Below, piece by piece: positions 1-64,000 of a DNA stretch of 64,000 nt (within the stretch, counting starts at the first letter, position 1; each line of letters begins with the position of its first letter). The stretch lies in contig NC_088871.1 of NCBI RefSeq assembly GCF_032884065.1, positions 46,883,172 through 46,947,171 of the forward strand, read 5' to 3'. Source of the stretch: Artemia franciscana. Lineage: Eukaryota > Arthropoda > Branchiopoda > Anostraca > Artemiidae. Position numbers and translations under genes: made by a program. Under the pieces are notes generated by a model. The model ran no database searches. It was given only the letters and a program-made list of their open reading frames with translations, and was not told where the DNA came from.

Positions 1-508
1 AGTAAATCTCCGGGTGAGCCAAAACCGGTTAGTTATTTCACTTTGCAATGCGACAATAAAATCCAGTCAAACCAGTCCAATTAGTTTTATCCTTTTTAGA
101 CTAAATGGTCTTCACACCACGAATCAGGTATCATTCACACCTGGAATGATATTCTTGTTCCAAATTTTTTTTCTGCCTCTAAGTATGAAGTGTGTTCAAT
201 GGATGAAGTACTAAAGATAAATCGAAAGATCTACAGTTTTGAGAGAGTCCAATTATTAAGCAATTTCTTCTATCTCCAAAAGATTGAATTTTCGCAAGAA
301 CGCAAGAATATCTATATTAGGAATGTATTAGAATACATTACATAGGAAGTATTATCCGTCTAATTGTTTGGATGTGTTATAAGATACGTATCAGAAAATC
401 AGATGTACTTCAATCATATAAACATGCGGGCAAGGAAGGGGGTTGTTTCCCTCTAAGGTTGGACCCTTTTCACCTATAGAAAGTTAAAATAGTTACCATA
501 AGAAAGAA
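1..508. other. no recognisable gene
   Basis: AT-rich sequence with only short random reading frames. I see no domain, RNA gene or repeat structure here. Confidence 0.5.
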
Positions 509-516
509 AAATATTC

Positions 517-860
517 GGTACTTGTTTGTTAAACGGAACGCACCAAATGAGTGAAGTTAGGTTAATACTAATGAAATATGCCAAAACATGATGGTAATTT
601 AATACTTTAGGAAGTTTTTTATGGAAATTACGACAAAGAATTGTGGAAAACAGGACGCGCAGAATGCATTATATTAAACACCTAATCAAACCTGACCTAA
701 CCCCTAACCACCTCTATATATTAAATACAAAAATATACATACATCGTAGTTTTCTTATTCAAAATAAACAAATCATAGCCGATCCAGGAAGGTAAACCGG
801 TTTCTGACATATCTTAAACTGCGTAATCCTTGAGTGCGTTCCGTTTAACGAACAAGTAAC
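517..860. mobile_element. MITE with 8-bp target duplication (hAT-like)
   Basis: The left end reads GGTACTTGTTTGTTAAACGG and the right end is its inverted copy with few changes, giving terminal inverted repeats of about 26 bp. The element is flanked by the perfect 8-bp direct repeat aaatattc at 509-516 and 861-868. It is 344 bp long with no coding capacity. An 8-bp duplication is typical of the hAT superfamily, so a hAT-mobilised MITE is the best guess; the ends do not show a familiar hAT terminus. A diverged relative lies at about 12,695-13,040. Confidence 0.8.
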
Positions 861-868
861 AAATATTC

Positions 869-2040
869 TCTGTCACAGTCCCCCTGCCAAAAAAAATCTC
901 TGAACCCCTATTTAGACGTTGGAGTTGAAGGGACCTGAGGTGTCATCGATGTACATTCATGTTCAGAATAGAATCATAAAACATACTCTATAACAGGCTT
1001 TCAATTGCTGTATCAGTAACGGATACTTCCACATTTTTCCATGAAATCAAACCTCTTAGGAAATTGCCGATTTCAAAATAGATGGCTGCTGTTTTCGGCG
1101 TCAGTCGGCGTGAATTTGTTGGTAAATCGACGTCGAAAAAGCTACATGCGTCCAAGCCCTTTAGCTCAGTACGGTGCGAGCAGAAAAGGTTACATGTGCG
1201 CATAAAAACAATGTCCAGGACAAGGAATTTATTCGCCATCTATTTATTAATTAAATAGATGGCAGAAAATACTGTAAATATATACCCATGGAAGTGAAAC
1301 TTACTAGGAAAAAGGTAAAGATTTGAAATCTGTAACTCAAAATTATAAATGAACTAACAACTTCTTGTCAAGACAAAACTTGCGCTGGTCTAGCAGTTGC
1401 TGGAAAATTTCTCAGCGCAGTTGCAACAGCTAAATTAAGCAATAATATTGAATTGGAATATTCAATTTAAAATATACAATAAATTTGGTTTCAATAAATA
1501 CCTCAAACTATTTCCCCTTCAAAGAAAGAACACTATACTCTCTACGAAAAAAAGACAAACATGGCCAAATCTAAAGGGCTTTTCCATTAACATTCACTCC
1601 ACACAAGTATGTACGCTGAAATGGGACTTTCTTTCTTCCTGATGGACCTGTTAGAGTATGCTTTATTGTTCTATTCTGACCATGAATGTACATCAATGGC
1701 ACCTTGGGTGCCTTCAGCTCCAAATTTTAAGCGAAGAGCGGGGTGGGGGTCAGAGAGCATTTTTCCTTCCTTTGGTAACTACTTTAATCCTGAATAAACT
1801 GAATAATCCTGAATAAAACCTTACTTTCACTCTCCTGCAAAATCCAGTTTTATAAAAATTCAGTCTCTCGTTAAGTACTGTATATAAGCAAAAGTCCTAG
1901 AAACCCAAGTCGATCGGGCCTGTCTTCAAACAAGCATAGACGATTAACAGAATTTTAGAGTTAGTGAGTCCAGCATGAATTCCTCGAGGTAGTGGGTAGT
2001 CAACTATGTATGGCATTTTTGGGTAGCTATTAGCTTAACG
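869..2040. other. no confident gene
   Basis: A minus-strand frame at 988-1239 (83 codons) is the only open stretch of note. It matches no family I recognise and I do not call it. The rest is AT-rich and featureless. Confidence 0.4.
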
Positions 2041-3802
2041 CCCATTTTTTATAATATTAAATAAAAAAAAACATTTTTTTTTAGCTGAAAGTAAGGAGCG
2101 ACATTAAAACTTAAAACGAACAGAAATTACTCCGTATATGAAATGAGTTGTCCCCTCCGCAATCCCTCGCTCTTTACGCTAAAGCTTTTAATTTTTTTAA
2201 AAGTAGAATTGTGGCAAAGAGTCAAACTTTAGCGTAAAGAGCGAGGGATTGCGAAGGGGACAACTCATTTCATATACGGAGTAATTTCTGTTCGTTTTAA
2301 GTTTTAATGTCGCTCCTTACTTTCAGCTAAAAAAAAATGGTTTTTTTATTTAATTTCTGAACGTTTTTGAATTAATGCAGGTTTGGTTTTGGCTCTCCGC
2401 ACATAAATTATTAAAATGAAATTTGTATATTAATTCTTTTTTTGGCTAAATGGATTTCTCTTAGTTTTGATTAGACGATTTTGAGAAATAAGGGGTGGAG
2501 AAGGAGGCCTAGTTGCCCTCCAATTTTTCGGTTACTTATAAAGGCAACTAGAACTTTTAATTTTTAACGAACGTTTTTATTAGTAAAAAATATACGTAAC
2601 TTAAGAATTAACTTACGTAACAAACTTTCATAACCTTATATTTTTATTATGTATACGAGGGGGTTTGTACCCTCGTTAATACCTCGCTCTTTACACTAAA
2701 TCGTAAGTTTTGTTCCAATTCTTTAAGAATGACCCCTGAATCAGAAAGGCCGTAGAATAAATAGTTGAAATTACTAAAAATACTTTAGCATAAAGAGCAA
2801 GGTATTTATCTCCTCCTAAATGCCTCGCTCTTTATGCTAAAGTATTTTTAGAACCCCTTATATGCGTAATAATCTCTGTTCGTTTTAAGTTTCAATGCTA
2901 CTTCTTCCTTTCATTTGAAAAAACGTTTTCATGTTTATTTTTCATTGTTTTCTTATAGTAATGCTAGTGAATCCTGCGCCCCTGTCATTGAATTTTTCTT
3001 CCCCCATGACAGATTCCTCCAAGGAAAGATCCTCCAACATAGCCCCCTCTCCTCAGCCCTACCCCCAAACAAAACAAAATCCCCCTGAAAACGTCTGTAC
3101 ACTTCCCAATAACCATTACTATATGTAAACACTGGACAAAGTTTGTAACTTGCAACCCCTCCCCCAGGGATTGTGGAGGAGTAAATCATCCCCAAAGAAA
3201 TAGTTATTATGGTTTTCGACTATGCTGAACAAAATGGCTCTTTCAAAATTTTGATCGGTTGACTTTGGGAAAAAAATGAGCGTGGGAGGGGCCCTAGATG
3301 CCCTCCAATTTTTTTGGTCACTTAAAAAGGGCACTAGAACTTTTCATTTCCGTTAGAATGAGCCCTCTTGCGACATTCTAGGACCACTTGGTTGATACAA
3401 TGACCCCTGGGAAAAAAACAACAAAAAAACAAACAAATAAACACGCACCCGTGATTTGTCTTCTGGCAAAAAATACAAAATTCCACATTTTTCTAGATAG
3501 GAGCTTGAAACTTCTACAGTATGGTTCTCGGATACGCTGAATCTGATGGTTTCATTTTCGTTAAGATCCTACGACTTTTAGGGGGTGTTTCCCCCTATTT
3601 TCCTAAATAAGGCAAATTTTCTCAGGCTCGTAACTTTTGATGGGTAAGACTAAACTTGTTGAAACTTATATGTTTAACCTCAGCATTAAAATGCGATTCT
3701 TTTGATGTAGCTATTGATATCAAAATTCAATTTTTTTTAGAGTTTTGGTTACTATTGAGCCGGGTCGCTCCTTACTACAGTTCGTTACCACGAACTGTTT
3801 GA
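2041..3802 (-). mobile_element. hairpin-ended noncoding repeat family, copy 1
   Basis: The copy ends at the right with a perfect stem-loop (3777-3798; arms ACAGTTCGT and ACGAACTGT, loop TACC) followed by TTTGA. It begins at the left with a palindrome of about 300 bp. Between them are AT-rich noncoding segments and a second, smaller inverted repeat around 2640-2900. It encodes no protein I can recognise. Copy 8 (46,784-48,385) matches it almost base for base over about 1.6 kb, so this subfamily moved fairly recently. The class is unknown: there are no terminal inverted repeats of the usual DNA-transposon kind and no poly(A). Confidence 0.75.
2056..2355. repeat. large palindrome inside repeat copy 1
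   Basis: Two arms of about 133 bp (2056-2188 and 2223-2355) are near-perfect reverse complements around a spacer of about 34 bp. Each arm holds the family's core word CGCTCTTTACGCTAAAG and the outer word GAAAGTAAGGAGCGAC. Transcribed or single-stranded, this would fold into a long hairpin. Confidence 0.9.
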
Positions 3803-3876
3803 AAAGGAAAAAAACATAAACAAAGCTCATAACAACGTTTTGATTGTGAGACCCTTTTCGAGTTAATATTCTCATT

Positions 3877-4172
3877 CCCTCCCCCTCTCTTCTCTTTCTT
3901 TCACTCTCCCAATATCAACAAAACTGTCTCTCTCTCTCTCAATTTCAATAAGAAATTCTGTCTCTCGATTTCACCGAAAAACTCTGTCTCCTTTTCTTTA
4001 TTTCCTTCCTTCCCTCTATCTCCCTTTCTCTCTCTCTCTCTCTCTCTCGCTCTACCTCCTTATCTTTCGTTCCTTCTTTATTTCTATTTCTATCTCACCC
4101 TCTTTCTCTCTCTCTCAATTTCAATGAAAAATTCCCTCTTTCTCTCCTCTCCTCTCCCCCTCTCTCTATCTT
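3877..4172 (+). repeat. pyrimidine-rich (CT)n-type low-complexity tract
   Basis: The tract is an imperfect TCTCTC/CCCTCT run containing repeated phrases such as tttcaatgaaaaattc and tctctctctctc. It looks like decayed microsatellite DNA with a minisatellite-like phrase. No gene is seen. Confidence 0.8.
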
Positions 4173-4183
4173 TTTCAATGAAA

Positions 4184-4692
4184 AATCCAGACGAACAAGC
4201 AGGACAGGTTTATATGTCTAATTTCTCCTTAAAATTCTTCCCAAACGTGTAAGTTCACAAAAAATTTAGGGAAATACCAATGAAAGAAGAAAACAGCAAC
4301 TTACCAGTTATACACCACTAGAGTCATTCTCTTTTGTCGCACAACTATTTCAAAGCCTGGAAGTAAAATAGTTTTTTATGGCATTTGACAAATCTCTCAT
4401 CAAAAGTCAAATGATTATTCAGTAGGCACTTCATCCTCCTATGTCATATGTCAATGATAAATCAGTGCTCAGAACTCATTATGGAATAGGACGACCGCAT
4501 TAGGGTATACGTACATGATATACCTCTACCCTTCCTAAGAAAACAATTTTTACTAATTTTCCATAGACTACTACTTTCCATGACTACTAAACGAATACCC
4601 AGAGTGATGCATTTTCTTGTTTAGCTCAGTGAAAGCATAAAAAAAGACCTTCAGGGTAAGTTTAGACACACATATAAAAGGGTCTTTCAGTC

Positions 4693-4784
<92 letters not shown>

Positions 4785-6840
4785 AGTCCTGTGTTCATGG
4801 CAAGTTCAGATACAGTTATAAAACCCTTAAAGTTTTTAAAATCAACCATGGAAAAAACAATGCCGTTTTCACTCTATTTTGGCGTGAAATTTGAAAATAC
4901 CATAAAAGCATCTTGACTTATAATGGACCCCACCAGTTTTTCCTTCATTTCCGAATTTCATAAACTTTCTTAGAAAACGGTTTATACGACTCCGAAAAAA
5001 CAAAAACGTTCAACTATTGCTCTGTTCTTTTTTCTGCTTTTAATAGCAAGAAAGAAAAACTGGGGGACAGTAATTATTTTCTAAGATATCCAATAATTTT
5101 TATAGATTGAGAGATCGTTTTAACTTTGTAGCTAAAATTACCCTAGTATGTTTTAGACTCCAATGGTAAGTTAAGAAATATTGCCAAACAGATCTCTGGC
5201 ATAGAAATACAGCTAGACATCTATCTCAACACCCCTTTTAAGTACAAACTATAAATATGATAACAAAGAAGATTCTTGATTAGCAGAATACGCAATTCCA
5301 GAACGTGACTTTTATGCTTTAAATCTGAATATTCTGCTGACTTGGCTGGCTCAGTCCCCAAAACACACATGTCTGGCCAGAAATATGCCAAGGCATGAAA
5401 GTACAGCAAAACATACTAAACTTAAACTATATGTCGCTTAATTCTGCTAACTAACAAAAATTATTAGTGATCAATTCTAAGAAAAGTAATAATTAGAATG
5501 GAAATAAAAAAGAAGAAACATAGGATAGAAAAAAAATTATGTCCAGCCAACTAGGCTAGTCTCTCTCAGAATATATTTGTAGGAAATCAGCAAAGTTCGG
5601 AGGTCAATCTCGAAATAATCTGTACATAATTGCTTCTGGCACACGTATATAGGAGCATTCTCATAATCTTTTGGTAACCTATCTGAAGTGTAGTAAGCGA
5701 TCGTTCTATGGGATTGAAAAGAATGCGGACTGGCCTGGAAACCTTTGATCCAAGGTCGATCTTCCGTATCACAACAAATCTATGCAGAGGTGCACTGCCA
5801 TTGAGTGAAAAAGATTGACGCCTACAAATAACTAAATTCTCAAATTTGAGAGCATTTATATTTGCTTGTAACGGGCAGCCAGTAAATTATTTTCCAAAGA
5901 CTAACAAGAAAAAGGGCAGCCATAAGCAAGTAAGGAGCCATATTTTCCAGAAGCAGTTCCTAAATTACCAAAAGAAATAAGAGCAAAAACTTCCCTTTGT
6001 TCCCCAATTCGTTTGTAAGTCACGTTTGAAGCCTGGAATTCATCAACTTGAAAGTGGTAATAGAATTTCGGCTAACAAAAGGGGCTTTTCTGACGACAAA
6101 AGGGGGAAATAATTTAGGAATAAAAAATAATAACACCAGCCAATAGCAGAACTTCCCCAGTAATAAGTGTGACGATTAAGCCACTAGCGAAAATTTGTTT
6201 CTGTTATCTTGATTGTCTGCTTCCACCAAGAGCAGAATCTTCCTTCACGGTTGTTATTTTTTTTTCTAATAGGTACATCAGAAGCACAATATACTACAAG
6301 TATATTAAGCTATATTAAGTAAATACTTAATATGTTAATTAGGTTGTTATTCTTATTATCTTCTTCCAACTGTTCAAAATTAAGGAAGTCAAAATATGTA
6401 GCTGTCTATAAGCCACAGGGACAAAATTAGCTATCAGGAGCATGAATTTGATAACGTAGGCATAACCATTGCTTCCCCTCTACACCCCCTAGATTTTAAA
6501 AAATGTTGCAATGACAAATCCCATTTTTGGGTTGGTTTTCATTGAAAAAAGAAATACAACGAAATTATCCCCTATATTTTCATAAATTTATTGCCTGATA
6601 CACAGAATCCCGACACCCAGGATTCTGGGTATTTGTTTTGCTGTTCTCGGCCAAGGAATAGCGGAAAATAATTTGTATGATGTATAGTTCCATATCATTT
6701 TTTTTTTCTTCTCAAGCTGTCTGATTGATATAATTTATTCTTCACTCACTGGCTTCGTTTTTTTCTTACAGGTGATTTACTAGGTGGGATGCGAAAGCGA
6801 GTTGCCTACTAACTTGTGTCCTTTGTCTACTCAGACCTGT
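4184..6840. other. gene-free stretch
   Basis: Apart from the adenine tract at 4696-4783, this is unique-looking AT-rich DNA with short random frames and no recognised domain. Confidence 0.45.
4696..4783 (+). repeat. 88-bp uninterrupted poly(A) tract
   Basis: A pure run of 88 adenines with no recognisable retroelement body or target duplication beside it. It could be an expanded retroelement tail or an assembly expansion of a homopolymer. The tract length should be treated as approximate. Confidence 0.9.
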
Positions 6841-7565
6841 TCAAACAGTTCGTGGTAACGAACTGTAGTAAGGAGCGACCCGGCTCAGTAGTAACTGAAA
6901 CTCTAAAAAACGGAATTTTGATACCAATAGTTACATCAAAAGAATCCAATTTTAATGCTGATTTTAAATATGTAAGCATCATCAAGTTTAATTTTACCCA
7001 TCAAAAGTTACGAGCCGGAGAAAATTTGCCTTATTTTAGAAAATAGGGGGAAACACCCACTTAAAGTCTTAAAATCTTAAAACCATAATATCGCACCATC
7101 AGATTCAGCGCATCGGAGAACCCTATTGTAGAAGTTTAAAGCTCCTATCTAAAAAAATGTGGAATTTTGTTGTTTTTTTTTGCCAGAAGACATATCACGG
7201 ATGCGTGTGTGTTTTTTGTTTTTTTTTTCAGCTGTGGTCCCATCAACCCTGTCGTCCTAAAATTTCGCGACAGGGCTCATTCTAACGGAAATTAGAAGTT
7301 CTAGTGTCCTTTTTAAGCGAACGAAAAATTGGAGGGCACCTTGGCCCCAATCGGTGGATCTTTCCATGGAGGAATTTATCATGAGGGAATAGAATTTCCA
7401 CAAAGAGGAAGCAGGATTTTCTAGTATTATTAAAAAAAAAAAAAACAATGAGAAAATGAATATTTTTTTTTCAGCTGGAAGTAATGAGCAGCATTAAAAC
7501 TTAAAATGAACATAAAATATTACGCATATAAGGAGGTTCGCCTCCTCCACAATACCTTGCTCTTT

Positions 7566-8967
7566 TAATACAACAACAAAAGAGAGAATAATGAGGACTT
7601 TTTTCCCAAGACAGTGAACCAACAAAACCTATTTGAATATTTCGGCCCTATATCTAAGGGCCGTCTTCAGCAAAGAAAAAATAAAAACAATAAAACACTT
7701 ACAATAAAAGTTCTCAGTTAAAAATCCATTTTTTTTTAAATAGCCTTGGCATCATTACTTCTTAACGAAAAGTTCAGCCAAGACTGTCTGATAAAAGCTA
7801 ACATTTTACAAGATAAAAAGGTTCATTCATTTCACTAACTGTATTTATTAAAAATTGGAATGATTTCTTATTGCGATATTTGCCTTCTCTGCAGCTAATC
7901 TGATAGTTCTTTTGGGATTGGGCTTGTTTTTGTTCGTTCCTATTTTTGTTTTATTTTGAATTAGATTATTTTCTATAATTAATTTTGTGTACATAGGGTT
8001 GAGTGTGTATTCACCCAAGTCTCTATTTAGGGATGTGTTATTATTTAAGTTTCGTTTGATTTGGATTGCCTCGCGGACAGTTTGTTTGATTCCTAGGTCA
8101 TTGCTAATTAAAATTGTTTCGTCAAATAGAACATAATGGTTTGGATTTTCAAAAATATGATTACTTAAAGCTGAATCGAAAGATATGGAGTTATTTTTAG
8201 ATTTTAATGCTTTTTCAATACTTTCTTTGTGTTGCTGTAATCTTGTTCCTAAATTTTGGTGGGTTCGACCAATGTAATAATTTCCACAACTACATGGTAT
8301 TTGATACACCCCTCGTAGACGAGTAATTGGAGTTTTATCCTTACCAGAATTGACAAGGTTCATTATACTTAAATTGCTTGTGAATACAACAGGTAAATTG
8401 TTCTTTAAACAAACTTTTTTCAGTTTTGAAGTAATTTTCGGAATATAAGGTAGGTAAATCGTGATTGTGGGTTTTTTCGAGTCATTTACTGGTGTGGGAT
8501 TTAAGGCTTCAGAAGAATGCTTCTTTAATCTTTGAGCAATAACAGTATTTATGAGAGAAATTGGGTACCCGTTGCCAAAAAGTATGTCTGAAATAAAATT
8601 TAATTCTTTTTTAACATACGGCTCTGAACAGATATTAAGTACTCTATCCACAAGAGATATTACCACACCTCTTTTAACCTGTGGAGGATGGTTAGATTTG
8701 AAGTGAAGGTATCTATTATTATGCGTAGGTTTTCTGTAAACCGTAAAATCAAGTTTATTCACACTGCGTATTATCAATACATCTAAAAAAGCTATTTTTC
8801 CATCTCTTTCGGTCTCTAGAGTGAATTGCAGGTTTCTATCGTAAGTATTTAAATGTTCTAGAAAACCTTTAAGTTCACTTTCGTCCTCATTAATTCTCAT
8901 AAAAGTCCTCATTATTCTCTCTTTTGTTGTTGTATTATGGAAAGGCAGTGTGGTCTTCGTCATTATT
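7566..8967 (-). mobile_element. 5'-truncated Penelope-like element with 13-bp target duplication
   Basis: The insert is bounded by perfect 13-bp direct repeats, taccttgctcttt, at 7553-7565 and 8968-8980; the second copy runs straight on into the host repeat's CTTTACGCTAAAG. It is 1402 bp. Its two ends also carry a 37-bp inverted repeat (7566-7602 and 8901-8937) made of the element's own coding sequence, so the far end of the insert is an inverted copy of a piece near its start. The 3' region, read on minus, contains a strong stem-loop at about 7640-7670 (CGGCCCT/AGGGCCG) preceded by CTGAAGA. Only the C-terminal part of the reverse transcriptase plus the endonuclease remains. Confidence 0.9.
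7848..8963 (-). CDS. Penelope-like RT C-terminal region with GIY-YIG endonuclease (371 aa, partial)
   Basis: Residues about 45-150 match the thumb and post-palm region of Penelope-like reverse transcriptases (IAFLDVLIIR, then VYRKPTHNNRYLHFKSNHP, then GNGYP). Residues 218-300 form a GIY-YIG endonuclease: GVY at 218-220, the CSC pair at 224-226, YYIGRTHQ from 229, an Arg at 241, a conserved His at 269 and a Glu at 298 in VREAIQI. The palm domain with the catalytic YADD is missing, so the copy is 5'-truncated and cannot be autonomous, but the remaining frame is open for 371 codons and so is young. The AATAAA signal overlaps the stop codon on minus. The ATG is simply the first in the fragment and is unlikely to be a natural start. 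Confidence 0.92.
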   Translation of the reverse strand: MTKTTLPFHNTTTKERIMRTFMRINEDESELKGFLEHLNTYDRNLQFTLETERDGKIAFLDVLIIRSVNKLDFTVYRKPTHNNRYLHFKSNHPPQVKRGVVISLVDRVLNICSEPYVKKELNFISDILFGNGYPISLINTVIAQRLKKHSSEALNPTPVNDSKKPTITIYLPYIPKITSKLKKVCLKNNLPVVFTSNLSIMNLVNSGKDKTPITRLRGVYQIPCSCGNYYIGRTHQNLGTRLQQHKESIEKALKSKNNSISFDSALSNHIFENPNHYVLFDETILISNDLGIKQTVREAIQIKRNLNNNTSLNRDLGEYTLNPMYTKLIIENNLIQNKTKIGTNKNKPNPKRTIRLAAEKANIAIRNHSNF

Positions 8968-9351
8968 TACCTTGCTCTTTACGCTAAAGCATTTTTAATA
9001 ATTTCAAATATTTATTCTACGGCCTTTGTGATTCATGGGTCATTCTTAAGGATTTCGGACAAAATTCAAGCTTTAGTGTAAAGAGCGAGGTATTGATGAG
9101 GGGGCGAAACCCCTCATACGAGATAAAAATGCACAAATATAGAAGTTCGTTACGTAAGTTAATTCGTAAGGTACGTATGTTTATTACTAAGAAAAACGTT
9201 CGTAAAAAAATAAATATATTTGCACTTTTAAGTAACTAGAATTGGAGGGCATATCCTCCCACACCCCATTTTTTTATCAAAAAAAATTAATATACAAATT
9301 TCGTTTTAATTATTCATGTGCGGTGAGCCAGAATCAAACGTTCAGAAATTA

Positions 9352-9640
9352 AATAAAAAAACAAGTTTTTTCAACTGAAAGTAAGGAGTCACATTAAAAC
9401 GAGTAAAAATTACTCCGTGTATAAAAGGAGCTGTTCCCTCCTCAACGCCCCGCTCTTTACGCTAAAGTTTGACTCTTTCTCTCAACTCTACTTTTTAAAA
9501 CAGTAAAAAACTTTAGCGTAAAGAGCGGGGTGTTGAGAAGGGAACAGCCCCTTTTATACACGGAGCAATATCTGCTCGTTTTAAGTTTTAATGTCGCTCC
9601 TTACTTTCAGTTGAAAAAACTTGTTTTTTATACTTAATCT
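9352..9640. repeat. large palindrome inside repeat copy 2
   Basis: The arms share the words CAACTGAAAGTAAGGAG and CGCTCTTTACGCTAAAG in inverted order around a spacer of about 45 bp. The arm word here is ctcaacgccccgctcttt; copy 1 has ccgcaatccctcgctcttt. The two arms of this copy agree with each other at most of these positions. Confidence 0.85.
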
Positions 9641-9649
9641 CAGACAGAG

Positions 9650-10372
9650 CCACCCACGTCTCAGACAGGACCATGCTTGACCACTGTCATCACTGTAGCT
9701 TCCAATATTCTAATCTTGGTTTGCAGACTTTAACTATATAAACTAGACATAATTAGCAACTATTTCATTATTATTAATAAACTTCCAATTTCATCTTCTT
9801 CCGTTATTGAGCATTGCGTTTCCTATTTATTATCCTATCGGGCAGTCATTAAGATCGTAAGACGACTGGGATAGGCTGCAGTAAAACATAAACAGATGCA
9901 ATTAAAAGTTTCTGCTTTTCCTTTCAATACAAATCAAACATATAACAGCTCAATAAAACAGGAAACTTTGGAGACGAATTGTCATTCAAGATTAGAGACT
10001 GAACAAGATTCTATTTTCCCGATGCCGGGGATAGATAGCATAAACTCAATAGCCCCTCATCCCCATTGCAGAATGTCAATTTACATGAGAATCAATAGCT
10101 CTTCATAAAGTAGAATAATGTAGCATTCCCAAGTCTTGTAAACCCAGTTTTAAATATTCATAGAACAGAAGAGAACAACGATCTATTGCATTAAAGGAGT
10201 AATTAAGCATAAATTAAACATTTCATTTTGTCTACAATGGTTTTGTTTCTAAACCAATGAATTTGTTCACCCTTTGGGAACTTCAGGTATTTTCATGTCT
10301 TCCGTGGAAAACAGTTTAATTTTGTTCATTAGAAATTACTTGTTTTTTTATGCTTATTTATTTATTATTATA

Positions 10373-10454
<82 letters not shown>

Positions 10455-11785
10455 TTCACATTTACTAAATTTCACATTTTTTTATATCTTCATTTTCGGC
10501 GTTGTTATTATATATCATGGTCGAAACGATATATACAACCTAGTAAAGAGCGAATCAAAGCCTATAGTAACCTGAAGTTTAAAAATACTTTTTGTGAAAA
10601 GCTGTCTAGTGATAAAACTGTTTTGTTTAAAAACGATTCAGGATTGATATTGCTTTATATTGTTTTATCTCAGAACTAAAAAAAAAATTTGCGAAAACAA
10701 ATTTTGAAAAAGACCTTGAAACTCTGCGAAAATGGTGACGGATCAAAATGAAAAGTTCCCCAACATCAAAAGGGTCAAAACTCCCTAACTGAAGGTTTTG
10801 AGCCCATAAAATCACCCTAATCATCTCATTATTATATTAATGAAACGATTAGTGCAGTTAATTGCAATAGATGCAGAAAAGCCATAAACTGCATATCCTT
10901 TTTTCCATCCGAAACAAAGAAATTGAGTCTATCCATATATTCTAACGTTGAGAAATTGTTGGCTTCCTAAATACAGCCTATCCTGACATTTATTGGATGG
11001 CTGAGGAGACAGGAGGAAAAGTGGCTTATTCTTTTGAATAGGAAATATTGCCACTCAGAAGGTGAGTGGATTAAGGTCACGCTCTTTTGAGAACCAAATG
11101 TATCCTATTAGGACTCCTCGGTTTCCCTTTTAAAATTTATAAGCTTAAGGTTGAGAGATTTTGCAGTGGTAAATGTATCAAAACTAGAAACAGAATAGGA
11201 TTAAGGGGTGTCAAATTTGAAAGCCGATAAAACGTTATAGGAGGCTCAAAAATAAAGTGGAAAATCAGATATTTGTCTCGTTTCTTCCTCTTATACAATT
11301 TATCTCCATCTGCTTATATTCGTTCTATCGGCTTATATTCGTCATAGCCAGATTCACAGAAAGGGAGTGATATTTGAGATTTTTCTAATGGGACTCTTTG
11401 TATTTGAAGCGATTTTTGTCAAAACAAGATTCTTTTTTGTTGGAATTGGGCCAATACGTTGTCAAATGTAGCTTAATTAACTTTAATCCCTGAAGGAAGC
11501 ATTACTCTTGCTATTCAAACAGCCTTGCGCTTTGCGAAAAATTTTAAACTATCTCAGATTTGGGAGGTAGAATTTAGTGGAAATGTTCATCAAGTTTCTA
11601 GTAATTAGAAATTTAATTCATTCATTCTATAAATCAGTATACTCTAGTCACATTAAATCTTTAAAAGAATAAGAAAGAAAAGATCTAGGTTTACAACTAG
11701 TTCCATTATCTATTTATTTTAATATTAAATGATAATTGATATTTACTTTTGTAAGACACTTTACAGGTAGGCTAAGGCATATTCT
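9650..11785. other. gene-free stretch with a TA microsatellite
   Basis: No domain-bearing frame is seen. The stretch holds a pure (TA)n run at 10,376-10,448 and otherwise ordinary AT-rich sequence. Confidence 0.5.
10376..10448. repeat. (TA)n microsatellite, about 36 units
   Basis: Uninterrupted TA dinucleotides over 73 bp; the apparent protein across it (poly Tyr-Ile) is an artefact. Confidence 0.95.
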
Positions 11786-11789
11786 GTCT

Positions 11790-13357
11790 AGGTTAAATAA
11801 ATAAAAAAATTCAACTGAAAGTAAGGAGCAACATTAAAACTTAAAGTGAACAGAAATTATTTTGTATACAAGGGGGACAGCCCTTCATCAACCCTCGCTC
11901 TTTACGCTAAAGTCTTAAAGTTCTTTAAAAATAATCCGTATTCAAAATCAAGGACCCTTGTGATTAAGCTGATTTTTCGAAAATCAGGAGAAAAGGTCAA
12001 ATTTTTGCGTAAAGAGCGGGAGTTGATGAAGGGGCAGTCCCATCATATACAAAATAATTCTTGCTAGATTAAAGTTTTAATACTGCTCCTTTCTTTCAGT
12101 TGATTTGTTTATCTAACTATTGATCAATTATCAAATCATGCCATGAAATCTACTTCCCTATCTTCAGCCGTGTAACATTTCACCTTGAAAATTCCCCCAA
12201 GAAATATCTTCCCTGCGGAAAATTCACCCTCCCCTTAGAAAAATACTCTGACAATTTTCCGTATATTTCCCAATAAAAAATACAATTTATTAAACCCTCA
12301 CGTAGAAAATTAACCTGACAATGTTCCGTACATTTCCCAACAAGAAATAACATATATTAACAATACGGGCAAATTGCGTAACTTACAACACTTTCCCCAA
12401 GGACTATAGAGGGTAATATCACCAAAAACAGAATTATTGGACCTTTCAAATATGCCGAATCAAATGGTTAACTTAAATTTTGATCAGACGTGTTCATAGA
12501 AAAAATGAGCGAGGGAGGAGGGTTAATTGCCGTATAATTTATCGGTCACTCAGAAAGGCCACTAGAACCTTTTATTTCCGTTCAAATGAGCCATATTTCC
12601 GTTTGATACTATCACCTCCTGGGGAAGAACACCAACAAAAAAACAAATAAACAATTAAGCACGCAACCGTGATCTTTGTTCTGCAAAAAAAAAAAAAATA
12701 TGTACTTATGTATTATATGAGGAACGTTCGTGAAGTGAAGTTTGGTTAATGCTAATAAAATAACAAAATACGATGAAAATATAATACTTTATTAACAAAA
12801 TTGTGAAAACTACAACAAAGAATTATGGAAAGGGGCCGCCCAGAACGCAGTATACTAAGTGCATAACCAAACCAAAATACCAACTAAATGTGTTTAAATA
12901 AAATATAGCTACAATGTATTTTCCCATTGAGCTAAAGCCAGTTGTCTAGTATTAATACCGTGAAAAAATGGTAATGTCTCATGTTCGCAATCCAAATTCT
13001 CGAGTGTTTCTCGTGTAATATATAGTAGCAAATATTTTTTTTAGATTTTTGTAGATATGAGCTTGACTCCTCAACAGTAGAGTTCTCTGATATGCTGAAT
13101 CTGATGGCGTGATTTTCATTAGGATCATTTGACTTTTTGGTGGGTTTCCCCCTTTTTCAAAAATTAGGCAAATTTTCTCGGGCTTGTTGCTTTTGATTGG
13201 TAACATTAACTTAATAAATTTTATACGTTTGGAATCAGCATGGAAAAGCCAATTCTTTTGATGTATCTATTGTTATCAAAATAAAATTTTGTTTTTTAGA
13301 AGCTCGATTATTATTGGGTCACTCCTTACTTACAGTTCCTTATCACGGATTGTTTGA
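11790..13357 (-). mobile_element. hairpin-ended repeat family, copy 3 (old, interrupted)
   Basis: The left part is a palindrome at about 11,805-12,110 with arm word cttcatcaaccctcgctcttt. The right end is a decayed terminal hairpin (cagttccttatcacggattgtttga, ending at 13,357). The middle resembles copies 1 and 8 at reduced identity. A MITE of the 517-860 family sits inside at about 12,695-13,040. This is the most diverged long copy in the window. Confidence 0.65.
12695..13040. mobile_element. diverged relative of the 517-860 MITE
   Basis: The internal sequence aligns collinearly with 517-860: ggttaatgctaat against ggttaatactaat, then acaaagaattatgga against acaaagaattgtgga, then gcataaccaaacc. 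The ends have decayed, so no clean target duplication can be read. It interrupts repeat copy 3 between segments that are contiguous in the other copies. Confidence 0.65.
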
Positions 13358-15087
13358 TTAGCCTAAGCCTGTCCAGGCGATTGAGATGTAAGTATTAAGT
13401 TATTTTCAAAATCTAAGTTTTAACCAAGGAAGTTTCTTTTTACTTTTAAACTTTTGACTAAATTTTAACTTTTCAATTGAACTAAAAACTTCAAATCCTG
13501 GTCGTAAACAACACAGACTGTGGAACAAATATAGTACACAGTAGTTTATCTTCCATAATCAAACGGTGCAAAGCTACATTACTAAAGACTCTTTCCCCCT
13601 CTCCACTACAAATTCGGGCCACAAGCTTGCTAGACAACAGAACCCCTTTCTGACCAAATAGTTTCAGGACATATAAAAAATTGGCTGAAAAAAGCTCCAA
13701 AAGAAGCAGAAAATGCGGTGGACTGTCTACTCTCCACCGCTAGTGTAAGTTCGAAGCATCATACGTGATACACTTCTGCCAGATCCCACCTCCTCGCGCC
13801 TTTCATAGCACACTTTCTTTACCCATGGCAAGTGCAATGTTTTGTACCCTATTTTTGAAAGTGGGCAACCCCTCAAAAGCAATCTAATATCCCGAAACCA
13901 CGGTATTTTTTATTTTATTTTTTCTCAATAACCTGTTAGGAATTGTTCACCCAAAATAAACGGTAAAAGAGGAAAAAGTGAGCATAAAATCCCTTATTCC
14001 AAATGATCTGAGTTCTTAAAAGTGACAGTCCTGAAATGGCTTCTGGCAGAAGTTAATATTCTTTCATGAGTTCCATCCCACAACGATAGGCAATTGGGCC
14101 TGAAGGGGGACAGAATTTATGAAGACAATCGCTTGACAGTATTCTCTGGGGTACAACAAGCTCCTCATAAGACATAAGGGGTTGTTTGCAATGAGAATTT
14201 TCCACGGCAGTAACATATGTCAGTGACACATTTCCCCTGTTTCTGCAGTGACATAAAAAACTTACAAAGCGATAAAATGAAAGTTTGAAGGGTCTAGAGG
14301 TAACATTAGAAAACAAAGAGAATATAAAGGGGAAGAAAAGGGGCAATTGCCTGCATTGACAGAAACCAATTCATATGATTTGACTGGGATAAACATTACC
14401 ACTGGGCTTCAAAGGAATTCAATTTAACTCCTTCCAGTTTAATTTAAAAAGGGCACAAGCGTAGCCCCATTAGATCTTAACTCTGATGATTGTGACGAGC
14501 AGCAAGCGACTCGCGATTCAACCATCTACCGCTACAGAAAAACTTTTATGACCACGTTTTTGAGGGTATGATTTTCCAAGAGCAATGTATAACTCAATTG
14601 AACTGCACATAATCTCAGAGATGTTCTCAATAAGGGGACCACAGACCATGTGTCACTGCAGAAGTTTGTCACAGTTATGATTTCCTCCAAAGTCTTTCAA
14701 ATGGAAAATTGCCAGCGTTGCCAACAAAGAAGTTCCGTCGTTCACTATTCTCAATAACATTCAACATTCATACTTTATTTAACACCTCATAGAGCACAAT
14801 CCCAACTTGAGAGGTAGTTAATCACTGCCCAGCCTGACAATCTCAGCGTTTCAGGTCATGATTTACAGCCCTAGAGACAAGTTGTCAAACAATTGAATGA
14901 TGTCCTGTTTCTAGTGTATGTCCAGCCGTAATGTATGCAGATACGCCTTTATTAAGCAAATTAGAGGAGAACGAAAGAGTAGGAAGAGACAGAATGTCAC
15001 GTGTAAACAAATTAAAGATCCAATAATCGCTATATTGAGGTTAAATAGCCCGAAATTAAAGAAAAACTAAATTTAACTTAAAAATCA
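13358..15087. other. gene-free stretch
   Basis: A minus-strand frame at 14,053-14,346 (97 codons) shows no domain I recognise. The segment 14,905-15,040 recurs at 17,840-18,010 (listed separately). No gene is called. Confidence 0.4.
14905..15040 (+). repeat. direct repeat flanking copy 4 (left member)
   Basis: The phrase tgtccagccgtaatgtatgc, followed by agatacgcctttat and a GAACGAAAGAGT motif, recurs at about 17,868-18,000. The two members flank the hairpin-family copies 4 and 5 and the PWWP exon, as if the block between them were duplicated or inserted as a unit. Confidence 0.6.
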
Positions 15088-16680
15088 TCAAACAGTTCGT
15101 GGTAACGAACTGTAGTAAGGAGCGACCCGGCTCAATAGTAACCAAAGCTCTAAAAATGGAATTTTTGATGCCAATAACTACATCAAAAGAATTGCATTTT
15201 AATGCTGATTTTAAATATATAAGTTTCATCAAGTTTAATCTTACCCATCGAAAGTTACGAGCCTGAGAAAATTTTCCTTATTTTAGAAAATGGTGGAAAA
15301 CAACCCCTAAAACTAATAGAATCTTAACGAAAATCACACCATCAGATTCAGCTTATCAGAGAACCCTATGTAGAAGTTTTAAGCTCCTATCTACAAAAAT
15401 GTGGAATTTTGTATTTTTTGCCAGAAGGCAGATCACGGATGCGTGTTTATTTGTTTGTTTTTTTTCCAGGGGTGATCGTATGGACCCAGTGGTCCTAGAA
15501 TTTTGCGGGAGGGCTCATTTTAGCGAAAATGGAAAGTTCTAGTGCCCTTTTTAAGTGACCAAAAAAATTGGAGGGCACCTAGGCCCCCTCCCAAGCTCTT
15601 TTTTCCCAAAGTCGTCGGATCAAAATTCTGAGATAGCCATTTTATTCAGCATAGTCGAAAAACCTCATAACTATGTCTTTGAGGACGACTTACTCCCCCA
15701 CAGTCCCCGTGGGAGGGGCTGCAAGCTACAAATTTTGACCAGTGTTTGCATATAGTAATGGTTTTTGGGGAGTGTACTGACGTTTTCAGGGGGATTTTTT
15801 GGTTGGGATGGGGGTTGAGAAGAGGGGGTTATATGGGGGATAATTTCCATGGAGAAATTTGTCATGGGGGAAGAAGATTTCCATAAAGGGGGCGCAGCAT
15901 TTTCCAGCATTATTTAAAAAAACAATGAAAAAATAAATATGCAAAAGTTTTTTCAACTGAAAGTAAGGAGTAGCATTAAAAATTAAAACGAATAGAAAAT
16001 ATTACGCATGTAAGGGGTTCACCTCCTCCTAATACCTCAGTCTTTACGCTAAAGCATTTTTAGTAATTTCGACTATTTATTCTACGGCCTTTGTGACTCG
16101 GGGGACAAAATTTAAGCTTTAGTGTAAAGAGCGAGGTATTGACGAGTGGGTGAACCCTCTCATATACATAATAAAAACGTACGAATATAGAAGTTTGTTA
16201 AGTAAGCTAATTCGTAAGTTACATATATCTTTTACTAACGAAAACGTTCGTAAAAAACTAAAAGTTCTAGTTGCCTTTTTAAGTACCCAAAAAATTGGAA
16301 GGCAACTGGACCTCCTCTCCCTCTTTTTTTCTCAAAATCATTCGATCAAAACAATTGGAAAGCCATTTAGCCAAATAAGTAAATATGCAAATTTCGCTTC
16401 AATTATTCATCTGCGGAGAGCCAAAATCAAAACATGGATTAACTAAAAAACGCTCAGAGATTAAATAAAAAAAAAACAAGTTTTTTTTAACTGAAAGTAA
16501 GGAGCAACATTAAAACTTAAAACAAACAGAAATTACCCCGTATATGAAAGGGGCTGTTCCCTCTTCAACGCCCTGCTCTTTACGCTAAAGTTTTTACTGT
16601 TTTAAAAATTAGAGTTGAGAGAAAGAGTTAAACTTTAGCGCAAAGAGCAGGGCGTTGAAGAGGGAACAGCTCCTTTTTTT
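15088..16680 (+). mobile_element. hairpin-ended repeat family, copy 4
   Basis: Starts TCAAACAGTTCGTGGTAACG with the intact terminal stem-loop and runs through the same noncoding order as copy 2. It reaches a palindrome at about 16,490 whose second arm stops abruptly at about 16,675, in a T-run. Beyond that point is non-repeat DNA containing the PWWP exon. The remaining arm word is cttcaacgccctgctcttt, matched by the truncated opposite arm. Confidence 0.75.
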
Positions 16681-16838
16681 GCCGTAACAAGAAACGTGTT
16701 TTTTGCGTAGCAAAAAACAGCAAATTTGCAGTCTCCGGTATTCGTCGTCATTGCCTCTAAGATTCGAATTGGCCAGAGGGGATAGCCCGCAAATTTCGCT
16801 AGGAATAAATCACCGATTTTAATGTTCGCAGGATTCAT
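16676..16838 (-). pseudogene. N-terminal PWWP-domain exon, truncated by a repeat
   Basis: On the minus strand a splice-acceptor-like sequence (tttcatttactag) ends just before ATG at 16,838. The 54 codons that follow read as a PWWP domain at the extreme N-terminus. IKIGDLFLAKFAGYPLWPIR gives the first strands and the signature, here YPLWP, and CKFAVFCYAKNTFLV gives the later strands with the aromatic-cage region. PWWP domains bind methylated histone H3 tails and DNA; an N-terminal PWWP is the layout of HDGF/PSIP-type proteins. The frame then runs into the palindrome of repeat copy 4, so the domain's C-terminal helices and the rest of the protein are missing. It is either a gene broken by the repeat or an exon copied into the repeat cluster. 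No donor site is evident. Confidence is good for the domain and low for the gene's status. Confidence 0.7.
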
Positions 16839-16840
16839 GC

Positions 16841-17424
16841 CTAGTAAATGAAAGATTATAAAGTGAAAGAAACTTATCTTTCCGTGAGGGCCGAGCCTCA
16901 CTAATGTATCCAAGTGAACAATCAGTTCAAACTGTGCGAGGTCGGCCCAACTGCTAATCCTTCTCTACACTAAAAAGTGTAATTAACGCGCAGGCAAATT
17001 ATATCTAATTTTCTCTATACACCACACTTGGCTATCGAATCTAATTTTCTCAATTCAAAACGCCAAAAATCTGATTGTGTGATAAATTCAAGCATCAGAT
17101 TGCACAAAATCTGTAGTCACTGAATTAATTCAGAGCTAAGGAATCAAGTTCAAACAATTCAAAAGTTCAAACAGGTGTAATCCCTTTGAGAGCTAGTTCA
17201 ATACTGCAGCATATCAGTATACTGCAGGCATCTTCTTTGAATTTAAATCATTTTTTCGGTAATCTCGGTTATAACGGTTTTTTTCTGATATTATGAGAAA
17301 TAGAAACATTTAGATCGAAATAAAGATTTTTAATTTTATGAATGGCTTAAGAATATTAAGTGCAAACTTTCAGGGCATGATGAGGGGGTTGTACAACTGA
17401 CGAAAAGGCAATATGCGCATACTT
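16841..17424. other. non-repeat DNA between two repeat copies
   Basis: AT-rich host-like sequence, presumably the intron and upstream region of the PWWP exon. No other exon is recognised. Confidence 0.4.
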
Positions 17425-17815
17425 CCTTATATGAAATTACTCCGTATATGAAAGGGGCTTTTCCTCTTCAACGCCCCGCTCTTTACGCTAAAGTTTGACT
17501 CTTTCTCTTAGCTCTACCTCTTAACAGTAAAAACCTTTAGTGTAAAGAGCGGGACGTTGAAGAGGAAAATCCCCTTTCATATACGGAGTAATTTCTGTCC
17601 GTTTTAAGTTTTAATTTCGCTTCTTAGTTTCATTTAAAAAAAAAACTTGTTTTTTTATTTAATTTCTGGACATTTATTTAATTAATGCATGTTTTGATCT
17701 TGGCTCTCCACACATAAATAATTAAAACCAAATTTGCATATAAATGTTTTTTTTAGCTTAATGGCTTTCTCATAGTTTTAATCGGAAGATTTTGAGAAAA
17801 AAGGAGAGAAGGGAG
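17425..17815 (-). mobile_element. hairpin-ended repeat family, copy 5 (fragment)
   Basis: A palindrome of about 200 bp (17,430-17,635; arm word cttcaacgccccgctcttt) is followed by the segment that follows the palindrome in copy 1 (atttaatttctggacattt, then ttggctctccacacataaat). It is truncated at both sides. Confidence 0.7.
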
Positions 17816-17839
17816 TTACGCTTTAAATGTTTAAAGCAT

Positions 17840-18010
17840 GTTTCTAGTGTAGTGTATGTTTCTAGTGTAAGTCCAGCCGTAATGTATGCAGATACGCCTT
17901 TACGAGCACGAAAGAGTGCTCCTCTTTCTGACTTACTCTTTCATAGGTCACTCTTACTCTTTCAGAGGCAATGTTAAGTGTAAACAAACTAGCGATCCAA
18001 TGAATACATT
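17840..18010 (+). repeat. direct repeat flanking copy 5 (right member)
   Basis: Partner of 14,905-15,040: it shares tccagccgtaatgtatgc, then agatacgccttta, then a gtgtaaacaaact/att phrase, with small indels. Confidence 0.6.
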
Positions 18011-18176
18011 ATTGAATGAAGTGCATAGGATATTACTCAATATTATAAGTAGTATTATAAGTGCCATCTTTGGAAATCAAAAAAACCATAAAAAAAACAA
18101 GAAAAAAGAGGACACATCGGTGCTGCAAAAAAGAAATTTTCATTGTTCTTGCATTAATTTTCCAAAAAAGGTTTTC

Positions 18177-18300
18177 AACCATGGCGATTCCAATGGTATA
18201 GTTTTCATTTCGATTCAACACCATTTTCATCAACACCATTCAACACCATGGCGATTCCAATGGTATAGTTTTTATTTCGATCCAACACCATTTTCGAGAG
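18177..18300 (+). repeat. two-unit tandem repeat, period about 68 bp
   Basis: The phrase ccatggcgattccaatggta, followed by a cattt/tattt cgat(t/c)caacaccattttc tail, occurs twice in a row. Confidence 0.8.
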
Positions 18301-18309
18301 TTTTCAGGC

Positions 18310-19199
18310 TATCGTTTGAAATTCCCATAAAATTTGCTTTCGCGATAAACTTTTACCATCAAGATCAATCGAAATCATAGCTATCATTCCTGAATCAGCT
18401 TCAAATATTTTTTTTTTGTCACTGGACAGTTTTTTTTTTCAAAAACCATTTTTAAATATTTGGTTACTAATGGCTGAACTTCGTTCTTTACTAGGTTGCA
18501 GCGATGACCACAACTGTGGCCATCAGTTTACGAATGATTAGTTGAGGAATAAAGATGACTATTTACAAGGTAGTTGAATGCAGATAATCGCCCGAATTGG
18601 CAATGGAGGCAAACATCGATCTGAAGAAGTTGCATTCAGATAAGTGAGACTTACTTGCATTTTGTGGTATTTCATGCCCACTCACAGTGCATTTTACATT
18701 TTTTAGGATGAAAAAAAAAACAAGTATAAAATGTTCAAATAGAAAAAACCAAGAAGCTATTGGATTATGTTTTATTTACGCTTAGCCTTTTTTTTCTTTT
18801 CTTTTTTGTATTTTCAACTGTAGACTTTCTATTTTGTATTTTATACTTTAGACTTTTTTTTTTTTTAGTATTTTAAGGTTTTTTTAAAGAAAAGTAAAGT
18901 CCATATTAAACTTAAGATCAGCAGAAATTAAGTAAAGGCCATATTACACTTAGGATCAGCACAAAAAATTCCTATAATAATCCACACTCACAACGACTAG
19001 AAATTACTATAAAAGAATAAATTACAGCCAAAACAAACAGAAATTAAATAGACAATCATAGCAAAAAAACATACAGCAGGTACTAATATAAATGAATAAA
19101 TCAGTCTTAAAACGAGTAAAGCTTAAATTGAATATACAAATCAACCTTAAAACAAAGAAAAATCACTAAAAGCAAGAGTTTAGCTACTTTCCCCTCCCT
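18310..19199. other. no recognisable gene
   Basis: AT-rich sequence with short homopolymers; no gene or clear repeat is seen. Confidence 0.45.
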
Positions 19200-20600
19200 A
19201 ACTGTAAAAGTCAAAAGTCTACACCGTTACTGGTACTTTACTGAAAACTGTGTGTCTTGAACAGTGTATATGACCCTGGGCATAACTTACAACCCTTTCC
19301 CTAGGCCCTTGAGGGTTGCGTCATCGTAGGTATGATCTTTGCACTATTTCGAAGAAAGTGGTTACCTAAAAATTTCGATCAGATGCATGTGGGGCAAAAA
19401 GGGTGTAGGAGGGCTAGTTACCCTTCGATTACTTTTGACCCTTAAAAAGGATCTAGAATTTTCAATTCCTAACTAAATAGACCTTCTCCAAAGTTTATAT
19501 TACCACCCATTCTATAAAACCATATAAGCACATGGGGCTTAACCTACAACCCTTGTTTCCGGGTGCTGGGGGGGTTTTGCCAACCAAGGAGATATTGCTA
19601 TATGACCTTTAGACTATTTTGAAGAAAGTGGTTATCTCAAAACTTCGATCAGATGCATTTGGGGCAAAAAGGGCGTAGGGGGGCTAGGGTAAAATTCTAG
19701 TTAATTGACTTCTTGCTATCTCAGAAAGAGTTTAGGTTAGGAAAATGAAACATTCAGGGATGAATCTACAGACTGAAGTATGTCCCGGGAAGGTATTTTG
19801 AAACAACTACCTCCACTCCTTCTCCCTCTAGTGGGCCCTGACCTTTGATGACCTTTACAAATTCGTGTGTTATAAAACCGAAACCTTGCAAAATAAATAT
19901 TCTGCTTAATTGAAGTACAACAAAATTTTTTTCAGCTTCATAACCTTGGTCAATTCCATTTTATAAGGTTTTAAAGATATGCAAATACATTTTCTAATTA
20001 AAAAAAAAATATTGATATGGCTCAAAATTCTACTCAAATAACAGGAATTGCATTTTCAGAAACAAAAAGCAGAGAAAAAGCAACTAGTAACTGAAAATTA
20101 AGGTAAAATGTTGTTTTGTCAAAATTTCAATAGGTATAGACCTGTCATGTAGGCAAAATTCAGGGTCCTCTAGAGGGAGAAGGAGTGGAGGTGGGTACTT
20201 TAAAATACCTTCCCAGGACATGCTTTAGCCTGTAGACCCATCCCTGAAAGTTTCATTTTCCTAACCTAAACCCTTTCTGAGATAGCAAGAAGTCAATTAA
20301 CTAGAATTTTACCGGGGGCTAGTTACCCTTCGATTACTTTTGACTAGAAATTGCTAGAGACTGACCAGAGAATGACTAGAGATTTCTAGATCTAGAAATT
20401 TCAATTTCTAACCAAATGGGCCAACTCTAAAGTTTATACGACCACCCATTCCATACAACCATATATGCACCTGAGGCATAACTAACGACCCCTATTTCCA
20501 GCCTCTGGTGGGTCGTGTCAACTAAGGAGGCATTACTATATGATCTTTGGACTATTTTAAACAAAAAGAATATTTCAAAATTTTGGTCACCGAAACGCCG
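19200..20600 (+). repeat. tandem array, unit about 250-300 bp, split by a MITE
   Basis: Three diverged units share the phrases cataact(t)a(c/a)(a/g)acccttt, tggggcaaaaaggg and gggctagttacccttcgatt. The junction between the second and third unit is occupied by the MULE-like element at 19,688-20,313, which lies exactly at the word gggggctag. The array carries no coding capacity. Confidence 0.7.
19688..20313 (+). mobile_element. MULE-like MITE, long TIRs and 9-bp target duplication
   Basis: The element is 626 bp and begins GGTAAAATTCTAGTTAATTG. Its last 150 bp or so are the inverted copy of its first 150 bp, with a few mismatches. The flanks are the 9-bp direct repeat gggggctag (19,679-19,687 and 20,314-20,322). 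Long terminal inverted repeats with 9-bp duplications are the hallmark of Mutator-like (MULE) elements. There is no transposase, so it is non-autonomous. A second copy in opposite orientation is at 29,685-30,309. Confidence 0.85.
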
Positions 20601-20821
20601 CTTCTACTTTATTCAAATTATCTGCTTCTAAAATTACTGTAATCGAAAAAGTTAAATTCTTGTGATAGTGGGACAACTATATACAAAAGTGCATTATTCA
20701 CTTTAATAATTCCACAGTAGCCCCGCTGTTGTCATATTCCATCACTTCACTTGGCAAGCCCATTGTAAAAATGATTTCCTACTCCTCATACAAAATATTA
20801 CTACAACCATTTTCTAATAGC

Positions 20822-20893
20822 AGCAGCTTGGCGCAGCGGAAGCGCGCTGGGCCCATAACCCAGAGGTCGGTGGATCGAAACCACTAGCTGCTA
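20822..20893 (+). tRNA. tRNA-Met (CAT), elongator type
   Basis: The cloverleaf is complete and intronless. The acceptor AGCAGCT pairs with AGCTGCT, the D-stem is GCGC/GCGC, and the anticodon stem CTGGG/CCCAG carries loop CCCATAA with anticodon CAT at 20,854-20,856. The variable loop is AGGTC, the T-stem is GGTGG/CCACT with one G-U, and the discriminator is A. The T-loop is ATCGAAA instead of TTCGAAA, as in insect elongator tRNA-Met, and the acceptor is not of initiator type. The internal box A (TGGCGCAGCGG) and box B (GGATCGAAACC) are intact. It looks functional. Confidence 0.97.
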
Positions 20894-20896
20894 AAA

Positions 20897-20901
20897 TTTT
20901 T
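20897..20901 (+). terminator. Pol III terminator of tRNA-Met
   Basis: A run of five T residues starts four bases after the mature tRNA end, which is the standard RNA polymerase III stop signal. Confidence 0.85.
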
Positions 20902-21559
20902 ATTCTGGGAAATTAAAGGGAATTTATGGATAAACGTTCAGAACTTCGAATTAGGAAAAAATTATTCCTAGCTCGATTTTTCAAAATACTATTCTCCGGA
21001 TCTTGATTAAAAAATTGGCACAACAAATTTTTGCCCTCCCCTATATCTTTGGGAATTGGCACCCCTGAAAAGTTTAACTTCTTTCAACCCTCAGTAACAA
21101 ATGCATTATTTTATATTATCGTTCAACTAGAAAAGGCGTAAACAAATGAAGGTCATAACCTTGTATTGCATGGACTGGGCATAATTTCAGCATGTCGATT
21201 GGGGGGATGGGGCCATCATTAAAAGTTTATCGATATCCTCCAGGTGAAATGAAGGTTTTCGGGGGGGCGTCCCCTCAAAAATCTGTGAAAAATACAAGCC
21301 TAAATGTATTTTTAAGCTGTCTAAAAACTTATTTTGAGAATTGTTTCGTAATGGATACCAAACATCAAACTGCAAAAAAATAAAGGTGGCGCGGGACTGT
21401 CCTAAGTCTTCCATAGCACATTTTTCTACAAACGGTATCGAAGAAAAGCTATTATTTAGCAGACACTATTCCGTTTATTTCAAAAACATTGCAAAATACA
21501 TAATGTATGTATATGAACTTAAGCATACACATGTAAATCTGAAAGCCGAACTGAAGCTC

Positions 21560-22766
21560 CCGCATCAGCATCCGGATATTGAAATAAAAATTATCCTATT
21601 GTCCCAGTTAAAAAAGAGCTTCGACAAGGGGCTATAACTTCACCTACCGCTTTTAATAGTACTATGATTCGAGGACAAGAGAGATGGGTACTTTTCTGAT
21701 ATAGCGACCCCACTCAATAATTACGCTGTGTAAAACTCGAGGACAAACCTAGAACCTGGTTTTTCATCTGTCTCTATTAAGAGACAATAAGCTTACGTTC
21801 AGTGAAAAACAAGTGGCGGGTGACAGAATACATTAGACTTATATATTTTGGGGTACATATTTGCACACTAGGAGGGATGCGGGTAAAGTATTTGGACAAC
21901 ATGAAGTTACAAAAAAAATTCTTACTTCATAAGAATATCCAGAATAATTGTAGCTGACACATTTTGCATTCCCTCCCCCATCCACCCCTAATGTGCAAAT
22001 ATATGACCCAAATTTGTTTCTAAAGTATTATATTTTCCATCATGTTTTTGATATTTTTCATAAAAAAATAACCTAAATTCACTTATTGTGTGGGGTCGCT
22101 ATAACAGAAAAGTACTGAGAGATGTAAAACAACTTGTGTCCTGTGATGTATCGATGTTTTGTTAATATCATATGCGGATGAGACATTTAATTCGAGTCGC
22201 ACTGTTTCTGGTATGAAGGAAAACTTTATTATCCTTCATGATGATTATAAGCAGCTCGAATTAGAGTTTGACGCAGAAAAGTCGGAAATCTTGATTTTTA
22301 ATTGGAAATTAATCGCCGATGGTTTTACGATTGCTCTTGGAAATGCAAACGTTGAGCCAGTCAATTTCATTACATGCCTTTGCCTTCCTATCGGTTCGAC
22401 TCTAAAAATAACCAGTGCTTGTGCATTATTCGGAACACAATCGACAAAATTATTTTTGTGATTCAGGTTAGGTTAAACTTGGAACAGAAGGAACAAAAAT
22501 GTTCCTTCTCGTCAGAATATAAAGTCATGTTGTGTCCATTGACGAACTGTTTTGTTGTGGGAAACAACCCCATATCCTGGAAAAATATAATTGCCTATTT
22601 TTCAGTCTTTGGCAAATCCCAAATCTTCATTTCAAAATCCATGTTCAGACACTATCTTCTATCACTACGCGTAGCAAACCAAGTTGAGTTTTGTCTTTGT
22701 GGCTATGAAACCGGATTTCCTCATAAAATGTACCTGCATCGTAGTTTGTTTCACGAGAGAACCTAG
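21560..22766 (+). pseudogene. degenerate non-LTR retrotransposon RT fragment
   Basis: Before the inserted MITE, one frame reads VPVKKELRQGAITSPTAFN, the RT motif B region, at about 21,600-21,665. After it, from 22,159, the frame reads LLISYADETFNSSRT, the catalytic motif C with Y-A-D-E in place of Y-A-D-D. LEFDAEKSEILIFNWK and LPIGSTLK, typical of motifs D and E, follow. Frameshifts and stops separate the pieces. A downstream frame to 22,766 ends in a Cys/His-containing segment (FCLCGYETGFPHKMYLHRSL) that may be the element's C-terminal region; that part is uncertain. The loss of the second catalytic Asp and the shifts make it dead. Confidence 0.8.
21687..22116. mobile_element. MITE inside the RT pseudogene, 8-bp target duplication
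   Basis: The ends are GGTACTTTTCTGATATAGCG on the left and the inverse of AGTACTTTTCTGTTATAGCG on the right; the inverted repeat continues for about 33 bp through GACCCCAC. The perfect 8-bp direct repeat gagagatg flanks it (21,679-21,686 and 22,117-22,124). Length is 430 bp and there is no gene. The duplication length again suggests hAT-type mobilisation, and the first bases (G-G/T-TACTT) resemble the 517-860 MITE. Confidence 0.85.
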
Positions 22767-22769
22767 CTT

Positions 22770-23560
22770 CACTTACTGAGTGTGTTCTGAATAGTACACA
22801 AGTACCAAATAGCGCACTGATTGCTTATGGCGCCTCTACAGAAGCGAATTGGTTTTGCATATGGTTAAAACTGTTGGGATAAACCTTCCCAAAACGACAA
22901 AATATTTGAGATTCGTGGGTGGTCGCCACAGAGGATGGGCCGGGTAGGATGGTGGGTATGTTTAAAAGTATGTAAGCTTCAGGTTGTTTGAAATTGCGAG
23001 TTTGCTGAAGTATTAGCCAATTAAATTCAAAGACTTATTGAAATAAGAAAACATAAATTAGCAAAATAAAAGTATGAGTTTCTTACTCTCTAAAGCGTCA
23101 ACTATTACCGGTCATGATTAAAGCTATTCCTTTTCTGATTAGCAAAACACTTTTTCGTCCAGCATTTGACAACACTGTACAACCAATCACTGACAGTCCC
23201 CAAATCCCACATAGTACCACATGATCCCAGATTTGAAGAAAAAGAATCTAATTGGGTAAAGCACTTAGAGAAGCAAGCGTCAGTTTCTCGGAGGAAAACG
23301 GAGCAGAGCTAATCGATAGAAAACCTTATCTCCCTCTTAGTTCACCTTGAGGTTAACAAGGAATCGGCAATTTTCTTGATATTCCTCCACCAGCAATCCA
23401 GATACAGGCCTAAGAATATTGAAGAAAGCAAAAGCAGTTCCGAACAAAAAATTCAATTTTCTGGCGAACATCCGTATCCACAAGGAATAATAATGTCCTT
23501 CATTATTTGTAAAGAGAAAGGGGAAATGGATGGAAATCAGCATAAGGATAGGATAACATT
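22770..23560. other. no recognisable gene
   Basis: Unique-looking sequence. Overlapping short frames on both strands around 23,340-23,580 show no domain. Confidence 0.45.
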
Positions 23561-24560
23561 GTTGATTAAAATGTCTTGAATTTTATGATTAAATTCTCAT
23601 ATCTATGGCGTGAAATAAGCCCTGAATCAGGGGTGGATCTAGAGCAAAATCTTGGGGACGAGGGGGGCAATGGGACAAGAAAATAAAAAAGGAATGGGGA
23701 CAACAGAAAAATCTTGGGGGCCCAGGGTCCCCCTGGATCCACCATTGCCCTCAATTATTATTCTATTGATCGTTCTGTAAACCGATTTATTCTTGAATAA
23801 ATTCAGATCATTTCATCTTTAATCACATTAGCATCTTGATTAAAATGTCTTGGATTTTATGATCCAATTCCCATGCCTATGGCGTGAAGTAAAGCCATGA
23901 ACTCTTATTTTAAAGATTGTTCTGTACTCCGATTTTCAGAATTTTTTTCGAATTTGTTTTCCTGAGTAAAACATGTCAGAAACACATATTAACATCTAGA
24001 ATAAATTCATATCATATCACTTTAATCATATTAACATCTTGAACAAAACGTCTTGAGTTTTATTATTCAATTCTCATATCTACGGCGTGAAATAAGCCCT
24101 TGAATCAAGGGCGGATCTAGAGCAAAATCTTGCGGGGGGGAGCTATGGGACAAAAATAAAAAAAGGAATGAGGGCAACAGAAAAATCTTGAGGACCCAGG
24201 GTCCCCCTGGATTCGCCAGAGCCCTGAATTATTATTTTAATGATCGTTCTGTAAACCGATATCCATAAAAAAAAATTTCAAATTTGTTTTCCTGAGTAAA
24301 ATATGTCAGAAACACATATTAGCATCTTGAATAAATTCATATTATTTCATCTTTAATCATATTAACATCTTGATTAAAATGTCTTGGATTTTATTATCCG
24401 ATTCCCATGCTCATGGCGTGAAGTAAGGCCTGAACTCTTATTCTAAAGATTGTTCTATACTCAGATTTTCAGGATTTTATTTTTTCAAATTTGTTTTCTT
24501 GATTAAAAATGGTTGGAAATACATATTACCAATTTGTTGAAAACCTGTCTATTACAACAT
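23561..24560 (+). repeat. higher-order tandem array (a-b-a-b units)
   Basis: The unit start ttgattaaaatgtcttg(a/g)att recurs at 23,561, 23,836, 24,039 and 24,370. The first and third units contain an extra block of about 130 bp (gaatcaggggtggatctaga to ccctggatccaccattgccc) that is absent from the second and fourth. The array therefore arose by duplication of a two-unit block after a small element had entered one unit. Confidence 0.8.
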
Positions 24561-26807
24561 AAGAAGGAGGGAGCAATACACGAGAAAGATGTCATGGCTG
24601 CACCATTAGCTGCAACTAAGAAAAGAGCGAACCACGTCGCATAGTAACTAAATAATTAAGACTGCACAAGACGCTTAAGGTCCAAACCGGCGGTGCTGAT
24701 CCCCGTTTCATGGCCCTTCAGCCAGGAAGTACAATGGGGGGGGGGCCAAGCACTAGGGCAATTTTGATGCCATATCTCAAGTGGAAAAGCTGGGACTGAT
24801 GGGCTGCGAAAACTTTTTACAGAGGTGTTTAATGGCTCATTTTAAATCTGTTACTCATATCTACGTGCTTTTATCAACTCTACCATCCATAAGCGTCATA
24901 TAGCACTAAAAGCGGCACTTTAGTGCCACTCCTTAAGGGGAAAAAACTTGAAGCATAAAACGGTGCCCTTGTAATAATTGCGGTCCAAACCCTTAAGTGA
25001 AGGTTTATAAGGACCCCTCACGTATACTGCCCCACCGGACTCTCTTAATAAGTTTCATAAATCGTCTGTTCAGTAAGAAACAATTGTGAAAAAAAATATG
25101 GTAAACTGTTCACCGCGGAATTCTCCAGGGGCTGTTATCTTCAAACATGAACTATTTCGGACAAATACCGGAAATATAGATGATTAATAAGAAAAAAATG
25201 TTAGAATTATTAGAAAACAATCAAAGATTTTAATTTTTTTTAAATAAGTTTTTCAGCTGAAAGTAAGGAGTAGCATTAACACTTAAAACGAACGGAAATA
25301 TTTGTTCCGTTTATGACGGGGCTGCCCCTCCCCCCGGAAAATGATAATTGCAGTGTTGCTTCTACATTAAATTTAAATAAAAACAGACACGGATTAATTT
25401 TATAAACCAAGTTTATCCAAGGAAAGTTAATTCTTAGTTTGCAGTTCATTTTTAATATAGCCTAGAAAGGCTTGAGAGGCAGATAGTCACTATGAGAGGG
25501 AAAGCTGGCATACCTCTTTCAGACTTGTATAAAAATGATAATGTTTTATTTCCTGATGGTACTCTATCAGCCTCGAGCAGAAATTAGCCAGATAAACATA
25601 CAATAAGGGTAATTTTGATATTTCACCTGTTCTTTTTAAAAACTGTTTTTAAATTGACCTTTGCTCGTTTTCAATAATAAATCAAATAGAAGGCAAAAAA
25701 CCACGATTGCTCTTTATTTTCCTCAGAAAAACTGTTTTTTAAATTAATCTTTGCCCCCTTTGAATTAAAAACGTTGTTAAGTAGAAATCTCAGTCGCCCA
25801 CTCGCTTGCAAATCTTGTGGACATGGTCGGTCATAAATCTTTAAATCATTTTTGGTCTTCAATTGCCTTCAAACGGTTCACAAAACTGATAAACCATCTG
25901 AATTACCCTTATTGTATGACTATTTTCCTTATTGCTGCCCGAACATGATAGAGTATCATCAGGAAATAAACATAATAATTTCCATTTCTGTCCATTTTCC
26001 ACTTGGTAACAAGATGTTAGAGTTACATTCTTAAATAATTTTACTCATTCTCTCAATATCAATCAATAGTTACAATTTCTAGAGCTCCATGACGATGCAT
26101 TTACTGCTGACACGTTCCTTATTTTCAAACTTGGCGCCCAATAAGTGCTAAAACTGGATAGCTGCATATGGATATCTTTTCATTAAAATTAAATTCTAGA
26201 TTTTGCTATTTTTAGGACGTATATGATTGTTTGATTTTCCACATAGCCAATTTAAAGAATCCGGTTTCATCTTTACTGTCCTTGGTGCTTATTGCCTTTC
26301 TCATTGCAAGTTTAACAATGTTCAAACTTGTTAAACGTTAAATAAGTTTAAACTATTCAATTAGCAACTAGATGATAATGAACAGGAAATTACGTTTTTC
26401 TCAATCCCCCAACCTTTACCAAGAATTCTCAAATTGGTAGTCATTTTCAAAAAGAAGCACAAATCCTTGGGAGATTGAGCTAAGAAATATTTGGAAAATT
26501 CCAATCTATATTTGGTTTAACGAAATCAAACGTTACTGACGGAAATTTAGTCATTTCTTGGGGAATACAAGTTACAAACAGCCCAATATTATTTCAAGTC
26601 TCAAATTTAAAATATCAAATTTTGCTTCAAGTTTTCATAAAAAATTTCAAATTTATGCTTCAAATCTTCGGCATATCAAATTTTGCTTCTTTTTAGAGAT
26701 TAATAAAAATTCCAAAAGCATTCCAGCGAGTCCGTATCCAGGATCTGTCTTTGGCGGAGGGGAATCAAAAAAAAAATTATGCATTTAAATTTTTTTTCTA
26801 GAGTGAG
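24561..26807. other. gene-free stretch
   Basis: Contains a short hairpin-family fragment at about 25,247-25,345 (ttcagctgaaagtaaggagt and aaaacgaacggaaatattt). I see no exon or RNA gene. Confidence 0.45.
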
Positions 26808-26821
26808 ACAAACGTTTGGGG

Positions 26822-26968
26822 GGTTGTCCTGTGGTGGCGCAGTGGGTTTGACCTTAGTTTGGTAATACGGGACCCAGAGATCGAATCATGCTGGAGCAAT
26901 GCACTGCAGGGCCGACGTAGGGACCTTAGTAGTCAAGAAGCGTCGTTAATCTGATTACTTACTTACTT
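26822..26968 (+). mobile_element. tRNA-derived SINE, copy 1
   Basis: A 147-bp element has an internal Pol III promoter: box A TGGCGCAGTGG at 26,835-26,845 and box B GAGATCGAATC at 26,877-26,887. A non-tRNA body follows (ctgcagggccgacgtaggga, then gtcaagaagcgtcgttaatc) and it ends in a (TTAC)n tail. The flanks are a 14-bp direct repeat, acaaacgtttgggg, at 26,808-26,821 and 26,969-26,982. Box A differs by one base from that of the tRNA-Met in this window, and gacccagag also resembles its anticodon arm, so descent from tRNA-Met is possible. Confidence 0.9.
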
Positions 26969-26982
26969 ACAAACGTTTGGGG

Positions 26983-29684
26983 AAGGGGGAGAGGTTAAAT
27001 CTGAACCTCCCTGAATACGCTCCTGGATTCCAGAATTTATAGAGAAACCTGTTGTATCTGTTCTGGTCACTTACTTTGACACATATTGCAAATGTTAGAT
27101 CCGTTTTACACTTGGTTAGTCTTGAATGGGGTCAAAAAGTAAAAAAAAACAAACAAAAAAAACAACTTAATAATGGTAACTATTTTAGTCAATTGTTTTC
27201 ATAATGTGTATTTCATGCGGTCAAATTGCTTTGATATTTATAATCTTTAGATTAGAATTTACAAATTCTAAAGTGTAATAAACGGTTTGCCACTGAAAAT
27301 GTATTAAAGAAATTGATGAATAGATGCGACGAAGATGAGAGACCTTTGAAAACCGATAAATCGAGAAGATATGACTTGTATACATAGAAATTGATAATAG
27401 AAACAGGATATTAACATTGCAAATTTAATTTTTTGCCGGTCAAAAGTCAATTACGCAAATTAAATTCCAAGCAAAGGGCACAATAAAGGTTACATCATTC
27501 AAAAGAATAAAGATAAGAAGGTTAAGTGCTGAAGACACAGAGGTTGAAGAAACAATAAATATTCAAATGATGCAAGCCGATAATAAACAAGAACGCAATG
27601 ATATCTTTCCTAAAAAAAACAAGCATGCGCATAGATCAGAGGAGGGCCGTCATCGAGGAATAGTGTTCTTGGCAATACGCATTTCGGTGATTCCAGATTA
27701 CCTCCCCCCCCACAAAAAATGGTCTTCTGATATCTCTTCCTTAAAGTTGTCACTGTCTGCATCTTGGCTTCAACAATTCAAGGGGTATTATATGACAAGT
27801 TTTATGAAAAATTAGAAATCATCAAAATCTAGAAAAAATATTATATGACAAGTTTTATGAAAAAAATAAAGTTGAAATCCTGTCAAGCGAATACAAAAGA
27901 ACTTGTTTCACGGCTCAAGTGTAAAAAACCTCGAAAAAGAATAAACTATACAAGAAATGAAGAAACAATCATCAAAATCGGGAAAATTCCTGAGCAGGCC
28001 TTAGTGAGCACCCCCTCTCCCTTTTATGATACATGCCTGCCCCCAATATTTTAAATAAAACGCAGTAGATTGATCAGTCGAGGTCTATGATGAAGAAAAT
28101 ATCAAAACAAACCCTCCAATTTAGACCGGTGGGGCATATTAAGGGTTCATCTTTAGTGTCGAATTAAAATAATCCAGGCACGTTTTCTTTTTCTTTTTTT
28201 CAGGCTGCAGCTCATAATTGTTATGGTTGTGTGCAGGCTAAATTTTATAATGTGTATTTTATCATGTTTATTTTTTAGATTTTTATTTATTGTCATTACC
28301 GGTTCGGAATACCTCTTTTTGTTTTCTATATTTATCTAGTCCCGTTGATTCGTTCCTTCGTCATGTCTAACCAGTCCTGTCTAAAAAAAGGTAATAAAAT
28401 AAAATAATAATTTTAAAAAATAAGGTGTAAACCTTTCAGTTTCAGAAAAATTAGATTTTATTGCAAATTTGTTTTAAAGCGTACTGGAAACCTACAAAAA
28501 GCTTCGCTGTTCAAACTAAATCCAGTTAATAACACCTGAAAACCCAAAACTCAGTTTCAGGTGAACACTTAACCCTAGAGCAAAGAAGTGAACCCGAATC
28601 ATATAACCTGAAATAATCCAGTGGTCAGAGGATCTTTCCTGAGAAGGGGAGTTGAAAATACTAGAAAGAATTTTTCACAATTTTTAAATTTATCTATGAG
28701 AGAGCCTTAGGACTAATCTCAGTGATATTCATTTCATTGGTATTGAATAATTTAAATAAATTACAAAGCAGTGAATCCTACAAAACCTATAATTAAAGGT
28801 TTTTATTCCTTATAAAAATAATAAAAAATTGAGTTGTCAGTTTCTTCACTCTTCCACAAAATTAGTATCGTGTAAGTGTTGGGCGATATTGGATATCGAT
28901 ATATCGCACCGAATATCGAAAGGTAAATATTGATATCGAAAACGATGTTTTTTAAGCTTTTTGTGGTATCTACCGGTTAACATCCAACAGAAAAGATCCA
29001 ACATTGAAAATTGTTTCGTAAATGGTGGAGAAGAAGAATAATGTATTCAATCCATTGACTCATATATGCTCATACACAGCTGTATCAAGAAGTTGGCATA
29101 ACCTGTATTCAAACTACGTTTAGTGAGAGTGGACTTTCAAATATTGCTGATAAACCTCTGAAAGGCTTGAATATATAAAATACCTTCTAGACTTATAGGC
29201 CTTATTTAGATCATACCCGTCATGATTACCACATACCTCAATCCGCGTTTCAACAAATTATATTAAGCCTGACGATCGTGTCCAAATTGAGAGTAAATAG
29301 CAAGAGACATGGATTTGGCTTAACAGGATTGTGTATCAACAGATGTAAGTGCCATGACAATCCCCGTGATTCAACCGTTACCAAATCAGGCCAGTTTGTG
29401 GGCATCACACGACGAATAGTCAATGCAAGGCAAGCTTTCGTCAGCAACTGCATCTGTAACGGCTTTCCAGATTTTCAATAGGGAGTCTTTAGTTCCAAGA
29501 AAATCTTATCGATTCAAGTTGTGGAAGTCTTGTAATATGGGTGTCAGAAATACCTAAACTAAGTTGTCATAAAATGAATGTCCATGCATCAGAGAATCTT
29601 ACTGTAAGAGTTTCTAGCTTCCGTCTGTAAAAATCTGAAATTTCATAATTTTAGCTAGAACGAATTTTTTTTATTATTATTTTT
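26983..29684. other. gene-free stretch
   Basis: AT-rich. At about 28,880-28,950 lies a gggcgatattggatatcgat motif, and a related inverted motif recurs near 35,055-35,130; it is probably a small dispersed element with TATCGA palindromes. Overlapping frames at 29,250-29,481 on both strands are not convincing as a gene. Confidence 0.4.
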
Positions 29685-30309
29685 GGTAAAATTCTAGTTG
29701 ATTGACTTCTTGCTATCTTAGAAAGGGTTTAGGTTAGGAAAATGAAACTTTCAGGGATGGGTCTACAGGCTAAAGTATGTCCTAGGAAGGTATTTTAAAG
29801 TACCATCTCCACTCCTTCTCCCTCTAGAAGGCCCTGGAATTTGTCTACATGACAGGTCTATACCTATTGAAATTTTGACAAAACAACATTTTACCTTAAT
29901 TTTCAGTTACTAGTTGCTTTTTCTCTGCCTTTAGTTCTGAAAATGCAATTCCTGTTATTTGAGTAGGATTCTGAGCCATATCAATGTTAATTTTCAAAAT
30001 TTAGGAAATGTATTTGCATATCTTTAAAACCTTATAAAATGGATTGAGCAAAGTTATGAAGCTGAAAACAATTTTGTTGTACTTCAATTAAGCAGAAGAT
30101 CTATTTTGCAAGGTTTCACTTTTATAACACATATACTTTTAAAGGTCACCAAAGGTCAGGGCCCTCTAGAGGGAGAAGGAGTGGAGGTAGTTGCTTCAAA
30201 ATACCTTCCCGGGACATACTTTAGTCTGTAGATTCTTCCCTGAAAGTTTCATTTTCCTAACCTAAACCCTTTTTGAGATAGCAAGAAGTCAATTAACTAG
30301 AATTTTACC
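29685..30309 (-). mobile_element. MULE-like MITE, copy 2
   Basis: This 625-bp element has the same GGTAAAATTCTAGTT terminus at both ends and inverted repeats of about 150 bp. Its internal part is in the opposite orientation to 19,688-20,313. The flanks are T-rich (ttattttt on both sides), consistent with a duplication of 8-9 bp but not decisive. Confidence 0.85.
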
Positions 30310-31430
30310 TTATTTTTTTTAAGGTGATCGTATCGAACCAATGACATATAAAATCAGGAGAGGGCTTACCCGAATGGAAATTACATTTCTGGTCAATCCT
30401 ACATCTGTTTGTGGAGGTTTCTTTTTTATTCAAGTTGGATTATCCATTGTACTTTCTGTCGTTTTGGATCTCATTTATTCATTGATAATGATTCGTTTTC
30501 GTTTTTAGGTTGAAATTATTATTATTTTAATTCACTTTTGCTCGCCTTTGGCTTACTGCCTTTTGCAGTAAGCATTTTGTATTTCTTTGAAAAAACTTCT
30601 TTACTGAACAACATTTTTTATTATTATTATTATTGTTATTTTCAGTTCGTCTTTGATTTGATTAACTTTATTGTTTCTATTAGTCAATAAAAAAGAAATA
30701 TTTCTGAACTTCGTTTTCTGCACACACATTAGTATTTTGGCTTACTACTTATATTTCGCACAACACTTTGCTACAAATTTTCATAGTAGTTGAGCTATAG
30801 AACTTTGGATGGATGGGTAGGGGGAAAATCATTGAAATATACAGATTACAAATTTGCATAATTTCTGGTCTTCTAAAGGGCTGAAGCCATACTGACCCAA
30901 TCATGTTACAACATTGAATATAGACGCATATCGACTGACAATTTCATTCCAAATATCTTATTTAATATATTTGATTAAGAAATATTATTAAGATATGATT
31001 TTAACTTTAGTTAAAAAGGAAAATACTTAAAGTATACAAAGAAAACACCAGTCATTAAAAAAGGGGGGAATTGAACTAACCAAAGGGAACTATGTGAACT
31101 ATTGCTGCCTCTACTCCGGCCACTACTAAAACTACTCCCGCTGCTTCTATTGCCACTACTATGATTAGAAAGAAAAGGTTTACCTTCAATGTCTAACGGT
31201 CTCAAATAATTTTTTTTTTTACCCACATTTTCCGGCCAATTTACTAGTCTAAAAAATTATTTTTATCTTTGTAGGAAAAATATTGTTTTTTTTTACCTCC
31301 ATATTTAATACCAGTTTAGTAATAAAAGAAATATTTCGGAGGTTAGGGGTTCAGACACGCTCCCCCTGTGGATAAAGTCAAAGCACCAGCTAGCAGTATT
31401 TTTCTATTGCAGGTAGCACAAAGCTGACTG
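30310..31430. other. no recognisable gene
   Basis: AT-rich upstream region of the gene at 31,643. A Ser/Gly-rich minus-strand frame at 31,011-31,226 has no recognised domain. Confidence 0.4.
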
Positions 31431-31465
31431 TTAATATAGAGTAGGAAAAGTAATTCATTTTTACA

Positions 31466-31605
31466 TGACGTCATCGAAATGCATTTTCTAAATTGATTGA
31501 TAGTGAAAAATTATACTGAATGACATCATCATAACTATATACAACCTCATAAATGACGTCATATCTTGTATAAAATGACTGTTTCCAATGAATTTCTTAT
31601 CAGTT
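31466..31605 (+). promoter_or_regulatory. core promoter with three CRE-like sites, TATA box and initiator
   Basis: Two perfect palindromic CREs, TGACGTCA, lie at 31,466-31,473 and 31,554-31,561, with a one-mismatch site, TGACATCA, at 31,521-31,528 between them. TATAAAA is at 31,569-31,575. The arthropod initiator TCAGTT is at 31,600-31,605, which puts the predicted +1 A at 31,602, 33 bp below the TATA start. The start codon at 31,643 follows a 5' UTR of about 41 nt. The arrangement implies ATF/CREB-type bZIP control and focused initiation; this is inference from motifs. Confidence 0.75.
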
Positions 31606-31642
31606 AATCAATATCAAGTTTATGTAAAGCAAACAATCTATC

Positions 31643-33160
31643 ATGCCAACTCAATTTCTTAGCAAAGCTAAAAATTTTGAGAAGAAAAATGATGTATGGT
31701 GTCCTGCAGGAGAAAAGAGAGCAGTAGTGAAGAAGGTGAATATACTTAAATCTACAAGAATTTCTAAATTGGAGCCTGACACTACAAAACAGGACTTGAA
31801 AAATAATAATTCTGGTCAGATGGACAAAAAGGTCATCATTTTTTCAGAAGTCGAAAAGATGGTTGGCAGCAAACAGAACGATCCGCTCAAAAAACTAGAA
31901 AAAGAGATTGCCACAATTGCCAAAAAGTTATTCGTGTTTTATAGATCCCCAGAAGCGAAGAAGAGTTTCGGATTACGAAAAGAAATAATGGATTCTATAC
32001 GACAGACAAGCTCAATTACGGAAAAATTGAAAAGATACGAAAGCCAAACTGGAAAACGTGATTTAGATGGAATCTTATCTAGTTTTTATTTTCAAGTGAC
32101 CAAACTGAGTTCAACTGTAGCCAATTTAGAAAAAGAAGTGAAAAAGCTGCAACAAGTAGAACGTATATCAGCAAAAAACCTTTTTCAATCCAAGCAAACA
32201 GTGATTGATTCTAAAAAGGTAGATAATATCCCAAAACCAACTGTTGGAAGTGACCTGAATTTCAACATCAGGATTGATAATATTCTAAGGAGAATATCGA
32301 CGCTTCGCGATTCGCAAGCAGCAGAAGTGAACAAGTTGATTTCGGACATAGAATGTCTCAAAAACGGTATGAGCAAGGAAAAACAAAGTGAAGCCCCAGA
32401 AAAACAGAATTCTGATGAAGCCAAGAAAAAAAACGGTGGAAAATCAAACTTGAATAAAAAGAAATTGAACTGTACCAAAGGCCAAAATCTTTACGAGAAT
32501 TCCAACAAAAATGAGGCTCAAAAAGAATATTTACATCTAAGCCAGAATAAAATTGAGCCCATTGGTGAGAACAAAGTGACCCAGGATCAAGTAGCACCTT
32601 CAGATACACCGTGGTTACACCGTGGAACAAAGCTGAGCTCAAGGAAACCTTCTTCTAGTCGTGAACAGGATGAGAGTGGCACCACCTCAAATTCAAAGAA
32701 ACGAATAAGAAATGTTTCAGCAAAAACGCGGCAAAGTCCTGCCCCAGGCTCATCATCAGATAGTTGGTGGAGGCGTGGTTCAAACCCTAGCTCAGAAAAA
32801 GATCCTCCTTCCAGTGGTATAAAAGGTACCGGAGCTAACACTTCAGACGCAGAAAATCATGTAAAAATTGATGCTGTCACAGAAAAAGACATTTTAATGG
32901 AAAAATCAATCGTCGACAACAGAGACGAAGTCGCAGTTACCAATGTGTATGTGCCACCGTACAGGAGAGGTGCAAATTACAAAAAAGAAGAGCCATATTC
33001 TGGCCCCAGAGTTATTGTAATTAGGCAGCCGAGAGGGCCGGATGGAACCAAAGGTTTTAAAAAAGAGTATTTTCAAAACTTCCACCAAACGCATGATGGC
33101 GTTGATGACAAGAGCATATCTCCAGAGCGAAATTCTGTCGGACAAATTAGTTCCAATTAA
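31643..33160 (+). CDS. intronless gene: coiled-coil protein with C-terminal SUZ-C-like motif (505 aa)
   Basis: The start is in good context (A at -3) and follows a TATA/Inr promoter directly; AATAAA lies 36 bp after the stop. The protein is Lys-rich. Residues about 77-170 and 205-245 look like coiled coils. Residues 245-430 are low-complexity, with two related motifs, PWLHRGTKLSSRKPSSS at 323-339 and WWRRGSNPSS at 375-384. NVYVPPYRRG is at 434-443. Residues 455-472, PRVIVIRQPRGPDGTKGF, match the SUZ-C motif found at or near the C-terminus of RNA-binding proteins such as R3H- and SUZ-domain proteins. No R3H or RRM domain is visible. I infer a cytoplasmic RNA-associated protein but cannot name an orthologue. 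The absence of introns could mean a retrogene, but the promoter argues for a functional gene. Confidence 0.85.
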   Translation: MPTQFLSKAKNFEKKNDVWCPAGEKRAVVKKVNILKSTRISKLEPDTTKQDLKNNNSGQMDKKVIIFSEVEKMVGSKQNDPLKKLEKEIATIAKKLFVFYRSPEAKKSFGLRKEIMDSIRQTSSITEKLKRYESQTGKRDLDGILSSFYFQVTKLSSTVANLEKEVKKLQQVERISAKNLFQSKQTVIDSKKVDNIPKPTVGSDLNFNIRIDNILRRISTLRDSQAAEVNKLISDIECLKNGMSKEKQSEAPEKQNSDEAKKKNGGKSNLNKKKLNCTKGQNLYENSNKNEAQKEYLHLSQNKIEPIGENKVTQDQVAPSDTPWLHRGTKLSSRKPSSSREQDESGTTSNSKKRIRNVSAKTRQSPAPGSSSDSWWRRGSNPSSEKDPPSSGIKGTGANTSDAENHVKIDAVTEKDILMEKSIVDNRDEVAVTNVYVPPYRRGANYKKEEPYSGPRVIVIRQPRGPDGTKGFKKEYFQNFHQTHDGVDDKSISPERNSVGQISSN

Positions 33161-33195
33161 ATTTTCTGTTCTTTTATTTCTGTTAAAGTGTGTTT

Positions 33196-33201
33196 AATAA
33201 A
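33196..33201 (+). terminator. polyadenylation signal of the SUZ-C gene
   Basis: Canonical AATAAA 36 bp after the stop codon, giving a short 3' UTR. Confidence 0.75.
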
Positions 33202-33209
33202 TGTACAAA

Positions 33210-33875
33210 GAACCAAAATGTTGTAACTTGTGCTAATTATAGAGATTGGTAGAAACAGTGAAACTCATGTCAGTTACCTGAAAGAAGCAAGCTTCTCGGT
33301 AAAACTTCAGTTAGTTCTTTGGTGCCTAGGTTGGGCCCCTTACAAGAGGTGATAATTCCAAACTGTTCCAAGATATTGTTGTTACGCCCTTTGGACGATA
33401 TGCATACAGATGACGTGCTGTAATTAAGTTACCCCCCCCCCAAAAAAAAAAAAATCCCTCGAAAATTTCACCTTCATAACCTTAGGCATAGTTGAAATAG
33501 TAGCTGTAATAGTGTAATAGCATCTTTTGGTCAATTGAATATCCCTCTCATCAAGTCCTCGAAGTTTCAACTTAATACAATTAGCATTGCTATGACATTT
33601 CTAATATGTTCTTTTGATAACCTGTTTGTTCATATATTTCTTCAAATTTTCATCTCAATGCTCTTAGCCCTAATAGTAGTTGCAACAGAAAGAGTAACTG
33701 AAGTGGTATTAGTAATAGCGTGCACATGTTGCCTTTTAGTTAGATGATCTTCCCTTTAAATATTCTCTGAAAGATTCAACTTAATACCCAAACCAATTCT
33801 TGAGGTACGTTCTTTTGGCAATGTACATGTACATAGTAGCCTCTTTAGATTCAGTTCAAATTTCATTTCATAGTT
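33210..33875. other. no recognisable gene
   Basis: AT-rich intergenic DNA with a C/A homopolymer junction at about 33,430-33,455. Confidence 0.45.
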
Positions 33876-34790
33876 TGTAAATTTTTCCGTGGGAAAGGAA
33901 GTTTCCGGGGGGTGGATTTTCCCAGGGAAACTATACTTGGAGGAAATTTACCAGAATTATTATATGAAATTCTTTTATTTGACTTACTTTCTCTTTGACA
34001 ACTCAATTTTATGTGTGGAGATATACCGAGGAAGTTGCCCAGGGAATATTTTCAAAGGAGTTGAAATGGTGTGTGGGATTTTTCCGTCGGGAGGATTTTC
34101 CGCGGGAGAGATTCTTCATGGCGGAATTTTGCGCGGGAGAAACTTTCCACTGAGATATTGAAAGGGGATAATTTCCAGGGAATTTCTCACGGGTGGAGAA
34201 TTTCCGACACGATTTGAAATTAAAAGAAAAGCAAGTCTTTTTTTTTTCAAACGAAAGTAGGCTCAAAAGAATTTACCAGGCGGCATTATCCGCAAGAATT
34301 CTTCTTGGGAGAATTTTCAGCAGGGATTAAATTTTCTTCGGGAAGGGGCATCTAACGCGAGAGGAACTTTCTTGAGATGGTGATTTTTCCTGGAGAGAAA
34401 ACGCAGATTTTCCGGAACTATTTGAAAAACGATCAGAAGTTAAATAAAAAAAATTATTTTTTTTAAGTAAAAGTAAGGAGCAACACTAAAACTTAAAAAA
34501 ACAGAAATTATCGCGCATATGAGGTGGATCCTCCTCCTCAATACCTCACTCTTTACAATAATTTTACCTTTTTGTTCCATTTATTTAACAACATTTCCTG
34601 AAACACAAAGAGCCGTTTAATTAGAGTAAGGGGATCTTTCAATTACAAAAATAAACTTTGGCTTGAAGAGCGAGGTACTGAGGAGGGGTTATCTCCCTTA
34701 TATACGGAACAATTTGTGTTCTTTTAAGTTTTAATGTAGTTCCTTACTTTCAGTTGAAAGAAATAATTTTATTTATTTAATCACTGAAAA
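33876..34790 (+). mobile_element. hairpin-ended repeat family, copy 6 (fragment)
   Basis: The G-rich segment (cgtgggaaaggaagtttcc, then ggaattttgcgcgggagaaa) corresponds to 41,640-41,930 in copy 7. It leads into a palindrome at about 34,440-34,780 with arm word cctcctcaatacctcactcttt. The terminal hairpins are absent. Confidence 0.65.
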
Positions 34791-36013
34791 GCAGAACTAA
34801 TTTTCAAGGGAAAATATTGACATGTCGTTGATTTTGACAGGCAAAAATACACAGCAGCTTATTTTTCTTTATCTTGATCCTGAGTAATTCAAAGGAGGGT
34901 TTTTGTGGCATTCATTAATGTAATGGAAATATTTCCATTACATTTTTTTTTATTTCCATCAAAAATTTGGGCAAAATACTCTCCAATTACAATCTTTGTT
35001 TTTGAATTTTGGCAAAACCTAAAGTTAATCTGAGCAAGAAAAAAAACTAATCAGAAATATCGAAATCAATATATCGAATATCGAAAGTAAAAGCATCAAT
35101 ATATCGTTTAATCAAATTATCGCCTAACACTACTAACGAGACGCCTTTTGAATAGCTGCAGCCCACCAGTGGAGGCACAAGAACACAGAATTTTCTAGAC
35201 CATTCCTTCAAAATACTAGGGTTTTCAAAACTTTTTCCACGATATCCTGGAATTTCTTCCATAGTTTCCCTTTTTTTTTCAGTCCCTCCCCACATAAATT
35301 TACGAGTGCATGATACATACCTGGAACTTTGCAATGAATTTTACGCGTGGCAAAGTATAAAATTGTTCGCAAAGAACAATACACACGGAGAACAAAACAT
35401 TGAAATAAAGCAAGTCCTGATTGGTTACAACGCAAGTGCGGATCTAATAATAAACTATAGATGGCAACACAGAAATTCAACCAACAAATTGAAACAACAA
35501 TTTTTATTCACGGGGGTCAATTCAAGAAAAGGTACTTGTGTATTATACCCAACTCATTCAGGTACTTCATTTAATTTCAGTGTTTGTCCAGAAAGTAATA
35601 GGACTGATTTTCTTCCGCCACGCTATTAAAGAGGGGCAATTTTTTATGTTTTTTAATACTAATACTAAAAAGGGTATTTTTCATAATAACCCAAAAAAGT
35701 ACGAGTCTAAGGAGATGGCTGGAGATGAAGGACAAACTCCCTAGACTCGATTGACAGCCTTGTTCTAATCACAAGCATAATTGCACACCAGTACTAACTA
35801 AATGTCCATACTCTAGAGGAGCCGGGGAGTTTTAGACAAGTTTATCGTTAAAAATCTTTATCCTCCTCTATGGGCGTTTTGTGAAAAATAAGAGTAATGG
35901 CAAAATTTATATCTTTCAAGATTTAAAGCCTTAAACATACAACCACCCCCACCCCCGTAAGATGCACCATATGCATTTACAGAAGCGATGTAAATGAAAC
36001 AATACGAGACCAC

Positions 36014-36014
<1 letters not shown>

Positions 36015-36086
<72 letters not shown>
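36015..36086 (+). repeat. 72-bp uninterrupted poly(T) tract
   Basis: A pure T run, i.e. a poly(A) on minus. No retroelement body is recognisable on the minus-strand upstream side (higher coordinates). The apparent poly-Lys frames across it are artefacts. Confidence 0.9.
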
Positions 36087-36090
<4 letters not shown>

Positions 36091-38399
36091 ACAAAGTATA
36101 GAGGGTTATAAAAATAAAAAAAAAAAGATTGGCTAACAATATCTCTGTTAGAAGTTCCAAGCAAATCATCTCGGTAATCCAGCCAATACCATCTAATATT
36201 CCAAAGCAAACTTAGAATCAAGTGTTTAGAATTCTTCAATGATTCGGCAATGAATGGTAATGATATCCAAACCCAGCTGACTGTATTTTTATCATTGATA
36301 CAATCTGTCTTTGAAAACCTGACTCCAACTTGAATTCCTTTTTTCTTTCATCAAAGTGTAAAAATGGAAGATATAGAGCATTCTCAAGAGACTTAGTATC
36401 AGTATTTTTGCTAGGAAGACTTGAAAGGACGACATGACTTTCCTTTCCTCTCTGAAGAACAGTTTTTTTTTGCAGTTTTTAAGAAAATGAGAGTGAAAAT
36501 AGAGGCACGACAATAGAAAGACGTTTTTGTTTTCTTTACGAAAAAAGTTGTAAAGTCCCTTTGCATGAGCCACGTAACCAGAACTGATTGCCCTCAAGGG
36601 AAAATGACTCCATTTGTGAATAGCAGCAGTTCAAAGAGCATTACAGGACTTTTTTAGGTAATAAGTTTGAAAAGCGAAGAGCAAACGGGTGAGTATTGAT
36701 ATTGGCTGAACATTTTGTAGTCGCAGGTTACATAAGTACACTCAGATCCCATAGGGAAAGATACGAGTGGATGTGTTTTGTTTCATGGCGGAAGAGGTCA
36801 AACCAGGAAAAGGCCACCATTTCAATTTATTTCAAATTATTTAATTAGTATTTAAAGAATTTCTAAGAGCAATTTTAGGGAGAGCGTGCAGGTACACATA
36901 CTTAATAAAATTCATAAAGGACCTGAATGGTATTTTTAAGCTTTGAGCCACCCCCCCTCCCAAGATTATCGTTTATTCACCAATTCCTTGCCGGTCACGG
37001 CTGTTTAAACCCCCCAAGAATCAATATCTCCTTGCATTACTTTCTTATATATTAAGTAGAACATTGTGGCTTGTAAATATTATCTTCAGTTGTCCCGAAA
37101 TATCCAGTTACATCCAATCCCGAAAGGCAAGCCCCTGGTAATTATGTTGTAAAAATTTGCATTTGTTTTTTTGAAAGTGTAGTAAAAACTAAGAAATACA
37201 AAACATTAACAAGTAAAAAGCAAAAAAAAAACGTTTCCTTTTATATATGTGTGTCTTAGAAAAACAATCAGGATTCATGTAAATTACAATGTAGATTCAT
37301 TCATAGGTTGAACCCTCAGGTAAGTTCTGTCAGGCGAAAACAACCCAGCGACACCATAAGTTGAATTCTGTCTGATCCAAAGCGAATTATCTGAAGTATT
37401 GTCAGAGAATTTCCCAAATAATAAAAAAAAAACTTGTGACTGCCTATTTACAAAATGGGGCATAAGGCTTTTATATGTTTTCAAGAATATTTTGTCAACT
37501 GGAAAGACACGATTGAATAGAGATGTCCGCGGTCGCAGTACATCACTAACTTTCTTATACTTGGCAGCAACAGCAGACATTTCCCCTTACCCGACATTCG
37601 AACATAGCAATTGAATGGGTCTTTCGTGGTGGCTGATCTTGTGCCAATTCTTCAGCAAACTTAAATCAGTATTTGTTCCAGCAGTGTCCGAATTTTTGAA
37701 AACCACCGGCTTTCTCTAGGTCTTGTTAAATAGTATCTATCAATTCTTTAGTTATTTTCCTTGTCTTCAGTGCCATGTCGGCAAGGGTTCAAAGAGCAGT
37801 ATTTGCTACATGAAGTAATCTTCAGAGCAGTCTAAGAGGTGTCCGAACCAGCGAAGCGTGACGACGCTTTAGGTGATGCCCGTGTTATAGCAACTTTAGC
37901 AGACTTCGTCCTTGGAAGTGTACATTAGAGAGTAGAACTACCTTGATTGTCGACTTGTTTAAGGTTAACTTTATTCACAAGGTAATCTCTCGACAAACCC
38001 ACAGATTTTTACAGAGCTCGGCTAAAATTGCTCTAGCTCTAGATATTTTTATGTTGAAATTTTGATCAAATCCTTGATCATCCTTCCTTGTAGCCAAATA
38101 GACGAAAGTATTTAGTTTTAGTCATAGTATTTAAGTATTTAATATTAAATAAGTATTTAAGTTTTAAAATAATGAAAGTATTTAGTTTTAGTTTTAGTCA
38201 TATTTATTTGTAGGTCAGGGTAGACTGAGAAATGTCCAACATTGTTAAGCTTTTGATGAGATGAGCCTAGATCACAATTTTTTTTTTAATAATTTTCTTT
38301 TTTTATCATAAAATCTAACTTCTTGCAACACCACCGCTATTCATGGTATTTTATTCATTTACTTTTTAAAAATGAGGAATGATTGAGTTCAACTTTTAA

Positions 38400-38570
38400 G
38401 GACCTAAAAAAGACCGTATACATTATTTTATTTCGGGGGGAGAGGGTTACAAAAAATTTACAAAACGCATCAGAAACTTTATGTATTTTTGTTACTTTTT
38501 AACGAGTCGGGTCAAAATTCAGGGAGGATCAGGCACGTACGCAGGAATTTATTTCGGGGGGGGGGCAAAA
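38400..38570 (+). repeat. dispersed repeat, recurs at 40,085-40,235
   Basis: Both places share a G-homopolymer followed by (g)ttacaaa(a)aattt, then tatgtatttttgtta, then aacgagtcggg(t/a)caaaatt. This looks like a small degenerate element with a G-run end. Confidence 0.6.
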
Positions 38571-40293
38571 CCTTCGAAACAGAAGATATAAAGTAGCACT
38601 TTTTTATAGTAACTAAATAAATGCAAAAAGCACGTTTATCGGAAAATAAAGATTAACTTTATTCAGTATTATTGTAGCGGATGGGGGAAGGAGACTGAGG
38701 CCTCAAAAGTACGTTTTAGACTCAGGTTATGTCCATAACGATTTAGAACCAGTTGTAAATCTATTATATCCCACTGAAAGGGAAATTTTAGGGTTAATAG
38801 TGCAATATGGGTGCTGTGGGGGTAGTTCTTCTATTGCAAAAATGTCGATTTTAATGAAAAATCATAGTTTCCAAAATTGATCCATTAAAAGCTGTACTTT
38901 ATCCTGAAAACGCCATAATATCAAGGATAATTCTATTTTGCTGTGGAAAGCAAACTCTTTTTACAAAACAAAATAACAGTACAATCGCTAATTACTTCAA
39001 AGAGGGTAAAAAGTTAGACAGAAAATGGGTTAATAATTGGGCAGTGACTTAATCAGGTAATTGCATGCTGTGCGTACGTGCCAGGGGAGGATCAAACCCT
39101 TTTCCCCCTAGATACGACCTTCACGTGAAATTAATGTCTTCTTGGAAATTACTCTATTCGGTACCTGTTTACGTGACGAAGCCAGTCGATCGGAAGGTAA
39201 TCATTACGATCTTCTGTGTATTTCCGTAGTATGGAACGTTGAAATTTTCTCACATTTATTCGTTTTATGTTTTCTCTTCTCTGCACTTTAAAATAACATC
39301 AAAGAGATTAAGAGAGATTACTGTCCTATACGTTCGTGTTAAAAAAGTGTGCTTTAATCCATTGGTTTATTTTAGTGACGTATTTTCATAATCCAATCAC
39401 ATTATTCCTTAAATATGTGGCAAAGAGGAAGGCCAAAAATTTTTAATGGAATTTCTTTATTTTACAACCGTTCTGAAAGCATTGTTTAATCATTTTATTT
39501 TCTTTCTTCCTATGTCATTCTATTTGATGGGTACGTCTAAAAAGTTGTGAGTTAGTTTGTTAGACTTTACAAAATATATTTACTTCATTTTCACGACTAA
39601 AAACTTAAACACCTATACATGGCTTAAGCCTTCATTTCAATACGGAAAATACCACATATAAATGCCTAAACCTACAACACACAAAAAGAAATTATAACTC
39701 AAAACAGTTATTTTATAATCACATTAAAACCAGGAATGATACCTGAAAAAGAGTATGAACAAAGTCTCGAAAGGGGCAATACTACCCTTTTGGGGCTTTC
39801 TATAAAACCAGCACTGTAACCGGCCTTCTGTGCAGTGTCATAGATAAAAGGGATAATGCAGATTTTTTTTTTTTTCAGTTTGAAACTAGTCTTACAGTAC
39901 GCTGCTATTGACTTCTTTTTTCAGCAAAGACGATTCAGCTTATTTCGCTGTGCAAAAAGAGTCGCTAAGAGCTCATATTAATAATACAATTAAGAACTCA
40001 AAGCCTGTCAGTACCAAGACATGAAGGGGAAATTTTCTCTTTCATGACTCTATCCCAAGGAATAATCGAAGCACGTGGACAGGTTCGTATTCAGGATTTT
40101 TGTTCGGGGGGGGGGTACAAATTTTTGTAATACATAAAAAATATGTTTATATGCATTTTTGTTATATTTCTACGAGTCGGACAAAATTTCAAAGGGGGGG
40201 GGGGTTCATACCCCATAACCCTTCCCCTGGATTCGGTCTTTTATATCAAACTAATGACCAAACAAAACTGGAACATACGAAATGTCATTATAG

Positions 40294-40486
40294 CTGGCTC
40301 TATTTAGCAGCAATAGGGCTCACAGCCCTTTCTGCATGGTTTGAGCATGGTGTCTCAAGATATTGGCACCAGGGAACCCTTCAACTTTTAGTGCACTTTG
40401 TTGAGGATGAAGACATTGACAGTTCCTTGCTTTATGAAGCAATATTGTCTCTGAAGAATTATTGTCTATTAGATGGACTAGCCTAG
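40294..40486 (+). CDS. probable terminal exon of an unidentified gene
   Basis: After acceptor-like sequences (attatag before 40,294, or tatttag before 40,308), the frame reads as ordinary globular, helix-rich protein to a stop at 40,486. It includes ALSAWFEHGVSRYWHQGTL and then LLYEAILSLKNYCLLDGLA at the C-terminus. Upstream the frame enters a repeat, so the frame before the acceptor is not coding. A CTAAT branch-point-like word lies about 45 bp upstream, and AATAAA lies at 40,828-40,833. The helical repeats recall HEAT/ARM-type ends, but I cannot assign a family. The remaining exons would lie to the left and are not found. Confidence 0.5.
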
Positions 40487-40969
40487 AGACACGTCATTAC
40501 GTAGACCTGTGACAACATGTCAAATCTATAATGAATATGAAATGATGATTTAAATTGAAATGATAAAAAACCCGCCACTGGCGAGTCGCTTCGCCATGCT
40601 ACATACTTACAAAATATATTAAATATTAATAGTTTGATTCTAATTTTCCCTCTTTCCTGGTTTGAACAGAAATAATGTAATTTAGCTGTATTCATTTAGC
40701 CTGATTATAATTTTAGGGTAGAATTTATGTCTACGTATTGAAAGCATGAAGATTATTTTTCAGAAATTTTGTTTTATTCTTATTGTTATAAAAAAGAGTA
40801 TTTGTGTACTTGGTGAGAAAGAACAAAAATAAAGAATGGTGGCTTCATATCCTTTCCATATTTATCGCATTTTTGTTGATGACAAGTTCCGTGCTTTATA
40901 GAGATATTTTGTTTCTGTTTTAAGAGGCAAGAATTCTTGTCTGTTGTATCTTGCCTGTTGCAACAGTTC

Positions 40970-42730
40970 GTGATAATGAATTGTAAGTAAGGAGCTACCT
41001 GGCTCAATACCAACGAAACTCTAAAAAACGGAATTTTGATACCAATAGATATTTCAAAAGAATAGACATATGCTGATTTCAAATATTTAAGTTTCATTAA
41101 GTTTAGTTTTACCTTTGAAAGGCTAAGAGCCAGAGAAAATTTGCCTGATTTTCGAAAACGTCCCCTAAAAGTCATAGAACCTTAATGAAAACCATACCAT
41201 CAGATTCGGCGTTTAAGAAAACCTCACTGTAGATGTTTCAAGCTTCTATTTGCAAAAATGTGGAATTTTGGATTTTTTTTTTGCCAGAAGAAAGATCACG
41301 GACGCGTTTTTTTTTCAGATTTTTTCAGTTTTTTTTTTCTACGACTCAGTGGTCCTAGAATTTCGTGGGAGGGCTCATTCAAATGAAAATAAATATTTTT
41401 AGTGCCCTTTTGAAGTGCCAAAAAAGATTGGAGATCAACTAAGGCCTTTTTTCCAAAATCGCCCGATCAAAATTTTGAGATAATCATTTTGTTCATTATA
41501 ATTGAAAGACTCAATAGTCTTCCATTGGATGTAACACGACCCCCCCCCCCCCCGCGACAGTCCCAGGAGAAAGTTCTTTAAGTTATTAAATTTCCCTATT
41601 ATTTACGCATAATATTTTGTTACTGGGAAGTATGCATACATTTTCGTAGAGGGGGGATTATCTGCTGGGTTTTTTTCCACGGGGAGGGAAGTTTTCAGTC
41701 GGTGAACTTGTCAGGGGAAATTATACACTGGGCGGTTTTGTCAGAATTCCCAAACAAAATTATTTTTATATGTCTCGCTTTCTCTTTTCCGTCTCAATTT
41801 TACGCATGGAGTTGTTAAGGATAATTGTCAGGGGGTAATTTTCACTGGGATTGAATTGTCTAGAGAATGTTTCCGTGGGGATTGCTTTCTCCGTGGAGTG
41901 AGGCCAGATTCCTTGGCATTATTTAAAAAACGATCAAAAATTAAATAAAAAACATTTTTTTTTTCAATTGAAAGTAAGGAGCACAGAAATTATTGCATAC
42001 ACGAACAGAAATTATTACGTATACGAAGGAGATTGTCCCCTCAACAACGCCTCACTCTTTACGGTAAAGTTTGAATTTTATCCCAATTCTTTAAGAACGA
42101 CTCCTGAAACACAAGGGTCGTTTAGATAGAACAATAAGAAGCTTTTTTGAAAGTACTAAAAAAACTTCAAATTTCAGTAAGATCCGATTACTCCTTCGTA
42201 AGTTAAAAATACCTCGTTTTTTCTAATTTTCAGAATTAACCCCCCCCCCCCAACTGCCCCAAACAGAGCGGATTCGTTCTGGTTATGTCAATCACATATT
42301 AGGACTTCTGCTTATTTTTCCCACCAAGTTTCATTCCGATTCCTCCATTCTAAGCGTTTTCCAAAATTTTAGGTTCCCCCCCCCAATGTCACCAGATCCG
42401 GTCGGGATTTAAAATAAGAGCTCTGAGACATGATATCCTTCCAAACATCAAATTTCATTAAGATCCCATCACCCGTTCGTAAGTTAAAAATACTTCATTT
42501 TTTCTATTTTTTCCGAATTATCCGACCTCCCACTCTCCTCCCAGATGGTCAAATCGTGGAAACGACTATTTCTAATTTAATTTGGTCCGGTCCCTGATAC
42601 GCCTGCCAAATTTCATCGTCCTAGCTTACCTGGAAGTGCCTAAAGTAGCAAAACCGGGACAGACAGACCGACAGACCGACAGAATTTGCGATCGCTATAT
42701 GTCACTTGGTTAATACCAAGTGCCATAAAA
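40970..42730 (+). mobile_element. hairpin-ended repeat family, copy 7 (both ends present)
   Basis: It begins with a decayed form of the left stem-loop (caacagttcgtgataatgaa) and keeps the family order: the aaaatgtggaattttg segment, the G-rich segment, then the gaaagtaaggagcac palindrome remnant near 41,965. It continues through two degenerate repeats of about 230 bp (gatcc(g/c)atcaccc(g/c)ttcgtaag, then gagcggattcgttctggtta). It ends with a GACAGACAGACCGACAGA microsatellite, the word GCGATCGC and a perfect right stem-loop at 42,703-42,722 (CACTTGGT, loop TAAT, ACCAAGTG), then CCATAAAA. No coding capacity is seen. This copy shows the probable full extent of the family, about 1.76 kb. Confidence 0.7.
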
Positions 42731-42955
42731 AATGGAAGAATGGATGGACAAAATTGGGTTGCATTGGAAGACAGAGGGATTGAACTTTCCAAAAACATGA
42801 GAGAAGTATACATGAAATAGTTTGTTTCTTTGATCGATGGAATGAATAAAAAAAATATGAGATGGAGAAATAATACACTTTTAGGATTTTTTTTTCAAAG
42901 CAAAAAGTCAACCACTCCAACATGTGTATCTAACCTAGGGCGTGTTTTTTAAAAA

Positions 42956-44530
42956 TTACCTAGAAGAGTTTGAAAAAATTAGGGGATTCGATACTCTAAA
43001 GATATTTGTCAGCATTCCTGAAAGAGTAGCAAACATAGTTTCATCTATAGATCGAGGAATGATAAATTGCAGCGTCTGCGCATGATTAGCTCCCCAACTT
43101 GACATCTCCATCATGAATCCCTTTATGCATTTGAAAACTAATTCAGCCCGACGTAAACACCAATTAGAGTTCATAGAGCTATCCAATTCATCTACAAGAA
43201 AAAGAGGGAGGGTTAAATTTCTAACGTCATTCAAACAGGACCATTTCAAAATGTTCCGTATTCCTAAAATCACTGCATTGCGTGAATTTATATCACTACT
43301 CACAACACTTGGATCACTAACTAAATGAAAAAGCACATGAATGTCTGCCAGATTGGAATGTTTTGTAACAAAAAAGTCACCATTAGATGGGCAATAACCG
43401 TTCGAATCTGCACTAATAGGTTCTCCAGCAGCTGATTTTAACTCTCTCCATTCAGAGCCATCTAGTGACAGTCGTACCGCCTCTTCCAACTGTTCCTCGA
43501 TGGTTTCAAAATGTAACTCTGGCAATCGAGTACAGATGGCAGTAAGTTTTCGAAGATTTCCATATTGAGGGGATAAAGAATTATCTGCGAGAAGGATGAG
43601 TCCTGAAAGATTGTTTGAATATAATGACATTGCCATCTGTAAACGCTGAGGACTTATTGAAGTTCCATTTCTCGAAGGCAATCGACAAAAGTTCATAACA
43701 TCATCCGCAATTAATCGTAAATTATGTGATTGCTTCATTTGCAATCCTAAATGAATGGTAAAACTTTCTTGCATGCGTGTAGGCAGCGTTTCTTCAATAT
43801 CATCAGCTGGAGTAAAATCGAAGAATTCCTTATTCTGAGCATCAATCCCTGACATATTTCCAACTTGGAGAAGTTCTGACATAGCAAGTAACCACTTATG
43901 TAATTGTGTTCTTTGCTCTTTAAGAAAAGAATCCAATCTCGCCTTCCATTCCTCTTCCAACAGATCTCTTGCTTCGTTCTGTTGTGCGGTTAAAGAGCTG
44001 ATATGAATATCTGACAGGCTTCCCAAAGCAGTTGCAAGCTCTTCTGCGTCACGATCACCCATTTTCTGAAGCTCAGCATCACGTTCTTCAATTAAAACTT
44101 CGTATTCAATAGCAAAATTTTGTTCATGCATCAACAGTTCCCGGTATGCAGGTGAATGAACAAGTTGATGATAAATTTCAGCAACAAAGTCTTCAGCCTT
44201 AACAACTTTCTTAGCGCAGTAGTCTGCAGTCTCAGTCTCAAAGGCGTGGATCCACTCTTCAATCATATCATCACAAAAATCAATATCTTCTTTACCTCTT
44301 TTTATCAACTCAGATGCTCTCGTTTTTGAAGCTTGAACAGATTCACAATAAGAGAATGACTCAATTTTCTCTTGGAGAGAATCTTCAACATATGGTGGCA
44401 AATTTTTTGTATTCATTACTCTTAAAGCAAGTTGTCTTGAAGTAACAGTGAGGGGTAGATCAACTTCAACGTTGATATGTTCCTCCTTGCCTTTAGCCTT
44501 GTAGGAAAACCCAAATGTATGTATGGTCAT
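42956..44530 (-). CDS. FERRY3: C12orf4/FERRY3 homologue, DUF2362 family (524 aa)
   Basis: The protein aligns along its whole length with vertebrate C12orf4 (about 550 aa), now FERRY subunit 3, part of a Rab5-effector complex that couples early endosomes to mRNA transport. Diagnostic stretches, numbered from my chosen start, are VYHQLVHSP-like YHQLVHSPAY at about 120, ESFTIHLGLQMK at 255 with HNLRLI following, FFVTKHSNLADIHVLFHL at about 386, and WCLRRAELVFKCIKGFMMEM at 457. The N-terminal half is charged and coiled-coil-like. I start at the ATG at 44,530 (A at -3) because a splice acceptor, ctgccctttgcag, ends at 44,548, so the 31 codons further upstream are intron. The whole coding region lies in one exon behind a presumed noncoding 5' exon. 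There is no stop or shift and the gene looks intact. A canonical AATAAA is not obvious just downstream. Confidence 0.93.
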   Translation of the reverse strand: MTIHTFGFSYKAKGKEEHINVEVDLPLTVTSRQLALRVMNTKNLPPYVEDSLQEKIESFSYCESVQASKTRASELIKRGKEDIDFCDDMIEEWIHAFETETADYCAKKVVKAEDFVAEIYHQLVHSPAYRELLMHEQNFAIEYEVLIEERDAELQKMGDRDAEELATALGSLSDIHISSLTAQQNEARDLLEEEWKARLDSFLKEQRTQLHKWLLAMSELLQVGNMSGIDAQNKEFFDFTPADDIEETLPTRMQESFTIHLGLQMKQSHNLRLIADDVMNFCRLPSRNGTSISPQRLQMAMSLYSNNLSGLILLADNSLSPQYGNLRKLTAICTRLPELHFETIEEQLEEAVRLSLDGSEWRELKSAAGEPISADSNGYCPSNGDFFVTKHSNLADIHVLFHLVSDPSVVSSDINSRNAVILGIRNILKWSCLNDVRNLTLPLFLVDELDSSMNSNWCLRRAELVFKCIKGFMMEMSSWGANHAQTLQFIIPRSIDETMFATLSGMLTNIFRVSNPLIFSNSSR

Positions 44531-44547
44531 GCTGTGTTGCCAATATC

Positions 44548-44564
44548 CTGCAAAGGGCAGTGAG
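44548..44564 (-). other. splice acceptor before the FERRY3 start codon
   Basis: On minus the sequence actgccctttgcag precedes the exon, which begins at 44,547, 17 bases before the ATG. The pyrimidine tract and AG fit an arthropod 3' splice site. It implies an upstream 5' UTR exon at higher coordinates that I cannot locate. Confidence 0.65.
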
Positions 44565-44639
44565 TGAGCAAAACAATTATTAATATGGATTCCAACAACC
44601 CAAATTCTTAGTCTGATTAACACCTATGCAAATACCTGA

Positions 44640-46441
44640 ATACGATTTCACACAAGCTGCATCAAACTAGCCGATATTAACAGACAGAGGGACAAACAAG
44701 TCAATAAACCAAGCTTCCTAAAATCACTTGAAGGAGCACGCAGCCTTTATGTACTTGCAATAAAAATGCGGTATTAATTTTTTTTTGTTTACTCCTGACA
44801 TTTTTCCGAAAAAAACTACTTTTGCGATAGGGGAGAGATAGATTCTTCAATTATGAATGCCTTCAATTACATTCAATAACCCAGCATTCTCAATGTTCAG
44901 TTGGTTCTCAGCACCTTGTATGGATTTTATCATATTCCCTTCCTGATGAAGCCCATTGCTCCCCCGACTACATGATATTAGATTAGTAGTCATTCTTTAT
45001 CAAATAATCAAGGTAATGATGCCCCATAGCCTTGGATTGTTTTTCTCTTCCTTGTTTGTTGTCTTGTTGACCATGTAAGAATTCTTTTATTTCGATATGT
45101 TGGATTCTTTTTTAAACACACATGCTTAAAACACAATCAAAAATAAAATTTTAAGACAGATTATTTGCGACATTAACAACCCAGATAGAAAAAGGACAAA
45201 TAAGAGAAAGTCATGAGCAAGTAAAAAGTTATTGCTCCAAGGCAAACTTCTAAAATGGATATCAGTGCTTTTTTCCTATGATGGAAGGAGCTTTGAATTA
45301 CTAGAAAAAAATGTGCTTTTTTGCAAGTACAATTCAATTAGTAAAACGAACAATATTATGAAAAATTAGCTGTGGGGGGTAAGGGGCGGAGGGATACCCA
45401 GTGGAGCAATGAACAGGTTTATCTTTTTACTTCTTTATTTGAATTGTTGATGTAAAATTCGACTGTTAAAACGCTTGTTTTATATGACAGTGTCAATCAG
45501 AATAAAAATGAATGGTTTGTTGGATCAAAAGGTTAGCTAATTTCGACAGCACAGCAAAGCACAGACAACAGCCCCAGCAAGGCTAAACAAGGAGGCAAAC
45601 AATGAAATAATCAATTATAGTTACATTCAAAGAAGCAGCAGTTTCTAAACGTTTCAAACAGTTCTAGCAAACAGTTTCAAACAGTTCTAGCAGTTTCAAA
45701 GAAGCAGCAGTTACATTCAAAGAAGCAGCAGTTTCTTCTGCAGCATTGCAGAAGACTATCAGCTGAATGACAAAACTGTAAAACAACTTTTTGAATCCAT
45801 ACTCATATTCTGTTTCTGAAATGAAATATGAAGTTTTTGTTTTTAAGTCCTGTTTTTGAAGCCATTTAGAATCTAAGGATCGAGATAGTATTCACTTCAA
45901 CTTAAGCGTTTTAAGCGTTTTTTATAATACCATCTATAATACGGCAGCTATTTAGAATTGTTGATCAAATAGCATTCGATTCAAAAACAATGCTGATGAA
46001 CATTCAAACAGGGTTTTCAAAGAAGAGTAATGATTACTCTTACTGTAATGATTAATGATTAATGAGTGATGATTAATAATGATTAAACTAGTAATGATTA
46101 ATGAATTATTAATTGACATTAACTCTGCTTGTCTTCGGTTTAATATAGCCGAAGACAAGTCTGCTTGTCTTCGGTTTAATTGTCTGCTTCTCTTCGGTTT
46201 AATTTTCTTTAAAAAAGTTTCTTCTGGAAAAGGTGTTTGTTTTTAAATTTACCAATATAAACAGTAGGTAGAAGATATGGAGCTCTGCTAATCCTTAATG
46301 GATTTCATTATTATCTTCAAGGTTTGATGTTGCTCTTTACATTGACCTTTAATATGCCTTGCTGATTTACTTCTGTATATTAGGTTGTTCCATTGAGGAA
46401 GGCTACCCCTCCCTCGACCATCATTCTTCATGCTAGTGCTT
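44640..46441. other. gene-free stretch with short tandem repeats
   Basis: Includes small direct repeats such as caaagaagcagcagtt at 45,630-45,735, a taatgattaatga cluster at 46,030-46,110, and three copies of ctgctt(g/c)tcttcggtttaat at 46,127-46,203. No exon is recognised beyond the presumed FERRY3 promoter side. Confidence 0.5.
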
Positions 46442-46748
46442 AACTTATGCTTGGACAAATGAACCCTGTCATCCAATAAGTATTGAGATAAAACAGTCAA
46501 ATTTAAGCATTCTAATATTTAGAGTCATTTTGTTCTTTTTAACTTTTAACGTTATTACTTCCCTTGGTTATTAAGAAGAAAAAAAATCTAGTGTTTTGGT
46601 CATTACAGGTCACAACTTATGCTTAGACAAATGAACCCTGTCATCCAATAAGTATTGAGATAAAACAGTTTTCTTTGTCATTCTTATATTTAGTGCTATT
46701 TTGTTCCTTTTGATTTTTAACACAGCTACTTCCCTTAATTATAAAGAA
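46442..46748 (+). repeat. direct duplication, unit about 135 bp
   Basis: aacttatgctt(g/a)gacaaatg, then aaccctgtcatccaataagt and onwards, is present at 46,442-46,575 and 46,613-46,748. The first half is almost identical and the second half has drifted. Confidence 0.85.
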
Positions 46749-46783
46749 TTTTTTTCACTACTGGTGAGGGTTAATTGTTTTAA

Positions 46784-48385
46784 AAAGTAGAATTGTGGCA
46801 AAGAGTCAAACTTTAGCGTAAAGAGCGAGGGATTGCGGAGGGGACAACCCATTTCATATACGGAGTAATTTCTGTTCGTTTTAAGTTTTAATGTCGCTCC
46901 TTACTTTCAGCTAAAAAAATTAGTTTTTTTATTTAATTTCTGAACGTTTTTGAATTAATGCATCTTTGGTTTTGGCTCTCCGCACATAAATTATTAAAAT
47001 GAAATTTGTATATTAATTCTTTTTTTTGGCTAAATGGCTTTCTCTTAGTTTTGATCAGACGATTTTGAGAAATCAGGGATGGAGAAAGAGGCCTAGTTGC
47101 CCTCCAATTTTTCGGTTACTTAAAAAGGCAACTAGAACTTTTAATTTTTAACGAATGTTTTTATTAATAAAAAATATACGCAACTTAAGAATTAACTTAC
47201 GTAACAAACTTTCATAATCTTATATTTTTATTATGTATACGAGGGGGTTTGTACCCTCGTTAACACCTCGCTCTTTACACTAAATCGTAAGTTTTGTCCC
47301 AATTCTTTAAGAATGACCCCTGAATCAGAAAGGCCGTAGAATAAGTAGTTGAAATTACTAAAAATACTTTAGCATAAAGAGCGAGGTATATATCTCCTCC
47401 TAAATACCTCGCTTTTTATGCTAAAGTATTTTTAGAACCCCTCATATACGTAATAATCTCTGTTCGTTTTAAGTTTAAATGCTACTCCTTCCTTTCATTT
47501 GAAAAAAAAAACGTTTTCATGTTTATTTTTTATTGTTTTCTTATAGTAATGCTAGAAAATCCTGCGCCCTTTTCATTGAATTTTTCTTCCCCCATGACAG
47601 ATTCCTCCAAGGAAAGATCCTCCAACATAGCCCCCTCCCCTCAGCCCCACCCCCAAACAAAATAAGATCCCCCTGAAAACGTCTGTATACTTCCCAATAA
47701 CCATTACTATATGTAAACACTGGCCAAAGTTTGTAACTTGCAGCACCTCCCCCAGGGATTGTGGGGGAGTAAGTCATCCCCAAAGACATAGTTATTATGG
47801 TTTTCGACTATGTTGAACAAAATGGCTATCTCAAAATTTTGATCCGTTGACTTTGGGAAAAAATGAGCGTGGGAGGGGGCCTAGATGCCCTCCAATTTTT
47901 TGGTCACTTAAAAAGGGCACTAGAACTTTTCATTTCCGTTAGAATGAGCCCTCTTGCGACATTCTAGGACCACTTGGTCGATCCGATGACCCCTGGAAAA
48001 CAAAACAAAAAACAAACAAACAAATAAACACGCACCCGTGATTTGTCTTCTGGCAAAAATACAAAATTCCACATTTTCGTAGATAGAGCTTGAAACTTCT
48101 ACAGCAGGGTTCTCTGATACGCTGAATCTGATGGTGTCATTTTCGTCAAGATTCTACGACTTTTAGGGGGTGTTTCCCCCTATTTTCTTAAATAAAGCAA
48201 ATTTTCTCAGGCTCGTAACTTTTGATGGGTAAGACTAAACATGATGAAACTTATATATTTAAAATCAGCATTAAAATGCGATTCTTTTGATGTAGCTATT
48301 GATATCAAAATTTAATTTTTGAGAGTTTTGGTTACTATTGAGCCGGGTCGCGCCTTACTACAGTTCGTTACCACGAACTGTTTGA
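46784..48385 (-). mobile_element. hairpin-ended repeat family, copy 8 (starts at the palindrome apex)
   Basis: Nearly identical to copy 1 from its palindrome centre (aaaagtagaattgtggcaaa) to the terminal hairpin, which here ends at 48,385 (ACGAACTGTTTGA). The outer arm of the large palindrome is missing: homology begins at the hairpin apex and not at the outer end. It abuts copy 9 without spacer. Confidence 0.8.
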
Positions 48386-49383
48386 TCAAAATTCATTAAG
48401 ATCCGATCACCCACTCGTAAGTTAAAGATACCTCATTTTTCTAATTTTCGTCTCCTCTCAGCCCCCCAGATGGTAGAATCGGGAAAACAACTTTATCAAG
48501 TCAATTTGTGCAGATCCCTGACGCGCCTACCAATTTCATTGTCCTAGCACATCCAGAAGCACCAAACTCACCAAAGAACTGGATCACCCCCTCTAACTCC
48601 CCCAAAGAGAGCGGATCCAGTCTGGTTATGTCAATCACGTATCTACGACATTTGCTTATTCTACACATCAAGTTTCATCCCGATCTCTCCACTCTAAGCG
48701 TTTTCCAAGATTTCCGGTTTTCCCCTCCAACTCCCCCCAATGTCATAAGATCTAGTCGGAATTTACAATAAGAGCTCTGAGACATTTTTCCAAATTAGCC
48801 CCCCCCCCAACTCCCCAAAGAGAGCGGATCCGTTCCAATTATGTCAATCATATATCTAGATTTTTAGTCTAATTTTTCAGAATTAACGCTCCCCCCAACT
48901 TCCCCAAAGAGATCGGATCCGTTCTGGTTATGTCAATCAGGTATCTAGGACTAGTGCTTAGTTTTTCCACCATGTTTCATCCCGATCCCTCCACGCTAAG
49001 CTTTTCCCAAGATTTTCCCCTCAAACTCCCACCCAATGTCAATGGATCCAGTCGGGATTTAAAATAAGAGCTCAGAGATACGATATCCTTCTAAATATCA
49101 ATTTTCATTAAGATCCGATCACCCCTTCGTAAGTTAAAAATACCTCTTTTTTCTAATTTTTCAAAATTAATCGTCCTCCCACTCCCCCCCCCCAGATGGT
49201 CGAATCGGAAAAACGACTATTTCTGATTTAATCCGGTCTGGTCCCTGATATGCCTGCCAAATTTCATCGTCCTAGCTTATCTGGAAGTCCCTAAACTAGC
49301 GAAACCAGGACAGACAGACAGACAGACCGACAGAATTTGCGATCGCTATATATCAATTGGTTAATACCAAGTGCCATAAAAAG
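48386..49383 (+). mobile_element. hairpin-ended repeat family, copy 9 (right-end fragment)
   Basis: Carries three or four degenerate tandem units (the gagcggatcc(g/a) phrase, then ggttatgtcaatca, then agtttcatcccgat) and ends like copy 7: GACAGACAGACAGACCGACA, GCGATCGC, then a stem-loop at 49,354-49,373 with one mismatch, then CCATAAAA. The tandem units expanded here relative to copy 7. Confidence 0.75.
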
Positions 49384-49570
49384 ATACCAAGTTGGTGGCA
49401 CCAATTCACAAAAATATAGGAGCAGGGGGACAAAGATTTTTTTTGCATTTTTCAATGAAGATACAAACAACAGAACAAATTGTGTAAACATTCTTAAAAC
49501 AGGGGTAGCAGTGACTTTGCTGTTTGGATAAATCATCGACTAATTTATCCAAATCCAGAGTCTGCTCTTT

Positions 49571-51790
49571 TTAAACGGCCATCATCATGAGATCACTGAG
49601 TCTGTCATTTCCCAATGTCGATCGCAGATGATCCTTCATACGCGCTAATGCCAAGGAGAATCGTTTGTTACTGGCAGTGATTGCAGGCAAAGTAGCAACT
49701 AGCTTCATCAGTTTTAGCACTGCAGAATAGGCAACTGCGAGGTCGAAAAAAATTCGATAGCATGGAGAAGATCCATTTTAAAAGTGTCACATTTTGAAAG
49801 ATGCAACTTTGCAAGAGAAATCAGGGATTTTTGGGCACAGTCATCAACATTGAGAATTACATAATAATGACACATTACCCTTTGAACTGTTGAGAATTCG
49901 AGAAAATCAGAAGTTGAACGGTAGAAGGCTGATAAAGCGTCAATCATACGCATATTTGGCATTTAACACTGGTCTATCTGGCTTGATAAATGGTCTATCA
50001 CCTCGAAGTACAGATTACCCGAGTCTGATTGAACTGGCTGACTGATGTTGCGTTTACTGGTTGTTGAATTTGAAAGAGCCTTGAGAGGCTCCACCTGGAA
50101 ATGGTTTGACTTTTCTTTTTCTAAGTACTGGTTTTGAATTTTTGGAGACTCTGATTCTGGGATATCCTGTAAAGCCAAGAAAATGGTTAGGTTTTTATTT
50201 AATATCATTTCTCAGCTTCTGGAGTGTCTCTTTTGTTCCAAAAATCATTGCTAGTGCCTTATAAATCAGACTACTTTCTGTTTGAAGTTGCTCTGACATA
50301 CAATTTAAAATGGCTTAACACTTTTTCCATTATATGCAAAGTTGAGACAAAAGAGACCGACTTTATTTTTTCCATTAGTCGTTTTGCTTTACAAGTTACC
50401 TCACTAACAGAACTATCAGACTGTGACTAGCAAAGCAACAGTACAATCAAATCTTGCCTTCACCATGAAAACACAGCAACATGTATAAAACCAGCAAGTT
50501 TGGACAGTCCGCTCAAGCTCCAAGACTTTTTGCCAACTAATTAACCACTAATAGTTCATTTCAAGTGCTGCTGCATTACATAAATACTTTAGTCTTTTCA
50601 GCATAGAGAAAAATTCCGAAAGTTCACTGATGTTTTTCAGGCAATCAGTCAAAACCAAGTGTAATATCTGGGAGTGACAGTGTAAGAAAAAAAAAAAACT
50701 ACATGAGGCACCTTCTCCCTAAGCTTTGTTTCAACTCTGTTGGATTCCCAACTCATAACAAATACGCTGTCATAACATTGAGCAACACACAACATTAAAT
50801 CTATAAAAAAAAAACAATTCTATAGTCTCACATATCAAGTTGGATATGCTTTTGGCACCTAATATTTGCATGTGATAGCAGCTAATTATTTGCTCTACTA
50901 CTTTTCAATTCAATCTGTGCCTGGGTAGGATTACCAATTGGTCTTTTTTTTTACCTTACCTTAGATCTATCTGTCATGCCAGAAGGGCTCAGGTCATCTA
51001 CGAGACTTCACCAATCTTTTCTGAATTGGTCAGCTGCGTATATGTCTTCCCAATCAGGTTGAAGGGAAGCATGGGTATTGTGCAGGTCAGACAGGTATGT
51101 TCATCACAAAGTGTTCCAAGGTCTTCGACTGCTGTTTGGGTGCCATTGTGAAGTGGATTTTAGGATCTGAGTGCCCTGCTTTTGAAGAACATGGCAAAAG
51201 TATCTCCACCTCCGAGCTCTAATGGTATTTTCTTTTCTAGAAACGTCTTTTGTCTCTCTAACAAAAAGAGTGTAGCAATTAGCTGATTTTACTTCTGAAA
51301 TAATGTCTTGCTGCAAGGCATTCCCTATCAGTGTAACTGCATTGTTTTTGTACTGATGATTACAATAGTGACCAAATCAATGCTGTAAACTTGGCCTTCA
51401 GCATTTCGTTGTCTTTAAATATTTCCTCCGTCAATTCAACGAAATTCCCCAGTTTCTAGGTGTTTCTGATTCGTCGTGACCCATCGGAGGAAGATACTGG
51501 CAGCCAAGAAAGCCAATAGCATCAGAAGTCCACTTCAAATAATCTCTATCTTCTTGAACCTCTTGAGAGATCAACTTAAGCCATTCACTACACATCCAGA
51601 AGTGACTGTACTAATTGTCTTAAATTCCACCCATTCTATCACACAATTCCTGTTTCTATTACTACCATCATGTTGCTTCAATAGACTAGAACTGCCTTTC
51701 CACTTACAAAATTATTTCTTAATGAAAGCCGTTTTTCCAGCAGTTTCCCCAGTTTTTCCAGCCCTTAGAGCCCCACTAGGAAAAATGACA
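49571..51790 (-). pseudogene. hAT transposase pseudogene (P52rIPK/ZMYM1-like)
   Basis: On minus, out-of-frame pieces follow the order of a TTF-type-finger hAT transposase. A finger end (FCKWKGSSSLLKQHDGS) lies at about 51,680-51,730. Then come EWLKLISQEVQEDRDYLKW and IGFLG, GHDESETPRNWGNFVELTEE, and the RNase-H-like start DIISEVKSANCYTLFV at about 51,260-51,310. In the last, the expected catalytic Asp of FVDET is Arg (FVRET). Further on are NLMLCVAQCYD, CHSQILHLVL, RMIDALSAFYRST and the C-terminal dimerisation motif LPAITASNKRFSLALARMKD ending at the stop at 49,571. At least five frame breaks and an inserted RTE fragment show it is dead. No terminal inverted repeats were found. Confidence 0.88.
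50946..51235 (-). mobile_element. RTE-type retrotransposon 3' fragment inserted in the hAT pseudogene
   Basis: The hAT reading stops after the SRKE motif. It is replaced by RARRWRYFCHVL, then a Trp/Pro region, then a drifted tail reading DWEDIYAADQFRKDW and SLVDDLSP. This is the C-terminal signature of RTE-like non-LTR elements (RRWRYLGHVLR-like, then a WRxLVxAL-like end). The fragment closes with a TAAGGTAAGGT-type tail and A-run at about 50,946-50,970, after which hAT homology resumes. Confidence 0.6.
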
Positions 51791-51799
51791 GAAAGAATA

Positions 51800-54540
51800 A
51801 AAAAAAAATAGAATGCAAGTTTTATGAACATCCAATCCATTCATAAGCCTCAAAGTAATGTGCACTGAATTTCCCTCCATTAGAAGTGGAAAGGTTGGTT
51901 GAGACACATCATAGAGATATCTCAGAGAGATTCCTGACTGCTACAGGAAACTGCAACAGGTTGCAACAGGAATGTAGACCACTTTTTCATGCTGACCTGG
52001 GTCATTTATTACTCAGCTTGTTTTTGAAAGATTGTCATAGGCAGGGGAAATGATGTCCAGTAACCCAATGCTTTGAGCACTGACATTATTGCCAGTTTCT
52101 TCATTTGTTTTCTCATATTTTCACAGCAAAAAAATCCAAAGTTTGTTGTTGCTTTTTAATCATTCTTTGATTGTGGATTTACAACAACAAAAGAGACAAA
52201 CTAACAAGCTGATGCCTAATTTTCTTTACTGAATTATGTCAGCAGAGAGGAATTGTTTTACACAACTAAAATACAAAATAGATATTCAATAGAAGTAACA
52301 TGGTCTTTTCCAAATCTAGGGGGCATTCCCCTACCCTCCTAATTGACACCACTGTGTCCTTTCAAGCTTCCTTCAGGTGAATACATGTAAACTTTTGAAT
52401 AACAAAGTTTAAAAATCACAAGGGGACATGGGGATTTTAGAAATTCCTAAGTGGGGCAAGGCCCAAAATTGGTTGAGAGCCACTGCTCAGGATCTAAAAA
52501 TATACTTTCTGAGATTTCAGTCTTGCCCCCTAGATCCACCCTGTTGTAGCTGGTGAACAACTACAGAATTATTGTACAAAATGACTGTAGCTTACCTTTA
52601 GATAAATCGGTTGAAGCTTATAAATAGTTGTTTAGAATAACCATTCAATTATGTAAGGACTTGCACATATGTTTAGAGAGGAATATGCCACAAATGAGGC
52701 AGTTTAGCCTCTTAAACTGGGAAGTTACAAAAACACAAAATTCTTCAATAGTCATAAACCAATTGACTATCCCAGAATTCTGAAACTGGGAAGCTGCACA
52801 CAACAAACCAATTAATCACCTTTGAATTCAGAATTACCTCCAAATTTTTGCCAAAATTGTTGTTTTGTAACATAAAATGGTGGAAACTGGTGCTTGGTGC
52901 AGTCTCTTGTGTTACTCAAAATGAGTATTTTATGTTAAATCTTCATTTCAGTGAGCCTGCTCTTGATATTCCGTGAAAACCGGCTTGATATTCTTGCCCC
53001 CAGTAAAAAAAAAAACAACAACCTATTTGGGGAAAATATGAAAGTTCATGTTATTATAGATAGGGACATAAGAATTCTGCTAGTAAGTTCTCAAACATGT
53101 GCAATTTGAATGAGTAATTGTCATCAAGGTCATACACTTTTCAATAAGTGTTTCCCCCTTTTTTTTAAACTATGCATATTTTTAATGCTAATAGCTGTTG
53201 ATGAGTAATTCTAAATTGAATTTGCCTATTTTGCATAAAAATTTATTTGCAAAAAAAAGCTCTTGAAGCTTTTTTCAACAAATATCTGCAGGGGATTTTT
53301 TGCAGGTCATGTGATCTGTCTCAAGGCTGATTATGAGTGATACCTGTCTAAAAACTACTTTTGAAGGAATTGTGGCTACAAAGAACCATGAATAACAACA
53401 ATCATCCAGTTTGATATCATTTGCCAAAAATGATGGTTTTCAAGCAAAATAAACTTTTGCTGTTTCTTCTTCTCTCTCTTTTCAAATTTAGGATCCATTT
53501 TTCCAAATTCAATGAAATGTATAGGCTAAATCAGGATTTAGTAACATTATGAGGCTCAGAATGCTTTCCTTGGGTCTTTTTTTGTGTATATGTCTATTTA
53601 TGAAAGTTTCATTTTTATAAAAGAAATCTCAAGTTAATCAAAGCCAGTGCCCTTTAGAGGAGGAAGGGGTGAAGCTGAATACTTCAAAAAAACAAGTAAA
53701 TATACAAAAGATTTCATAGCTAATATAGGGACAAGTTGAGCATGCTACTTATTTCTTTTTTATACTCTATCCAAATACTATAGTCAATTCACTTACAATT
53801 GCACCACCCCTGACAGCAATATTCATAGGCCTAGTTCAGGGAATATATATTTTTTTCCATTGCTATGGACTTTCTATGGCATTAGACAATGAGAGGCAGG
53901 GATGTTGTTTGGAGTGCAGAGGGGCAGTTGCCCTCCAATAATTTGGAAAAAAATAGTATACAGCCAATGTCCCTTGACTACCTGACTTAAAACCCTCTGC
54001 CCCCCCCCCCCAAATAAAAATTCTGGAGATTCACCCCTGATGATGGCTGAATTTAGAAGTGAATTGATTAGACTATTTAGAAAAAAAACATAAGCAATCA
54101 ATCAACTAGTGTGTCCACTTTGTCCCTTATTCAGTTATAGAATCTTCTATAGCCTATATTTACGAAAAGACTTGCCCAGAGTATAGTGTAGGCTCTGGAT
54201 TGTTGGCTAAGAAGAAGAATTTTACACAAAAATTAGCCTACCTTTTCAGTATTTACAGAATCTTGTAGGCACTTAGAGGATTGAGCCTAGGGACCCCCCC
54301 CCCCCATCAACAGCCTTGAATACAATTGACCCAGTCCCCTAAATTAAGGTAAAAGACATTTTTTGGTATAGGCTATGCCTAGAAAATGACCTGTAGAGAA
54401 GGATGTTAAGAAAACAATTCACACTTCATAATATGCACAATAATCATAGGTATTACATTTTGCTTGCAGTCATACTATAGGCTTCTTTGCCCCAGATCTC
54501 CTAATGTGCAAACAGCCTATATAGGCTATCTGAAATTATA
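51800..54540. other. gene-free stretch
   Basis: No exon is recognised. The sequence is unique-looking and AT-rich, with a C-homopolymer repeat phrase at about 54,000 and 54,295. Confidence 0.4.
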
Positions 54541-54556
54541 TATTTCCAATCTACCA

Positions 54557-55924
54557 ATGACTGGAGAACAGCAAATATTATACCAATTTTTAAGAAAGGT
54601 GACAAAGACAAACTGGGAAATTATCAACCAGTAAGCCTAACCTCAGCCATTTGCAAGATCATGGAAGGTATCATTAACCATGCTCTAATAAATTATTTAG
54701 AAGAAAATGCTCTTATTAGTGATAGACAACATGGATTCCGCAGGGGCAGCTAAATCAACACCAACTTTATTCAGTCATATGATCATGCAACTAAAATTTG
54801 GGATATGGGTAAACCAGTCAACATTATCTTACTTGACCAAGCCAAAGCCTTTGACAAAGTTGAACACTCATACCTGAAGCTGAAGCTTACCAGGTGTATG
54901 AGGATGTGATTGATTGGATTGGAGCATTCCTAACTGGAAGATCTCAACATGTCATGATCTACACTGATAATGGCAATCCAGTTTTCTCCTCCATTTCCCA
55001 GGTCATAAGCAGCATCCCACAGGGAACCATCCTTGGGCCAATGTTGTTCAGCATATATATTAACAACTGTACAACCTATCTATGCAACCTTTTAACATTA
55101 TATGCTGACAACTGTAAGCTCATTGAGCCTGCTGAGACTGAAGAAGAAAGAGCCTGCATTCAGCCCGACCTTGACAGGCTATCCTCCTGGTCATCAAGTT
55201 TGGCCCTACAATTCAATGCAACTAAATGCAATGTACTACACTTAGGGCACAACAATCCCCACCATCCCTACCATATAGAGTGTGACCAGTTGGAAGCAGT
55301 TGCCAAGGAGAGAGACTTAAGTGTCATTGTGGACAAGGATTTAAAATTCCACAGCCACACTCAGGCTGCAAAAGCTAATCGAGCTCTCTGGCTCATTAAG
55401 CACTCTTTTGTAACCAGAAAGTCATGTGTGGTTATAGAACTTTATAAATCTCTTGTCTGTCCCCACCTTGAGTTTGGCTTGACTTTGGACTTCCCCAAAA
55501 TAAAATGGCCACAAGACCCCTTGAAAGTGTCCAAAGGAGAGCAACCAAACTGGTCTGTGGCTTAAACAATGCCCCTTACCAGGATCATCTAAGGTCTTTG
55601 AGACTTCTAACCCTCACATATCAAAGATATAGGCCTAGAGGAGATGTGATCATGGCACACAAAATTTTCAAATCTAGTCACCTAAACCAGATCTTTACCC
55701 CCTCCCTGGCTAACAATTCAAGAGGTCACAGTCTGAAGCTTCACCTGCCTGGATGTCATAGAAGGGAACAATGTGGCTTCGTTTCCATTTGGGTGGTCCC
55801 CCTCTGGAATAGACTATCCAAGTCTACCATCCAAGCTGAGACTCCCAACTCCTTCAAAGCTGGAGTAGACAGGAGCTGGGAGAGGGCTGAGTGGAGGCTG
55901 GACTGGGAAGCTAAGCCAACATAA
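54557..55924 (+). pseudogene. degenerate CR1-like reverse transcriptase
   Basis: Frames in order: DWRTANIIPIFKKGDKDKLG (motif 1), SDRQHGFRRGS then an in-frame stop, LLDQAKAFDKVEH (motif A, Asp kept), SSIPQGTILGPMLFSIYIN (motif B), and LYADNCKL (motif C, at 55,101-55,112). In motif C the second catalytic Asp is Asn. The C-terminal region follows in another frame (LESVQRRATKLVCGLNNAPY) and runs on to WRLDWEAKPT with a stop at 55,924. These features match the CR1/Jockey-like group. A nonsense codon, frameshifts near 54,893 and 55,505, and YADN show it is inactive. Confidence 0.9.
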
Positions 55925-56654
55925 TTACATCACTCACCACCAGCAAGAACCAACAGGAGGATGTACCACTTTATCTCACTGGCAAATGTGTGATTTAAGG
56001 TAATTTAAGGTAGGCTAATCTATTCTCCCAATGCATTTCTCTTGTTTCAACCCACGTACCTGTAAACTGAATCAACTATGATGAAACAAGGACCAGAAAA
56101 ACAAGTAATGGGTTGCAGAATGGTTTGGAATTATATATAACTTGAGCTATATATTTGCACATTAGTGGGGGGGTCAAAGCACAGAAGGCCTGCATGCAAA
56201 AAAATGTTCACTAAATATGAAGAGATTTCTGAACATGTTTCCTTCTCTGCAAGTCTTTCTCTAGGCATATCCCCCTTTTTATGTGATCTTCCAATCCTAT
56301 GCTAAGAAATAGCATTAGCTATCAAGGCAATAAGAGATAATAATAAGTAAGCCTACTTATATCAGAGAAGATGGGATCTTTCTGATATTGTTTTGAAGAT
56401 CTCCAGCCCCTAGAACAAAAAGGAATACTACTTTGAACTAACCTTTTTTATAATTTCTAGGGAGTTGGCTTGATCTAAAGATTTTATCCAACAAGTTTTC
56501 TCTTTTATTTAACACAAAAACTTTTGACTATTCAAAACAACCACAATCAACCTCAATTTGAATGCCATCTATAATATAATTATAACAAATAATATCTAGC
56601 GTTCTTTAAATCCAATTTCAAAAATTATAGAGAGGTATACAGATGATCATCAAG

Positions 56655-56798
56655 GAGGCCTTTGGTGGCGCCGCGGATTTGACCTTAGCTTGGTAATACG
56701 AGACCCAGAGATTAAATCACGCTGCAGTAATGCACTGCAGGGCCGACGCAGGGACCTGAGTAGTCAAGAAGCGTCGTTAATCTGACACAATACAATAC
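56655..56798 (+). mobile_element. tRNA-derived SINE, copy 2, inside the CR1-like 3' region
   Basis: A 144-bp element matches the SINE at 26,822 along its whole length (tttgaccttagcttggtaat, then gcactgcagggccgacgcag, then gtcaagaagcgtcgttaatc). Its tail is an ACAAT-type repeat instead of TTAC. The perfect 13-bp direct repeat gatgatcatcaag flanks it (56,642-56,654 and 56,799-56,811). The sister CR1-like copy B has the uninterrupted site (ggacttgatgatcatctg at about 57,991-58,008). Box A is mutated to TGGCGCCGCGG and box B to GAGATTAAATC. Confidence 0.93.
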
Positions 56799-56849
56799 GA
56801 TGATCATCAAGTCCTTTCCCCTCTTTGACTCCTTCATCAGAATATATAA

Positions 56850-57948
56850 CTCACAAGGAAAACTTGTGGAAAATATAAACAATTAAAGAGCTAAATTTTT
56901 GGATCTCTTAAGCTTAGATAAGCTTTCAGCATAAGTTAAATCTCATTGTGAAAGTTCTTTATGCTATTGTAATTCAACTTTAATTCAGCTGGGTAATTTT
57001 TCTGAACTATGCTAACAAGTATTTTAAACTCATATTTTGATTTTTTTAAATGACGGCGAAAGGAGCCGAGGCATTTCTGAGTTTTCCCATCAAAATTTTT
57101 CTCATCTAAGAGCCCTCCAAATTAGATTTCATTTTGTTCCTCTGTAGTCTTAGCTTAATTGGGTGGCACAATAATAATTTTTATGTTACACTAATCCTTA
57201 TGCAAAATAACGACTGCTACTGATAATAGCTCATTGGAGTATTAAGCTAGCTGAGGCCCATACAGCTTTGCACAATCGTCCTCCATCGCAATCTATTTGA
57301 AGCTTTTCTCTTTGTACCATCTCAAGAAATCCCAGCTTTCATTAAATCCTTTCTTAAATTTCTCCCCAACCCATTTTATGATGCCTTGCTTTTCTTTTGG
57401 CCCTAGATGGGTGGCCAAAATGGACCATCTTTGACAATCATCAGGAGGAGAAACGGTTAATGCTTCATCTGAAATTAACAGCATTTTCTTTCCGTGTGAA
57501 TGCTAACTTAAGGAAAAGATAAAACCTCAGTTTATGTGGTGCTGCTAATAGAAACTTTAGAGGTAGCTTTAAAGTATTGTTCTTCTAAAGGGAGCGATGT
57601 TTTGTAAAATTGGTAAGTTGCTCAGCCTTGGCACATTGATCGTAAGATATTTAAGGTATCTATTGATATCTTAAAGAAGAGACAAATTGTTTAATGATTA
57701 TTAAAGCATGAAGAATTCAACTGAAAAGGAGATGATTTACTTATAGAATTTGATTGTGCAGAAGAGAACGGGAGTGAGTAGGAAGAGCCGTATTGGTACC
57801 GGCCGGTCTAGTGGCCTTAAACTGCTGCGGAAAGGCAGCTCAGGTACCCGCACTTCCAACAATCAATAATTATGTATTAATATAAATGTTAGTGTGCACT
57901 CATTACTTGCTGACTGGAGGATAATAGTACTTCTAGTGGGTATTTTTT
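56850..57948. other. unique DNA between two tail-to-tail CR1-like copies
   Basis: Contains the candidate terminal exon at 57,293-57,468 and otherwise no recognised feature. Confidence 0.5.
57293..57468 (-). CDS. probable terminal exon of an unidentified gene
   Basis: On minus a good acceptor (tgctgttaatttcag) precedes 57,468. The frame then runs 58 codons to a stop: DEALTVSPPDDCQRWSILAT, a KEKQGIIKWVGEKFKKGF segment and a WDFLRWYKEKSFK end. Composition and periodic Trp/Lys spacing look like a real helical C-terminus. The intron phase would be 1. I do not recognise the family. The surrounding DNA is not repeat, which supports a host gene, but no other exon was found in the window. Confidence 0.45.
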
Positions 57949-59400
57949 CTGATGAAGGAGTCAAAGAGGGGAAAGGACTTGATGATCATCTGTATACCTC
58001 TCTATAATTTTTGAAATTGGATTTAAAGGACGATATATATTATTTGTTTAATTATATTATACATGGCATTCAAATTAAAGTTGATTGTGGTTGTCTTGAA
58101 TAGTCAAAAGTTTTTTGTTAAATAAAAGAGAAAATTTGTTGGATAAAATCTTTAGATTAAGCCAACTCGCTAGAAATTATAAAAAAGGTTAGTTCAAAGT
58201 AGTATTCCTTGAACACAGGTCATAATTTTTGTTCTAGGGGCTGGAGATCTTCAAAACAATATCAGAAAGATCCCATCTTCTCTGATATAAGTAGGCTTAC
58301 TTATTATTATCTAATGCTATTTGCTAATGATAGCTAATGCTATTTCTTAGCATAGGATTGGAAGATCACATGTTATATAATTCCAACCCATTCTGCCACC
58401 CATTACTTGTTTTTCTGGTCCTTGTTTCATCATAGTTGATTCAGTTTACAGGTACATGGGTTGAAACAAGAGAAATGCATTGGGAGAACAGATTAGCCTA
58501 CCTTAAATTACCTTAAATCATTTGACAGTGAGATAAGGTGGTAGATCCTCCTGTAGGTTCTCGCTGGTGGTGAGTGATGTAATTATGTTGGCTTAGCTTC
58601 CCAGTCCAGCCTCCACTCAGCCGTCTCCCAGTCCCTGTCAACTCCAGCCTTGAAGGAGTTGGGAGCCTCAGCTTGGATGGTTGACTTGGATAGGCTATTG
58701 AAGAGGGGGACCACCCAAATGGAAAAGAAGCCACATTGTTCCCTTCTCCGACATCCAGGCAGGTGAAGTTTCAGACTGTGACCTCTTGAATTGTTAGCCA
58801 GGGAGGGGGTGAAGATCTGGTTCAGGTTACAGGATTTTAAAATTTTGTGTGCCATGATCACATCTCCTCTATATCTTTGATACGTGAGGGTTGGAAGTCT
58901 CAGAGACCTTAGGCGATCCTGGTAAGGGGCATTATTTAAGCCACAGATCAGTTTGGATGCTCTCCTTTGGACACTTTCAAGGGCTCTTGTGTCCATTTTA
59001 TTTTGGGGGAAGGCCAAAGTCAAGCCAAACTCAAGGTGGGTACAGACAAGGGATTTATAAAGTTTTGTAACCACACATGACTTTCTGGTTACAAAATAGC
59101 GCTTAATGAGTCAGAGAGCTCGATTAGCTTTTGCAGCCTGAGTGTGGCTGTGGAATTTTAAATCCTTGTCCACAATGACGCCTAAGTCTCTCCTCGGCAA
59201 CTGCTTCCGACTGGTCACACTCTATATGGTAGGGATGATGGGGGTTGCTCTGCCCTAAGTACAGTACCTTGCATTTAGTTGCATTGAATTGTAGGGCCCA
59301 AGTTGATGATCAGGAGGATAGCCTGTCAAGGTCTGGCTGAATGTAGGCTCTTTGTTCTTCAGTTTTAGCAGGCCCGATGAGGTTACAGCCGTCAGCATAT
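57949..59400 (-). mobile_element. CR1-like non-LTR retrotransposon, copy B
   Basis: Inverted relative to copy A and collinear with it from the RT motif C region (atatgctgac) to the 3' end. The C-terminal frame, residues LESVQRRASKLICGLNNAPY to WRLDWEAKPT (58,583-58,990), differs from copy A at roughly a tenth of residues. It lacks the SINE and a block of about 130 bp present in copy A at 56,150-56,285. The divergence suggests two independent insertions of related copies, not a recent inverted duplication. Confidence 0.8.
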
Positions 59401-59720
59401 TTGTCTGGCACACCATACGAGGATAACCCTTCACTAAAGCTCTTCTATCAGCTAAATCGAATGCTTGCTCATAATCTGTAAAACTAAGGAGTAAAGGTGT
59501 CGATGACTCAGGCACTTTTAAATCATTAATATAAGAGTGAAAATTTGGTCGACACATCCTCTACCCTTCCTAAAACTGCCCTGTTCTTCTCTTAAAGTTT
59601 TGTCTACAGCATCTCTCAGTCTAAAGAGTATCATCATACTAAGTAATTTGCTACCTACAGAGACCAGAATAATAACTCTGTAAATACCACACTCACTCTT
59701 ATCCCCTTTCTTATAGGTTA
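59401..59720 (-). mobile_element. RTE-type reverse transcriptase fragment
   Basis: On minus the frames read KKGDKSECGIYRVIILVSVG, then LREEQGSFRKGRGCVDQIFTL, then LLSFTDYEQAFDLADRRAL. These are RT motifs 1, 2a and A (FxDYEQAFD) of RTE-clade elements. Stops and a shift interrupt them. It adjoins CR1-like copy B at its left end without spacer. Confidence 0.8.
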
Positions 59721-59924
59721 ATGTTAACTATCATTACTTTTTTTCTTTTTGTGGATTTGTTTAGTTACTCTTCCTCCATACAATGGAGTTTTTCTTCCCC
59801 ATTTGATTCCATGTTCTCCCATTGCCTAACCCCTGATTTAATACGAAACCAGCTACTAACCTCATTTTCTACCTTAATCACAGCAGCATTATTCTTGTAC
59901 ACAGCATAAACCACTTTAATGTGT

Positions 59925-60060
59925 TTGTCTTGTACACCATACAAGGATAACCTTCGCTAAAGCTATTCTATCAGCTAAATCGAACGCTTGCTCATAATCT
60001 ATAAAACTGAGGAGTAAAGGTGCCCGATGACTCAGGCACTTTTAAATTATTAACATAATC
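59925..60060 (-). mobile_element. second copy of the RTE motif A segment
   Basis: About 130 bp matching 59,398-59,530 (ccatac(g/a)aggataacc, then tatcagctaaatcgaa, then ggagtaaaggtg). It is either a separate fragment or a local duplication. Confidence 0.75.
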
Positions 60061-60793
60061 AAGTCAGCTTAACAGTATTGAGTTAGTTAAATTGACCAGG
60101 TAAAGCATATGGTATCCCATTAGGATATTTTGGTATAAAAGTAGGCGGTATACAGTTACCTCCGTAAACTTTTGTGCTTCACTAATGATGCTTAGAGAAA
60201 TACATTTTCATAACATTGCACATATAAATATTAGTGCTTCTTTGAAAAAAGAAAGCACACAGGAATACTTTTTTTTTTTACATTACTTCGCACCCAGGCC
60301 TAAATTTGAAGGGATAAATGCAAAAAAAATCCAACATCATGATGCTCGTCATGCCCTTACACATAAATTTGGGTTAATCTTTCCCTTCGCCAATAAGAAC
60401 AGAGCCGTTTATTCTAAGGTCTTAGCTCTGTGTTTTCCTTTAGATTTTTTTTTCATAGGAAAAAGGAAGGAGTTTAAATCGGGGGAAGGGGCAGACAGGT
60501 GTAGGGGCTATTGCCCCACTCCTCTTGCATGTTTTGAATTAATGCTTGCCTCATCCTAAAAAATCATAAATCCCTACATTTATGTGAATTGATACCCCTG
60601 AAAAGGGATGATTTTATTGGTTTGATGACTGGCAATGCACCTAAAGTTGCACTGTATACTGCGAGTAAAATTCCTGAGTAAAACAGTTACTTTATTAAAA
60701 AAGGAAGTCAGTCTTTACTATACCCATCGTTTTCCTAAATCTATCTGGTTCTCCTACGAATTGCGAATTGCTAAATGCAATGCTAGGATAATA
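60061..60793. other. no recognisable gene
   Basis: Short frames only. A plus-strand frame at 60,185-60,559 shows no domain. Confidence 0.4.
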
Positions 60794-61300
60794 TAACGTT
60801 TACACTGAATCTAAAAATGACTTATTTAATTTATTACAAATATATTTTTGACAAATATAAAGAATGTTATCACTTTGTTTATACAATTAATTATTTATTT
60901 GCACAAGTTATGCAGGCAATTAGGCACACAAAATACTTGCACACTATGTGTGTATATCAAATACGTGTGCATATTAAAACTACAAAAACAAAACAACAGA
61001 AAATACTAGAATTGTGGGTGCTCACACTGTGGGTGCTCACACATGCTAACGTTCACACTGAATCTAAAAATGGCTAATTTAATTTATTACAAATATATTT
61101 TTGACAAATATGAAGAATGTTATCACTTTATTTATGTAATTAATTATTCATTTGCATAAGTTATGTAGGCAATTAGGCACACAAAATACTTGCACACTGT
61201 GCACTCTACACATGCTTGCACAAAGTGTGTATATTAAATACGTATGCATATTAAAACGACAAAAACAATACAACAGAAAATACTAGAATTGTGGGTGCTG
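60794..61300. repeat. tandem duplication covering the 3' end of the multicopper oxidase gene
   Basis: 60,794-61,022 and 61,047-61,300 are direct copies (atttattacaaatatatttt, then ggcaattaggcacacaaaat, then aaaatactagaattgtgggt). The second contains the true stop codon, the last 16 or so codons and the 3' UTR of the oxidase. The first is a detached copy of the same coding tail with an extra in-frame stop. Confidence 0.9.
61127..61132 (-). terminator. polyadenylation signal of the multicopper oxidase gene
   Basis: AATAAA on minus about 120 bp after the stop codon; another AATAAA lies at 61,088-61,083. Both are duplicated in the upstream tandem copy. Confidence 0.6.
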
Positions 61301-61606
61301 TCGCAACTGCACTACTTTTAAACTTGTTTGACAATTCCTGGACGAGATCTAGCACATTAATATTCAAATCAACTACATTGCTTTCGTCATTGGTTGATGA
61401 AACTGATGTAGTCGTCTCTTCCTCGAAGACAATAGCAGAGGTTGACCGCGGGGGCAAATCCGCATCTTCTCTGTTCAATAGCCAAGGTCCACAAGTAGGA
61501 AAATTTCTGGGAACCGGGGGGAAGTCTTCTTGTTCACCTACTTTAAAAATTAGACCCATGCCAACTTCAACGTGGAAAGAAAGATGACAATGGAATAGCC
61601 AGTAGC
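61251..61606 (-). CDS. last exon of a laccase-type multicopper oxidase
   Basis: On minus an acceptor (cgtattttcag) ends at 61,607 and the exon opens with the type-1 copper site: [20 protein letters not shown] holds the HCH triad, the distal His and the axial Met. [20 protein letters not shown] follows, the conserved insect/crustacean laccase end. The intron is phase 1, splitting the Gly codon. The remaining residues form an acidic Ser/Thr-rich tail and a C-terminal hydrophobic stretch ([16 protein letters not shown]), which suggests a membrane or GPI-type anchor and extracellular location. Enzymes of this group oxidise diphenols in cuticle tanning or act on iron or ascorbate. Upstream exons, with the HLHGH-type copper ligands, are not found up to 64,000 and must lie further away. 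It appears intact. Confidence 0.9.
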
Positions 61607-61626
61607 CTGAAAATACGAAATTCAAG

Positions 61627-64000
61627 AAAATAACTTATAAAATAACACTGTTAATAGCCTGAAAAACAATTAACTTAGCTTAATTAATAACTTAAAAATT
61701 TTTCTTAAGTTTGTGTCTTGTTTTTCCACTATTAGTAAAAAAAAGTAAAATTAAAAATCAAACAAACGAGGACACGTTAAAAATACCTTGAATAAGCTCT
61801 TGTTGTTTCTTAAAAGATGGCATTAGATGTACTTAGTAGTACTAAGTTAGTACATTGAATTTCAGATGGTGATGCAAATGGAAGGAAGTACTTTATTTGA
61901 AACCTTGGTCACATCATTGTCAGACTTTCCGACAAAATCAAGGTTATGCATGCCTATTACGCCAATTATGCATGCGTTCATAATTTCTTGAGCTAAACAT
62001 TGTTTCGACTATCAAGCAGCTTTTAAGTTGAGACCAATGTGAGTTGAGACTTAAGGCATAATTTTTGAAACTAGAAAAATGGAAGCTTGGAACAGCAGTT
62101 TCTCTGTCTATAACAGGAACCTGGAAGAGCTCACGAAACTTTATCTTTAGTATTAATAGAGAATAACTGGGAACAAACTTGTGATAATAGAGATTTTTGA
62201 AACAAATCAATTGCCATTTTAATTTACGACTTCTGAAATACGAGAGCGAGAATCAATTTCACCTTTAAAATTTAGATTTTGTTTCACTTACAGGTGTTAC
62301 TATGGCGTGGCTAGGACATAACGATATAACCTTGAATTTCGGTATATGATTGACCACAAAACGTATGGGAAGCTTAGAAGATTGGAACTGTGGTTACTGT
62401 AGAAAATAAAAATCCCCTCACCGTGTAACATTTGGAAATTTGCCCCTTTTTTTAGTATCCTAAACTTTTGGGAGACTAAACAAAGCAGGATCTCGCCACC
62501 AATAGACTTACCAATTATAAGTCATTTTACCAGTTCAACCTGGGTAGATTTTCTCACCAGACCAAGGCCTATTTTGTGAAGACTAGATTTTGGCTTATGA
62601 TCAGGGCTGTACCTAGGATGTAGAATGTTTTAGCCCTCCACCCCCGAAAAAAAATGTTTGTTTGGCTCGTAAAAACGTAACAAAAAAGAATATAAACAAA
62701 TTTTAGATCCGCTTTTTAAATGTTTTATTTGTAACTCCCCCCCCCCCAAAAAAAAAAAATCCTTTTGTAAAACTACCCACGAAAAAAAAAATTCTGGATG
62801 TGGCCTTGCTTAGGATAATTCTAGATAAAAAAAAACTTAATTAATATCAAGTATCTACTTTTCTTTGAAATTCCCTACTTTTTTAATGGAGTTACCAAAC
62901 ACTACCAGCTGAACAATCCCAATTTCGTCCTAGAACAATACACACTAGTTATATGGATATATTCACAGTCAGTGGATTGCTGATATTGCATTCACAACAC
63001 CATAGCCTTGTTTTGGAATGAACACCATAGCGCTACCTTAGTAAAGAGCCGCGTGCCTTCAATATATATATCTTTTTTTTTCTCTGGCCACTGCTTATGG
63101 AAGAGGTGATCGTAGAATATTGAAAGTTCAACGGTCATTTTCAAGGGTAAAAATGAATGAAGGGCAGCCAGCCTCCCTTCCTTGATATTTTCTGATCTAA
63201 TATAGATCTTAAATTAGATCTTATATTATATACAAAATAATTTTAAAAATTTTCTTAGAACAATTCTTTTTTGGAGAACGTTTCAAAGTTAATTTTTAAC
63301 CATAGCTAAGATTTCTTCGCTCAAAAGCTCAAGTTTCACAAATCAGCTTATACAGAATAAATTATTCTCGTTATTTTACGCTAGTAATCTATCTAATCAC
63401 TAGCATCTTCTTTAGTGGCCAAATTCAGTTTAATCCTACTTATGTCCTTCACCAACAAGGTAAGATTTTCTAGTTGCTTAATCACAGGCAACGTCTATAC
63501 TGATTATACTACAGAGCATAGGTAGAGTATACTATATTGTATACTATACAGTATACTATAGAGTATACGTCTATCCTCTCTGTAGAAAATAAAACCATTG
63601 CAGAATAAAATATGGAGGCAGGGCTTCCATTTTTTTGGAGGTGTCTAAGAAACATCAGATAGAGTTTGACCACAAACCTCAGTTTACTAAAAATGAGTAT
63701 TTCTTTGTTGACGTTTCGACCTTTATCAAGTATTTTATGGGGCCTTACCTCACCCCACCCGCTCCCAGCAGAGGAGCGAGTGAAGGGCGAGTTCAACCCC
63801 CTAGTCCTCTAACTTGCTAAAGTTTGCATTTATGATACAAATTACTTTAGCTGCCTTTAAAAATAATTACTACAATTTCCTGTTTCTATCGTTGCTGCTT
63901 CACTTAAACAAGGGCACCAGCATTTATCTTTTCAGAAGGTGCGAAAGTGTTAACAAAAGTTTTGTCTTACACGAGAGAAGTGTTGGATTTTCTTCAGGTC
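61627..64000. other. presumed intron of the multicopper oxidase gene and AT-rich DNA
   Basis: No further oxidase exon is recognised. There is a C/A homopolymer phrase at 62,737-62,760 (repeat-like, cf. 33,430) and a GTATACTATA palindromic cluster at 63,525-63,568. Frames at 63,509-63,820 are unconvincing. Confidence 0.4.

Follow-up and report, generated by a model that had tools for sequence, protein, structure and literature searches.

Palindrome arms kept matching within copies of a repeated element in Artemia franciscana, most likely by template switching

At short inverted repeats in yeast coding genes, template switching is described as giving rise to arm homogenization together with inversion of the spacer, and the affected sites have shorter spacers (PMC8604942). 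In RNA genes, template switching is described as producing new stems and flipped loops (PMC8794818). With regard to transposable elements, the internal repeats of Tetris cluster by element in two of three complete elements, with homogenization named as a possible cause (PMC4079207); template switching during gap repair is mentioned for Galileo (PMC4168063); the HINE families of mites have a palindrome 8-35 bp from the 3' end (PMC4067079); and Helitrons are given as 8.81% in a published A. franciscana assembly (PMC11492255). Among the matches listed from the open-licence literature surveyed, none reports a transposable element whose arms are rewritten and whose loop is inverted. Here we describe a repeated element in A. 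franciscana that seems to illustrate clearly, in nature, a known process by which the two hairpin halves of a mobile repeat are kept matching, with DNA copying that jumps from one hairpin half to the other as the most likely cause.

Every count given below rests on copies within the window, by which we mean the whole 64-kb stretch of DNA that was analyzed, and this includes six two-armed copies. Self-comparison of the window revealed a non-coding repeat of roughly 1.75 kb, of which positions 2056-2355 are the palindromic 5' part, here called P1; six P1 palindromes in the window are two-armed and three are one-armed. The preliminary description had reported a palindrome at 2056-2355, and it is present there, those coordinates covering the first copy alone. 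This copy, E1 (2056-3802, plus strand, as are all E1 features below), was delimited by self-comparison, alignment and 3' ends and consists of P1, body, a second palindrome with an 80-nt loop (P2, 2644-2940), further body and a 3' hairpin. The P1 arms of E1 at 2064-2187 and 2224-2347 are 98% complementary and 36 nt apart, and the palindrome extends to 2056/2355; in the alignment, the layout is one of arms of about 129 nt each (left, 2056-2184; right, 2227-2355) on either side of a 42-nt loop (2185-2226), whose orientation, common to E2 and E3, we call forward. Further, we note a direct internal duplication (2448-2564 and 3232-3349), such that a related spacer follows both P1 and P2 and the element thus looks like two diverged tandem units.

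Copy E2 lies at 6841-9646 on the minus strand (P1, 9347-9646) and, like E1, has a full left arm. Copy E4 (15088-16676, minus strand; P1, 16455-16676) has a left arm of only 44 nt, and the partial copy E5 (17433-17815, plus strand; P1, 17433-17668) one of 61 nt, the loop being reverse-complemented in both. Copy E3 (46771-48385, plus strand) begins at the P1 loop, without a left arm, and is 94.6% identical to E1 across 1622 aligned positions. Besides these, there are two stand-alone palindromes, C6 (34434-34787, minus strand, with a 92-nt loop) and C8 (11793-12120, plus strand), a half palindrome, C7, represented by its right arm (41935-42090, minus strand), and a single-arm fragment (25242-25331). 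All five of the individual arm words previously listed were found, in E1, E2, E4, C8, and C6, and E5 is a sixth two-armed copy absent from that list. The accompanying statement that the opposite arm carries the matching complement agrees with the alignment, in which the words differ at no position in E4, at one each in E1, E2, and C6 and at two in C8.

The 3' ends of E1, E2, E3, and E4 share the sequence GTCGC[TG]CCTTACT, the hairpin ACAGTTCGT-TACC-ACGAACTGT and a final TTGA, beyond which they diverge; in E1 this hairpin occupies 3777-3798, with a 9-bp stem, and ends 4 nt from the common 3' end. Another two copies, at 13045-13358 and about 40945-41507, have a 3' end of this kind that is more diverged. 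We also note that a separate repeat family whose members contain repeated modules (48385-49382 and 42167-42731) starts within about a base of the ends of E3 and of a P2-like piece at 42012-42167. No coding capacity was seen in the repeat element itself; the GIY-YIG ORF (7848-8963; PF01541, E 7.7e-07) is part of a 5'-truncated retroelement insertion that splits E2 within P2 (about 7566-8967, minus strand) and that we take to be Penelope-like by its GIY-YIG domain. By eye, this insertion appears to be flanked on both sides by a 13-bp direct repeat of P2 arm sequence and to contain a hammerhead-like motif (7635-7670) that Rfam did not report at gathering thresholds; a 37-bp exact inverted repeat joins its own ends (8901-8937 and 7566-7602). 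Across the window, Rfam at gathering thresholds reported only a tRNA, and no relatives of the repeat were found in phage records or, using two exact patterns, in viral contigs. Elsewhere in the window there are a poly(A) tract of 88 bases without interruption (4696-4783), two likely host genes, which point to an animal host and encode the Ferry complex subunit Fy-3 (E 1e-141; 42956-44623, minus strand) and a protein with a SUZ-C motif (31643-33160, plus strand), and a large inverted duplication of 90-92% identity (55100-56654 and 57978-59400), which is overlapped by a reverse-transcriptase fragment (54894-55565; RVT_1, E 2.8e-06, just below the Pfam cut-off).

The arms were compared in like orientation in an alignment of 14 arms from 8 copies, with the fragment at 25242-25331 and the P2 arms excluded. 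The whole arms of one copy were identical at 123 of 129 positions in E1 (95.3%), 109 of 121 in E2 (90.1%), 42 of 44 in E4 (95.5%), and 58 of 61 in E5 (95.1%), and at 99 of 130 in C6 (76.2%) and 88 of 119 in C8 (73.9%). Between copies, the mean identity was 76.1% for left with left arms (15 pairs), 77.3% for right with right (28 pairs), and 76.3% for left with right (42 pairs), so that arms from the same side of different copies are no more alike than arms from opposite sides. If the palindrome were older than the split of the copies and its arms drifted alone, the arms of one copy should differ at about the between-copy level; the arm-to-arm divergence in E1, E2, E4, and E5 is 4.5-10%, compared with 14-26% for the body between these copies. 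The claim that arms agree within a copy and differ between copies therefore stands for these four, but for C6 and C8, the two most diverged copies, it holds only near the loop, as their whole-arm identity is not above the between-copy mean. Some foreign matches equal or exceed the match to the copy's own arm: the left arm of C8 with that of E1 (79.5%), the right arm of C6 with that of E3 (79.4%), the right arm of E2, which is closer to the short left arm of E4 (93.2%) than to its own partner, and the left arm of E5, which matches the right arms of E4 and E5 equally (95.1%). A weaker sign of arm rewriting is given by gaps common to both arms of one copy: in C8, 9 alignment columns are missing from both arms, and in C6 and E5 one column at a time, although the gap at column 107 occurs in C6, C8, and E5 and is thus not copy-specific. 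By eye, the list of mismatches revealed no clear gradient of arm identity outward from the loop. Palindromes are prone to fold-back read and assembly errors, and we considered whether the matching arms are an artefact of that kind. This is extremely improbable, as the arms of each copy carry their own mismatches (6 in E1, 12 in E2, 2 in E4, 3 in E5, and 31 each in C6 and C8) and the structure is seen in six copies of differing divergence.

In an exact permutation of the left-right pairings, the true pairing ranked first of 720, whether all columns or the inner 44 alone were used, and chance is thereby excluded. With whole arms, E1, E2, and E4 were the three of six copies in which the best right arm for a given left arm was its own, whereas it was tied in E5 and foreign in C6 and C8; with the inner 44 columns, it was its own in five of six, including C6 and C8, the exception being E5 (0.930 for its own right arm and 0.932 for that of E4). 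A tree of the arms paired the two arms of C8 (92/90), E2 (96/93), E4 (93/84), and E5 (83/76), with E2 alone reaching the level of strong support; both arms of E1 and the right arm of E3 formed one group (91/91), and C6 was not resolved. The check proposed in the preliminary description, namely whether left arms cluster with left arms, gave a negative answer: for the 14 arms from 8 copies of the window, constraining the six left arms into one clade costs 65 log units and is rejected (p-AU 0.0006), and the same test restricted to the nine E-family arms gave an AU p of 0.0004. Informative site quartets for the six pairs among E1, E2, E4, and E5 comprised 39 that group by copy (homogenized), none that group by side (inherited), and 2 that are crossed; for all 15 pairs the numbers were 131, 11, and 4, although the pairs overlap and the counts are thus not independent events. 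Between C6 and C8, 7 sites were homogenized, 2 inherited, and 1 crossed. We conclude that concerted evolution of the palindrome arms is real and well supported.

The right arm of E1 is closer to the right arm of E3 (96.9%) than to its own left arm (95.3%). There is thus no sign of homogenization after E1 and E3 split, and rewriting probably acted in the source lineage rather than after E1 had inserted. We also considered the proposal that each insertion makes a new left arm by folding back and copying the right one, in which case the arms would match as fresh copies. Such a process would suit the variable length of the left arm (absent from E3, 44 nt long in E4 and 61 nt in E5, and full in E1 and E2) and the divergence of the E1 arms (6/129), which is about that predicted from the bodies of E1 and E3 (12/266 and 43/810 differences). 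However, the nearly identical left boundary in E1, E2, and C8 (ATTAAATAA or near variants, by eye) looks inherited, and fold-back would copy the loop in one orientation and leave inverted loops unexplained; we regard this proposal as decidedly improbable.

Judged against the same right-hand flank, the short P1 loop has one orientation in E1, E2, and E3 and the other in E4 and E5. The loop of E2 agrees with the reverse complement of that of E4 at 40 of 42 positions, compared with 26 of 40 when the two are compared directly, and in each of the six short-loop comparisons of opposite orientation, none of 2000 shuffles reached the inverted score. Among the long loops, that of C7 is inverted with respect to every one of the four P2 loops, and that of C6 with respect to the P2 loops of E1, E2, and E3, with 0 of 500 shuffles as good in each of these comparisons; against the P2 loop of E4, 10 of 500 shuffles reached the score of C6. 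The C8 loop agrees with that of C7 and gives no orientation relative to the P2 or C6 loops. Provided that the short and long loops are distinct classes, at least two inversions would be needed to account for these orientations.

P2 contains a further rearrangement. In E1 and E3, an extra stretch in the right arm of P2 (2806-2851 in E1) repeats the sequence next to it in reverse complement, so that in E1 a nested fold-back duplication with 35-nt arms and an 8-nt gap occupies 2774-2851. The extra stretch includes CTCCTCCT, the complement of AGGAGGAG, which E4 carries directly. Neither E2 nor E4 has the nested duplication (E3 and E2 were read by eye). When the E1 nested fold-back was compared with the reverse complement of the E4 P2 arm, through the adjoining CTCCTCCT, the score was 52, the maximum in 2000 shuffles being 29. 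The nested stretch also matches the left arm of E1 P1 directly (score 44, compared with 52 and 54), and the exact source is thus uncertain. Since the P1 arms are collinear with the E4 and E2 form, we infer that the E1 and E3 form is the derived one.

A different inverted-repeat family in the window, present as two copies in opposite orientation (19688-20313 and 29685-30309), served as a control; its arms are 160 nt long and are separated by 306 nt. Here left arms agree with left arms at 153 of 160 positions and right with right at 150 of 159 across copies, the left-right agreement within a copy being 143 of 160 and 142 of 159; all eight informative sites follow side, as expected of inherited arms, and none follows copy. 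This indicates that within-copy agreement is neither general for inverted repeats in this window nor an effect of the method, with the qualification that the control is one family whose copies, at 94-96% identity per side, parted more recently than did most of the E copies and have had less time. Arranged by loop length, with one family per class, the P1 arms with loops of 41-43 nt are homogenized, the P2 arms of E2 and E4 (80- and 61-nt loops) are mostly inherited (5 inherited sites versus 1 homogenized), C6 and C8 (about 90 nt) are mixed, and the control (306 nt) is inherited. In these few families, loop length may govern arm rewriting.

The control also bears on homologous recombination between the arms, for example between sister chromatids, in which non-crossovers would homogenize the arms and crossovers would invert the loop. 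On sequence patterns alone, crossover or conversion in ordinary recombination could give the same outcome, and homogenized arms and loop inversions fit it too. However, arms of only about 130 nt, separated by about 40 nt, are short for recombination within one molecule, the nested duplication at 2774-2851 is not readily explained by recombination alone, and the control, in which the longer gap should not hinder recombination, is not homogenized, albeit in one young family. We therefore consider recombination a somewhat unlikely source of the matching arms.

Selection on an RNA hairpin, which would keep the arms complementary, had been put forward as the alternative to arm rewriting. The 300-nt stretch is indeed predicted to fold very strongly, into a single hairpin, at -148.7 kcal/mol with DNA parameters, compared with an average of -29.0 for 200 shuffles. 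Further, the right arms exceed body segment 1 in between-copy identity in 10 of 10 pairs of E1-E5, by 1.4 to 7.4 points; for the right arms and body segments 1 and 2, respectively, the values are 96.9, 95.5, and 94.7% for E1-E3, 86.0, 81.5, and 86.1% for E1-E4, and 83.5, 77.7, and 77.8% for E1-E2. Mild constraint on the right arms, or exchange among copies, is thus possible, and this part of the alternative retains some support. Selection on RNA, however, predicts that G-U-type mismatches survive. Among the 85 mismatches, 62 of which come from C6 and C8, we counted 23 G.T, 26 A.C, and 36 transversions, and among the 23 of the four E copies, 8 G.T, 6 A.C, and 9 transversions. There is no clear wobble excess, and the near equality of G.T and A.C counts against the RNA reading, as do the inverted loops and the fact that the arms are still 3 to 19% diverged between E copies. 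Selection for an RNA hairpin is therefore a very improbable reason for the matching arms.

We somewhat favor the explanation that a non-autonomous transposable element carries the palindrome as an inherited component and that the palindrome's arms are re-matched in each lineage by template switching during replication or repair. In such a scheme, a replication or repair polymerase would stall at the hairpin and switch template between the arms. Whether it stays on one strand or crosses to the other, such a switch would copy one arm from the other and so homogenize them; a switch between strands with a return in the other arm would invert the loop in place; and an asymmetric switch would create a new nested inverted duplication. 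Homogenized arms, inverted loops, and the nested duplication are each apparent as patterns in the DNA, and template switching, acting mostly in source copies before their spread, would be a single mechanism behind all three. The general reading that one arm is rewritten from the other, made in the preliminary description, gains support from the rejected left-arm clade, the loop inversions and the nested fold-back duplication; the fold-back synthesis named there is one among several routes to rewriting, and loop inversion is also explained by template switching. A variant that we regard as distinctly unlikely is that the element moves via a single-stranded, rolling-circle-like intermediate, in which the exposed 5' palindrome would fold in each round and second-strand synthesis would re-copy one arm and sometimes flip the loop. 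If copying were coupled to transposition in this way, arm homogenization would arise as a by-product of transposition, and would serve as its clock, rather than reflecting chromosome replication.

A multi-copy element of this kind provides replicate palindromes of single origin, from which it could be measured, in an animal genome, how fast and in which direction arms are rewritten and how this depends on loop length. It also follows that hairpin covariation alone does not demonstrate a function of the RNA, and that the age of such elements is poorly judged from the identity of their arms.

We leave the element unclassified, as Helentron-like features are present only in part. Inverted subterminal repeats of 13 nt are found in E1, AGTAAGGAGCGAC at 2090-2102 inside the P1 left arm and its inverted copy, GTCGCTCCTTACT, at 3764-3776 near the 3' end, within the 12-15 bp of Helentrons and HINEs. 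If the common left boundary at 2056 is the 5' end, the 5' repeat lies 34 nt inside it. A Pfam scan revealed no Rep/helicase in 9 of the 19 listed window ORFs. Nor are there long terminal inverted repeats at both ends, as in cut-and-paste foldback or TIR elements; the palindrome sits in the 5' part, and the 13-nt match is the only one to it that was found at the 3' end.

Compared with described systems, the closest resemblances are as follows. Like the Helentron-associated HINE and DINE-1 elements (PMC4067079), the element has inverted subterminal repeats of 12-15 bp, a short 3' palindrome, and no coding capacity, but its 5' repeat lies 34 nt rather than 2-4 nt inside the boundary, and it has a long 5' palindrome. 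The foldback-like elements Tetris (PMC4079207) and Galileo (PMC4168063) share with it long inverted repeats; here, however, a palindrome with a short loop occupies one end, and the hairpin at the 3' end is another one. Template switching in RNA hairpins (PMC8794818) displays the same multi-base compensatory change, loop inversion, and single-event new stems, but does so in RNA genes under structural selection, of which there is no clear sign here. Arm homogenization and spacer inversion also occur together at the template-switch sites of yeast coding genes (PMC8604942), where spacer inversions changed 2-5 bases, whereas the element described here has arms of about 130 nt and an inverted loop of about 42 nt, and is repeated, hence provides replicates. 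Overall, we conclude that this palindrome is a new example of a known process, most likely template switching, in a new setting, a transposable element.
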